From positions 1,601,432-1,665,431 of the forward strand of contig OY811972.1 of assembly GCA_963681505.1 (NCBI GenBank): DNA of 64,000 bases. Direction: 5' to 3'. Each line of letters opens with the position of its first letter. Within the stretch, counting starts at the first letter, position 1. This document shows positions 1 through 64,000 of the stretch, piece after piece. The translations under genes were made by a program, and so were the position numbers. A model generated the notes under the pieces. The model did no database searches. It had not been told where the DNA came from and worked only from the letters and a program-made list of their open reading frames with translations. Origin of the DNA: Eunapius fragilis (lineage: Eukaryota; Porifera; Demospongiae; Spongillida; Spongillidae).

Positions 1-712
1 ATCCAATAGCAGTAAAGTGAAACACGCCCATTATGAAAATAATATCCTTATGAATAATATAATACCCATACATGCAAAATTATCGTGGGGTCTACCACCG
101 TGTTAGATTACCCTGCAGCTACATGTAGCAAGCAGGTGATGCATTTTCCATGCATGATGTCTTCCCGAAGTATAGCCATCTTGGCTCAATTGAGAGTGAA
201 GGTAGAGGCTGGCAGTAGTCTCACCTGACATGATTCACTTCCACTCCGGTGCAAGTTTGATACCATTCTCTGTTGTAATACAGACAATTTGGGGTCAGTC
301 AAGTACTCAGGCACAACACAATAGTAGTGATGCCAAATGTTCTGAGGTGTGTCTTCCTCTTAGCTGTTGAGACATATGGTAATGGGAAGGAATGAAGCTA
401 TCAACATCTTTGCCCTCTTGGCCAGCTGAATAGCTTAAGATCTTACCTGCAAGGAGCAAGGACACGCTTACGTGACCTGCAATTTGAACCTTACTATGAT
501 CAGTTCTATAGCTTGAGTAACAGTTAGTGTGTAAACATTAGTATTAATATTATATATAATTTTGCATTATACTATAAATTTGCATATAAAATAAAAGTTA
601 CTACTACTGAAATTCACCAGTTATATATATATATATATATCCATGCATTACTATACATATTCTATTGGTATAATTATTCTCACTATTCGAATTAATGGAC
701 AGAATCTTGATT
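1..712. other. no gene seen
   Basis: No coding signal is visible on either strand. The stretch is AT-rich and includes a short TA microsatellite near 623-639. It lies downstream of the minus-strand 7TM gene, so part of it may be 3' UTR or terminator for that gene, but I could not place a clear AATAAA on the minus strand. Confidence 0.5.
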
Positions 713-1672
713 TTAATGTCCACAGCTTTGGTATGAATAACTGACGTATGTACAAGATGGTTTAGAGGCAGAAGAGGCTGCTATAGCTGTGATTTCATTA
801 CTAACGTCCTCAGCCTGGGTGTGCCTCCATCGGTATCTGTAAGAGAGAAAAATACAAACCTGTACCAAAAGCGTCAAACATGAGACAAAGCTCCATCCGT
901 CAGAAGACAGGGCATTTGAAACCGTGAGTCCAAAGTTTGGGCAGTGGAAATAGTCATATAAATTCTTTGTAAAAGTTGGCACAAATAGCAGAGAACATGT
1001 TATGGGATAGACGAGCAATGGAAGCAGCTGTTTAAGGGCCTTCGTTTGTTGGTAATTTCCCGGTATCGCCTTTCTTCTACAGATTCTGATAATTAGCACA
1101 GCCAAAATTACAACCACACCTACGGAAGTTGCAATAAGAAGAGACCAAATGGGAGCTGACCACAAAGCGTAGCGTTCCACAGCTCCAGCACCAGCGTTAA
1201 CAAACCAGCATGCGCCGCTTTCCGTATTCCCGTAGGAGCTTGTTATGTTAGGTACAATAGCAAAAGTCATCGACCACAGCAGCGTACTTATAACGTACAA
1301 CGGTTCCAGTCTTCGTAGATTCTTGAAGCAAACCGTGAAAAAAAAGAGATGAAACGTCACCCATCCCGCGAACAGAAACTCAGCCCAAGAAGAGAACTGG
1401 AGAATTGTACTGACCGTCGCGCACAATGGTTTATAGAGAGCGACGTTTTTGCTGTAATCGATGAGCACAATCTGGAGGGCGTTGACGATTCCGCGAAGGA
1501 GGGCTGCCACGACTTGATAGACGGCCAGCCGGTAGCAAAGTGCCTTGTGAAGCCGCAGCTTCAATACCATCGATATCGCTACCACCGCCACTACTACTGT
1601 CGCGACACTCATGGTCGTGTCTATATATCGAACAACTGCAACTTCACTGCTCGAAAGATTGCATGAATTCAT
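713..1672 (-). CDS. single-exon seven-transmembrane receptor-like protein
   Basis: This intact 319-residue ORF runs from an ATG to a TAA. It has a short N-terminus with an N-glycosylation site (NLSS) and about seven hydrophobic spans, roughly residues 20-42, 48-72, 87-113, 122-142, 170-198, 217-235 and 258-275. The second extracellular loop holds a Cys-Trp-Phe motif (ACWF), and a cysteine precedes TM3. These are loop-cysteine features shared by cAMP-receptor-like, secretin and adhesion GPCRs. The third cytoplasmic loop is basic (RICRRK) and the tail is Ser-rich. No GAIN domain, large ectodomain or rhodopsin-type DRY/NPxxY motif is visible. The closest fit is a cAMP-receptor-like or GPR157-like receptor, but the family assignment is inference. 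The ligand is unknown. The antisense ORFs inside it look like shadows. Confidence 0.72.
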   Translation of the reverse strand: MNSCNLSSSEVAVVRYIDTTMSVATVVVAVVAISMVLKLRLHKALCYRLAVYQVVAALLRGIVNALQIVLIDYSKNVALYKPLCATVSTILQFSSWAEFLFAGWVTFHLFFFTVCFKNLRRLEPLYVISTLLWSMTFAIVPNITSSYGNTESGACWFVNAGAGAVERYALWSAPIWSLLIATSVGVVVILAVLIIRICRRKAIPGNYQQTKALKQLLPLLVYPITCSLLFVPTFTKNLYDYFHCPNFGLTVSNALSSDGWSFVSCLTLLVQVCIFLSYRYRWRHTQAEDVSNEITAIAASSASKPSCTYVSYSYQSCGH

Positions 1673-2029
1673 TGTATCGCCATATAGGCAGACCAGAGAT
1701 AGTACATAGATTATCTCTGGGCAGACTCCATTGCTAGCGCTTTTACAACAGGGCGTACGGTTAAATGCTATACATTTAACCCTTGAAGTGCGACGGGCAC
1801 CTTTTAGCGCCCATGCAACGTGGAATACTTCACCAATACCTGGGAACCAATCATTAATTATAGCGTCTGCAATATATAACTAAGTAAACAACACATTACC
1901 ACATGGCTTCCTTAGAGTACTCTACATGTATGTATTCCTCCCACTAAATACCACAGATGTGTTTATGTAATCAACAGGTGTGAATAGTACATTACCTTCC
2001 GCACTTACTTCAAGGGGTGGAAAACGTGA

Positions 2030-2900
2030 CGTACATGTAGTAGACCAGTGGTGGCGGAGCAATAAAAAAAGTGATACGGCGGACGGGGGGGGGGGGGGGG
2101 GGGGGGGGGGGAAGAGGGTCTTCAATATATGAGCAGGGGTGTAACAAGTGCAATGATCTTACACATGAATTTTCTAAAGCAGATTGGATTACTACACTGT
2201 ATGAAGACCACACCCACTACTGTTTAGAAAAAGTGGTACGGCGGCGCGCACCGTTCATAAAAAGTGCTACGGCATTCGCCGTACTTGCCGTAGCGTCAGC
2301 GCCGCCTATGGTAGGCCGGCCGGGCATCGCACAACAATGGCGTAGTACATTCAATGATGCGACGTACATGTAGTAGGCCGGACCGCCCTACTTCTCCGGT
2401 CCGCAATATCGGTAAAAATTAATTTGGCAATCTCAACTTTATTTACTAAAATTGCGGTGTCACAAATGAAATTTAATTCTCTCCATTGAATTTATAATGG
2501 CACTATGACTCTCTGACAGCTCGGCTCGGAACAGATACCAGGTGCCAACTGCATATCATTATGCTTGTATCGTTCCCAGATCTTTACATTTAACAAAGGT
2601 CTAGCGTGTACTGCCTGTCTGCAAGTGTATGACTATCATTCAGAGCCGACGCCGGCATTTAAAAAGTGGTGCGGCCAAACCGCGCGCAGGCCGGGCGCTT
2701 GTATGATATGAAACAAAGGATTGATGAGCAAAAAGGAGCCACAGCGAGATGAGTATTAAATGAATAGCACTTGCATCATGCAGCAGAGTACGCAATTAAC
2801 GATAAAGTATTTATTTATTTTTTAAATCGAAGTTTCAAAAAGTGGTGCGGCCATGGCCGCACCTGCTTGAAAGGCGGCGTCGGCCCTGTCATTCACAAAC
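2030..2900. repeat. GC-rich dispersed repeat block with poly-G
   Basis: Several related segments recur here. A motif of the form AAAAAGTGnTnCGGC appears near 2047, 2227, 2259, 2658 and 2836. A short piece containing GACGTACATGTAGTAG occurs near 2028 and 2360. A run of about 25 G residues ends near 2111. The segment is much richer in GC and CpG than its surroundings, which suggests overlapping non-autonomous elements. No long open frame is convincing. Confidence 0.5.
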
Positions 2901-3429
2901 CTTGCGATGTTATCTAGCTAGGTGTGTCAGTATGTGTTTGCATAGTCTCGTACCCAGACCTTATATGTCTGACAGCAGCGGATGGATTATATCACCGCTA
3001 CTTTAAAAATAGGGTCTGGCGCATGATTTTAGAGAATCAATCAGATTGCAGCTCTTAGCTGACTATACAATGTCTAGTACATGCTATAGGAATGTAATTT
3101 TGGTTAAATGTATGAATAATTGTCTGACAAATTCATTACAATTCTCAGTGCAAAAAAATTGTGTCATGATTGTTACATTTTCCTTCGAGTGAATGTACAT
3201 GTGAAAGAACAGAGAAAAGAAACAATTTTGCCACCACTCTTACAAAGTACGCATCACACATATACATGTACATCAACAGTACAATGAATTGTGCGTTTAT
3301 AGAATCATCACCTGTATGAACTTCAAAATCTATTGACACAGGAGACTCACCTATACAACAAGGTATTCCTCTTTGCAACTAAATGCACAGCTAAATTATC
3401 ATATTACATTTTCTGTTCAAAGGAAACAC

Positions 3430-3560
3430 ATCAAAGGATGATGCATGCAAATGTCAGAAGAGATGTGCCACAAAAAGCTGCCCCTGTAAGAGAAAAACCA
3501 CCCTTGTAACAGCTGGTGCCATGCTGGAAGAAGTTGCTGCAATACTTCGGCAATAGCAAA
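3430..3560 (+). pseudogene. cysteine-rich fragment, probably element-derived
   Basis: One plus-strand frame reads a short run with the spacing CKCQKRC...SCPCKR, then a stop about 35 codons on. Cys-rich tails of this kind occur at the ends of some transposon-encoded proteins. No start, splice site or conserved upstream domain is visible. Together with the decayed reverse-transcriptase fragment 270 bp downstream, I read it as a mobile-element relic. The exact family cannot be named. Confidence 0.25.
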
Positions 3561-3825
3561 TTGCCCACCTCACCATGTCATCAATGTATTGGACAAGCAG
3601 CCTTCTGTGCCTCTTAAAAGTTACCTTTTATGTTTGATGTAGCTGTGTTGGACGATCCTGACTTGATGGCTGGCTTGATGATAAACACATATCTACAGCT
3701 CAACATCTACTACAAGAACAGCACCCTGATGTGGCAGACCTGCAAAGTACTTCACTGCAGTATACCCGAACATTTGATGTTCACATAGACCATGCATTTG
3801 TCACTAACGTAGGCACCTGTTAGAC

Positions 3826-4455
3826 ACTGGTGTTTTGTATTTCACGTTCATGCATGCTACTTCTTACCATCTCAAAGGATGCAAGAAAGGCATAATCACA
3901 GATCAAGCATTAAGATACTTGAGAACTAACTCACAAGAATCCACTTTTACAAATTGGTTTGTTAAACACAAAACCAATCTCAAATCTAGAGGATATAAAC
4001 CCTTTATGATAAACACACTCATTGAACAATTACATATGATAAGAGAAATGAAGCTCTTACACCCAAGCTCGAATGCAAAACTGGAGCTATTACATTTGTA
4101 AACACTTACAATGATAAAACTCCAGATGACAGAAAAATCATTCATGATCATTGGAACAAATTCCAAAGTGATCCAGATCTAAAAAACCTCTTTCCAGATC
4201 CCCCAATTATAGCCCTGAAAAGAATCAAACTAGTTAGTTAAGTCCAAAGCAGAACCATGGTAACCCATAAATAATAATGGTGATTTGCCTCCAACGATGT
4301 AGGTCCTATACATTGGACTCTATACACAAGCTGCCAAATCACTAAATGTGATAAACGCACATGCAAATTATGACCCTTGCTTTATATAAATAACATTGTG
4401 AGTAAAGTGGTTAGTATGGATAGGGTTGGATCATATCCCATGATCCTAGTGACAA
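3826..4455 (+). pseudogene. decayed Penelope-like reverse transcriptase C-terminal remnant
   Basis: Across two plus-strand frames the translation shows the region after the RT catalytic core in Penelope-like elements. There is a His/Lys-rich piece with QALRYLR and a KSRGYKPFMINT segment. Then come the conserved tail FPDPPIIALKRIK (about 4190-4235) and a Cys motif reading KCDKRTCKLCP (about 4335-4375) that normally precedes the GIY-YIG endonuclease. Stops and frame changes interrupt it (for example the TAA near 4098), and no GIY-YIG domain follows because the 18-bp minisatellite begins. It is a dead fragment. The assignment comes from recalled motif patterns, without alignment. Confidence 0.55.
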
Positions 4456-4577
4456 AACAAGAACTAAACTCCCTTACGTCTCAACCCAGAACCAAATATT
4501 GGTTGTTTGCAGGCCCAATATTGTAGGGTCTAGAGCCGAGTCAATATGGATGTTATTTGACACTTGCATGATAAACA

Positions 4578-5265
4578 GTGGACTACCCAGTAGTAGTGGA
4601 CTACCCAGTAGTAGTGGACTACCAAGTAGTAGTGGACTACCCAGTAGTAGTGGACTACCGAGTAGTAGTGGACTACCCAGTAGTAGTGGACTACCCAGTA
4701 GTAGTGGACTACCCAGTAGTAGTGGACTACCCAGTAGTAGTGGACTACCCAGTAGTAGTGGACTACCCAGTAGTAGTGGACTACCCAGTAGTAGTGGACT
4801 GCCCAGTAGTAGTGGACTACCCAGTAGTAGTGGACTACCCAGTAGTAGTGGACTACCCAGTAGTAGTGGACTACCCAGTAGTAGTGGACTGCCCAGTAGT
4901 AGTGGACTACCCAGTAGTAGTGGACTACCCAGTAGTAGTGGACTACCCAGTAGTAGTGGACTACCCAGTAGTAGTGGACTACCCAGTAGTAGTGGACTGC
5001 CCAGTAGTAGTGGACTACCCAGTAGTAGTGGACTACCCAGTAGTAGTGGACTACCCAGTAGTAGTGGACTACCCAGTAGTAGTGGACTACCCAGTAGTAG
5101 TGGACTACCCAGTAGTAGTGGACTACCCAGTAGTAGTGGACTACCCAGTAGTAGTGGACTACCCAGTAGTAGTGGGCTACCCAGTAGTAGTGGACTACCC
5201 AGTAGTAGTGGACTACCCAGTAGTAGTGGACTACCCATTAGTAGTGGACTACGCAGTACTAGCAT
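4578..5265. repeat. 18-bp minisatellite, about 38 copies
   Basis: A near-perfect tandem array has the unit GGACTACCCAGTAGTAGT. Because 18 is a multiple of 3 and the unit has no stop in several frames, long repetitive ORFs appear: GLPSSS and DYPVVV on plus, and SPLLLG on minus. Substitutions occur in a few units (for example an A-to-G change at the fifth base, near 4801, 4891 and 4999). No start context, splice site or flanking domain supports translation, so I treat it as satellite DNA. Confidence 0.9.
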
Positions 5266-5894
5266 CATTTTGAAAATCTCCAAGTCGTAGTTGCATTAAT
5301 CAAAAAAATGGGAAGTAAAGTATATACATGTATGTATATATAGCTAAGGCCATTAAAGCCATCTATCCGATGCATAACTTCACGTCTACTATGTGAAAGT
5401 CATCGCCATGTTACTACATGATGGATAATAGTCACATACCAAGACCTGCTAGTCCCCAGGCTGAAACAATTACAGTCACTTGTTTCTCCTCTGGGCACAA
5501 GGTAAAACAAACACAGGTGGGTTTGCTGGAGCTTTGTACATGAACTAAGCCAACTAAAGGCATAATTCCTGTTGTGGCTTTGAAAATAAAAATTAAAATG
5601 CTGCTAAATGTTTATGAAAAAAGTGTCCTCGATATCGATAAATTTAGAACCGCATCACTTAGAATGGGTAGCTTAGGGTCCACTATATATATATGAGGCA
5701 GGAAACGATGCCAAACGTCTTGACGATGAAAGTGCATTCTTCATGTTACATCACTACACAATTTGAATGGGCTTTCATGTCCTGTCCGCCTTCATGGAAG
5801 TTGTCTGTACCACTATTGGTGCAATGCATGCCATTACAAGGTGTGTGGAGACAAGTATCAAAACTAGAACATGCTACAAATATGGGTCACTTAC

Positions 5895-6667
5895 TCTCCT
5901 GGCCAAGAGCCTCTTTGTCCTCCATCGCATGACGTGGCTCACCCATCTCCCAAGGTACCAGTGGTCTCAGGGATACCCTCACACACTGGCCATACAGGTC
6001 CACCAAGCCATACACATCCTTGGGGACAGTGCAGGGAAGTCTGACCATGTGGACACCATTGAGGAAGAAGTGCAAGGTACCAGAGCTGCTGTGGAGCAGG
6101 CCAACTGTGTCCCCAGCCTTCAGACCATGGAGATCAATGTCACCAGGCAGTTGGCCCATGTCCTATGAAATAGGACTGAGTAAACACTGCAGGAACTGCA
6201 ACTTGAACATGCCAATAGTCAGTATTTAGCCATGCATGTAATATACTAAGTTTGTATATCTTTTGTGTACTTTGGACGGTCAGCTGCTAGTTGTCTACCT
6301 GAAAATAAATGCAATCATTGGATGCCAAAACAGCACTAGCCAGTCTAATATTTCAACCAGCACTAGTGACAAGAATTAAAGTGAGACTTTTTGCTGCCCT
6401 TAATAGCCTAACTTTGTATGCATCAAGGCATAGTGCATCATGTGACATATTTATCAAGGGATGAACTATAAACAGTCAGATGATTGAACCAGAAAGAAGT
6501 GATACCAAAGTTGACATGGGATGTTCATGAAAAAAAAGCAGTGCATGTGAATGACATAAATCAGAGGATATGTGATACTGCACAGTCACACACCAACTTA
6601 CAGCAAACTATGAAATGTATATTTTCCCCTAGGCTGGTTAAAGTATAGGTGTGGGTTTAGTTAGAGC

Positions 6668-6710
<43 letters not shown>

Positions 6711-7389
6711 GTGTGTGTGCCAGTCGTACATGATATCCCTCTGACAGTGCAAATCTATGCATTATATGACCTGCCCCCCCCCCCCACACACACACACTAA
6801 CACATGGACGCACACAGGCACATATATGCCTTACCTCCAACACAGAATGCTGCAAACTTCTTACTGGTGGATGATGTAATGACAAAACTCTGCCCTGACA
6901 ACTCATCTGCCTTGTCCACAGATACCACCTCATCGGGGGGCAGTGTGGTGACCCCAATAGATAAAGAGCCACTCCATTTAGAGTCCATCTCTACTACCTT
7001 GACCTGTAAAACGGTGCAATCAGTAACTTAAGCAAACATCTCTACTAAATGGATACCTCATGCATGTACCCTGCATTATTGATATATTCCATGCATTAAT
7101 CTCTAGCTAGGTCACAAACTATTTAAATGGACTTATGGGTGCATAGGTCATGAAGTGTGGATATTAGGGGGATGTAAGGTATACGTTTATTAAGTGTTTC
7201 ATTACATGGGTGATGGTAAAAGAGATTTTGCACATGAACACAACTTAAATGGCTATGACAGTAAGCTAATGATGGAATAGAAGCAGATGTGACCACAATC
7301 CCTTTGGAGCTGCCGTTAACCCCGTAGGCTGATTTTCCAAGATAATCAAGTCTGATGTTCTCTCCACTTGTGGAGGAAAACTTATAATT
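5895..7389 (-). CDS. Neuralized homology repeat (NHR) protein, partial, three exons seen
   Basis: Three minus-strand pieces spell one NHR/SPRY-like domain in order. The first begins at 7389 after a strong acceptor (pyrimidine run then CAG); it reads KFSSTSGENIRLD and GIVVTSASI. The second (7003-6835) contains KWSGSLSIGVTT, the most diagnostic NHR motif, and ends at a GTAAGG donor. The third (6162-5895) carries GDTVGLLHSSSGTLHFFLNG and VYGLVDLYGQCVRVSL and ends at a GTAAGT donor. NHR domains of Neuralized and NEURL4 mediate protein binding in ubiquitin ligases and centrosomal complexes. The donor of the first piece and the phase between the second and third are unresolved, so a small exon may be missing. 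I found no RING, SOCS box or further NHR, so the gene is incomplete in my model. Confidence 0.66.
6668..6716. repeat. (TG)n microsatellite
   Basis: A run of about 20 TG dinucleotides, followed 60 bp later by a poly-C and CA stretch (6774-6798). Both lie in the intron between the second and third NHR exons. Confidence 0.9.
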
Positions 7390-7533
7390 CTGCGGGTAGA
7401 GATAGACATTATGACCACCAACAAATAACCCCTGGTTATATTGCCTTTTCATCACCTCTTCCCCAGACCATACAGTTCTGCTCCCATATCTCCTGGTTGT
7501 ATCCTCCTCAACTTTAGATAATGTGCTTAACAC

Positions 7534-10100
7534 TCCTCCCCAGACTACACAATGATGGGAGTGAATGCACCATTGAGGTCTCCAAGGTTAGTGTATTCAA
7601 TGCTCCCCAATGCACAGTATGTCCTATGTCCCCTCCTCTCCCCATGTACAGCATGTCCTATGTCCCCCTCCAACCCATATGTAAGTTATAGTGATGTCGA
7701 ACGTGATAGGATGCACTCCTCATCAACCACAAGCAGAGGTGTGCTCTAATTAGAGTTTTTTGACTTGCACTGCACACAACATGATTTCTCCCCCCCCCTC
7801 CCCTCCCCCCATGCACAGCCCACCAATGTTAAGTAAATTTACTTTACATTCGTGGGGGCAGTAACAGAAAATCGCAATACTGACTACAATCTCATGGTCA
7901 CAGCAAGTAGGTGGTTACCCTAACAATTGAGGCTTATTACTGATCATATGGCCTTGATGTTTTATCCTCTGTTTCATATAGACCCTTTTGTTCAATAGAA
8001 TCAGTCTCTGTACACATGGAATTGGTTGGACAGATTGTTTATACAACTGCATGGTTAGTTCCTCCTGCCACCTGCTTCAAAACTAGCACTACGCAGTGTT
8101 AACTGCATACTCATGATGAAGAAACCATTCTATATTGTTTATTATTTCTACACCGCCTTTATTGAATAATGTGCACCATCTTTATACTGCAGCAGGTACA
8201 ATACTTCGTAGATCCTCTGTCATAAATAAGCGTCTGGCATGCACGCCATATTCTTTCCTTTAAAATATTGGCCTGACTCAGTTCATAGAATGTATACTCT
8301 TGCATAAATTTTCACGCGTTTAAATGCCTCGACTATTTCTATCAGTACTAATTCATTACGCAATCCTTACAGTTCCTTGAGCTTTGGCAACTCATCACAA
8401 CATAGACCACATCAGCATGTTTATGTTTGTTGCATGCACAGGTTGGACTAGAAATGCAAAATTATATGAAGTTATCCAAAACTGTTTATCATTGCCATGT
8501 ATGTAGCTGGACTGAAAACTCCAGCAAAATAGAATCAGGCCTGCCAAAGGAAGACCACCCCCCCTCAATGTACCAATATGGCATGACTACCATACTCGTG
8601 CACGTACAAACCACGCTCACTTCTAATCAGGATTTATCTATTCATGTAAGGTGCAGCAATAAAATAGTAACATGTACTGTATAGTGTGTACAATAATAGC
8701 AGTACGTATATTATAGCTGGTGAACCTTTTTTTATACTTTATATAACACACTATATGTGGCCATGCAACTACAAGCACATTAATATAAGCATGAAATGAA
8801 GATGATTGTGAAATAATCATAAACCATACTGATGTGTGCATGCACTTGGCTTACAAACATAAAACTGAAGCTGTTTTCCATCATTAATTTGCACAGATGA
8901 TGTTATATTTTGTTAATGCTAGCTGTGCAGCCAATAATACCAGCTCAAGTGCCCTTAGGAATTTACATGTGTTATGCTAGGACGTTAATAAATTTTGCTA
9001 CCACATGCAGTGGTAAATGCATATTTTTTATAACACCACATATGCACGTACTGGCATAGAAATGCATAATAAAACAACTGTTATATCAGAATGATTAGCA
9101 ATAGCTGATACAATGAGGTAATAATTGGTGCGACATGTTTCAGAGTTGAGGTTGCAATTGCAGACTGGTCAGTACAATGTGGACTGGAGTTTGTAAGTAT
9201 GATACATACACATCCACTAGTTTATATTTCTACCAGTGCTAATATTCATTGAGTCATCAAGTTCTTTGCTTTGAGTCCTGATGGCAACTCGTCACAACAC
9301 AAACACCTTAGCACGTTTACATTCGTGGCATACACAGGTGCGACAAGGACTGTACAATACAGTTGAAGTTATCCAAAACTGTTTATCACCACCATGCATA
9401 TGGCCTTACATGGCTCTGAGTAACCATATAACTTACAAGTTTCACAAATAAATCAAGGTATGTGTTGATGCAGATGTAATTTTACTGTTGGAGCTCATGG
9501 CCAATGATCGTCGGCTACAGGGATGTCATGGAAGGGCATAGTGTACTGGTAAGGTAGTGTACTTAATATAAGAACAGAAGATCTCGGAAGAATGGGGAAG
9601 AGGTCAACTGCCGGAGGAACAGGTCTCTGATCTGCGCATCCAAGGAGCAGAAGAGGACTGAGTCTGCATGATGTGAGAGCATTAAAATAAGAAGGGGTGC
9701 ATGTGGGGGAGGGGGGGGTGTAGTTGTGTGAGTATTAGGGTTGTCCTCAAGCAGTACAGAAACCGTTTAGGTCTGCCTCCCAACTTCAATACACCTCTAT
9801 TACAGATTACCCTCTGTAACAACTCTTTGCATATTTATTCACTTTCCTCTCCATATCAAAGATTATGTATTTATGCAATACTTTTATTCCCATTGGAATA
9901 CAGCACAGTTCAATTGTGCATGTGTACACAACAAGAGTTCAAGGACAACTGGCCACTGACTCCCAAGCTATATGCAGCTGCCATTAGAGATTGGCTTTCA
10001 GCAGAGTATGTGGGACCGTTTATAAAGATGTCGATAATGCCAGCAATACTATGCCATACATTTCTCATCCCATGCAGTTATCTTGCTGGCAAGAATAATT
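7534..10100. other. no gene recognised; one 170-bp direct duplication
   Basis: No family-level coding signal was found. Two related segments, about 8344-8520 and 9233-9411, share an ordered set of words (for example AAGTTATCCAAAACTGTTTATCA) and are direct repeats about 890 bp apart with many differences. They could be ends of an old element or a local duplication. The open frame at 9701-10156 has no recognisable domain and runs into a MITE. Confidence 0.45.
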
Positions 10101-10117
10101 ATATATACTTACAAGTA

Positions 10118-10393
10118 AAGAAAACATTTTCTAACGAGAAACTTGGTGGGATATAGGAATTGGAGGCAAGGTGGTGTAAAAAGGAAGGGAACAAGGTTTT
10201 GGGAAAAGAAAAATGAGACGAAAATCCTAGATTTAGCACTGACATGCAAATGTAACAGAACCGAAAGAAGTGCTAAGTATAGGATTTTTGTCTCATTTTT
10301 CTTTTGCCAAAACCTTGTTTCCTTCCTTTTACACCACCATTGTCTCCAATTCCTATATCCCACCAACTTTCTTGTTAGAGAATGTTTTTCTTT
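10118..10393. mobile_element. foldback MITE, family A copy 1
   Basis: Two arms of over 110 bp are inverted copies of each other. The left arm reads through AACTTGGTGGGATATAGG, a spaced AAAAGGAAGG and CAAGGTTTTG; the right arm reads the reverse. A spacer of about 30 bp separates them. No coding capacity is visible. Related copies occur at about 14,413-14,575, 33,745-33,945, 49,545-49,900 and 61,385-62,140, which defines a family in this window. The shared outer end is TATATCCCACCAACTTTCT followed by GAGAATGTTTTT. Confidence 0.82.
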
Positions 10394-10539
10394 ACTTGTT
10401 TCCTCATTTTAATTTTATTGTCAATGATATCTGCAAATACTGGCAAGTACTGACAAGTTATAGTTATGACTTAGCCTCGTTATTTGAAGATCGGGCACTT
10501 ATGCAGTTCCCCTCCCCCCCATGAATATATCGGATCAGT

Positions 10540-10966
10540 CAGTAGATCAAATGGTCTTCCGTTTCCCACCACCCTCCTCAAGGTCGACATAACATGTCAA
10601 CGTTCCTCTGGTTCTCTCAGACCTAACCTCGGTGAATGCTAATGTGGGCATGAATTCACCTTCCCATGATGGTCTAAGGCTGTCTGCATCATTATGTCAT
10701 TATGACATCCCTTCACCCCACAGAGGGTGTGGTCTTCAGTCGACCTGGGCAGTACTGTGCTGGGGCAGAGTGGGTGGAGCTTATGTATCGAATTTTCACT
10801 GACTACACAGGGTGAGTTCCCTTACCACCATCCATTACCATTAATTTAATAATATAAATAAGAACGCTGGAGGTTGGGGCAGGGGAGTGATCTGAACCCC
10901 CTCAGCAATTTGCCTGGGGGGGTGGGCCTGAACCTCCAATATTCTACACCTATGATAACACATCAA

Positions 10967-11043
<77 letters not shown>

Positions 11044-12584
11044 CACCGCATCATTGGGAGATGGTGAGGGTTGGAGAAGGAAGTGGATAGGGGGTGAGCT
11101 AATAATCATGTTCACTTTTTGTTCATAGTGTGTTACTTTTTTGTCATCAGGTATAGTCCCCACACCTCTATCTGTGTCTAGAAGGCCATGCCCTTGTCCC
11201 CAATGGCAACTGCAACAGAGGACTCATTCTATTTCTCTAGTGTTCTTCATATCAATACTCTCAAAGGATCAACTTGGTACAATCAATATTCCAATACACC
11301 CCTGATCCCCTGGCTGTGCTGAGTGGTGTAGTGTTAGTCCTTACCACCTGTGGTGATCACATGTCACCATCCATTTCCTCTTACAGGGTAACAAAGATGG
11401 CTGTAGACCAGACCTATGTGCTAAATGGATCATCATGTAGATGTCCTCTTCCTGGGAACAAGTATGTGTGTGTACATGTGTGTACATGTGTGTGTATGCA
11501 CTAGTGAGCACTCATCACTCCCTAACAGACATTGGGTCAGTAGTGCTCAAGATGGCTATGGCCTTTAATGGGACTCTCTTCCCTGTGATTGCTGAAAACA
11601 TCAAGGTTAGTCTCATGTGGAATGTATCAGTAATGCTTTCCATTGGGGGTGTGGTGTCTTTCCATGGGGTGTGGGGTGTCTTTCCATTGCCATTGGGCTT
11701 GTAAATAAGTAGGAACATGCAATGGCTTGTGTAGACACATGTGGGTGCATAATGTGTGCATAGTAGTGGGGCACACTGTACAGTGGTGAGGACTGCTATG
11801 ACAGGAGTATGCTTAAAGCTAGAGCTAATGGTGGTAGGGGGACGCTCGAGTTTGGCAGATAAGGTAGCACCAATGCCCATGGCATGTATCCAGCTACGCT
11901 CAAAATTCGTTCAGTCTACTTTCAAGTGTTGTCACTCGGTTACTGTTTAACATTAACAAACCTGTAAGCGATAGCTATATGAATGTGATTTTGCCCGGTA
12001 ACGTTGGGTGGGGGGGGGAGAAGGTAATACCCACTGCTGTGTTGACATACTATCAGTGAGTGTACTTCTGTTCTGCATATATACCTATGGCTATGTTGGT
12101 GGCAGTGGTGACATAGCAAGATGCTTACGTTTGTACTCCCCACCACCACCACCACGCACCCCTATCCCCCAGCTTGGTGAGGATGTATCAAGTGTGCGTC
12201 AAATGGAGATAAGAAATCAAGTAAGTTCTGACCACACCCCTCAGTCATTTCAATATCACATTCCCCTACACTGTATGTTCCACCCCTCAGAGTGGAGTGA
12301 AGTACCTCTATGTGAACATTGACAGTGGCATCTACAGACTGCCATTGGTCAATACCTGGACTGCAGGCATGGTCAACTACACAGTGTGAGTATGTGTGTA
12401 CTCATCACTTCATGTTATGTGCAGTTTATCATGCAGTATGCTTGCAGAGCTTTGTTTTTGCATAGCGCCATGTACCCACACTTACACACATACTTAAATG
12501 ATCCCATTCTTCAGTGGCTGTGTGTGCTCCAGAGATCCCTACTGTGTGTGTGGAACAATGTTACCATCAGTGTGTGAAGTATGA
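10540..12584 (+). pseudogene. partial, frameshifted duplicate of Sema-PSI exons
   Basis: Eight blocks match exons 9, 10 and 12-16 of the downstream Sema-GPCR gene, in order: ~10,540-10,631 (LKVDITC), 10,724-10,811 (88 bp, same length as exon 10), 11,241-11,332, 11,387-11,461, 11,529-11,605 (77 bp, as exon 13), 12,173-12,220, 12,291-12,385 (GVKYLYVN) and 12,515-12,584 (RDPYC). Most splice sites survive. Two lesions are visible. In the exon-12 counterpart, VTKMAVDQT and DVLFLGT lie in different frames. In the PSI exon an extra TG shifts the conserved YCVW to YCVC and leads to TGA at 12,582. The exon-11 counterpart is missing around an expanded CA repeat. No GAIN or 7TM follows. It is best read as a decayed tandem duplicate, although a short secreted product cannot be ruled out. 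Confidence 0.72.
10968..11046. repeat. (CA)n microsatellite
   Basis: A run of about 38 CA dinucleotides, with one CG step near the end. It sits where the counterpart of Sema exon 11 should be, between preserved blocks of the duplicate, and may mark the loss of that exon. Confidence 0.95.
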
Positions 12585-12849
12585 AGACCCCATGATATAA
12601 TCACGTCTCATCATAAACATCTCCCCACTGGCACCAGCATGGTATCATTATTAGATCAATTGTTTATCAGTATAAATCCATGTTTTGTATTCGCGTTGGG
12701 TTATGTTGAACGTGCGACAAGGTAAACTTGTGGAACGTCACGGGAATCAACCAGGAATGGACATTGATATCATCCTGGCTGTTTATATTTCATTGCGCAT
12801 GCGTCACCCTTAATAGCACGTGTACGTTCTCTGTTCGTGACCTTTAATG

Positions 12850-13000
12850 GCAGGGGCGGATTTAGGGGGGGGGGGGGGGGTCCAGGGTGTCCGGACCCCC
12901 CCTTTCCTATATGTAATCTATGCAGCGTTCTGCATGTTACCGTCCTTGGATTTGCAAGCTTGCAAATCGTTCTAACCAAGCGGGGTCTATATCGATCTAA
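12850..13000. repeat. GGGGCGGATY-type element end with poly-G
   Basis: The segment starts AGGGGCGGATTTAGG, followed by a long G run and then TCCAGGGTGTCCGGACCCCCCC. Related ends occur at 58,459-58,730 and near 63,745-63,825. The pattern CAGGGGCGGATC is typical of terminal inverted repeats of hAT-like MITEs in many animal genomes; that parallel is recalled, not tested. Confidence 0.5.
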
Positions 13001-13002
13001 TT

Positions 13003-13340
13003 AAGGGGGCTTGTCCAAACTATATTTGGAAAAATTAGCGTCATTGTGACGTTAGGGGGGGGGGGGGGGGGAGGCTGTGACGTTAAGAAAAATTTTATTG
13101 TCCGCAAGTATTGTTTTATAATACGGAACATCTAGTTAGCTGCAGCGTTGACTCCAGTTGCAGCAGTTACGTCTATTCAGACTACACTGCACATTGAGTA
13201 ATGTTTCATGCTACTAATCTAACAAAAACGCTATGACGCTAAGAGGGGGGGGGGGGGGGGGGGGGGGAGGGGGGGGGGTTAATATGTTAACGTCACAATG
13301 ACGCTAATTTTTCCAAACATAGTTTGGACAAGCCCCCTAA
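13003..13340. mobile_element. TIR MITE with AGGGGGCTTGTCCAAAC ends
   Basis: Inverted ends of about 50 bp match across the element. The left begins AGGGGGCTTGTCC and continues through TAGCGTCATTGTGACGTTA; the right is the reverse complement with few changes. The interior holds two poly-G tracts (near 13,054-13,071 and 13,244-13,278). The right end is flanked by TAAATCC. It sits next to the GGGGCGGATT element, possibly nested in it. Confidence 0.8.
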
Positions 13341-14400
13341 ATCCTCCTACATAACGGCATGTGTGCATGTAGATAATTTGTACTTAATCGCGCGCGATCG
13401 GTGCGTGTGAGCAGCAATTGAGGTAAGCGATCAAAAGACGTGAGTGGGATGGATCTCAGATTCTTTTCATAACAGGTTAACAAACTAATACTAGAGTAAA
13501 ACATACATGAGTCGTTAACGTTTATAGACATGTATAGCTGGTGCATGGTCACGTGCACGCTTCAGTCACAGATCGAGGTTCCTTTTCACGTTCAAATATG
13601 CCGTTACAAAGTTCATAAGACTATAAAAGGACACGCCCTACCAAGCTTTCGAGGTAAGCTTCACTATAAGTACGGTTGACCTTGTTATTGTTACAGTATG
13701 GTCTCTGCTTCTCGAACGTGACGGTTGCATCCACTCAAGATTTAAGATCAGACATGTCTTGTATTGTAATCTGACCTTTTTTTCTTCTTAATTTTTTTAG
13801 TGTCTGAACCAGAGAAGCAACCTGCTCGATCGCCATAGCGTGTAAAGACATCTAGTTTTTCATATATGTGTTTTCTTTATGTTGTATCATTTTTTCAAAT
13901 CAATTGAACCTGTTGTTGTATTGTTTATAATATCAATTTATGTAGGGATCATCAATTAACGCTGCACATACGAGATATTGATACCTCTGTCAACACGCAA
14001 TATTAGAGTGTACTGGCTACCCTTCAGGGGTGTTGGCTGTAACACTCCTGAGTGGTTACTACTACACCCCAGGTGGTGTCATTCTTAACCATACGTCCGA
14101 ACACCCCTAAGTGTGTTACGGTAATATCTTTTTTAAAACAGTGCATTGATTGAAATACAAGTTAAGGCAGCTTTGTGGCACAATGACATATGTGTTAACC
14201 ACGTACGAATAATAATTAGCGCCTTGTGGCTTGCCACTTTGGTGGCCTATCGCAGTTCAAGGATTTAATGACCTAAACCATGGTTTAGGACCTAAACCTG
14301 TTGTTTAGGACCTAAACCTGTTGTTTCGGACCCAAACGCTCTTCATGTTCTGCCTACCACTAAAATTTTCACAATCCGGCTCAAATTTCCGGATGTTGTT
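13341..14400. other. intergenic, no gene seen
   Basis: No recognisable coding region lies here. Short internal repeats occur at 14,268-14,330, where ACCTAAACC and GGTTTAGG words alternate. A quasi-palindromic piece lies around 14,000-14,115, built from AGGGGTGTT and AACACCCCT-like words. This stretch separates the decayed Sema duplicate from the start of the intact gene. Confidence 0.5.
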
Positions 14401-14412
14401 GAGACAGTGTTG

Positions 14413-14575
14413 GTGATGTAAAAAGCTAAGGAAAGGAACAAGGTTTTTCATGGGAAAAAGAAAATGAGACAAAAACCTACATTTAGCACATGTAAATGAA
14501 AGCACTGAAACCAAAATTGTATTTGTCTAATTTTCCTTGCCCAAAACCTTGTTCCCTTCCTTTTAGTTTAACTGC
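14413..14575. mobile_element. foldback MITE, family A copy 2 (short)
   Basis: A shorter, more diverged foldback. A left arm with GATGTAAAAAGCTAAGGAAA and AACAAGGTTTTTC pairs with a right arm with CCAAAACCTTGTTCCCTTCC. It lies about 100 bp upstream of the start codon of the Sema-GPCR gene, so it may contribute to that promoter region. Confidence 0.65.
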
Positions 14576-14626
14576 CGGACTTCAATTCCTGCATGAGAAT
14601 GCATATTTTTTCCGGCCCTACCTATT

Positions 14627-14634
14627 TATATAAG
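14627..14634 (+). promoter_or_regulatory. candidate TATA box of the Sema-GPCR gene
   Basis: The octamer TATATAAG ends 45 bp before the ATG at 14,680. A TATA box there would set transcription start near 14,655-14,662. That would exclude the upstream ATG at 14,641 and leave a very short leader before the better-context ATG (ACC before ATG) at 14,680. This is positional inference only. Confidence 0.35.
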
Positions 14635-14679
14635 TAAGCTATGTTTTACTTTCTTATTTCATTGGAGGGTGCATGGACC

Positions 14680-15581
14680 ATGCAAATGGATATCTTTAAC
14701 TTCTTTCTGCTGCCGCTGGCCTTACCCTTCGCATCTAGAGCTCAACCTCCTGTAGCGAGTCCTGTATTTACAGATGGCTACAGCCAGCCCATATCGGGTA
14801 AGCACCGTGTGTCGTTGTGCGTTGTGTTGTGCAGGGAGATAGGGAGGTAATGGAGGGAATGGGTGTCGACGGAGAAGGAGGAATTTGAAGTAGAAAGGAC
14901 GACAGTATGAGCCTAAATGGATTAGCTATATAGAAATCGCAAGTCAGCAATCACTGATCAAGCTTGATGTACTGACCGCGCTCACCATATTGAAACACAA
15001 CGCGCACCAGCATGTGTATATAATAGTAGTGATGTAGTGATCTAAATGAGGAGGATCTTGTGTTCAGAGCCGGCGCATTAACTGAACAGCCGATCAAGAT
15101 GATGTCATACGGTATACGATTTCGAGTGCATGTACATATCCTGTGCATATTCACAACTCATTTCTCTGTACATGTATGCCTGCTACAATACTGTACATGT
15201 ATGCCTGGACTACTGTACAGTACATGTAATGCCTGGACTACTGTACTTCGTTCTCCTTCCCTCAATGATACATCAACCGAGTTTCTTTAGTTGTGTGGGC
15301 CTATACCTACAACTAAGTGCGCCGCACAACTTCATGCATCTCTATAGGCTCACAGACAATGGGTGAATGAGGTGGGGAGCGTCCCATGTGGTGGTGATGA
15401 AACACGCACAACATGGATTCAGAAGTGCATGGCCCTAGCCTATGAACCAATATGGAATACTTTTCTGGTTCCAGGTCCGGTGAGAGCCGTACTGAGACCT
15501 GGGGTAACAGAGCGTTTGGGACAACTGTTTTGCCATAAAGTCCAAATCATATCTTGAGACCCGAGATAGATAACCACTCTT

Positions 15582-15614
<33 letters not shown>

Positions 15615-18600
15615 GTCTGGTTTCATGGGCCTGTCAATGATATGGCTGCTTGCTTGTAAAATGTACTGCCGGAAAGAATAATTCAAGCGTACATGTATTT
15701 GATTAAAATTAGGTGCCTTCTATAGTATAAAACTTATAGACCTTCTCCGTCACCCCCACCCCCCATACTCACCAATTTGCACTCAACCTGCTCCAATTCA
15801 AAAACACACCTGTTTTAACTTGAGATGGCAGCAATGAGAGGAATAGGATGAGACAGGAGAGGGGAGGAGGAAGAGAAGGGAGAGGGGATGAGGAAGTGAA
15901 GGAGAGAGGAACAGAAGGGAGAGTGAAAGAAGGGTAGGGAGAGGGGGAGAGGGGTATGGAGAGGGGAAGAGGGGTAGGGAGAGGGGAAGAGGGGTAGGGA
16001 GAGGGGAAGAGGGGTAGGGAGAGGGGAAGAGGGGTAGGGAGAGGGGAAGAAGGGTAGGGAGAGGGGAAGAGGGGTAGGGAGAGGGGAAGAGGGGTAGGGA
16101 GAGGGGAAGAGGGTAGGGAGAGGGGTAGAGGGGTAGGGAGAGAGGAAGAGGGGTAGGGAGAGGGGAAGAGGGGTAGGGAGAGGGGAAGAGGGGTAGGGAG
16201 AGGGGAAGAGGGGTAGGGAGAGGGGAAGAGGGGTAGGGAGAGGGGAAGAGGGGTAGGGAGAGGGGAAGAGGGGTAGGGAGAGGGGTAGAGGGGTAGGGAG
16301 GGGGGAAGAGGGGTTGGGAGTGGGGAAGAGGCGTAGGGAGAGGGGAAGAGCAGTATGGAGAGGAGAAGGGGTAGGAGAGGGGAAGAGGAGAAGGAAGGAG
16401 GAGAAGGGAGGAGGAGAATGGAAGAGAAGGTAGTCTTTTTATAGCAATGGAATGCCATATGATGGTATGAAGTTCTGCTTAATATCAGTGACTGACTTTA
16501 CATAATGCCAACCCTGCATAGCAACGTAATTGTAGCTATGTCATGTGTGGGTGTGTTTTCAACAGATTACATGTACCCCAAGTTCAATGGACTATCATCA
16601 CTAACATCAAAGCCATACTTCATCAGCAAGCTGAACTTTGACGCCATTCCTGGAATGATAGTTGTTGGAGCAGCGTATGTTAATGCAATGGGTCAATAAC
16701 TGTACATTGGATGTACATTGCATTAGATGCTCTTCTGGTATGGATCCTTTCCATGATACATAATTGCCATATTAACTAGTTGAAATAGCCATAAAAAGTA
16801 ATAGAGCTCAATTTTCATGCCAATAAGCTTAGAAAAACATCAGAAAACAGAGCATGCGAACCTTGCTGTAGGAATTTAAAGTTCATTGCCGAGCAGGGAT
16901 AATGGCGATTGCCATGGCAATTATCTGTCATGGAAATGGTCCATAAAAATACTGTGAAAATAAGGATTACACTAAGACTGCATGGACATGCATGTATCCA
17001 TACTGACAATACCATGTGACAAAGGTGAGACCAAGTCAACGATTCCTAATGTGTTCATTCAAACAGAGATTGGCTATATGTCCTAAATCAGGACCTGACT
17101 CTGGTAGGCAAATTGAACCTACCACCAACAGCCTCCATTGCAGAATGTTCAGCTGCTGTTGGATACAATCCAGTGAGGTCCATCATTATGTTGATCCAAA
17201 AAATCACACCTCTTTCCTCCCTCCTCCCCAGGACTACGTGTGCAAGAACCACATTCGTGTGTTCTCCTCCAGTCCCACTGACCCCACCAGACTGGTGGTG
17301 TGTGGGAGTGAGGCTGCTGGGACGCCATCTTGTAAGGGAGTTAGTGTAAGTTATTAACGATTCTGCTGAGTAACACCACCAGCATAACAGCTAGGGAGAA
17401 CCTATGACATCATTGAATACCACTTCATTCTCAAATTGCACAACACTAGCCTGTCCATATAATTAGAATGCATTCTACCATGTGGTCTGGTTGCCATGGA
17501 TCATGTATTGAGATTTCGAGTCTTTACTCATAAATAGAATAGCCCACATGTAAATTGAACTATTGATTAGTCAATAAAAGTGTAACAAACGCTCGCAACC
17601 CGTTGGCACTGACAGCTAGTGACACACTCTAATAATAAGCACCCCAAATACAAATCACTGGTCCCTATTTATAGTGACATTACAGACAACATTAATGGAC
17701 AGACAGTCTGCACATCCCATGACCAGAGTTCAGAGGTTGCTGACATGCGCAGTGACAGACTATTACACCACTCCCTCTTCCAGAAGGTCAGTATCTATCG
17801 GGTGGTCTTCGTATTCGTTGGGGATATCTGTGCTGTACTTCTGCAGGTTGATCAGCATGGGCAGCCTCAACTTCGGCAGGTTCTTCGTGTGGTAATAACT
17901 CCCGAGGTTCCTGCTCCTCTATTCCATCAAGGACTTCTATGTTGCTTCCAACTGGTGCAAACTCCAAAGGTGCCTCATTTTCGTCTGGATTTTCCGGTGG
18001 TGGTCCCTGGAATGTCTCAGTTCTTGTACCTGGTACAAATGGCTTAAGACGATCAAAGTGCACCACTCTAATCATTTTTCCATTCTTGCTTTTAATCTTA
18101 TAGTCACATTCCCCAATGCACTCAACCACTTTAAAGGGCCCAGTCCAGGGGTGATGCAATTTCCTACATTGACCCCGGGGCACAGCTGGTGAATGTAGCC
18201 ATACCCAGTCACCTACTTGATACGGAGCACCATGTACTTTGACATCGTACAAAGCCTTTTGTCGGTTGTGCTCAGTAATACCCTTTTTTCGAGCCAACAC
18301 ATACGCCTCTATGAGATTGTTCCGCAACGTATATGCATAATCACCCAAGGTGCAGGCTTCGTGTGGGGTTGAGCCATACATCAGGTCAACTGGTAAGTTT
18401 ACTTGACGACCATACATCAAATAAAAGGGGGAGTACCCTGTGGATGCATGAACACTCGAATTGTATGCTAAACACACCCTCCGTATACACTGGTCCCAAT
18501 CCATCTTATGATCCTTAACCACTGTAGATAGCATGTCTAACAATGTTCTATTGAACCTCTCTACTAACCCATTACAATGAGGATGGTAGGCCGTTGTACG

Positions 18601-21600
18601 GGTTTTGTGTATCTGGAGCAGGGTGCAGACTTCCTTCAACAAATCTGCCTCAAATTGCCTTCCTTGGTCAGAGTGCAACTGCTCAGGGGGAGAAAAGCGA
18701 CAAAACATTTCATCCACCAACGTTTTGGCCACAGTTACTGCCTCCTGGTTCTGAATGGCATAAACCTCAACCCACCTAGTAAAACAATCACATGCTACCA
18801 GTACATACTTATTGCCTTGAGCTGTCACCGGAAGGGGGCCAAGTATGTCCACTGCTACAATCTGTAAAGGGTATCCAGCCTGCAGGGTCTGAAGGGGTGC
18901 CCTTTTACTAGGTGGTGCCATTTTCCTTGTGCTGCATGTTCTGCATTTCCTACACCACTCCTTCACACTCTCTTTCCAGCCGGGCCAGTAGTATCGCTCG
19001 CGAACCAGATGTATCATCTTACTTTCACCTACATGGCCCCCCATGGAGCCACTGTGGAGGTCCTGCAGCACACTTTCTCTAAGCACAGAAGGCAACACTA
19101 GCTGCAGGTGTTGAGATCGCCCATCAATACACAATCGCCACAAGACGCTATTGTCTACTTTCAGGGATGACCACATCTGCACAAGTTGACGACTCTCCCG
19201 ACTCCATGTTTTTACTTCATCCAGGTTAGGAGTAGCACCACTTTCCTTTGCCTTCAGTACCGGACCAATTGACGGATCATTGAGCTGCTGGTCATGAACA
19301 TCAGCTGCAGAATGGCCTTGAGAGACAATGCCAATTTGAGCAGCGAGATGGGCAGGACTGTACACATGTGTAACTCTACCACATTGATTACATGGTACCC
19401 TGGATAAGGCATCTGCATTCTTGTGCTGGTTACCAGGTCTGTGGACCACTGTAAATGTGTACTCCTGTAGCCGCTCAAGCCAGCGAGCTAGCTGCCCCTC
19501 TGGTTCTTTGAAGTTTTGGATCCACACCAAGGAACCATGGTCTGTTCGGAGAGTAAAGTGAACACCTAAAAGGTAGTGTCGAAAATGGTGAATGAACTCA
19601 ACAACTGCTAGTAACTCGCGGCGAGTAACACAATATCTTTGCTCTTGCCAACTCAGAGATCTACTTGCATAGGCTATTACAACCTCACCCCCATCATCCT
19701 GTACTTGGGACAAAATTGCACCAATACCCATATCACTTGCATCAGTGTCCAACACGAAGTGCCTAGAGTGATCAGGAAAAGCAAGTATTGGGGTTGTCAT
19801 TAAACACTTACGCAAGTGATCAAAAGCAGCCTGACACTGCTGGGTCCACTCAAATGCGATGTTCTTTTCCAGCAGTCGCTGCAATGGTTTTGCTGTAGTT
19901 CCAAAATCCTTAATAAATCTTCTGTAATAGTTAGCGAGCCCCAGGAACTGTTGGATATTCTTCTTACTCTCAGGAACAGGCCACGTTGCAATTACTGCAG
20001 TCTTTTCAGGATCAGTTGCAATACCATTTTCAGAAATGACATGCCCTAAGAAGCGTACTTCTTTTTGACACAACTTGCACTTTGCTGGTTGCAGTTTAAG
20101 GCCTGCCTGTCTTAGTCGAGACAAAACAGTACCCAGATTGGATAAGTGTTGTTCAAAGGTCCGGCCTATCACCACAGTATCGTCAATATATACCAAACAT
20201 TCAACCCAGTTCACATCACATAAAACCCGATTCATCAATCTTTGAAATGTGGCAGGCGCATTACAGAGCCCAAAAGGCATTACTTTAAACTCGTATAGAC
20301 CTTCTGATGTGGTGAATGCTGTTTTCTCCCTACTGCTGCTATCTACTTCAACCTGCCAGTACCCACTTTTAAGATCTAAGGTGCTGAACCACTTAGAACC
20401 CCCTAATGTATCCAAAATGTCATCCACCCGAGGAAGTGGGTAGGCGTCCTTTCTAGTCACAGAATTAACTTTTCTGTAATCTATACAGAATCGTGTGGAT
20501 CCATCCCTTTTACGTACCAATATAATAGGTGATGACCATGGACTGTTAGAAGGTTGTATGATGTCATTTTTCAGCATCTCATTTAGAAGCTGTCTCACTT
20601 CCTGGCGGCGGGCTGGGGAGATACGACGGGGCAGTTGATGGATGGGTTGAGAGTCACCTGTGTCAATGTGATGTTTTGTGAGGTCTGTGCGTCCCAAATC
20701 AGAGTGAAAACTAAACACATCAGCATATTCCATAAGTAACACAAACAGCAATTCCTTCTCTGAATTACTGAGATGAGTACTATTGGAAACAATGTCCCAC
20801 AATACCTTGTGCTCACTTGGAGATACCTCAGTGACTGCTGATATTGTTAAGAGGTGAGCATCGCTGGTAATGGGTGGGTCTTTGTCCAAAGGTTCCATCT
20901 GTGCGATTTTCAAACCTTTCCCCAGTCTCACTGCTTCCTTATGTGGGTTGAATACACGAAGGGGGACAGTAGATCCTGTTGGACAGACCACAGCACGGGC
21001 CACCAGAACATCACAGCGTCCTGTCTGACCCCTCTCAACTAACCACGTGCCTACTACAGGAGTGTCCCCTACCCCACCTGATGATACCTCTACCATGACT
21101 TCTGCCTCACTTTCTGCTGGGATGGTTAGTTTCCTTTGTAATACCAAACCCACAGTTTTGCTCACTTTCTGGTTCACATCTAACAGTGGGAGAACTAGTT
21201 TCTCCTTTGGAAAGCTGATTTTCCTTTCCCCACTATCTATCATGCATTTGAATGTTTCCAAAAAGTCCAGCCCTAATATTGCCTCGACGGTCATTCCCTC
21301 CACAACAAGAAACTTGTTTTCAAACACCACGTTTTTAGACAATGACAGGTGGACCAACACAATGCCCTGTACATGCAGAGGTGATCCATTCACACCAACC
21401 AGCCTATTGCAACCACCCCATTCTTTCAGCTCCATGTGTTTATTAGCTGATACCCTGTGCCAAATATCTGTACTAAGGAGTGAAACAGACGCCCCGGTAT
21501 CTACTACGAACTGAACTGGGATTGATGCTATGTATCCTTTCAAACGGTAACTTATTTCGGAAGCAATGGACAATGCTGGGACTGTTAATTCTGGGGCCCA

Positions 21601-24600
21601 CTTGGCCCCCTCTCGTGCTTGGCCCTTTGCACGGAGGGGAGGAAGTTTTCCTGCTGTTCGGGTTGCTTAGAAGTTGCACATTCGCGAGCAACATGCCCTT
21701 TCCCCCCACAGTTCCAACAAATTATAGAATCCCGCTTACGTGCATTCCATTTCTTTGGTTCAGATTTTTTGCCTCCTGCTTTAGAGGTCACAAGTCCTTC
21801 CAAGCGGTCCAACCGTTCAACGAGTTCTTTTATCGCGTCCCGAGCGGGATCCGTCTTAGTCTGCACGGAAGCAATGCTAGAAGCGGTGCCGTCATCCTCG
21901 TCGGTAGTTGCTGGCGCTGTGTTCTGTGACATGGGCAAAAACCCCACCGTCATAGGCTTACAAGGATGAAGGTACGACTCCAGCTCCGTAGCCGCCAGCG
22001 CTGCTTCATCAACCGTCTGTGGTCGTTTCTGTTTAACGCCGAAGGCAACCTGTGGGTTGTCTAATTGGGAAAGAAACTGGTTTAAAGCCAAACACTCTCG
22101 CGCCTTCTCCTCCAACTCAGGGTAAGCGCTATCGGCTAGCAACCGTAGCGCATCACCAAATGATGCCCAATCTTCGCCTTTCTCTTTCTTTCTGTGCTGT
22201 AGTTCAACCATCTTAAGCGTTCGCTTGCTATCTGGATCAAAGCGGCGTTTCAATGCACATATACACTTACTGTAATCTGTTCGCTCATCCTCTCCCAGCC
22301 TCCGAAAAGCCGTCTGAGCCTTACCAACCAGGCGCACGCGTATCCATTTCAATCTATCTTCATCCTTAGTCCAGTTGTTCACGTCCGCACAGCTTTCGAA
22401 ATGGTTTATCCATTCGTCCCATTTCGTCCCAGACTCTCCGCTGAAAGTTTCCGGCAGTAGGAATGGCTTGTTTGCCATCCTGCCGACTACGCCAGTGTAA
22501 CAAACGCTCGCAACCCGTTGGCACTGACAGCTAGTGACACACTCTAATAATAAGCACCCCAAATACAAATCACTGGTCCCTATTTATAGTGACATTACAG
22601 ACAACATTAATGGACAGACAGTCTGCACATCCCATGACCAGAGTTCAGAGGTTGCTGACATGCGCAGTGACAGACTATTACAAAAGGATCCTCTCATCCC
22701 CCCATGGCCTACATATGCGCGCGAAGGTGGCAACTGTTTTGTTTACTAGCCACACCCCTTCCCCATGTGTCATCTTGTACACATAGATCATTGTAAACAC
22801 ACAGTATACTGCTTATATCTCACCACTCATGTTGGCTTGTTTGTTTGAATTAAACAAACAGATATATGTAAGTACACTCTTATGCCATGTACATGCACAC
22901 ATACTGCAACATACACTGCACACATAGACACTTATTATATTTTAACATGCATGTGCATGAACAAGTTTCTGTGGTGTGTAAGTTAAATCCAATGAAACGT
23001 TGACTTTGTTCTTTTACTGATGGGTTCAGGTATCCAACTTGACCAGCTTCACAACTGTAACAGCAGCAACAAGTGGTATGGTTTCTGTCAGTCCTGCCTT
23101 TTATGGAAGTGGAATTGCCTATAATGGTATGATGTATGTATGAATGTGCATGCATGCGTGTGTGCGTGCGTGCGTGATGAATATTAACTTTGTACGTGAC
23201 TGTACTACTTCTGTTTCCTTTCTCTCCAGTGACTAACCCAAGGGCTATCAACTTCTTTGCTGTCGCTATTCTCAATTTGAATGCCTCTGATGCTGGTCTA
23301 TTCTTCCTCACTGTCAACTACACAAATCCTACAGACCCTAACTCACTCAAAACAGTACTGCAGCTGCGTACAAACAGCATTGCCAATTTCAAATGTATGT
23401 TTAATGACTATCATATGTTGGTCTGACCCAATGATGTCCCTTCCAGCCCCTGCGTTTGTGGACACCTATAAGGCCAACTATGCTCCCAGGACTGCTAGGC
23501 TGCCTGGTATCTCTGATCCCATCACTCCTGATGAACACAAGTACTTCTTTGTCTTCGTGCAAGATATTGGCCCCACAAATGTGAGTTCTGATCCATTGCA
23601 TGCCATGTACACTGCACTAAGTGTCAGATAGACAATTGGACTAAACTAATTAAATCTCACAGGCCATCATAAGTCAAGTTGTCCGTGTCTGTCAGGTCAG
23701 TAAGCCTTATCTGAGGGACTTGAGAGGCTGTAATTAGACTGCTTCTTACCTCTTACTGCAGAATGATCCAGGGAGCAGTACTGACAATGCCCCACTCACC
23801 TTGGTGAAGGCACGTATTGACTGCAAGAGTGCCATACATTCGACCTCATACAATGCCATTAGTAAGTTCACATTGAAAGAAAATTGCCTACAAACCAATC
23901 TGAATATACATGTACTATTCTTAATAAATGGTAGTTAATTCACTAATAGAGTTTTGGTAACAATTCTACAATATGGGACGAATCATGACAAAGTCGATCA
24001 TCATAACTTACAAGTGAATCAATTTGATAATTGACTAACGATCCAATGTTGCCAAAGAACTTCTTGAAATTAATGTGTAAGAGTACCAAATGCAGTTCTT
24101 TCATGATGGTGCATATCTTTATGATTGCATTCATGATGTAACTAACCTGGCTGTTAGCCAATTTCTCATTTTTTACTGTTACCTTTAATTTGAGCTAGTG
24201 TCTCGTATTGTAGTGATCCTTGAAATTGAATAGAGATTATATTAAAACATTAATGTACTAAATGTTCATTCAATGGTTTCAAGGTTACTGATATAGAGAA
24301 AAATTTTGAGATGATTACTGTATTTTACAATTTGTAAATGTCATGCATATAAGGAGGATACAAGGAGGACTGTGGAAGATGTAAGGAGGATTTGAGGAGG
24401 ATGTAAGGAGGATGTGAAGAGGATGTAAGGAGGATTTGAGGAGGATGTAAGGAGGATGTGAAGAGGATGTAAGGAGGATTTGAGGAGGATGTAAGGAGGA
24501 TGTGAAGAGGATGTGAGGAGGATGTGATGAGGATATGAAGAGGATGTGAGGAGGATGTAAGTGTATGATGATGTGAGGATGTGAGGATGTAAGGAGTATG

Positions 24601-27600
24601 TGAGGATATGAGGAGGGATGTGAGGAGAATACAAGGATATGAGGAGAATATGAGGAGAATACAAGGATATGAGGAGAATAAAAGGAGGATGTGAGGAGGA
24701 TGTGATGTGAGGAGGATGTGAGGAGTTAATGAGAATATGTGGAGGATGTGAGAAGGATGCGAGAAGGTTGTGAGGAAGATGTGGGAGGATGGGAGGATGT
24801 GAGGATGAGGATGTGAAGAGGATGTGAAGAGGATGGGAGGATGTGAGGATGAGGATGTGAAGAGGATATGTGTAGGATATGTTTAGGATGAGGACATGAG
24901 GATATAAGAAGAATGTGAGGATATAGGGAGGATGTGAGGAGGATATGAGAAGGATGTGAGGAGGATATGAGAAGGATGTGAGGAGGATATGAGGAGGATT
25001 TGAGGAGGATGTGAGGATGGGAAGATATGAGGAGGATGTGAGGATATGAGAAGGATGATGAGGATATGAGGAAGATGTGAGTAGGATATGAGGATATGAG
25101 GAAGATGTGAGTAGGATATGAGGACATGAGGGGACAGGAGACTTGAGGAGGATGTGAGGATACAAGGAGGATGTGAGGAGGATGGGAGGATGTGAGGAGG
25201 ATGGGAGGATGTGAGGAGAATGGGAGGATGTGAGGAGGATATAAGGAGGATGTGAGGAGGATGTGAGGATATGAGGATATAAGGAGGATGTGAGGATATG
25301 AGGATGGGAGGAGGATATAAGCAGGATGTGAAAAGGATTTAGGGATGTGAGGAAGATGTTAGGAGGATGTGAGGAGACAAGGGGGAAAGGTGGTGTGAGG
25401 GTGGTGGGTAGGTGAGGAGTGATGAGGGTGGTGGTGGGAAGGTGAGTGTTTGGGTGGCGAGAAGGTGAAGTGAGGTGAATTATAATTTTGTTATTTTAAG
25501 CTAAGCGCAGACACCTCATTTCACCCCAAATGAAAGCCACATCACTGGTGCCAACATTGAGCTCATCCCTACTGCTGCATCCTGATAATGCATGATAGCA
25601 TAATCTGTTGATGAAGGTCACAATTAGATTTGCAATTTGATCAGATGAATTTCCTCAGGCTCTGAGGAATGCAATATTGGCATATCGTGGTACCATGGCT
25701 GTGTGTCTAGGGGTATGTGTGTGTGCGTCTGCATCGGAGGTATTTGTTATGTTATGGTGTAGCGCCAACACACACACACACCTCATTATGTACCTGCACA
25801 CATCATAGCAATGATTCTATACCATCATGATGTCGCACACCCACACCTATCCATATAACAAGAGGATATAAGGAGGATGTGAGGATATAAGGAGGAGTGA
25901 GGATGGGAGGATGTGAGGATGGGAGGATGGGAGGATGTGAGGATATAAGGAGGATGTGAGGATGGGAGGATGTGATGATATCAGGAGGATGTGAGGATAT
26001 AGGGATGATGTGAGGATGGGAGGGTGTGAGGATATAAGGAGGATATGAGGATGGGAGGATGTGAGGATGGGAGGATGTGAGATATAAGGAGGATGTGAGG
26101 ATGGGAGGATGTGAGGAGGATAAAATGAGGATGTAGGAGAACCAGAAATGTTGACAGTATTTTTTGTTATTGATGTATGAATGTTCAAACATGCTTTTTT
26201 CGATGGTGACAAAGGAGAAAAGGGGGTGGGAGAGTGAAATGTATGCTACTTTATGGTTGAGACAGAGCTGACTGTAGCTATCAGTCTGCACAAGCTCTGT
26301 TGGGATATATGCTACGACAACTGAATTATGCGGTGGTAACCAACTCATTCAATATCTCACAATAACCACAGCAAATGTCTTCGAGTATCTCTTTATCATT
26401 GTCCTTTATTATTAGTTGGTTTCATTTGTGAATTCATACTCATGTTTTTTTGAGTTACATTAGATAAACGATAAAGATTTTTAAGCATGACAAATTGACA
26501 ATCAGGCAAAGATAGTGGGCAACCCTGCTCCATTGTCCGTACCAATTGCACTCTTCCATTTGGTGCAAGAGCCCCTCAGAAATAGATATCCCAACCCCCC
26601 TTCCCTCGCCAACGCATGCATTTATACATTGCCTTCTACTAATGCTCCAAAATACTAATTGTTCCTTGGGGCGGCAATGCCTACAGGTCTGGGGCTCTCA
26701 CTATTCGTACTAGAACATTAGCTGCAGCTATTCTTCTTTTACAATTGAATCACTGTGTTAGGTGCATATTGTGCACACGTGCTGCTGCTCTATGGACTTT
26801 AGAACATCTTAGAAGAGTGGGCTTCTGTGCTCATTTGTTAACTTTTCTGAGAGCCTTAACTTAGTTTTAATAAAGGTATCATCATGTTGAAATTACCCCT
26901 CATCAGGTGGTGCAGCGTTCAACCAGATGGGACGTTATTATCAGAATGGAGATTGGGCACTGTTCATGTATGGAGCCTTCACTACCAGTGTAGGGTAAGT
27001 GTGCACTTGCTTGGATACATCATATGAGTGTGGCTGTCTTCACCACAGGGGTGATGATATATCAGCTGTGTGTGTCTACCCAGCTAACAACAGTGTGAAT
27101 GACATGACTGATGCCAATGGGAGGAATGGTGGTGTTTTTGACATCTTCAGGACTCTACTGCAGAATCCTAACACTGGCGTACAGACTACCACTGGTTATG
27201 TGGAGGTGGGCATTAATTAGGATTGCACTGATTGTGTGTAATGCAGTTATTAGAACATTGGAATTATAATTATGTGCACCAGAGTTACATGAGCTTAGGT
27301 ATTGGACCACTGATCGCATGCATACTGTTCATGGCTGAACCCCTGATGACACTATTCATGGCTGGACCCCTGATCATACCGTTCATGGCTGGATCCCTGA
27401 TCACACAATTCATGGCTGGACCACTGATCACATGCACACTGTTCATGGCAGGACCCCTGATTACACTGTTCATGGCTGAACCCCTGATCACACTGTTCAT
27501 GGCAGGACCCCTGATCACACTATTCATGGCTGGACCCCTGATCACACTGTTCATGGCTGGACCCCTGATCACAATATTCATGGCTGGACCCCTTATCACA

Positions 27601-30600
27601 CTGTTCATGGCTGGACAACTGATCACATGCACACTGCTCATGGCTGCATGCAACCTCGATGTCTTTAGCACCAGCAGAATGATTGAGAAGCATGCACGAT
27701 TTTATTGCATTGATTTTTTGGCTTATTTGGCTCCATACATATCACATCACTCACCTCTACACGAGAAGGGCCTGTTCACAGGACATGGATGTTGATATGG
27801 GGGTGGAGCTTGATGCTGGTGCTTTTGCTGATGTCATAGTCTGGCTATGGTGTATGCATAATTGTCACAAATGATGGTCACATTTAAAATCCCTAATAAA
27901 AGATGTTTGCACTGTGTTGTTGCTTAGAACATGCATGTAACTGGCGATGCTTGTGAATCTGCTGCTGTATTTATCTTTCTAATTAGTGCACACCTGGTGG
28001 AAATGCAGCAAGACCAGACTACACCTACACAGACACTGTCAATACCATCACCCAGATTGGTTCTGAACCACTGACGGTGATCAGTGGTGTTAGTGTCACC
28101 AAGATTGTACTGGACCAGACCTGTGTGGTCACAAACAACATGACTACCAGAACCTGTGTGATGCAAGATGTGCTCTTTTTGGGAACAGGTGTGTTTGGTG
28201 ACGCTGAGCGTGAGAAGTGTCTTTATCTCAGCGTATTGATGTCATAGCACATGACTGCATGCGATAGTCACATGGTCCCACACACATACTAGTAACGTTA
28301 CACTGAAGGGACCACGCATGTACCAGTAATGTGTACACTGAAGGGACCACTCATGTACCAGTAATGTGTACACTGAAGGGATCACACATGTACCAGTAAT
28401 GTGTACACTGAAGGGACCACACATGTACCAGTAATGTGTACACAGAAGGGACCCCACATGTACCAGTAATGTGTGAAGGACCATTGTTTTTTTTTTGAAA
28501 TCCCTGTAGGCACAGGTACAGTGCTGAAGGTTGCCATTGGTTACCTCAATGGAAATGCATTCTCCATCATATCAGAGGAGATCATGGTAACCACACCCAT
28601 CTGTGAAACCAATCACACAATATTTCCATTTGCACAGCTGAGTGACTTGTACCGGGTGAGGCAACTGGAGCTGGTGGTAGAGGTATGGACAATGGTGATG
28701 TCAACGTCATATGTTGATGTCATTATACTGGTGATGTCACCATGTGGTGATGTCATCATCCCACCTGCCACTCTTCATCTCCAGGGAGGAGTGAAGTACC
28801 TCTATGTGAACACAGACACCTCCATCTACAGACTACCACTTCAGAGGTGTACTAGATACCTCAGCTGCAGGTGAGAGGTGGAGGGGTTGTGAAGAGTGAG
28901 GACAAAGGCAGGTGAGAGGTGGTAGAGGAGTATGGCTCCACTACCACAGGCAGCACTCCAATCTAATGCTTCTAGCCACACCCTATAACCACATCTTTCT
29001 AACCACACCCACCCCATCTACCCACACCCCTCTAATCACACCCATCTAACCACATCCCTCTGGCCACACCCTCTAAATACACTCTTCTTTCCACTCTAAA
29101 ACACAGTACCTGTGTGGCTTCCAGAGACCCATACTGTGTGTGGAACTCTTCTCTGTCCCAGTGTGTGGTGTCTTCTATAGTACCCACCATGTCCAATAGT
29201 TCAGCATCAGTACCCAATGGGTGAGTTTGTACAAAGTAACTTACCACACTGAGCTAACTGTTCCATCACATGATCAGTATCTACCAGAACATCCATACAG
29301 GAGTTGATAACAGCTGCCCAGGTAACGTACATTCAGTCTCTACTGGTTATGCATTATGACCTTACATCACAAACATCTCTTCCTGTTCAGTACTGTTTTG
29401 GTTCATTTTAGTATATTAGAATTGATACAATTTTTTTTTGTTTCATCCTTTCTACTAGCCTCCACAACATCGAGTCCTACCACACCTGGAACGACATCTG
29501 GAACACCTGGGACAACACAACCTGGGACAACACAACCCGGGACAGTATGTACGTCCGCGTAACAGCACCACCGCACAAAAGTACATAGCAACGCGTACTT
29601 AGTGACAAAACATTGCTTTGCATGTAATTGTCCCAACACATTGCAACATGGCTGCAGTGTACATGGGGGAAGTAATTTCTTTTTTACAAAGTACATGCAT
29701 CCATTTTAAATCAATGGGACATGGAGAACTTAGTTCCTTTTGCAGTAGTTATGAGCAGCTTGCAGTGCAAAAAGGCAGTCACCTTTAGACATGAATTATA
29801 ATATGCATAGACAATAGCTCGCAATGTGACGGACAGATCTGGACAGATGATGCTTCTATATGTCCTACAGTGGTGACAGAGCAGTTCAAGGAGCTCAGCT
29901 CATTCATAACAAATGTGAGGGTTTTCAAGGTCATGTGTAAAACTTACAATCTAAACCTCCATCAGCAATCCATCAGTGCAGAAAATGTGGTATACATTGC
30001 ATCACAGTTACAAGCTGTTGTGTCTCAAGCTACAGGGGTGGGGGACCAAAGTGCTCCAAACCTGGCCATTGTGACAAATGTGATCACACAAATTGCCAAC
30101 ATATCATTACCAACAACTGCACCTGTGCAGCTTGAGGTACAAGATGAAGGAGCCATTGTTTTTTTGATGCACATTCACATTTTATATCTCATCAGACCAT
30201 CATCAATATTGTCAGTATCCTAAGCAGTATACAATATTGGCCACCAATGGTACTCGAAAAAAGTGGTTCAATGTAATGGCACATGTTAGAACTTTTTGCC
30301 ATTTTAAACCGATGTTCATTCCCAGAATTGTTAAGGCATTTGAAAACATTGCTTCAAGCCTAGTTGAGCAAGAAAATTTCACATCCTTTGTCTCTACAGA
30401 AAACCAAACAACATTAGTAGCTCAAAAGGTTTGCCTCTGATGAAGTGTGTTTACAAAGTAACTCTGCCTATCAGATTCCTCTAGCTAACCTTTCTACTGA
30501 AGGAATCAGATTTAACTATTCAGCACAAGATGTTGGAAATAGCAGCCTAAAAACAGCAAGCACTTCCAGCATCAATACTGCTCCAGCATATGCTGCATCT

Positions 30601-32393
30601 GTTTTCTTACCATCATCATTGTTCAAATCTATAAATAGCACTAACGTTGGGATAATTTTCACCATCTATAACAGAGCATCATTGTTCCCACTAGCTAATT
30701 CATCAAACAACAGCAAGATAGCATCTCTTGTTCTTGGCGCTACAATTGTGGCCTCATTCGCAAACCTTTCAATCCCAATTCCGTTTTTGTTCACCATTCC
30801 TAGCAAGGTAAGATTATTGTAAAAATGTGTTGAAGCAGTTATAATCTCTGCATTCAGAATTATTCAAGATATGACTGCGTCAGTTGGAACTTTAGTGCAG
30901 CAGGTACTGTGAGAGATGGGAGAGAGTTGGTAACTATAGGTGCATGGTGGAGGGCGGGTACCGACAATAAATTAGTTCTGTGTGCATGTACTATAACTGT
31001 AATTGGATTTTTATTTTTAAAAAGAAAATATGCAGCTGTTTGTTAGGACTCCACATACTACATTTACCATCAGGAGGAACAGGTAACTGGACTACTGAGG
31101 GATGTATCACCAACGTGAGCAATATTTCAAGTAGCCAAATCCAAATACAGTGTCAATGCTCTCACCTGACAAACTTTGCCATCCTAGTGGTGAGGGTTGT
31201 GCAGTTGTATACATCACTCTTACTTTGATCATTGCAGGACATATCAAGCAGAATCAGACCTGAACCTCCAAGTAAGCCTGTTCAACGAGCATTGGAAGCC
31301 ATCACCTTTGTTGGAGTGTCGTTGTCTCTTCTTGGACTGGTTATAACTATTTTGAGCCTAGCACTAATAAAGTAGGCTATTAGTACAGCTGAATTATTAA
31401 ACGTTGCTTGATCTTTATTGTGGACACCTCAAAATTGCTCAGGAAACAGAGAGAGAAGGATGTATCCAAGTACCACATTCAACTGTGCTGTGCCTTCATT
31501 GGTATGCTGCTGGTGTTTGTGATTGGAATTGACAGGACAGAGAACTATGGTGGCTGCGTGTCTGTGTCTGTGTTGATCCACTACTTCACCCTGGTGGCCA
31601 TGATGTGGATGGGGGCAGAGGCCTTGCTGATGTTCCAGAAGCTTGTCCTTGTTTTTTTCCAAACCACCACACGATACATTGTGGTTCTGTCTTTCATCTG
31701 TTGGGGTACGCTTTGCATGGTATGCCATTTTAGTACGTATTATTTTACTCCTTCAGTGACACCATTGGTTCCGGTGACTATTCCACTGGCCATGGATCGA
31801 AATCTGATTGTCAAACATGACACACCTTATGAATAGTGAGCCAACTGCATGCTTGTGCACACACGTCTCATTCCAGTTGTATTTCTCATATTCCTTATAG
31901 TTGCTTCATTAGTAATATTGCAGTATTCTTTGCCGCATTCTTGGGACCAATTTGTCTTGTTCTGGCCTTCAATGCAGTCATATTTGTTGTCGTGATTATA
32001 GTGCTAATTAAGCACGTGCTGAAACGATCAAACAGCAACAACAAAAATCATGATTCCATTCAACTGATGATAAACATCACTAGCATATTTGTCCTGTTTG
32101 GCCTTACATGGATCTTTGGGGCACTGACAGTCCTGAAAGCTGATCAGACTTTTCAGATTATGTTTACATTGATCAACTCGCTCCAAGGTTTCTTGATATT
32201 CATTTTCTTCTGTGCAATGAACAAGGACGTTCGACTTGAGTGGTTTCAACTTGTTGTATCTTGCCACAAAAAATGCTCTTTATCATCACAGGCTCATGAA
32301 ACAACTTTACAAAAAGCTGATACTGACGAATCTGCCTTCACTAATAAAAGCCAACTTTATGGCCATGAACTCGCACATTCAAAGGTAGTGTGA
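14680..32393 (+). CDS. semaphorin-domain adhesion G-protein-coupled receptor (Sema-PSI-GAIN-7TM)
   Basis: Twenty-nine exons join in one frame of about 1245 residues: 14680-14797, 16566-16674, 17067-17172, 17232-17345, 23030-23126, 23230-23394, 23447-23580, 23663-23695, 23762-23861, 26907-26994, 27049-27205, 27987-28188, 28510-28586, 28638-28682, 28785-28870, 29107-29220, 29278-29321, 29459-29548, 29871-29914, 29966-30136, 30196-30272, 30326-30428, 30475-30807, 30858-30903, 31074-31189, 31238-31371, 31443-31705, 31757-31835, 31901-32393. Order: signal peptide (1-22), Sema (about 45-530), PSI (533-575), Thr/Pro stalk (597-626), GAIN (630-925) with GPS cleavage motif HLTNF, then 7TM. It should act at the plasma membrane, with cleavage at HL/T exposing a TNFAIL tethered agonist. 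Start 14,680 is preferred over 14,641 because a signal peptide begins there. The exon-18 donor (29,548 rather than 29,544) was chosen by phase. A gypsy element lies in intron 4. A candidate AATAAA lies at 32,667-32,672. Confidence 0.85.
15583..15612. repeat. poly-C tract
   Basis: A pure C run of about 29 bp in intron 1 of the Sema-GPCR gene. It is one of many long G/C homopolymers in this window. Confidence 0.9.
15840..16430. repeat. purine-rich 20-bp minisatellite
   Basis: A strongly strand-asymmetric A/G tract in intron 1 of the Sema-GPCR gene. The core unit is GAGGGGAAGAGGGGTAGGGA, repeated about 20 times between roughly 15,945 and 16,370, with degenerate flanks. The minus-strand ORF of Ser/Pro/Leu repeats is a by-product. 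Such polypurine mirror tracts can form triplexes. Confidence 0.9.
17581..17767 (-). repeat. 3' LTR of the gypsy element
   Basis: 187 bp, from TGTAACAAACG to GACTATTACA on the plus strand. The ends form the short inverted repeat TGTAA/TTACA. No difference from the copy at 22,496-22,682 was seen. Confidence 0.92.
17788..21573 (-). CDS. pol: Pol polyprotein of the gypsy element (PR-RT-RH-IN)
   Basis: An uninterrupted frame of about 1260 codons. It has an aspartic protease with DTGAS (near residue 26), a reverse transcriptase with the catalytic YIDD box, and an RNase H with DTDASD. The integrase has an HHCC finger (GGHVGESK, then C-x2-C) and DDE residues in VDILGPLP, SDQGRQF and VERFNR. A C-terminal GPY/F-type module (WTGPFKVV) is present, with no chromodomain seen. 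The first in-track codon is TTG, so there is no pol ATG. The frame stays open upstream of 21,573 past the gag stop at 21,585, in the -1 phase, which suggests a Gag-Pol frameshift. Confidence 0.93.
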   Translation of the reverse strand: MSIASEISYRLKGYIASIPVQFVVDTGASVSLLSTDIWHRVSANKHMELKEWGGCNRLVGVNGSPLHVQGIVLVHLSLSKNVVFENKFLVVEGMTVEAILGLDFLETFKCMIDSGERKISFPKEKLVLPLLDVNQKVSKTVGLVLQRKLTIPAESEAEVMVEVSSGGVGDTPVVGTWLVERGQTGRCDVLVARAVVCPTGSTVPLRVFNPHKEAVRLGKGLKIAQMEPLDKDPPITSDAHLLTISAVTEVSPSEHKVLWDIVSNSTHLSNSEKELLFVLLMEYADVFSFHSDLGRTDLTKHHIDTGDSQPIHQLPRRISPARRQEVRQLLNEMLKNDIIQPSNSPWSSPIILVRKRDGSTRFCIDYRKVNSVTRKDAYPLPRVDDILDTLGGSKWFSTLDLKSGYWQVEVDSSSREKTAFTTSEGLYEFKVMPFGLCNAPATFQRLMNRVLCDVNWVECLVYIDDTVVIGRTFEQHLSNLGTVLSRLRQAGLKLQPAKCKLCQKEVRFLGHVISENGIATDPEKTAVIATWPVPESKKNIQQFLGLANYYRRFIKDFGTTAKPLQRLLEKNIAFEWTQQCQAAFDHLRKCLMTTPILAFPDHSRHFVLDTDASDMGIGAILSQVQDDGGEVVIAYASRSLSWQEQRYCVTRRELLAVVEFIHHFRHYLLGVHFTLRTDHGSLVWIQNFKEPEGQLARWLERLQEYTFTVVHRPGNQHKNADALSRVPCNQCGRVTHVYSPAHLAAQIGIVSQGHSAADVHDQQLNDPSIGPVLKAKESGATPNLDEVKTWSRESRQLVQMWSSLKVDNSVLWRLCIDGRSQHLQLVLPSVLRESVLQDLHSGSMGGHVGESKMIHLVRERYYWPGWKESVKEWCRKCRTCSTRKMAPPSKRAPLQTLQAGYPLQIVAVDILGPLPVTAQGNKYVLVACDCFTRWVEVYAIQNQEAVTVAKTLVDEMFCRFSPPEQLHSDQGRQFEADLLKEVCTLLQIHKTRTTAYHPHCNGLVERFNRTLLDMLSTVVKDHKMDWDQCIRRVCLAYNSSVHASTGYSPFYLMYGRQVNLPVDLMYGSTPHEACTLGDYAYTLRNNLIEAYVLARKKGITEHNRQKALYDVKVHGAPYQVGDWVWLHSPAVPRGQCRKLHHPWTGPFKVVECIGECDYKIKSKNGKMIRVVHFDRLKPFVPGTRTETFQGPPPENPDENEAPLEFAPVGSNIEVLDGIEEQEPRELLPHEEPAEVEAAHADQPAEVQHRYPQRIRRPPDRY
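21585..22478 (-). CDS. gag: Gag polyprotein of the gypsy element
   Basis: About 297 residues from the ATG at 22,478 (MANKPFLLPETFSG). The retrotransposon-Gag capsid region includes WDEWINHFESC and ALKRRFDP. A basic linker follows, then a single CCHC zinc knuckle, CWNCGGKGHVAREC, near the C-terminus, for RNA packaging. The reading frame extends further upstream into the LTR; the internal ATG was chosen because it lies outside the LTR. Pol follows in the -1 frame with overlap. Confidence 0.88.
   Translation of the reverse strand: MANKPFLLPETFSGESGTKWDEWINHFESCADVNNWTKDEDRLKWIRVRLVGKAQTAFRRLGEDERTDYSKCICALKRRFDPDSKRTLKMVELQHRKKEKGEDWASFGDALRLLADSAYPELEEKARECLALNQFLSQLDNPQVAFGVKQKRPQTVDEAALAATELESYLHPCKPMTVGFLPMSQNTAPATTDEDDGTASSIASVQTKTDPARDAIKELVERLDRLEGLVTSKAGGKKSEPKKWNARKRDSIICWNCGGKGHVARECATSKQPEQQENFLPSVQRAKHERGPSGPQN
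22477..22494 (-). promoter_or_regulatory. candidate tRNA primer-binding site
   Basis: On the minus strand, one base past the LTR, the sequence is TGGCGTAGTCGGCAGGAT, beginning TGG as expected for pairing to a tRNA CCA end. The priming tRNA was not assigned. The site overlaps the first bases of the gag ATG at 22,478, so the leader is almost absent. Confidence 0.55.
22496..22682 (-). repeat. 5' LTR of the gypsy element
   Basis: 187-bp partner of the LTR at 17,581-17,767. It is 5' in element orientation. The gag reading frame is open backwards into this LTR, but the first good ATG lies just outside it. Confidence 0.92.
24340..25480. repeat. GAGGATGTGAG degenerate minisatellite, block 1
   Basis: About 1.1 kb of irregular tandem words built from GAGGATGTGAG, GGAGGATATGAG and similar, in intron 9 of the Sema-GPCR gene. 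It gives long repetitive minus-strand frames of the HILLTSS type that have no domain character. Confidence 0.92.
25858..26135. repeat. GAGGATGTGAG minisatellite, block 2
   Basis: A second block of the same satellite as 24,340-25,480, separated by about 380 bp of non-repetitive DNA with a short CA run (25,769-25,785). It is in the same intron. Confidence 0.9.
27300..27650. repeat. 27-bp minisatellite, about 12 copies
   Basis: Units close to TTCATGGCTGGACCCCTGATC plus CACACTG are repeated in tandem in intron 11 of the Sema-GPCR gene. Both strands give open frames because the period is a multiple of three. No coding evidence was seen. Confidence 0.9.
28262..28476. repeat. 35-bp minisatellite, about 6 copies
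   Basis: Tandem units containing ACATGTACCAGTAATGTGTA and CACTGAAGGGACCAC, in intron 12 of the Sema-GPCR gene, ending about 35 bp before exon 13. Confidence 0.9.
28840..29220 (+). other. PSI domain of the receptor (exons 15-16)
   Basis: Directly after the Sema propeller the frame reads CTRYLSCSTCVASRDPYCVW, the classic PSI signature with the RDPYCxW core, spanning a phase-2 intron. PSI modules follow Sema domains in semaphorins, plexins and MET and help position the propeller. A Thr/Pro/Gly-rich stretch (TTPGTT repeats, 29,459-29,548) follows as a probable O-glycosylated stalk. Confidence 0.85.
29871..32393 (+). other. GAIN/GPS and adhesion-type 7TM portion (exons 19-29)
   Basis: The GAIN region includes ISAENVVYIASQL, TNVGIIFTIYNRASLFPL and VASFANLSIPI-type beta segments. 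The GPS has CVSWNFS, NWTTEGC and CQCSHLTNF, with all four expected Cys and both Trp. TM1 lies in exon 26. TM2-TM4 are in exon 27, including the pre-TM3 Cys and AEALLMFQKLV. TM6 has GLTWIFG and TM7 has LINSLQGFLIFIF, both hallmarks of adhesion GPCRs. The second-loop Cys is in YCFIS at the start of exon 29. The cytoplasmic tail is about 50 residues with no PDZ-type terminus that I recognise. Confidence 0.9.
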
Positions 32394-33740
32394 CAGTGAC
32401 ATAGTGGAGGAAACAGTGCAAGACTATACTGAGTTGAATATGTGTGCATGAGGTCGCTAAATTTCAAACAATGGCAAATAATTTTAAAGCTGTTACTAAT
32501 TATACGGATTACATTGCTCTTTTAGTGTATCAACAAAACTGGTTACATGTTGTCATGTGTGGTATGTCAGGCATGTGAATGCGAACGAGGCATGCTGCTC
32601 AGTACATTCTTTCAATTTTATTTAATACCAAATAGCTGGATACAATCTGCAGTAGATTTCAACATTAATAAACAAATAACACTGCCTGGGTATAGAAAGT
32701 CTTTGGAATAATGGATTGGGGACCAGACTTGTAATGATTGCCTGAGACCTCACTAATATGACATGCATGTTCTAACTCATGTGAGTAGGCTGCAAGCCCC
32801 ACAGCCGGATAGTGGAGCCATTGATATTTTCCAAGCTCAAAGGAAAGAGCATTGCTTTTTTCCATAGGAAATGGGCTGATGAGGACACGAAGGAAATAAA
32901 AAACGCTGGAGTTGCAAAGCTGGCTTATCGATTTACTTGCTGTAGGAAACTGCAGTCAAGCTGTTGAATGACACTGTCGTGATCAGCACAGTTACTTAGT
33001 CAGTTAGTTAGAACTGCAAATGTTGTGCCAGTTGGATTGTTGACAGTGGGTTTACTTGGATTAATGTAGTATGACTACCTGGTGCTAGCTTCAGATGGCA
33101 CAACATGATGGTGGAGTGGTTGTTTTGCTGCACAGCTTGAGAAGAGTTCTTGCCAAGATAATAGCGACATGTTGCAGCAATGAATAATTAATTAGTGGTC
33201 AAGTGGTTTAAATTTGCCCCCTACCCGTCGGAAAAATTCCACCGGAATTTCGGCGGCAGTTTCTAATTTCACAAAATGCAAGCATTTTCCAAATTATATA
33301 CACATCGCATACTACCGACAACGGTCAGTAAACTACATGGTGACCTAGTGGGTCTAGGGCAGTGTCAGGGCAAAAAGGGCAAGTGGAACCTCCTGAGGTG
33401 TCAAGACCCAGCCACATCTAAGGACAACCTGACACTCAGTATTGTCAAGGTGCTGGTCCAAACCAGTGGAAGGGACTACAAATATCCAAGAACCTGCATG
33501 AGGGGCAGAGACAGAAAGGATTTGAGCCTATTACTGTTAATGCACCTATCATTGTTACGTACCTGCCATCATCTGGGTTTAAATTATTTTGGACTTACGA
33601 TAGTAACGTTAGTGTTATAGCTGTATTTTAGTGGTGTTATGTGTAGTCAATAATAATATTATTATTTTTATTTATTTTTAAAGATTAAAGGCTTATAGAC
33701 ATGTATGTACACACAAACTACACAAAAGTCAGCAAATGCA
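32394..33740. other. 3' flank of the Sema-GPCR gene, no further gene seen
   Basis: Immediately after the TGA the sequence is non-coding. AATAAA at 32,667-32,672 is the best polyadenylation signal. The 114-codon frame at 33,276-33,620 has no recognisable domain, and I do not call it a gene. Confidence 0.5.
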
Positions 33741-33744
33741 GCCC

Positions 33745-33945
33745 TCGTGTAATAGTCCTATATTTAGCACACTTCGACTAAGGCATATGCTGTTTCTGTG
33801 CTAAATATAGGACTATTACATTTTCCCTTCTGATAAAACTCGTTTCCTTGCTTTTTACACCAGTATACTATTTGCCTGCAAAACCTATATCCCACCAACT
33901 TTCTCAGAGAGAATGTTTTTATTTACTTGCTTCCTTAATTTTTAA
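33745..33945. mobile_element. MITE family A copy 3 (left arm mostly lost)
   Basis: The inner hairpin (TAATAGTCCTATATTTAGCA paired with its inverse) and the whole right arm (to TATATCCCACCAACTTTCTC and GAGAATGTTTTT) are present. Most of the left arm is missing. The right arm closely matches the copy at 49,545-49,900. Confidence 0.75.
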
Positions 33946-33984
33946 CACCCAAATAGGTACTTTTGCTTAATTAGACTTGATAAG

Positions 33985-34370
33985 ACCGTATATAGGCTTT
34001 TAGGCTTTTGTGTATCAAAGCCTAAAAGCGAGTCCTCTAGCAAATTCTAAAGCTATTGGTGCAATTTTCATTGCTTAAAAGTGTTCCTGTCCCGAGTTAT
34101 GAGTTCCCAAGAAGAAGAAGAAGCAGACGACCCGCCCATTATTTTTGGAAGGGGAACGAGGACAGCAGTATTTTTCGTTCTCGACAACCACGCGGTTCTA
34201 CGACGTGAAACAAAAACGGAACTACTCAGTTTTGACTTGTAGATCGATTGCCGCAACAAGTTAGACTATCCGATCGTCGGGAGCGAAGCTACGGTATAGG
34301 GTCGCGGGATTTAATTAAATTCATAGTCGGGGTCAAAACCTATATGGAAGTCTCTAGCGAGACTTCCGAT
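33985..34370 (+). repeat. 390-bp dispersed repeat, copy 1
   Basis: A high-identity partner lies in reverse orientation at 47,027-47,417. One end carries a hairpin made of AGGCTTTTAGGCTTTTG and CAAAGCCTAAAAGC. The other end has a hairpin with 9-bp arms (GGAAGTCTC/GAGACTTCC) and a 4-nt loop. No TIR joins the two ends. It could be a SINE, a Helitron-like non-autonomous element or a new type. Confidence 0.78.
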
Positions 34371-36227
34371 AAGAGAACTCCTACTTATATCGTGCCCCAA
34401 GTGTCACAAAGTTCTGTACTGTGTTCAGACTATTTTATGATTGATGCAGTGTGTAATGATCTCTCCCAGCAATATGAAGAGTCAGCTGAGGCTGACCTAG
34501 ACAATAGACCAGGGTCTTTCATTGTTGTTATCTTTCTATTTTAAACTTCACTGAGGCTGAACCTTGCCGAAGCCTACATCATTCTTTCATGTTTGTCCCA
34601 GTTTAATTGTACATTTAAAAAATATCGGCAAACCATGCCTAAGTTATATTAGCATATGTTACATGTCTTGATGATTCCATAATACATCATGGTTATGAGA
34701 CACAAATAAGCTGGCAATTCACAAGTTCATCAATGTTCCAATGATGAGCATATCACATAGCTATGCAACAGCCTCCTGCCCCCACTTTTGAGAAGGCCAC
34801 ATCGAATGATTCCATGGTAGTGAAAAAACCGATTGAGGGAGAGGATGAATGAAATGACACTTATGAGGATGGACAATACACCTTACATGTACATTACCAA
34901 TGGGTTGGTTCTAGACACATTAAAAAACTACATATACATGTACACACTCACTCGGTGTTTTTGCTAGTACATATATACACTGAAAGTAAAAATGCACCGA
35001 GTGACTTTTTGCTCTTGTTATGAACGCTTAGTGTTCAGTGACGAAAATTTAGCCCCCCCCCCCCCCCCCCCCCCCCCCTTCCAAACTGAAGTCTCTAGGT
35101 GGTTTATACATGCACATGCAAGTAAGCCTACATACATTTTTTAAAAAACTCTAAAACCTTTCATGTTACCGAAACTATTCCAGGCTTTTTCAAAACACAT
35201 AATGGTCCTTGGGGACTATGTTATTTTCATATGGCAGATTTTGTCACTGATAGGAGAGCTACAATATAAATGTGCATGTAGAATGTGAGCAGCTGAATGT
35301 GTAAGTGAAGTTGTCTAAATAATGCTTTTCTACACTGGTGTTTCTTGCTTTGATGAACCAAAAGGCAAAGAAAAAATTGCTGGTTACAATAAACTTGCTG
35401 CGTTGCAATATAGGGCTAATGCTAAGGTTAAGAGGCTTTTGTGAGTAATTGTGTAATGGTCATTTTGTAAGGATAATGTTGTGCTATGGCCAAAGTACAG
35501 TACTATGTAGTCACAGAAGCATGGCCATTATGTAGTGTAGCATCCAGGTTTGTATCTCTGCCTTAAAGCAAAACAACAAATGTGCGTGCATAATTCAGCA
35601 TCCTAAAAAGGAAATAAAATATTTATGTGTAAAAATGATTGCGCACCTTTTCATGCAATCAATTGCAACATCTAATCCTCATTCCTTCATATTGTTCCCT
35701 GAGTGGAAATTTTTCTACAAGAGCTAGTCATCAATTCTGACAACCTGAGCAGTTCTTAAAACTTGATTGGTTGCTTCAACCATTCGTGCAGTTCATACCT
35801 GCCAAACAAACCCACTGCTTTTGCTTACATTTTCCCCAAAACTACACACAGCAAAAACTGACAGCAATGCAATACCAAATTATCAGATAACAGGAGATGC
35901 GACAGGATACAACATTTGAGCGGCTTTTATACATACAAGAAAAATGATATTACATGTATAAACAATGCTTAATGCTGTACAAGGACCCATGTGTAGGTCC
36001 CAGGGTTTATCATGTGTATTTATTTTTTTTCTCCATAAATTTGTTACTCAGATGGTTAAATTAAGAACATTATCGTGGGGCTTCATCAGCGCCATGTCAC
36101 TGATTGGTAATTAGTTCCAGTGTTTATTAAAACATACGTATTCAGTCGTACACTAAACACGCGTTGTCGGCTTTGCATTTGAGTCAAGATCTAACAAAAT
36201 TATACGTTCAATCGTGTGACCTTGGTG
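34371..36227. other. no gene seen; poly-C tract at 35,043-35,078
   Basis: AT-rich non-coding sequence with a striking C run of about 36 bp. No open frame with domain character was found on either strand. Confidence 0.5.
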
Positions 36228-36383
36228 ATTTTACACAGCCAAATACAGGAATGACTACCGAACGGATATGTTCCAGATTGTTGCGACAACATTCATGCCA
36301 TGTTGTCGCAACAATCTGCATGGAACATATTCGTTTGGCAGTCATTCCTGTACCAGGTTGTTAAGAGTTGGCTGTGTAAAATT
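36228..36383. mobile_element. 156-bp foldback element
   Basis: A near-perfect hairpin. The left arm runs from TTTTACACAGCC through GGAATGACTACCGAACG and AGATTGTTGCGACAACA. The loop is about 9 nt. The right arm is the reverse complement with scattered mismatches and a small insertion. It is non-coding. Confidence 0.78.
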
Positions 36384-36426
36384 ATTGCATTGGGGGCAAA
36401 AGTGTGGTGTGCGTGTATATGGAATA

Positions 36427-36590
36427 ATGGTAAAACATGCTGCGTTGTCGGATGCCTGAAGAGATCGGACAAGGACTAAAGTATAAAGTTCTTCCTTATA
36501 CGTATACCTTGGGCAAATTTCTGGCACAGCAAAGAGCAGAAAGAGTTGCCGTCTCGGAGGCAGCCATATATACGGATCTGTTTCTAGACC
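36427..36590 (+). pseudogene. possible THAP zinc-finger remnant
   Basis: One plus-strand frame reads TCCVVGCLKRSDKD, a stop codon, then SIKFFLIRIPW. This resembles the start of a THAP domain, with its CxxxxC pair and the F.(R)IP block before a Trp. THAP fingers occur in P-element-type transposases and derived genes. The in-frame TAA and lack of a HF...AVPxxF end make this a weak call. An overlapping 159-codon frame (36,437-36,916) is probably a shadow. Confidence 0.28.
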
Positions 36591-37082
36591 TGCTGCATAT
36601 CGGTCTCGAGCGACGGCAGACTAACTCTGGATATAATCCGAAACACGCTTCATTTCATTCACGCGAAATACTCGCTTGCCCCCAATGTAAAATATTCTAC
36701 GATATACATATTGGTCAACATGACAATGCGCGTCGTGACGTAAGCCATGCAACCCCTCTATTATGGCGGCGACGGCCCTGCAATCCACAAGAACACACGG
36801 ACTCTCAATTGCACGCACAGGAATTAATATTGCTGCTAGCACACGTCAACTTTGATGACCCTTCCTGGAAATTTTATAGTACCGCGTTAGTCTCTGTTCG
36901 GCCCTCTTATAATTAACGCGCCTACAATGCTTGTATACATTTGATGTGTCCACATAGGTATATACAAATTTTGCCACTACTATAAGATCATGAGATCCAT
37001 GCAACCCCTCTATAGAAGTGGTCCGTTTGATAAAACTAACGCAGAGGTTAATATAACGCTGCATACAGACTTCAGACTTCAA

Positions 37083-37101
37083 AGGGGGGGGGGGGGGGGG
37101 G
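37083..37101. repeat. poly-G tract
   Basis: About 19 consecutive G residues, followed by a GGGTGG-rich run, then a CA microsatellite (37,220-37,270) just downstream of the SH2 gene stop codon. Confidence 0.85.
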
Positions 37102-37305
37102 AGGGTGGATGGGTGGGTGGGTCCGGAAATTCCCGGAATACTCTAACCCTCGAAATACAAACATCCGAGGGGATGAAATTTTTGGGCGCTATTGTATGTA
37201 AAACTGTATATGTGCAAAACGCACGCACACACACATGCACACACATACACACACATGCACACACTATACATACGCGCACACCCACAGACCCCTCGCACAC
37301 ACAAC

Positions 37306-38249
37306 CTAACTCTTCCTTGCTCGATCACTTGAATCACCTTCAATTGGCTCTGGTTCTTTTCCTGCTGGTACACCAAGGGCACACACGAGACCCCTCCTAG
37401 GCTGGTGGTGGTACTGGACCAGTTCATCCAGACTGGTAAAGTACTTTGTGGGTACACCTTCCTGGGACTGTCAATCAACCATGCACGAATGAATCCATGT
37501 TAGTGCATACGCAAGCACGATAAATTCAAAGAATTAACGCACAGTCACATCACCAGTAGTATCTCTGACATCACGTACAACTATTACACGTGCATGCAAG
37601 CAAATGCACATGTCAAAATGACTCGCGCTCACCTGCACCATATACATGCAAATGCGCACGCGCACACCTGCACATATACACACAAGCAAGCAGCATATAA
37701 CATAAGTGCAAGTGAGCTAACCTGAACGTAGTAACGCCCATCATCGATAACGAAGATGCGATAATGGTGGACGCGATGTTGAAAGCTGGCAGAGCGAAAA
37801 CAACACAATTGAATATACGCAGATATGCGAGAAATGAGCAACTGATCAAGAAACAAACAAAGAGTGTCGATGCAAAGCCTTTTGCCTTGCAGACCTTGCC
37901 AATAGCTAAACGTGATGATGCTGCACATATATAGGAGTGTCCTGCATGCGTGCATGTTTCCGAAATGGCAAGAACAATTAAGATTTTGCCTAATGTTGGC
38001 TCAATTCACCAGGTAACGACTAATGCTGATCGAGCGGGACACCACATTTACGTGCAGCTGCATGCTAATCAGTTAGGCATGCAGATCGAGTGGAGAAACT
38101 TACATTAGGGAAAGGACCTGGCCTTCCTCCACTGACTCGCTTTTACGTATCACAAATGTGCCATCCACCTTGCTCTTCTTTAGCCATCTCTCGGTGTCAA
38201 CTCTGCTCATTTCCACAAGCCATGGCCTCGAATTGGACGAGGCAGTCAT
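37306..38249 (-). CDS. SH2-domain-only adaptor (SAP-like size)
   Basis: Three minus-strand exons join in frame: 38,249-38,104, 37,785-37,722 and 37,461-37,306, ending TAG. The product is about 121 residues, nearly all one SH2 domain: WLVEMSRVDTERWLKK (alpha A), DGTFVIRKSES (the FLVRxS strand with the phosphotyrosine-binding Arg), VHHYRIFVIDDGRYYV and YFTSLDELVQYHH (alpha B). The tail is short and acidic/basic (KEPEPIEG). Size and layout resemble the SAP/EAT2 single-SH2 adaptors, which bind phosphotyrosine motifs of membrane receptors. Exon phases agree (2 and 0). The start at 38,249 is the last in-frame Met before the domain. An upstream exon cannot be excluded, which could make it part of a larger SH2 protein. 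Confidence 0.74.
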
Positions 38250-38416
38250 CTCATTGGCCGCCAAACAGAATAATATATTAGCTCTGGTGTAAAGCTTATG
38301 TGTACACATCCTCTACCAAGAATTTTAATGGTGGGGTGGGGGGGGGAGGGGGGGCACCAATTATCAAAAATTACGGTATAGCTAATACTAAGGTACATCG
38401 AACTTCAACTTTCACA

Positions 38417-38497
38417 TGCTGCAGGTGGATTACAGTGTACATCACTGCTACGCTTGCAAACGTAGCAGTGATGTATTCCACCCGCAGCTGCAATGCA
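38417..38497. repeat. 80-bp perfect-type hairpin
   Basis: GCTGCAGGTGGATTACAGTG plus CATCACTGCTACG is followed by an 8-nt loop and its near-exact inverse. It is a short foldback with no coding role seen. Confidence 0.7.
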
Positions 38498-38831
38498 ATG
38501 GATAGGCCGGCACATCGAAAAAAATGCCACACCGACAGGATATATAAATACTCAAACCTCCCAGCTGCACCGGCTTTATCACAGCTAGGAATTGATGGTT
38601 GTTTTAACCGTTTGAAAGACAGATAGAACTGTTTTTTTACACACGTTTTGAAGCACAGAAGTACTTGTACTTGTCAACCAGTGCAGTAAAGTGGGGACGA
38701 CACATAACGATGCAAAATGGATGGGAAGGGGGGGGTGGGGGTGTAGACCAGTGCATATATACCACGTTAACAGTGAAAGCTCCCTAGCGAATTCTATTCT
38801 ACATAGAAGAAGGCAATGCGCCTATATCATT

Positions 38832-39283
38832 CCGGGTGAAAAAATAGACGCTATAGCACGTTATTACAAGTAAAAATGGGACACGTGATTTTCAAGACGA
38901 TTATCTTCTTGATTGTGCAATACAATAGAGTTGAATTTTGCCTATACACAACGCGGTTCAGTGTGTATAAAGTTCCAAAGACCGGTCGCTTTGCCATGCA
39001 TATCGCTCCGATGATATTCGCATTCAATGTACGAGCTTCATTTCGCGGACTTTTGTACTTTCCCTGGAAATCAAGTTTGTAACTTGATTGTGACTTCTTC
39101 GGAACGATGCATGCCAAACCGACCGGTCTTTGGAACTTTATACACACTGGACCGCTTTGTGCATAGGCGAAATTCAACTGTATTGTATTGCACAATCAAG
39201 AAGATAAGCGTGTTTTGGCGTTATTTATGCATGCATTTTCACGCGCGTAATAACGCTTTATAACGTCTATTTTTTCACCCGGG
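38832..39283. mobile_element. 450-bp TIR MITE, CCGGGTGAAAAAATAGACG ends
   Basis: Inverted arms of roughly 170 bp. The left begins CCGGGTGAAAAAATAGACGC and passes TTCTTGATTGTGCAATACAA and AAAGACCGGTCG; the right mirrors it and ends TTTTTTCACCCGGG. The unique centre is about 80 bp. Several short ORFs on both strands are mirror translations of the arms. Confidence 0.82.
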
Positions 39284-39787
39284 TTGTTACGTGGGACACC
39301 TCCCCGCTCCTCTCCCCCACAATATTACTACATTTTTAAAAATGATATATGCCTCATCATTGACATCCCATGTTCATAAGGCTGACAATGACTCGGCAGA
39401 ACCAGCAAATCAAAGCATTGTAACGATATCGAAGGAAAATAGTTAATAACCCTGACATCAAAGAAATCATTCTGTCGACATCCCCAAAAACATTCATTTG
39501 CCACATCAAGCCAGGCTCCAGCCTCTGTGTTTTTGTACTTGAAATGTTCACTATCAAGAGGCTGAAGTGAAGGTTCTGCACACACATGTGACAAACCTCA
39601 GAAAGGAATTCGGCTATAATATCCCTCTATTCATTATGGCTTATGGAAGGAACTCTTCCGCGCAGGGACAGTTGAAAGCGTTATAATAGCATGTCTGATA
39701 CAAAAATATACGTCATATTTTGCTTGTCAAAAGATCTTAATTGATCTAAAATGAATATAACACTTTAATTATTTAAAAAAAATCATA

Positions 39788-40640
39788 TCATCCAGTGTGG
39801 TAAACTTTCATCCAGCACTTCAGATTCTTTGCCAAACAAATGTGAATTAAAGTGCAGGGTAGTATTGGTGCATGGTTCATCTCTGCTGGGGTGTTGAGGA
39901 CCATTGGCTATATGTGAACTCACGTTACAGCCACAGTAACCCAATGACCTCAGTCTGCTCCTGTGCCCCTGGATATGCCTACAACAAGGTTGACCACACT
40001 TATCTGAATGAACAGATAATGTAGGCCTGTTGTTAGCATCAATGTCCCCTGCTTTAGATATTTCTACAATGGTTGACTGGAATCTGCAGACGCTTTGTGT
40101 CATTGGTGTCTCAGACTCCTGGTACTCTGGAAAACTGTTTTGTTTTTGTGTAGTGCTGTAAGACCTCCTCAAGAGAGCAGGCAGGGTTTACAGTGAGCTC
40201 ACAGTCACAGTGTGCTTGAACAGTGACAGATTATGATGGAAAAAACCTTTTGTAGTGATGGCATACAAAAAAGGGTTGGTAAGGGCACTGAATGGGTAGA
40301 CAAAGACAACCAGCCACCTTGCCTGACTAACATCAACAAATGGTTTATTGAATAGTGCTGAATACCCAATAACAACAATCAGTAACCAGCACAGAAAATC
40401 AATGATGATAATAGGTGCCATGTTCCTTAGTTGCCTGACAGTCTCATTCCTGCATTGCCCTAACGCTGTGGAGCAACACAATGCAGCGCATAAGATGATT
40501 ATATATGAGACAAGGATGGTCAAGAAGGCAGCCCGCATGATCATTGCCAACAGCGCCCCAATGTTGACCTTGTCTTTGAAGTCAGACGTAACAAAGGAAA
40601 ATACACTGCAAGTCTGCTGTAACTAATGACACCCAATTAC
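39788..40640 (-). pseudogene. truncated duplicate of the LGR receptor 3' end
   Basis: The translation parallels the C-terminal third of the LGR receptor at 42,974-59,239. Matching pieces include FVTSDFKDKVNIGALLAMIM, CCSTALGQCRNETV, NPFLYAI and the tail GYCGCNVSS and FGKESEV. It starts abruptly near 40,640 in the TM5 region, with no LRRs, TM1-4 or acceptor. A TAA at about 40,187-40,189 replaces a Lys codon after the TM7 region, so the tail is cut from the 7TM part; the frame itself is kept. It is a partial tandem duplicate 2.3 kb downstream of the intact gene. Confidence 0.82.
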
Positions 40641-42942
40641 ATTATTATTATCATCTTAGTGTCTTACCGATGAATCAGTCAGCTCAAGCACGCAAGGCCT
40701 GAGAGGCGGAGGGGGCAGGCCTCATGCAACTATTGATATTTATATAGCGTTCTAAAAACGTCGTATATAGCATTCAAAAATTTATTTCAAGATTCGACTT
40801 TTGCTCTGAAATGGTATGAAACATATAAATGTCGTGCATAAATAGATTACATTACCTTACCGAAAGCGTTTGTGTTTCGCATATGCTCATGCCTGTGTGT
40901 ATACTGAGCTAATCTAGCGTTGATCAGTTTCTCAACTGAAATAGCTTTAAATGGACTCACAGTTTAATTCCCACAATTAAGTGAACAGTGTGTATCATTA
41001 TGCTGTATAGCTACATGTATATATAAGTCTAAGGGCTCCACTGCTCCACTCCCTTGGTATAACCTGAATGCATGTGCAAGTGCATGGTCCCGCACATGCA
41101 TAGCTCGCATCCTGGACCAACGAAAGGTACGGAAATGACGTTAAATAAATCGCTCAATATAACTCATTTAAATGGGTTTGAGTTGATAACTGATCGGAAG
41201 TGATTGTCCCGCAAATAAAATAATATATGCATGAGTATAGCTGAAGAACTAACACGTTTTTCGCGTGTCGTCCTGTATTACCGGTAGTATAGATTACCTC
41301 ATATAGAGTTTATTGTACTGATATTTCCATGGAAAAATAGTGCATATATACTGAATGATATACAAATATTGGATGTTATACGGGGCTACGCCTACCATCA
41401 TTTATTGTGAAGAAGTGTCAAATTCTCCAAAGAGAAAAAGAACAGGCAGTGTGACATTATTCCTCTTGCTTGAATTTTCGCTTTCATTAAATTCATTTTG
41501 CGGACCATTATGCTTGGAGATCTAAAGGCTACGGGTGTGTATAATTATGAGTATATATGTCTCGAATCATTGCGTGTGTAACATATTGTATAACGGGTAT
41601 ACACCTCACACAGCGTATTATTAGCTATCACTCCGTACACAGTCCGTACTACCACCTAACGCATCCTACATGGTTTGCTTATACATATGCATGGAGAAAT
41701 GCCCCATAAACATTAAATGGCGGTCGTCTTTTAAACGAAAAATTAAAATTAGACAACTATGCTCTATTTAATGAAACACATTTACGCATAAAGTAAATAA
41801 ATAAATAAATGCAAAGGACCCCGATATGTTGCTATGCATGCGCCGTAAGCATTCAATGGAGAGAACCACCCGTGCCATTACAAAAGGATACTCGCAAACC
41901 ATCCTCATTCGCGTCGTTCAATGACATCCATTGTCCATGCATTTATCATTCGAACGTGCACCGCATAGTGCACACTAACTTCCTCATAACCATTGTGGCC
42001 GCGCCCAGAAATAAATACAAATGCGTGAGCATAGCAATTAAATGGTTAGTTGCATGGAGAGGTACAGACTGAGAGGGGACAGGAACATGAGCTCAAGGAA
42101 CTGGGCTGTCAATGAATTTTAAGGCATAATTAAGATACAGATTATTTCGTGTATAATTGCTAACTAATACGTGCCAAGAAGATGAGTCACAACAGAGAAT
42201 TGCCTTCCTACTGTGGTACATGGCTGAAAGGCTTAGCTGATAACTGTTACATCGGTTATATCTAAACCTGGTTTTATTCAGCCTCGCAGTTGTACGGTGC
42301 ATGTAATCAAGATCGCTGAAAAACTGTTAAGATAACGCAATGTGAGTATTCACGTACAATAAATCTACCCAGTTTTTACTTTTTGCTGGATAATGATCTT
42401 TTGAGACATTGTGAGAAAGCTGGTAAACCATGGCCATCTGCAGAACACTTCCGTTTAAGAGTGCACAGTACCCCGCGCCTATAAGAGTGCAATTATTAAC
42501 GATTCATTTAACCTGCCATAGCATTCCTAGGACGAGGCATAAAAGAAATCTTCCTATAAAGTATCTGCTGTCGACAGATGAAGTAATATGCTTTCATGAA
42601 TGCACATTTATTCATGCATGCTATGTACGCTTTGCTGTAGGTACAAAATTATGTTCTTTTGCAAAAATGCACTCTGGATTATTAGTACAAATTATACAAG
42701 CATTCATTCTAAAAGTTTGTGTTTCTTCCCGGTAACTAAAGTCAAACAGACCCCCTCCAATGCATATGTACCTTCATTGATAATTGCAAAACTAGCTATA
42801 GGATGATGCACTCATAATGGTATTTATTAGAATGTAGAATCGGTTATAATTACATGTCTGATACAAAAATTTGCCTACCAAAGAAACATGGATAAGGATT
42901 ATTTCTAATATGAATACAACACTTTAAATTTAAAAAAGAAAG
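40641..42942. other. intergenic, no gene seen
   Basis: AT-rich sequence between the LGR pseudogene and the 3' end of the intact LGR gene. Short open frames (for example 41,809-42,072 and 42,430-42,735) show no domain features. Confidence 0.5.
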
Positions 42943-42948
42943 TTTATT
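42943..42948 (-). terminator. polyadenylation signal of the LGR gene
   Basis: AATAAA on the minus strand, about 26 nt after the TAA stop at 42,974-42,976. The 3' UTR would be very short. Confidence 0.5.
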
Positions 42949-42973
42949 TCATTGCAGACTCTGATCCAGTGTG

Positions 42974-45737
42974 TTACACTTCAGATTCTTTGCCAAACAA
43001 ACGCGGATTACTGTCCAGTGTATAATTCATAGTAGTGGTGCCTGGTACATCTTCGCTGGGGTTTTGAGGACTGTTTGCCACATTTGAACTCACATTGCAG
43101 CCACAGTAACCCATCTGGTTCGGTGTCACCTGGATATGAGTGCAGCAAGTTTGATCACACCCATCTGAATGAATGGGTAATGTAGACCTGTTTTTAGTAT
43201 CACTGTCACCTTTTTGGGGCATTTCTTTAAAAATGAACAATGATTTGCAGAGTTGACCGGAATCTGAGCTTTGTGTTAATGGTGTCTCAAGTTCTTCGTA
43301 CTTCGCAAATTTATTATTTTGTGCAGTGCTGCGAGACCTGATGTGAGCAGGCAGTTTTTTCAGGGAGCTCATGATATGCTTGAGCATTGACCATATATGA
43401 CAGAGAAAGCCTTTTGTAATGATGGCATACCACAAAGGGTTGGTAAAGGCACTGAACGGGTAGACAAGGACAACTAGCCACTTTATCTGGCTAGCATCAA
43501 TAATTGGTTGATTGAACACTGCTGAATAACCAATAACAACAATTGGTAACCTACACAGAAAATCTATGATGACAATAGGTGCCATGTTCAGTAGTTGCTT
43601 GACAGTTTCACTCCTGCATTGCCCTAACGCTGTGGAGCAACACAATGCAGGGAACAAGATGATCACATATGAGACAAGGATGATCAAGAAGGCAGCCATA
43701 ATCATTGCCAACAACACACCAATGTAGACCTTGTCTTTGAAGTCAGACGTAACGAACGGAAGACACCATGCAACTTTGCTGTAACTATTGATGCCCACAA
43801 GAGGCAGGGCTGCAAAAGTTGATGAGATCAGCCAAGAGAATATTGCAATGATGACTGCCATACTTATGCTCATGCCTGGTTTTGGACTACGATAGACTGT
43901 GTAAACACGCTCCAGGATAATAGCAATGAGCATGCAACAGGAGAGTGCACTAGAGAACACGGCAATGAAGCCTGCAGACATGCATCCAGGTCCCTTCTGC
44001 CATTTCAGTGCTGATTGATAGAAAATATATTTACTGTATGTCGTTGCATCAAAGCTGGCAAGAAATGTGAGATAGATCCCAAGGCAGAAGTCTGCAAATG
44101 CAAGATTCAAAATGAAGAACTGAGGGACTTTGATGAAATCTTTTGAAGCAAACATGACAAGGAGCACAGTTCCATTTCCAAGGAGGACAAGCACTATAAC
44201 AGTCCAGATGACAGATCGGAGTGGCCAAGGTTTCAATAAATTGTCACATGGTGTAAGTGCATTAGCCCTGGGATAGCAACTTGGTGCCAGGGAATGTGAC
44301 ATGATCACTGTAGGTGGTGAAGGGGTTACGTCAGTGTACAATTGTGTATTATTGGAGTATTCCCATATGATAATAGGCCCTGGAAGTATCCTGTACACAA
44401 GGCCATATGCAGCTGCAAACCAATCAAGTATTGGCAACAGCTGTTCTAAATCTGAGCCATCACCAGGATTGAATGGTGGTATGACTGTCCTCATTGGTGG
44501 AAAGGTGGGGTTTTCAATGGGTAATGTAACATTTTCACTTTGTAAAGTTGTTAAATACTCTAGGTCGAAGCTTTCTTCCCATAAGCAGCAGTGGTAAGGA
44601 TATGTAAGTTCTAATTGCTGAATGCCAGGACATGCACACTGAAATGGATCTGGAGCGTCATACAACTGCTCTACATTAACTACAGAGAGAGATAGCAAAC
44701 TTGGAAAACCACCTCTCGGAAATATCCATTCTGAAAACATATTTGATGACAAATTGAGCCTTTGAAGATACACTGAATTGTTCTCAAATGCCGTGGGTGA
44801 TATAGTCACTATTTTGTTATTGTTCAGACGTATGTCACTTATGATAATATTTCTCTGAAATAAATTATCAGGGAGTGACTGTATATGGTTGTGATTCAAG
44901 TCAACTCTGATTAGGTTGACTAGGTCTTCAAAGATCCCTGTTGGTAGATGGCTTATGATGTTGTGGTCCAAATAAAGATACTTCAGGTTGTTCAAACCTT
45001 GGAACAAACCATATGTCAGTGAATTAATTGCATTATAGCTCAAGTCAATTGTACGCAACTGGGAAAGTCCTTGAAAAGTTGCAACATTCAATGATGTCAA
45101 AACATTTTTTTCAAGCAAGACTTCGTTGAGTCTTCTGCATTCCCGTAGATTGGGTACTGATTTTATTCTATTGTACTCCGCAGATAATACTCCAAGCAGA
45201 GGACAGGTTTCACAAAGGTCCTCTGGCAAAGCTTCAATTATGTTATTTGAAATGGACAGTTCAACAAGGTTATTTTGGCTACGCAAGTTTGGAAGCTGAA
45301 CAACATGGTTGTTTGCCAAACTCAACTGGTACAGGCTTACACAGTTATTAAAGGCATTGCTGCTGATCTGGGTAATATTATTGTTGCTGAGATCAAGAAT
45401 AATGAGGCTCGACATACCATTAAGGTCATCCTCATCAATTTCCACTATTTGGTTGTGGTTGGCAATGAGTTGCTGCAATCTACTATTGGAAGTGTCCATC
45501 CTTGGCAGTGTGGCCAGCTGATTTGAGCTAATATCCAAGTACTTCAAATGAACAAGGTTCAACATTGGTGCAGCGGAAGTGAGTCTGTTATTGTCTAGCC
45601 GTACTTTTTGCTGCTTTTTAAAGGGTTCTCCACTGATGCTGCTAATCATGTTATTGGAAAGTACCAGCTCTGACATGGCATATAAACCATCAAATTCATC
45701 TCCATTAATTCCAGCAAGTCTGTTATGGTTCAGTTTC
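42974..45737 (-). other. large terminal exon of the LGR receptor (LRRs, hinge, 7TM, tail)
   Basis: A 2764-bp exon that begins G AAA CTG AAC, completing a Leu codon from exon 6 (reading LSTLKLNHNRL across the junction). It encodes roughly fourteen further LRRs, the hinge, seven membrane spans and a tail of about 150 residues with CGCNVSS, a possible palmitoylation site. In bilaterian LGR genes the 7TM region is also usually carried on one large exon; here many LRRs share it. Confidence 0.88.
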
Positions 45738-48700
45738 CTATGATGAAACTATGAAGGTTGGTACAACTGTCTATTTGTATTCAATGATAACTACACATGA
45801 GATTTAAGACCACAAGTGAAAAAAGGAAGTAAATATTAGATGCCAATGTAAAAACAGCTGGCAAGCAAATCCATTCTGAAATGCTGAAAATGAACATAAA
45901 AACCTCTAGTTGATACTGATTTTGCCAGTATTAAAAAAACATAAAGTATCTTTTTATTTGAAGTTATCATATCTATTTTCAATTTCCTTTGCATCCAAAA
46001 ACATTTCCCAGCAAAGAAATTTCTGGTGTCTAGCTATAAGAAGGTGGAAGTCTGAAGTTACCCAATAACCTGAGGTTTTTCACCTTTACTCCTTGAGATA
46101 ATTAGTACCATTGCTATTTGAGAATGCTTTCTAGTTTGATTATTTTACCAGGCATGCAGACTCTATATGGCCTCACTGCAGTACATTCACTGCTATTCAT
46201 TTTGTTGGGTACCATCACAAAATCGTACCATCAAACACATAGAATGGTAACAGGTATTCCAACCAAGCAAAAATATGTGCAAAGCTTGACATTATTTTAC
46301 TAAACCAAATTATCATCCCCGCGTTAGTAAACAGAGCTGATATGAATGCAGCTTTATAGACACTGTCAATCATTATCAGCAATTGGATGACCTATAATCC
46401 TTATATACCACTGGTCAATGCTACTACTAACTGATGTTTACCTTTTATGCACCTGAAATTATTTGTTAGGTAGGTAATTTGAGCTTCAAAAAATGGAGAA
46501 ACTCTTCATTAAGTCTGCTATACAACACATTGGAGTTCATAGCCAATTATAAGCCACCCATAGCAGACTTAATGAATGGGTGACTTAATTATAATTGGGG
46601 TGACTTAATTATGATTGGCTAAGTGTTGTATAGCAGACCTAATGACTGCTATACAACCCATTGGTGTTCATAGCCAATTATCCGCTGCAAATCAAAACAA
46701 CTGTAATAAACATAGGCAATGCAATAGATGTAAAACACTTAATACTAACACGTAAAACTGCATGAGACCAAGATCCGGCAGCCTCATCTTCCCTTCACAT
46801 GCAACTACCTAGGCAAGAGTCAGGCTCTGAATTTGGGGCATTGTTCAGAGAAAACTATGTACCATTTATAATGTCATTTTAAAAACGCAGAGTTGCTATA
46901 GGTTCTGAACTATTAGTGTGAAACGAGTGAGAAAATGTGTTTTTATTAATTAATTATTAGCACAGCTTATATCTTCATAACAGTTAAATTAAGGAATCAA
47001 CAATAGCAAAAGACTCTTCTACATTTATCGGAAGTCTCGCTAGAGACTTCCATATAGGTTTTGACCCCGACTATGAATTTAATTAAAATCCCGCGACCCT
47101 GCCGTAGCTTCGCTCCCAACGATCGGATCGTCTAACTTGTTGCGGCAATCGATCTAGAAGTCAAAGCTGAGTAGTTTCGTTTTTGTTTCACGTTGTAGAA
47201 CCGCGTGGTTGTCGAGAACGAAAAATACTGCTGTCCTCGTTCCCCTTCCAAAAATAATGGGTGGGTCGTCTGCTTCTTCTTCTTCTGCTTCTTGAAAACT
47301 CATAACTCGGGACAGGAACACTTTTAAGCAATGAAAATTGCACCAATAGCTTTAGAATTTGCTGGAGGACTCGCTTTTAGGCTTTGATACACAAAAGCCT
47401 AAAAGCCTACATACGGCCAATTTAATTATCCGTTAATAGACGTCACTGCAGTAGATTATTTTCGTAGCTGCCTCGAAATTGCGTTAGAAATAGGTATCGT
47501 CTTAAAAATGCGAACAAAAGCAGAACGAAGCAAAATATGTATAGGCAAGTTTCTTTCTACCTTTAGTAAAGTCTCTATTGCATATTATAAACCTACGCTT
47601 TGTTGCGATCGTTTCTTTCTCCGTCGAGGCGCTCGTGATCAATATACGTAAGGCAGTGAAATCGGTTCTTATTCGGAAATGACACGAATGTTGGCATTTT
47701 CAGTCGAAATACCAAGTAAGAGGACTATTATGTATTTTCTTTAAAATGTTGTTGTCTTACGCAAAAGTTCGAAATATGATGCCCGGCAGCAGCTAACCCA
47801 TGTTGAAGTGAGTTCTAATTATTGCGCGCATGCTATGCTCTGTTTGAATACCCCTCTTTCTATAGGAACTGTGCAAGCCTAGCTGATTTTTAACCCATTT
47901 ACCTTTGAAGGCCACTAATGGCACAATGTAAAGCTTTACTGTGTTTGAAGGTATGTTTGTTCACACAAGCTTCCCACACATGTGGTGGAGAGGTTCGATG
48001 GTGATATGGGGGTGTAGTGGTGATGTGGAAGTGTAGTAGGGATGTAGTTGTGCAATGGTGATGTGGGGTGCACTGGAGTGTAGGGTTGGATGTGTTCAGT
48101 ACTGATGTGGGGTGATGTGGGCTGAAGTGGGGATGTGGGTTGAAGTGGTGATGTGGGATTCAGTGGTGATGTGTGGGGCACTGGGGATGTACGGGGTTCA
48201 GTGGTGTGGGAGTTCAGTGGAAATGTGGGTGATGTGGATACCCGGAAGCAGTGATGATGTGGGGTGCAGTGGTGATGTGGGGTGCAGTGGTGATGTGTGG
48301 GTGCAGTGGTAATGTGGGGTGATGTGTGGGCATAGTGGTGATGTGTGAGTGCAATGGTGATGTAGGGTGAAGTGTGGTGTGAAGCAATGGTGATGTGGGT
48401 GCAGAGTGATGTGGGAGTGGAGTGGTGATGTGTGGGTGTAGTGGTGATGTGGGTGCAGTGGTGATGTGGGTGAGTGCAATGGTGATGTGGGATGATGGGT
48501 GGGTTCAGTGGTGATGTGGGAGTGTAGTGGTAATGTGGGGTGCAGTGGTGATGTGGGAGTGTAGTGGTAATGTGGGGTGCAGTGGTGATGTGGGAGTGTA
48601 GTGGTAATGTGGGGTGCAGTGGTGATGTGGGAGTGTAGTGGTAATGTGGGGTGCAGTGGTGATGTGGGAGTGTAGTGGTAATGTGGGGTGCAGTGGTGAT

Positions 48701-51700
48701 GTGGGTGAGTACAGTGGTGATGTGGGAGTGTAGTGGTGAGTGGGAGTGTAGTGGTGAGTGGGAGTGTAGTGGTGAGTGGGAGTGTAGTGGTAATGTGGGG
48801 TGCAGTGGTGATGTGTGGGTGCAGAGGGGATGTGGGGTGATGTATGAAGCAATGGTGATGTGGGAGTGGAGTGGTGATGTGTGGTGATGTGGGTGCGGTG
48901 ATGTGGGATGATGGGTGGGGTGACAGTGGGTGCAGTGTTGATGTGGGGTGATGTGTTGGTGCAGTGGTGATGTGGGGTGATGTGTTGGTGCAGTGATGAT
49001 GTGGGGTTCAGTGGTGATGTAGGATTGTAGTCTGCTTCATTCTCGTCCTCTTCCACTTCTACCCCTCTGTCCCCATCACTTCCAGCTGCCCAGCCCCATC
49101 CATGTTATCATCACTACTGGCATTGTTGAAGTCGATATTTACAACGCAGAAGTCTTCTTCCCTGTTCATGGAGTCAAAGACCTCGTCATCTAATGCCATT
49201 CATTGATTGTGTTTTGTGGGTGATGGTATCTACAGCACGCTTGGTACGGGCATATACTACGACCCGCCTCTCGACTTTTTAACCGGAAATAATTATAATA
49301 CAAACTAGCGTGTCCCGTGAAAAATCAGTTACGCGGACGTACGTACGTACGTTGAAAATTAGATACGGCGCTTTCATTAACAGCTGGACAACTGAGTTGT
49401 GATTTTATGTGTCTATGGTGAGCCTACGACATACGCGATTCTGACGTTAGATCATTGGACGCGAGTATGTGGTTGAGTATGTGGTCTACGGCCGTTAAAC
49501 ATCCTTAATTACGAGACGCATTTATGCGCCTACGGCCGGTAATCGGATAAGCAAAAGTACCTATTTGGGTGTTAAAAAAATGAAGGAAACAAGTAAATAA
49601 AAACATTCTCACTGAGAAAGTTGGTGGGATATAGGTTTTGCAGGCAAATAGTATACTAGTATACTGGTGTAAAAAGCAAGGAAACAAGTTTAATCAGAAG
49701 GGAAAATGTAATAGTCCTATATTTAGCACAAAAACAGCATATGCCTTAGTCGAAGTGTGCTAAATATAGGACTATTACATTTTCCCTTCTGATTAAACTT
49801 GTTTCCTTGCTTTTTACACCAGTATACTAGTATACTATTTGCCTGCAAAACCTATATCCCACCAACTTTCTCAGTGAGAATGTTTTTATTTACTTGTACT
49901 AATTTAGGCTTTGAACCCTTGGGGGTAATGCTTTTTAATGAAGGGTAGGGAGAAGGCATAAGTGAAAAAAACAAATTTTATTATATACTGGACAATAGTA
50001 AGTTAATTATAGCAATTTCAATACAGAAACTATAACACTATGTTAATGAGACGAAATTTGCAAGGAAACTGTCAGTTTGCATTGGAGATAAGCAATGAAC
50101 ATGGTACAGCATAAACCTTCAGGCCCACACTTACAAAGTATCAATGACAGATTTACTGAAAGCACCCTGATGGATAGTGGTGATACTGCAATGTTGAAGG
50201 GACCTGCGGAAAAAAAAAAAAAGAAGCAGCATGCACAATCTCATTGATTGCTCAGTCTAAATAATGCTGGCATATGAAGATAGATTAGCTCAATTTCAAA
50301 TTTTGAAACAATTTGCCATTTTATGCAAAGACACCAATACAGTATATGCAAATAAGGGTACCAGAGAATAAATTCTACATTTCCACTGTACCTCACATGT
50401 TCATTACTACATAGTAGATACACATCGAAAGGGTCATTCCATATCAATGTAGGATGGCAATTGCTCACCTTTCCAATTTTGGTTCAGATTTATCATATAT
50501 ACTCATCTTCATATGAGTATGACATTTGTTATAATATTATCACATTATGTGTACAGTTACATGTTGGCACCAAATCAGAGGCCACGCTACTTAGAATCCA
50601 TCGATGATATGCATTTTGGTAGGAAACAAAAGGGTTAAACAAGAAATGGTTCAAAAGGATAATTAATGTATCATGAAGGTTGAAAATCATCTTATTTCTT
50701 TTAACCAGAAAACATAAACTGCACTTAAAAGCGTTTATTATTAATAACCCCCGAGGTGCTCGACATGTTTTATGCTTGGCAGCCATTTTAGGTTGATACA
50801 AAGGAGGGGTGTTGCACACAGTATAACCACATGCAGCTATCTTCTACAGTGCACTATTACGCAACCCACTTAGCAAGACCTCTCCATTATTTCAACGTAA
50901 AATGGATGCCAAGCATAAAACATGTTGAGAACCTAAGGGATTATTAATAAATTATGAAATAAGGTGCAGTTTATGTTTTCACTTGATGCAGTTAAAAGAA
51001 AACACGATGACTCTCAACCTTCTTGATAGAGTAATTATAGAAACTTTCCTTTTGACCATTTTTTGTTTAACCCTTTTGTATCCCACCAAAATGTATATCA
51101 TCGATGGATTCTAGGTATCGTGGCCTCTGATTTGATGCCTAACATGTAACTGTACACGTAATGTGGATGAAGTTATAACATTGCTAAATGGAGATTATAA
51201 GCAAACTAATTAATTTTCATCACTGCAGATCCCGTTACCATGAAGAATATCATCATCCAAAATGAATAATGTCAACTCATCAGAAGATGAGCACACAAGA
51301 TAAATCTGAACCAAAATTGGAAAGGGGAGGTGTAATTGCCATTATGAATGACCCGAAAAAACTGAAGGACCTGTGCTTTATGCTTACATGTATCTAAAAC
51401 ACAAAATGATTCGTTTTCAGACATTTAAATACGTGCTGGATGTAACTTGTGGAATATGTTACAAAAGCGCATTGCTGTATGATTGCTGTACACTGCTTCT
51501 TGGAAATCAATTTTTGAAGTGGGGAACCATGGACTTCTAATCGTTAGTGTCTTCCCCCTGTTCATGTGGCTATAGATTTGTCTGAAAGATATTCCAAATC
51601 TAGAGTACTGACAACTCATTCCACAGCTCTTTTCCTGGACTTCCGAAAACTCCTTTCATTCCAAGGTTTTGACACGATACTCATACTATATCTGTTTACT

Positions 51701-54700
51701 TCATGCATGGTCATTGAAATGTTTCTCATTTCTGACAGTAGCAACTGTTCAAATTAATCATGGAATAGGTGTCCCACAGTTATCATCCAGTGCCTTCAAT
51801 ATTAACCAGACAACTAAACCTGCTAACCAAATTTACTTGTACACAGTTGACGTGAACAGGTAATAATACACACGAGTCCAGCATCTAAGTAGATGCTCAA
51901 CCGCGTGTATATACATCATTGAAGTCATGAGCAAACTTACAGTGTGGAGAGAACAATGCCATAGAAGACGTTCTTTGCAAGTACCTCTATCGGGTTGTAG
52001 TCAAGGTCAAGGTCTTGCAAGTGACTCAAGCTCAAGACACTGAAGGATTTCTGATCCATTGTTTGAATGCTGCAAGACCGAAGTGATCTGCAAACAAGTA
52101 AAAAATACAACATCCTATGATGGCGTTAATACAAGCTTTGATTTTAGCATGTCACAATACTTTAATAATTAAGCAGCTCATGTATCAAACTATAATGTCC
52201 TATACTGTGGCATGTTTGATAAGCATTGAAACGTTAGTAAATAAAACTTGAAATGATATTTTCACACATAGAAAAATAATTTACGTACAATGATGTGACT
52301 GATGGCAAGTTCTGAAAGAACGCAGCATTTAAATGAGAAAATCGGTTTCCATCCAAAGTGCTGAATGTAAGACCATTTCACAAAATAAAACAATGGTATT
52401 TTTAGGTAGAGGATAGCACAAATATGCAAGCCAACCACCTCAAAAATAATGTACAAGCATTATCCTTCAGAGTGGAGACATCTATACACCAGAGGAAGAT
52501 ACAAGTGCAACCACAAATGTACACTATACAAAGACCTGCCTGCTACCTGTTAGTGTGTTCTTTATTATTAATTGCTACATGTACTTCAAGTAACTTACAG
52601 CTTTTAAAGATATCCAAAATTCTTCTTATTCAGTGCTTTGCGGAGGATGGTCCCATTGGACAAGTTGCAGTAGGACAAATCACTGCACAGATGGCAGAAG
52701 AACATATATCATTGATTGGGACAAGAACATATCTTATTGACTGGTCCCAGAACAGATAAAATTAGTTCTGTATTATAGTTATCACTGCACAATTGGTTAT
52801 GGTTCCATTTTTTTTTAATACTCATTTCACATCATATGTTCTAAACAACATCATTACATCTGCTTTGTTCATTAACTTACAGTTCCCGTATGCCCTTCAC
52901 GTTCTTAAAAGCAGTTCCAGTCAGTGTCTCAAATGGGTTGTGGTCAAGGTACCTAGATAAAGATTGGGTGCATGGGTGGCTTTGAAACGTCTTTGATTAA
53001 CATGAATGAAAGTGTACCAATGTAATTCCCTTTTATACAATCCCCCAGTGGGTGCTGTTATACTATTATGTCTTTAAATCTCACTGCAGCACTTACAGTG
53101 CTTGTATTTGTGTAGTCTTTCTCAGAGCTGCTGATGGTACCATTGATAAATTATTATGAGACAAGTCACTAAGGAGAGGAGGCGGAAAGTCACAGCAAAA
53201 AGAAATACAAACACAGGAAGGCTGATTATTAATTGTAAATGTTATACAGAGCCCCATATGTTCCATTAAATCAAACAGGAAAAAAATGCCCCCAATCACC
53301 TGCTGCACAGTGATGTCATTAGGGATGTGCAATGGACAGGTAAAAATAGTTGCACATTACTACTTTAATAGCAGCAAGATAGTTATCACTGCATAAGGCC
53401 CAGGCATTGTCACTTTAGCAATAAAAGCAACACAACACTGATCACCGAAGCACAAGGATATACATGTAGCACTGTGCAAATGATTTGTTATACGATAGCG
53501 TATTCTATAGCGTATATTCGAATATACCCCTTAAATATACGCACCTGCGTATAGAACCATATACACGGGTGCGTATATTGAAATATAATCGATCACGTGA
53601 CATTCATGGTCGCTTAGCAAGCCTTTGAATTCACTTTGTGGCTATCTTGTCGGTCACCGTATACTAAGCGCTTCATATTCCGTGTATTTGTCCTACTCCC
53701 ACCCCCACCCCTCGTTCCCGATTCAATTTAGAATCCAATTGAAATTTTAATAATTTGCACAAGTACAACAGAACAACAAACAGTCCGAGGTGACATCCAG
53801 CATAACTTCGTTCCAAGTCGCCTGTACAGAACAACTGTAAATTCTTATCGTCAAAATTATTTAACTCACCGCATATGTATCCTTTGCAAACTGTCGTGTT
53901 GATACAAGACAGATTGAAATGAAAACGAAATTGGCAACGCTTACCTTTTAGTCACGTTTCATCTAGCAAATTGTGAACAGTTGGGAAAGGTCAAGGAGGT
54001 TAAATGCTTACCGGACCTGTCAGCAACAAATCACGATGAAACAGTCTGATAATACCCGACTTGTCAAAGTGTCCGGATTCGCCCAACACGTAGCCAGTTA
54101 CACGAACAACTTTAGACAAATGGACGAGTATAGCAGCACTTCGCAAAACAAGAAATGACATACCCTTTCCTACCGTGCGTTGTGCCGGTTTCGGTTGCTC
54201 AACAGGAACACTTGGGACATGCCAAACTGGTGCAAATAGTCAGGGGTGATTAGCAACACTATTTCTCGTCAACTTAGTCTTACCATTCAAACAATACGCT
54301 GATCTCAAGAGTCCATTTTCAGAGTCTTCGCATTAAAAGCAATCAACACGCGGCAATGGAATAGCCCGCCTAAAATTTACAAGTCACGTGCGGTAAGCAA
54401 ATCACATTCCTAATTGGAGCAGCCCTATACCATCGCTCATGTCAGAAAGAGCACCAAAGATCGTCACCAACACAATGAATCATAGCATGTCTGTTACCAT
54501 GCAAGGAAGCGATGGCACCTCGATGAGATTTCTGGAGAACCCGAAATCATATTTACTAGCCTAAGGATCTGACATTGTGGAAACTAATTACTTCTAAAGT
54601 TTATTTGTATAAATGCAATATCCGCTGTATACATAATTTAGTATACAGCTAACATGCGATCATGTACCAGTACAATACATATATACTCACGCTCGCAAGT

Positions 54701-57700
54701 GGCTGTGGTAAAAAATTTGATAGGGGATAGCTTCGAGTAACCAGTACGTATACATACATGGAGTGCTCCATTCGTCGACCGATAGTGGCTATAGCTTGAC
54801 TTTTGTTCGCTAAAAGGATGCTAAAATGACCATGTCAGCATCTGTAAACAAGTATGATTATAGGACAAGGTACGGTTTTAACCGGACCACTTATTCCCCG
54901 AGGGAAGAAAAAACAGTTGTGACCCCCTGACGTATGCATTAACCGGCCCTCCCATACCGGCCATATATAGTTATAACCAGAGCACTTACTATAGTGTGGC
55001 TACACTAGCCTGTAAGATGAGAAGAGCATTTTAGCTGTGGCCAATGAATTTGCAAGTGTAATAAGCGCACAACGGGTTAATATTGCTTGGTCATAACATT
55101 TTAATGGCTGCCTATGTAAACTGTGACGCAAGTGCGGTTGTGTATTCGTGAAATATACTACAGTACGTCGTATATTTCAAATGTACTGATCCGGCGTATA
55201 TTTCAAGTATAGTCCAAAGTATACAGTATCGTATAACAAACTATTTGCACAGTGTAGGATGTAGTGTGTGCGAAGGGAATTTGTAAGTTATATCGATCTG
55301 TATAGTTAGACTTCGATTTTGCGATCGAATTCCACACTGAATCAGTGGCGTTCAGGATATCAGGTCAGGCCTGATATAAGAAAAATTGGGAGGGGGGGGG
55401 GGGGGGGGGGGGGGGGGTTGCTGTCTGCTTCTGGTCCGATAAGAAAAGTGGGGCCTTCGTTTGGCACACAGCAAATACACTGTATGTTATCGTCAATAAT
55501 CATCGTGTTGGGTTCCGTTTATACTGCATGCGCAGGGTCAAAATCAATTTTTGATTTCATAGATGCTTAAAGCACACCTGCGTATAAGATACTGTTCTGT
55601 CAATCATGCGATCATTTTACAAGTGATTTTAAATCAATTATGAAATCAATCGCGGTCTTTGACATGTGCTGACTGTCGCATGCAAGGCGGTGTAGGTTAT
55701 TAACGTGTAAGGATTTGAAAAATTCCCACAAGTATATACACACAAGAATTTGAATATGCACGGTTGGTAGTACGATATAAAAATACTCACTGGTGTATCG
55801 AAAACGTGCTTATATAAACGGTGACGCTTGCGGATTACAATATACTACTCCGGCGTGCATGTATTCGCAAAAATATACGGTAATGATAAAACTAACGTTT
55901 GCACTGTGGTGCCTATAAAAACAGTGACGTATTCGACACTTGCGGATTCTTGAATATACGCAGGCTTATACTACTCAGGTGTATATTTTGGGTATTCTTC
56001 AAATATACGCAAAAATATACAGTATCGTAAAACTAACCTTTTGCAGTGCGGTGCCTATATAAACAGTGACGTAATTAACACATGCGTATTCTTGAATATA
56101 CGCCGTCGTATACTTAAAATATACTACACACGCGTATATTTTGAGTATTCTTCAATATACGCAAAAATATACAGTATCGTATAACTAACTTTTTGCACTG
56201 TGTAGCTTTCTTACAGCATTTTAAGGTTAAGTTGCCAGAATGCATCTTTGGGTATCCTTGACAGTCTGTTCTGTGACAGCACACTGTAATATATATTTGC
56301 AAGCAGATGTATGTGCATAGATGTGTGTTCATGTGTGTGCACAATTTTACATAGGTATCAACAATAAATATACTTGTGCTTGATCTAAAATCTGGTCTAA
56401 AGTTCTTAATTGGCACGTTTGTAATGCAATTTTAAATTATTATGCATTTGAATCTGCTCATCTCTAGACATTGTCTCATTGGACAGTGCTATTTTCCAGG
56501 TGACAAAAATTGCTCTATTCATAATCTTATTAAATATCACTTTGTTCACCACCTCTAAGTGCTGGCACACAACTCATACAGCCACTTTGATCATGAAGGC
56601 CAACCACACCCAGTACACAGAAGCCAGTACATCTGTCGCATTCCTCACTCAATCAACCTAATAGACACATACTCTCCCACACAAGTGCATACACACCCTC
56701 AACAGAGGCTGTAGTTATGAACATTTTTACTCTCAGTACCAAATCTATTTTAAAGTGCATGCCTGTGTGAAGTCTACCACATCACATAGTACCACACAAC
56801 TGGTCAAAGCCTCACCCATATTGGATAGTCACTTACATCCTCTGTAAGACAGGCATCATAGCAAAGACTCCATTTTGAATGCTGGTAATTTGGTTATTAC
56901 CAAGGTCTCTATTTCAGTGTATGTGTCATGAATGCATTCATGAATGTGGGTAGGAGAAAGGCACACATCCTAACCGCACCATCAGACATGACACACCCAT
57001 GAAATAGAACAGAAGCTGACACATTAAGACATGCACAAAACACATGCACACACACACACATGCACACGCACACACACATGCACACACATAAACACGCACA
57101 AAACACATGCACACACACACAAGGTACGTTATTTTTTCAGTCAAGGTGATATATATGAAGTATTTATTTCCCGTCTGCATACATACTCATATGCTATAGA
57201 TTTCACAATTCAATGCTAATGCTTTCTCCTTATGTGTTGCACTAGGTACCACTACTATTCTTAACCATAGTCATGTATCCAGCTATTCTACGCCACCTCC
57301 CCAAACTATTGCACCATGCCAAAGTTTGCAAAATAGGAAGCAAGTGATTCGGTAACATGTACTTGAGTATAGGTCTTACTAAATAGGATTAATTTAAAGT
57401 AGGCAATATCTACAGTATGAGTAGCCAAGCTCAGTCAGTTTTTATCAATCAGGGAGGGTTTGGGTTACAACTAGCAAGGTGACAAATACTTTCTATTCAC
57501 ACAAATGTCCCCCCAAACCAAATCAACCCATCCCCCCCCTAAGCACAAATATGAACTCACATATGTACCAATGACTTTGCTGTGCTAATCAGAGAACTTG
57601 AAGACACATGTGTGATGTTATTCTTACTAAGATCCCTAGATTGTGGAAAGGGGAGGAGCGATATGCCATCAGATGAGTTCATCACATGATGGGAGGGCGG

Positions 57701-58499
57701 AGGTACCCTCATCAGATGATGAAAGGGTGGAGGTTACCCTCATCAGATGAGGGGGTGTGGGGACAGTGGAGGGGACACTTATCAAGTGAGGAGTACCATC
57801 TGGTCACACCTGTCTTGTCTACAGGCCTCCCACAAAATATTTTACATGTATTGGGTTTCCTAATACCACAACCTTGTTAGCACTTTAGACTAGTCTTCCC
57901 TTCTATATGCACACTGAAATAAAATAACATCCTGCCAATGTAAACACATCCTCCCTTCCCTCCTCCTTCACCCTCTTCCCTCTAGGTTTATCAGCGTGCC
58001 GATATAATATATTTGCCTAATGGTGTAAGGTATGTTGCATGTATACCAGTAATATGTTGACCGTTATTGGTCACATGACAGTACACTATGCATTGCATAC
58101 AGGGGCTTGGGCTTGTATGTATTATGCTGTTATCTCGCTCTCTCTCTCTCGCTGTCTCAACAAAGCCGTGCATGCTCGATTTTTAAAAATCGTGTAGAGG
58201 TGTTTTTTACTGTTAACAAATAGTTGCGTGCTCAGGCACACACTCAGCCAAGCATGCTGCATGGATATGCACACATATATAAACACAATCGTGTACATAA
58301 CTATACGCAAAAGAGCAACAACTATAGACCAGTTGTGGCGCGAACGTTTATCGTTGGGATGGCCTTATAAGGCCATAATAACGACGAACGTGTTAGCCGT
58401 GGGCGTCAATTTCGGCGGCCACTTTGGTGGGCAAAATGTACAGGTTATAGTATGGGCAATGGCGGATCCAGAGGGGGGCGGGGGGGGCACCGGGGGCAC

Positions 58500-58538
<39 letters not shown>

Positions 58539-59239
58539 TCTAATTATATTTCATAGTCGGGCAAAATAGCGTTTTAAATTGCATTTTGAATACAGCTATC
58601 AAAAGCGTATCCCCCTCCTGCACCCACCCCCTTTCGGTGAACCACGCCCATTTCGCACTTAATTCTAATTTTTCATTATTGGCGCCCCCCCCCCCCCCCC
58701 CCCCTTTCAAAATTCCTGGATCCGCCCCTGTATCGGCCAAAATTGAATGGTCAAGAGTTGTGTACAATTGGCTGAACAAATCTGTTCGAAAAGAATTGTG
58801 ACAGTTAAACATTCTAATGTCTTACCGATCGCTAACTTTTTCGAACCGATTTGTTCAGCCGATTGTACACAACTCCATTTTGGTCCATACACACCTGTAC
58901 ACTTTGCCCACCAAAATGGCCGCCGAAATTAACACCACGGCTTAACACCATACGGATAAACGTTCTCGCCGCAACTCGCAAAAACGGCCCATATATTATA
59001 AGCAACGCACGCATAGCAGAAATCCATGCATCTATAACTCACAAAATTCTAATCCACGAAGCGTTAGTGATGAAAGGTATATTCACCAACTTTCGAGACG
59101 AGCAGTTAACTCTGGCTGAAGAACACGAACACACATTGCATATCTCCGTCGAATCTCCGGATAGTGCTGCGCTCACTGTCAGCAACGCAAACGTGCCAAG
59201 GAACAGTAACCTTGTCAGAACGTCATTCTTAATCTGCAT
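42974..59239 (-). CDS. LGR-type leucine-rich-repeat G-protein-coupled receptor
   Basis: Seven exons join exactly in phase 2: 59,239-59,043; 56,908-56,837; 53,168-53,097; 52,952-52,881; 52,360-52,289; 52,087-51,941; 45,737-42,974. The product is about 1131 residues. Exon 1 gives a signal peptide (LLFLGTFALLTVSAAL) and the LRRNT cysteines (CNVCSCSSARVNC). Exons 2-5 are each 72 bp, one LRR apiece; exon 6 is two. Exon 7 encodes the other LRRs, a Cys-rich hinge with YPYHCCLWEE, and a rhodopsin-class 7TM (about 710-980). The 7TM has LGR hallmarks NLAFADFCLGIYL, WQKGPGC and NPLWYAI; ERV replaces ERW. No LDLa module was seen. LGRs bind peptide or glycoprotein ligands by the LRR ectodomain and signal through G proteins. 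Intron 6 is 6.2 kb and full of repeats. I found no alternative first exon. Confidence 0.9.
47027..47417 (-). repeat. 390-bp dispersed repeat, copy 2 (inverted)
   Basis: Reverse-complement partner of 33,985-34,370, in intron 6 of the LGR gene. It is 13 kb from copy 1 and very similar, including the terminal hairpins. The two copies could mediate inversion of the segment between them. Confidence 0.78.
47990..49030. repeat. GTGGTGATGTGGG minisatellite with 37-bp core
   Basis: About 1 kb of tandem words in intron 6 of the LGR gene. The regular part (48,541-48,720) has a 37-bp period of two half-units, GCAGTGGTGATGTGGGAGT and GTAGTGGTAATGTGGGGT. Flanks are irregular. Long His/Pro/Ser/Thr minus frames are repeat translations. 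Confidence 0.92.
49059..49199 (-). CDS. short acidic open frame, unassigned
   Basis: A 46-codon minus-strand frame from ATG at 49,199 reads MALDDEVFDSMNREEDF, then an Asp/Asn-rich stretch. It ends TAG just before the minisatellite; a neighbouring frame continues acidic (VEVEEDENEAD). Composition is protein-like, unlike the surrounding intron, and resembles acidic N-termini of some transposases. It has no recognised domain and may be the broken start of an element inserted in the LGR intron. Confidence 0.25.
   Translation of the reverse strand: MALDDEVFDSMNREEDFCVVNIDFNNASSDDNMDGAGQLEVMGTEG
49302..49362. repeat. mini-derivative of the CTAGCGTGTCCCGTGAAAAATCA element
   Basis: This 60-bp piece joins CTAGCGTGTCCCGTGAAAAA to GCGGACGTACGTACGTACGT. 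These are the two ends of the ~500-bp insertion at 61,498-62,014 in inverted orientation. It looks like an internally deleted copy. Confidence 0.5.
49545..49900. mobile_element. MITE family A copy 4, full length
   Basis: The best-preserved copy, about 350 bp. Long inverted arms span AGAAAGTTGGTGGGATATAG and AAGCAAGGAAACAAG, then TAATAGTCCTATATTTAGCA, with a 24-nt centre (AAAACAGCATATGCCTTAGTC region). It lies in intron 6 of the LGR gene. Confidence 0.88.
50431..51355. mobile_element. 920-bp foldback element in an LGR intron
   Basis: The two halves are imperfect inverted copies. Outer ends are GGGTCATTC and GAATGACCC. Inner matches include CCAATTTTGGTTCAGATTTA, GCCACGCTAC with ATCCATCGATGATAT, and AACATGTTTTATGCTTGGC. 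The centre lies near 50,800-50,890. No coding capacity. Transcribed with the host intron it would form a very long hairpin. Confidence 0.75.
53469..55260. mobile_element. candidate 1.8-kb TIR element, CACTGTGCAAA ends
   Basis: The left end reads CACTGTGCAAATGATTTGTT, then ATACGATAGCGTAT. The right end (55,225-55,258) carries the inverse, ATCGTATAACAAACTATTTG and CACAGTGTA. Both arms continue into GCGTATATT-rich words. The interior has no convincing transposase. It sits in intron 2 of the LGR gene. Confidence 0.5.
55385..55420. repeat. poly-G tract
   Basis: About 28 uninterrupted G residues near 55,391-55,418 in intron 2 of the LGR gene. Confidence 0.85.
55780..56207. repeat. tandem copies of the CACTGTGCAAA element end
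   Basis: Three related segments of about 120-150 bp (near 55,790-55,910, 55,920-56,045 and 56,050-56,207) share the order: AAACAGTGACG, then TTGAATATACGC, TATACTAC, AAAAATATACAGTATCGTA, TAACTAACTTTTTGCA. They match the right end at 55,130-55,260, so the terminal region of the element appears repeated. Confidence 0.6.
57040..57122. repeat. CA-rich microsatellite
   Basis: Interrupted CACA/TGCACACAC runs in intron 1 of the LGR gene. Confidence 0.85.
58336..58978. mobile_element. foldback element with a nested MITE
   Basis: The outer arms are 58,336-58,457 (GCGCGAACGTTTATC ... TTTCGGCGGCCACTTTGGTGG) and about 58,860-58,978 (the inverse). An inner hairpin spans about 58,758-58,875 (TGTACAATTGGCTGAACAAA and its inverse). 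The GGCGGATCC element at 58,459-58,730 interrupts the left arm. The element lies 65 bp from exon 1 of the LGR gene, in intron 1. Confidence 0.75.
58459..58730. mobile_element. GGCGGATCCAG MITE with long poly-C
   Basis: Bounded by GGCGGATCCAGAGG and CCTGGATCCGCCCCTG as terminal inverted repeats. It contains C runs of about 37 bp (58,501-58,537) and 20 bp (58,685-58,704). No coding capacity. The ends resemble hAT-type MITE termini (recalled). It is inserted into another foldback element. Confidence 0.72.
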
Positions 59240-61384
59240 CCTATATATTTTTGCAGCGAGAAGTGCACGTAATCGCTTTCTTCATTGTATTGACAATGAC
59301 CTACAGCATGGCAAGGTCCCTATAAATGTGCTTAGGTATCTTTCAGCACCAGAAGCAAGCGAGTTCCAGCAACGCAGTGAACATGCAGGATTAATTTTAT
59401 TTACGTTACGTCATCTTATTTATACGGTTGGGCATGTTACTTGCGGCTGGGAAAGCCGCTCATCGTCAGACAGAATTATATCGTATAAGGAAGAGCTCGA
59501 CGCAAATTTAATTCAAGGCACGGATAATTATAATTATGTATGATATCACTATGCTTGAGCTGAGTCACTGAAATGCATGAATCCAAACCAGGATACTATA
59601 TTTAGCACATTCTTGTTCTAAAATTATAGTGCATGGTGAGGAATTAATGGAAATCAAGTTTCTCTTGTCGAGAATGTTATTTGTATGTGCCACGGTCTTT
59701 TATAATTAGTTGCCTCACGCTGGGGCAGGCTCATAGGGTGCACATCCCAGTGCTCCGGTCAAGACTCGACACGGACATACTGATAAAAGTTGAAGTGGAC
59801 CTATAGAAACGTCGTATACCATAGATATCTATGGATGCGTCATTCAAGCAGCCACTTAGTCCGACAGAGATTATAAGCATGAATAACAAACATGGATATG
59901 CATCGTCCAATCAAGCAATAAAAGGTTAATTGTGAATATGACACGAGCGCTTTTTCACAAGCTGCGTTATTTTCACACCATGTACATGTACTATACTGTA
60001 GCGGTTTCGCACTGAAATATAATTATATACATTATATTAAGTCAGAGACAACGTTAACAGAATTATGCTTCATGGCGTCACATATATCGTTTTCTGGATA
60101 CTACCCCGGTGATCCCATAACTTCTAAAGCTGCTGAACGTGTAACTATCTCAAAATTTTGCTTTCAGCCGGATAGACTCAGTGACAATAGACAGACATGG
60201 AACTCACCAGAGCGCGTGTTATACATAGCCATGCAAACTTCTAAAGGTATACCACTGTTTTGTCAGCAAGCTAAGAATAATATGAGAGTTGCTTGGAGAC
60301 CGACACTTCTTATAGAGATAAATGAAACCCTAAACTTCTCATGCCATGCATCCCTTCTTAAAGAGTCTGACACAGTAACAAGAGCTGGCCATCTGTCAAC
60401 CTCAACACCACATGCCCACTCCTGGTAATTAAGAGCAGTACCTTCACCAGATCTGTGTCTTTAATTTCCTTAGTACTGAGGACCTTAAGCTTTGTACAAA
60501 TGGGTGCGTAGCAGCTAGGCTTGCCACTCTTTGATACAAACAGTGCTTGTCCTAGCTGCTCTTCTTCATTGGATGCCTAGTACAGCAGGGCATGAAATAG
60601 GGTGTGTTTTGGCTTTACTAAAGGTTGCTCTGCCTAGCCGACATAGTTGCCCCGAACTGGTCTCACTCTGTCTCACTTTGCCAATTTTGAATAAATGAGG
60701 CAGTTAACCAAGTCACTAGCATTAAATCCTTTCCCTGAATCCATCCTTTCAATATGGCTGTATTGATATCTTCAGCATTCCCTCTGTGTTCTTTCTCCAG
60801 TGGTCAATAATGGCTCCAGTATCATCCTCCAACGGTATGTACCAAAGTCAAGTTGAAATACTTCGCTACAACATGTGTGACAATCTTCAGGTCTAACAGG
60901 TTGCGCAATGTTGGTGGTTCTGTTTGGGGAGTACAATATAATTATCAACATTTATTGGAACAGACTGGACTATACATCTTAGGATGTCCCTCATATCATG
61001 CACCAGTGAGTGGAGATCTCATGCACCGTTCCTCATGCAATACATGGTACAAGACACACACTGACCTGCCAACTGTGGCAATTCTTGAGTTAGACATTCT
61101 AACAAGGGCTGACGGGCAGTGTTCTGTAAGGAGAGACCAAAGAATGAGAATTGCCTAACTTCATTTCCCATTTCTCAATGACCAGGCATACATGAAGTAT
61201 ATTTGTTTCATGCAGGACTATTAGCCAACAGCTGCAAAGCTCTGTAACAGTATCAGCTTATGATCTATAGAAGTACTATACCACATTATACCTGCTCTGT
61301 TAGGAAGACGAAAGTTCTTCAGATGTTAGAGTAAACAAAATGGTGGTATTTGCATGGCAGAAAGCAAATAAGAGTAATTTAACC
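59240..61384. other. upstream flank of the LGR gene, no gene recognised
   Basis: Contains the presumed promoter of the minus-strand LGR gene. The plus-strand frames at 60,072-60,428 and 60,853-61,158 are open but show no motif, signal peptide or splice pattern I can identify. The 230-codon plus frame ending at 59,543 is antisense to LGR exon 1. Confidence 0.45.
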
Positions 61385-62140
61385 CCTATATTTAATAAAA
61401 ACATTCTCTATAAGAAAGGTAATGGCATATAGCAATAGTGATGTAAAAAGGAAGGAAACAAGGGTCTAATGTATAATAGTCCTGTATTTTGCATCTTCTA
61501 ATACTATAATTTTCCAACGTACGTACGTACGTCCGCGCAACTCATTTATATACTCGGCCTAGCACTTATTGGTTGCTAGGCATGTACGCGTACCTAGCTA
61601 CCAATAGGAACGACCACCTTCCACACAAAAGGCGGTCGCAATGACAGCTGGTTTCCACTTCACATTTAATATCTAAATTTTTTTCAATATTTCATGAATT
61701 CAAAGTGGGGGGGGGGGACCGCATAAGTGCCGAAAGAATAAATGAAACGCTATATTGTGGCTCACTCTCAAGTCTCATCGCACAGGCCGAGAACATGTAG
61801 TTACTATCTGAAATTGCGCGGGCATGTTATAGAGGTTGCGTAGTAACCGTATGTTAGAATAGGTGATAGATTATATCAGTATGCAACATTTGGTAAAACA
61901 GCCGGTAAAAAAAGAGGAGCTAGGAGGTAGACCAACTGTTCATCTGGCAAATGAATAGCGAGACGAATAATCAGCCCGTGATTTTTCACGGGGACACGCT
62001 AGTGCAAACATAATGTGCGAAATATAGGACTATTACATTTCCCCTTCTTATTAGACTCTAGTTTACTTCCTTTTTACACCACTATTGCCTTCCAATTCTA
62101 TATAATGTTTTTTATTACTTGTTTCATCTGTTTTTAATTT
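61385..62140. mobile_element. MITE family A copy 5, split by an insertion
   Basis: The left half (61,385-61,497) and right half (62,015-62,140) are inverted arms of the family. They are separated by about 515 bp that starts TTTTCCAACGTACGTACGTA and ends TTTTTCACGGGGACACGCTAG. The inserted DNA holds a palindrome around TAGGCATGTACGCGTACCTA and a short poly-G near 61,706. Confidence 0.65.
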
Positions 62141-63370
62141 CTTCATCAGATGAGATTTAGTAACTAGATAAGACCATTTAATTTACATCAGTGACAAGAC
62201 AATACAACAAAACAATAGGTTTGTCTGACATTGCTATGCTGTGTCATGTCTTTGGCCACTCGCCCTTGAGGGCTGTCCAAATAGAAATAAGTGACCCAGT
62301 TGCAGACCAACAGGGCAATGGACTGTGGGGGGAACAACACTGCGTGAGAACACCTCCCCCTTGTCTATCACAGACTGAACAACTATACAAGTGACCCTAA
62401 AAATAACTAGTGAGACAACATCATCTCTAGGTCTGCCTGCTGTACAGAGCATGCCATTTGCAGTGTACAACAATAACTTCTACTAATTTGGTATTACAGA
62501 ATAAATTAATTAAAAACATAAGCACTATAAATAACTAAAAGTCACAGCAAGTGTTTGGTGAGACACATCTGGCCAAAATTGCCCTGGCATTCTGCCTCAT
62601 GAGGGTGAGGCTGAGGCGACTGTAGATGCCCGACATCAGAGGTCGACAAAGTTGAGTGGCTACCTTTTTGGATATGGCCAAAAGTACATTGATGGCTTCA
62701 TTGCCCCATCCCCCATATATATCTTATAATTTGGCCTCCACATATATAAAGTGCTCTTATTCTGTGTGGGAGGGCATTATATAGTTTCCATTCTTATACT
62801 GATATAGCTAGGTAGTAAATGTTACAACGTCTGATCACACACAGGGCCATAGCCAGACGGGGGTCATAACCAAAGGAACCCGTCAAATTGGTATTAAAAT
62901 CTGATTTTACTAGTTATTTTACTTGGTCCTTGTCACAAATGTAGGGAACTAGCTCTGCATGTTCAATTTCAGTAATGAGCAACTTCTCTGGACAGTTATT
63001 CCATGTGTGCACATTTATTATAGCAAAACATGTAACACATGCATTTTGCCACTGTCCTGGACAAGCAATGCTTTCATTTATATCCATGGCTAATTCACTT
63101 ATAAGGTTTTTATTTTTAACTCCGTGATAAATAGTTTAATTGAATTCTCTGTGCGCAATGAGAGGGCATGTCAGAATTTAAAATTTGCAATCTTGAAAAA
63201 AAGTTAGATCCCTTTCTGCTGCAAAATCTGGATAATCTAAACGTTACGCATTTCAATGCACATCACCACTATCAAACCATTATCATATCTTAAAGCAAAT
63301 TTGAGGCATTAAAAGTTGTTCTGAAGAATGCAATAGCTGGGGAAATGTATGTGTATTAACAGAGAATTTT
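62141..63370. other. no gene recognised
   Basis: The frame at 62,234-62,394 reads DPVADQQGNGLWGEQHC in one phase, but I cannot assign it. Otherwise the region is AT-rich and non-coding by eye. Confidence 0.4.
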
Positions 63371-63379
63371 TGGTGTCAT

Positions 63380-63735
63380 AACAGATAGAAGAGCAACCTT
63401 GATGTCAAGGTTTTCAATCCTTTTGCAAAATTTTATATAAAAGAATCATTGTCAAGGAACGTGCCTATGAAGCCGGAGTTCGTGAAGTAGAACTTGGATG
63501 TTTCACAACACTGGTGTTTTCAACTTCTGGTGGATTAGGTCCTGCTGCTAAACCACTTATACAGCCTAACCCTCTTGTGGCTTCATACCAGTTTGAGCTT
63601 TTTGTTCCTATGTTGTCTTCGTCGCTCAAGTATCATTGCTGCATGACCGCTTTGTTGCCATGCATGACAACCAGCAGTGGTTACCAGAAGTGGTTAATGC
63701 GAGGGTTAAGGATATGGTTAATTTGTATACTTTGA
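63380..63735 (+). pseudogene. retroelement polyprotein fragment
   Basis: Across two frames the translation reads VKVFNPFAKFYIKES, then AYEAGVREVELGCF and LVFSTSGGLGPAAKPLI. A block of the type VFNPxA ... R.VE.G.FTPLVFSTSGGMG is familiar from the end of reverse-transcriptase-containing element proteins in invertebrates (recalled, class not certain). Frame changes and stops show it is broken. Confidence 0.45.
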
Positions 63736-63744
63736 TTTGTATTC

Positions 63745-63825
63745 ATGATATGCTGGAAGGGGGGTGTCCGGATACCATGGACCCCCCCCCCCCCCCCCCC
63801 ACCTAGGGCCAGTATCCGCCTTGGA
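63745..63825. repeat. poly-C element end
   Basis: GGGGGGTGTCCGGATACCAT, then about 20 C, then CTAGGGCCAGTATCCGCC. It resembles the GTGTCCGGACCCCC segment near 12,885. Confidence 0.5.
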
Positions 63826-64000
63826 ACAACCAACCTAGCTGATTCGATGTCAAAAGGTTTCCTATTTTCTGGCTATCACTAACCACTTCGATTCTAATTG
63901 GATGCATTGGTGAATTGTCAAAGTTGCATGTCAATCTTTACAACTACATACAAACCTTTGCACATCAATTTCAGTTACATTCACACACAAGAAAGATTAA

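Follow-up and report, generated by a model that had tools for sequence, protein, structure and literature searches.

A semaphorin ectodomain in frame with an adhesion GPCR module in the sponge Eunapius fragilis: a probable young chimeric receptor gene

The window analyzed here is a stretch of 64,000 nucleotides from Eunapius fragilis (assembly GCA_963681505.1, contig OY811972.1, positions 1,601,432 to 1,665,431 of the forward strand); positions below count from its first letter. Between 14,680 and 32,393 on the plus strand, 28 exons with GT/AG borders join into a single open frame with one terminal stop (Table 1). The joined frame encodes, in order, a signal peptide (recognized by eye), a Sema domain, a PSI domain, a Thr/Pro stalk, a GAIN/GPS region with the HL/T motif, and a secretin-type 7TM domain. 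Exons 1 to 17 form the Sema half, including the post-PSI stretch GIYQNIHTGVDNSCP, and exons 18 to 28 encode GAIN, the GPS with CSHL/TNFAILV, the 7TM, and the tail. The model measures 1282 aa when exons 16, 17, and 18 are joined and 1252 aa when exon 16 is spliced directly to exon 18. The initial annotation had proposed one in-phase frame of 29 exons and about 1245 residues; the single frame stands, while both counts have to be replaced by those given here. Its exons, phases, and domains were found where it had placed them, and the GPS with its HLTNF motif is in frame.

Table 1. Features of the joined gene model and of its junction (window positions).
Feature	Position	Strand	Basis or remark
Exon 1: start codon and signal peptide (MQMDIFNFFLLPLALPFASRA-QPP)	14680..14797	+	Read by eye
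Exons 2-5: Sema	16566-16674, 17067-17172, 17232-17345, 23030-23126	+	Pfam, Semaphorin-1A match
Exons 6-9: Sema	23230-23394, 23447-23580, 23663-23695, 23762-23861	+	Pfam, Semaphorin-1A match
Exons 10-13: Sema	26907-26994, 27049-27205, 27987-28188, 28510-28682	+	Pfam, Semaphorin-1A match
Exons 14-15: end of Sema, PSI	28785-28870, 29107-29220	+	Pfam PSI
Exon 16: post-PSI stretch GIYQNIHTGVDNSCP, ends in phase 1	29278..29321	+	
In-frame ATG in intron 16, then hydrophobic stretch into exon 17	29356..29458	+	
TGA ending Sema if exon 16 is read through its donor	29357..29359	+	
Exon 17: Thr/Pro stalk, 90 bp, phase 1 to phase 1	29459..29548	+	Donor 29549; homologous to single-TM semaphorin stalk
Intron 17, 262 bp, contains the junction	29549..29810	+	
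TAA ending a secreted Sema if exon 17 is not spliced onward	29560..29562	+	
Exons 18-20: GAIN region	29811-29914, 29966-30136, 30196-30272	+	
Exons 21-22: GAIN region	30326-30428, 30475-30807	+	Exons 18-22 hold a remnant of a hormone-receptor-like motif (by eye) and most of the GAIN region
Exons 23-24: GPS, CSHL/TNFAILV cleavage motif and tethered-agonist sequence	30858-30903, 31074-31189	+	Pfam GPS
Exons 25-28: 7TM and tail, terminal stop	31238-31371, 31443-31705, 31757-31835, 31901-32393	+	Pfam 7tm_2
AATAAA downstream of the 7TM stop	32667..32672	+	

A Pfam search of the 1282-aa model confirmed the domain content predicted in the initial annotation, with four families above their curated cut-offs: 7tm_2 (PF00002; E 9.8e-36, 123.7 bits against a curated cut-off of 20.6), GPS (PF01825; E 4e-13), PSI (PF01437; E 1.8e-8), placed after Sema, and Sema itself (PF01403; E 2.6e-8, residues 340-502). 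At E 0.1 these were the only families matched, and neither an IPT, a RasGAP, nor a kinase domain was among them. Compared with solved structures, the Sema half matched best to Semaphorin-1A (6e-17), followed by Plexin-B1 (2.3e-9), and the Semaphorin-1A alignment extends through the post-PSI stretch, with GIYQNIHTGVDNSCP opposite YQNVATGQHAACP. The GAIN-7TM half matched best to ADGRG2 (1.7e-54) and ADGRG6 (9.9e-46), the sequence matches to the two chains covering residues 66-596 and 66-593 of this half, respectively. A six-frame search of the whole genome with PF01403 gave three matches, none of them at the 14,680-32,393 locus, indicating that single Sema exons are here too short or too diverged to be detected one by one; the corresponding PF00002 search detected two exons of the window gene. 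The secreted, single-TM, or GPI end typical of semaphorins is absent from the joined model, whose anchor is the 7TM.

Several other features share the window. Intron 4 holds a Ty3/gypsy-like retroelement (17581-22682, open frames on the minus strand) with two identical 187-bp LTRs and AAAG on both flanks, and because the LTRs are identical and the flanks match, it is read as a young insertion. Upstream of the gene, a decayed partial Sema copy occupies 10700-12640 on the plus strand, with pieces from Sema to PSI (best E 5.8e-5) and frames broken by eye. The minus strand carries an LGR-like receptor in a single frame at 42974-45748 (LRR_8, 3e-44; rhodopsin-type 7TM, 5.6e-17), a shorter frame similar to it at 40188-40622 with no Pfam match, and at 713-1879 a 388-codon frame resembling a multi-pass membrane protein, with no Pfam family at 0.01.

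On the contig of the window (hereafter C2), the Sema half is accompanied by about 14 close copies. A DNA query with 29,100-29,860 returned 41 matches, with 40 of 96 candidates scored. Fifteen rows, grouped as 14 places at C2 0.885-1.356 Mb, match exon 15 and/or exon 16 at 85-98%, as does one place on C1. Only two of the 14 C2 places reach exon 17, one at 91% to 29544 (C2:1,246,644) and the other at 87% to 29505 (C2:1,274,008). Four further matches, on C1 and C3, are limited to the GAIN side from 29616 on, and the remainder consists of nineteen short dispersed-repeat matches near 29566-29609 and one weak C2 match. Apart from the window itself, no match spanned the junction among the 40 of 96 candidates scored. 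An exon-12 query yielded 17 matches (16 of 16 candidates scored), grouped as 15 copies including the window, all on C2, and exon 14 is 90-99% identical in the seven cluster loci read (L069-L075). Exon 1 together with about 120 bp upstream matches two places in the cluster at 83-85% identity; the one that was read (L078) is one base short in the exon relative to the window.

What follows exon 16 varies among these copies. Ig-like exons come after it in five of the seven loci read (Pfam Ig_3 2.5e-10 in the one tested). In L069, a single exon homologous to window exon 17 encodes the stalk, a TM stretch, and a short tail; in L070, the stalk is present and the TM is lost into a minisatellite, with exon 2 of another copy behind it. 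Because it is homologous to the stalk part of the L069 stalk-and-TM exon, window exon 17 is, judged from this homology, the stalk of a single-pass semaphorin from which the TM is gone. In L001 and L003, two further semaphorins of this genome, a TM stretch behind the stalk can likewise be recognized by eye, the one in L003 following a phase-1 intron. No old Sema TM exon was seen by eye downstream of the 7TM in plus-strand frames of at least 40 aa between 32,391 and 36,600, and no 7TM lies in the C2 cluster among the PF00002 matches listed (150 of 178 candidates scored).

The paralog read across L069 and L076 is collinear with the window gene from exon 3 to exon 17, with AG before 14 of 15 exons and GT after 13 of 14, and its exon 17 runs on; exon 13 and the exon-14 acceptor are imperfect there, the match to exon 2 is partial, and a search for exon 1 found nothing. 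Against the L069 gene, the Sema half has a dN/dS of 0.52 (dS 0.145, 551 codons, p 4e-4), a rough value that covers exons 3-17 only, with one paralog stop dropped and exon 13 kept with its second half badly aligned. Altogether, C2:0.88-1.36 Mb (L069-L075, L076) holds about 14 semaphorin copies with differing ends after the same phase-1 intron, and the cluster, with its Ig-like, single-TM, and truncated ends, has the look of a recognition family in rapid change. Several introns of the Sema half are filled by tandem arrays (units of about 8-35 bp) at 15916-16388, 24350-25376, 25872-26117, and 27324-27627, and an array resembling that of intron 1 by eye lies at the broken end of L070. Such arrays may promote recombination in the cluster.

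The GAIN-7TM half belongs to a different and large family, since a GAIN query gave at least 164 exon-level matches in the sponge's own genome (126 of 191 candidates scored) and PF00002 at least 157 (150 of 178). Its four closest relatives are three loci on C3 at 2.37-2.46 Mb (C3a, C3b, and C3c) and one on C1 at 8.72 Mb. They share with the window a segment of about 2.7 kb, at roughly 83-89% DNA identity, that starts at 29616-29621 inside intron 17 and runs to 32350; the C1 copy is without 31,407-31,756. In the closest copies, the exon-18 acceptor reads attcatctacag/ACAATAGC (ending in tatag in C3a); its AG and its phase match those of window 29811. This clear same-phase acceptor suggests that exon 18 is internal by descent. 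All 11 acceptors and all 10 donors of the GAIN-7TM half are kept in C3a and C3b, so its splice borders are not a product of chance. A retrogene origin was discarded, as the introns were duplicated along with the exons.

In five more family members (L037, L039, L042, L043, and L062), coding-looking sequence continues upstream of the exon-18 point into a hormone-receptor-like motif recognized by eye, a 44-residue piece of which (from L042) matched no Pfam family. The four closest copies show no upstream Sema match within 7.3-7.5 kb (tblastn, E up to 1). They adjoin a gene with EGF-like repeats instead, which in the C3 copies has a signal-peptide-like start. One EGF piece hits hEGF and other EGF models of Pfam below the curated cut-offs; for the first 164 residues of the EGF-type protein at C3b, Pfam gave no match. 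The C3 loci thus resemble the window gene in their GAIN-7TM module, acceptor phase, and intronic start of homology, and differ from it in an ectodomain that is EGF-like by eye and below cut-off in Pfam. C3c differs further in an extra exon that reads as a TM and tail, inside about 1.8 kb unmatched in C3a, C3b, and C1, and in a broken GAIN-7TM with three stops in the window frame plus indels. C3a and C3b are stop-free. From these four loci, of which the one on C1 is damaged, we infer a second case of the module replacing a single-pass anchor.

The two histories meet in intron 17, where Sema homology ends at 29544 and that of the GAIN module starts at 29616-29621. Between the two lies a short dispersed repeat (about 29566-29609, with 19 other matches), a possible trace of the join. 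Exon 16 ends in phase 1 and exon 18 requires phase 1, so that the routes 16-17-18 and 16-18 are both in frame. Among the seven in-frame donor/acceptor pairs found across the joint, donor 29549 (TAT/GTACGT) with acceptor 29811 is the sole pair that combines a fair donor with an acceptor kept in the paralogs. This donor scores 4.9 bits and outscores nine of the 26 other donors of the gene. The acceptor outscores four of the 26 others with 2.9 bits, against 9.3 or 6.5 bits in the paralogs, relative to which the window is without about 10 nt of the pyrimidine-rich stretch preceding it. By these scores, the joint is less secure than the rest of the gene model.

Other splice choices were considered at the joint. 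A second donor 4 nt upstream of 29549, at 29545 (ACA/GTATGT, 4.4 bits), runs into a stop when paired with 29811. Acceptors 29818, 29837, and 29847 for the GAIN exon are in frame with some donors; they are weak and not kept in the paralogs. If exon 17 were skipped, or the GT 4 bases before its donor used, a stalkless receptor or a secreted Sema could result.

Selection on the receptor half was assessed over 624 codons, in which the window GAIN-7TM has no stops and no frameshifts; of its four closest relatives, the C1 and C3c copies are broken. Relative to C3a, dN is 0.058 and dS 0.166, a ratio of 0.35 that is the same against C3b. With changes polarized by C3d, the window branch carries 37 synonymous and 47 nonsynonymous changes (84 in total) over 431 synonymous and 1441 nonsynonymous sites, a nonsynonymous deficit with p 1.7e-5. 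These values indicate purifying selection on an intact copy; since the join cannot be dated within the window branch, they support without proving constraint after it, and the signal may partly or wholly predate it.

In place of one joined gene, the locus could consist of two pieces, namely a secreted Sema ending at the TAA at 29560 (or, by read-through of exon 16, at the TGA at 29357) and an orphan GAIN-7TM copy that lacks a 5' part and is silent or decaying. Consistent with such a split, an in-frame stop follows 16 bp past the end of the Sema-paralog homology, the exon-18 acceptor is weakened, and the sister copies on C1 and C3c are already broken. However, the window copy is free of stops and frameshifts over 624 codons on a constrained branch, although that constraint may predate the join, and two in-frame splice routes lead into GAIN. 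Likewise, neither AATAAA nor ATTAAA occurs in the interval scanned from stalk to GAIN (29,222 to 30,965), leaving no such signal after either stop before 30966. We consider two separate pieces unlikely, though they form the main rival to a joined gene.

A separate short adhesion GPCR could instead start at the ATG at 29356, with its own promoter, a signal-peptide-like stretch, the stalk, GAIN, and the 7TM. The initial annotation had named a start ahead of the GAIN exons as a point against a joined gene, and a search of 28,871-29,810 left this ATG as the sole serious candidate. Its frame is open into exon 17 and sufficiently hydrophobic. Against it, exons 2, 14, and 24 have similar in-frame ATG and hydrophobic extensions, making four of 27 exons at a hydrophobicity mark of 2.1 that was chosen after exon 17 had been seen. 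Moreover, exon 17 is a semaphorin stalk by homology, and in both exon-17 paralogs read (L069 and L070) the frame holds no ATG before closing upstream, so the start is not conserved in them. An independent receptor of this kind is therefore improbable. Least probable of all is an assembly error that misplaced a GAIN-7TM copy beside a Sema copy. Both halves do belong to repetitive families of similar copies, and identity to cluster copies reaches 98% in exons 12, 15, and 16. Nevertheless, divergence separates the GAIN-7TM half from the nearest copies detected (dS 0.17 relative to C3a), exon 17 is just 87-91% like its two copies, and the halves stand 266 bp apart on one contig; we give this explanation very little weight.

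We favor the reading that the gene is a young chimera, with an adhesion-GPCR module in place of a semaphorin membrane anchor, and that it encodes one joined receptor, an interpretation that the genomic sequence makes likely. The two halves share one frame and are both intact, the breakpoint is intronic, and paralogs of each half exist without the other; no polyA signal separates stalk from GAIN, and both splice routes keep the frame. Weighing against it are the weakened exon-18 acceptor, the mid-range exon-17 donor with a similar-scoring GT 4 nt upstream, and the presence of the junction at one locus among the 40 of 96 candidates scored. The claim that a Sema-PSI ectodomain lies in frame with a GAIN-7TM is thus borne out at the level of the genome, and the paralogs explain its origin.

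If the gene arose in this way, a GAIN-7TM segment with part of its upstream intron would have landed just 3' of the stalk in a C2-cluster membrane semaphorin and replaced its single TM anchor. The Sema promoter and signal peptide would then drive one transcript and carry the protein to the surface, where the GAIN domain is predicted to self-cleave at HL/T. The Sema-PSI head would serve as the sensor, its most likely partner being a plexin or another Sema. Ligand binding or pulling could expose the tethered agonist TNFAILV and thereby activate a G protein. A semaphorin, normally a ligand or weak reverse signaler, would in this manner become a receptor, and this switch would be the new element.

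Sema-PSI heads of the semaphorin family meet plexins or other Semas, and group G adhesion GPCRs are known to carry ectodomains other than Sema-PSI. The window gene resembles ADGRG2 and ADGRG6 in its GPS with HL/T, its TNFA-type tethered-agonist sequence, and its secretin-type 7TM, and differs from them in having Sema-PSI as ectodomain. Plexins and MET/RON are receptors on a Sema-PSI head (also in PMC6374515). Unlike these, the window protein has no IPT, RasGAP, or kinase Pfam match, its signaling part is a 7TM, and its Sema resembles semaphorins more closely than plexins (Semaphorin-1A 6e-17 versus Plexin-B1 2.3e-9). PMC6374515 describes the Sema domain as exclusive to plexins, semaphorins, and Met RTKs, and the Amphimedon semaphorins as transmembrane proteins with Sema and PSI, with or without FNIII. 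Like the single-pass semaphorins of early animals, among them Amphimedon Sema-1A to -1C, the window gene has a signal peptide, Sema, PSI, a post-PSI stretch, and a Thr-rich stalk; in contrast to them, it has no TM and tail, and the GAIN-7TM module follows the stalk.

The initial annotation knew of no described adhesion GPCR bearing a Sema domain, and this agrees with the literature searched (titles and starts of abstracts, with some full-text term searches; subscription papers and most preprints fall outside this scope), which contained none. The term GPCR occurs nowhere in the accessible part of PMC6374515, and "sema" is absent from the GPCR papers PMC12716839 and PMC4302439 and from the searched part of PMC13197933. 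In the parts available of PMC10572269 and PMC11119830, the adhesion GPCR Gpr97 is linked to Sema3A signaling in the kidney, the two being separate molecules.

More tentatively, and with less than even confidence, the locus may encode the first Sema-headed GPCR, in which plexin- or semaphorin-type recognition is wired to a self-cleaving, tethered-agonist 7TM through the swap of an end module. Exon shuffling at a phase-1 intron would then provide one kind of head with adhesive, single-pass, or G-protein outputs. If true, guidance-type recognition and G-protein signaling would be united in one molecule, an unusual adhesion GPCR whose ligand class, the plexins, could be guessed. It would also offer a near-frozen view of how an adhesion GPCR may gain a head, by an intron-level insertion that replaces a membrane anchor.
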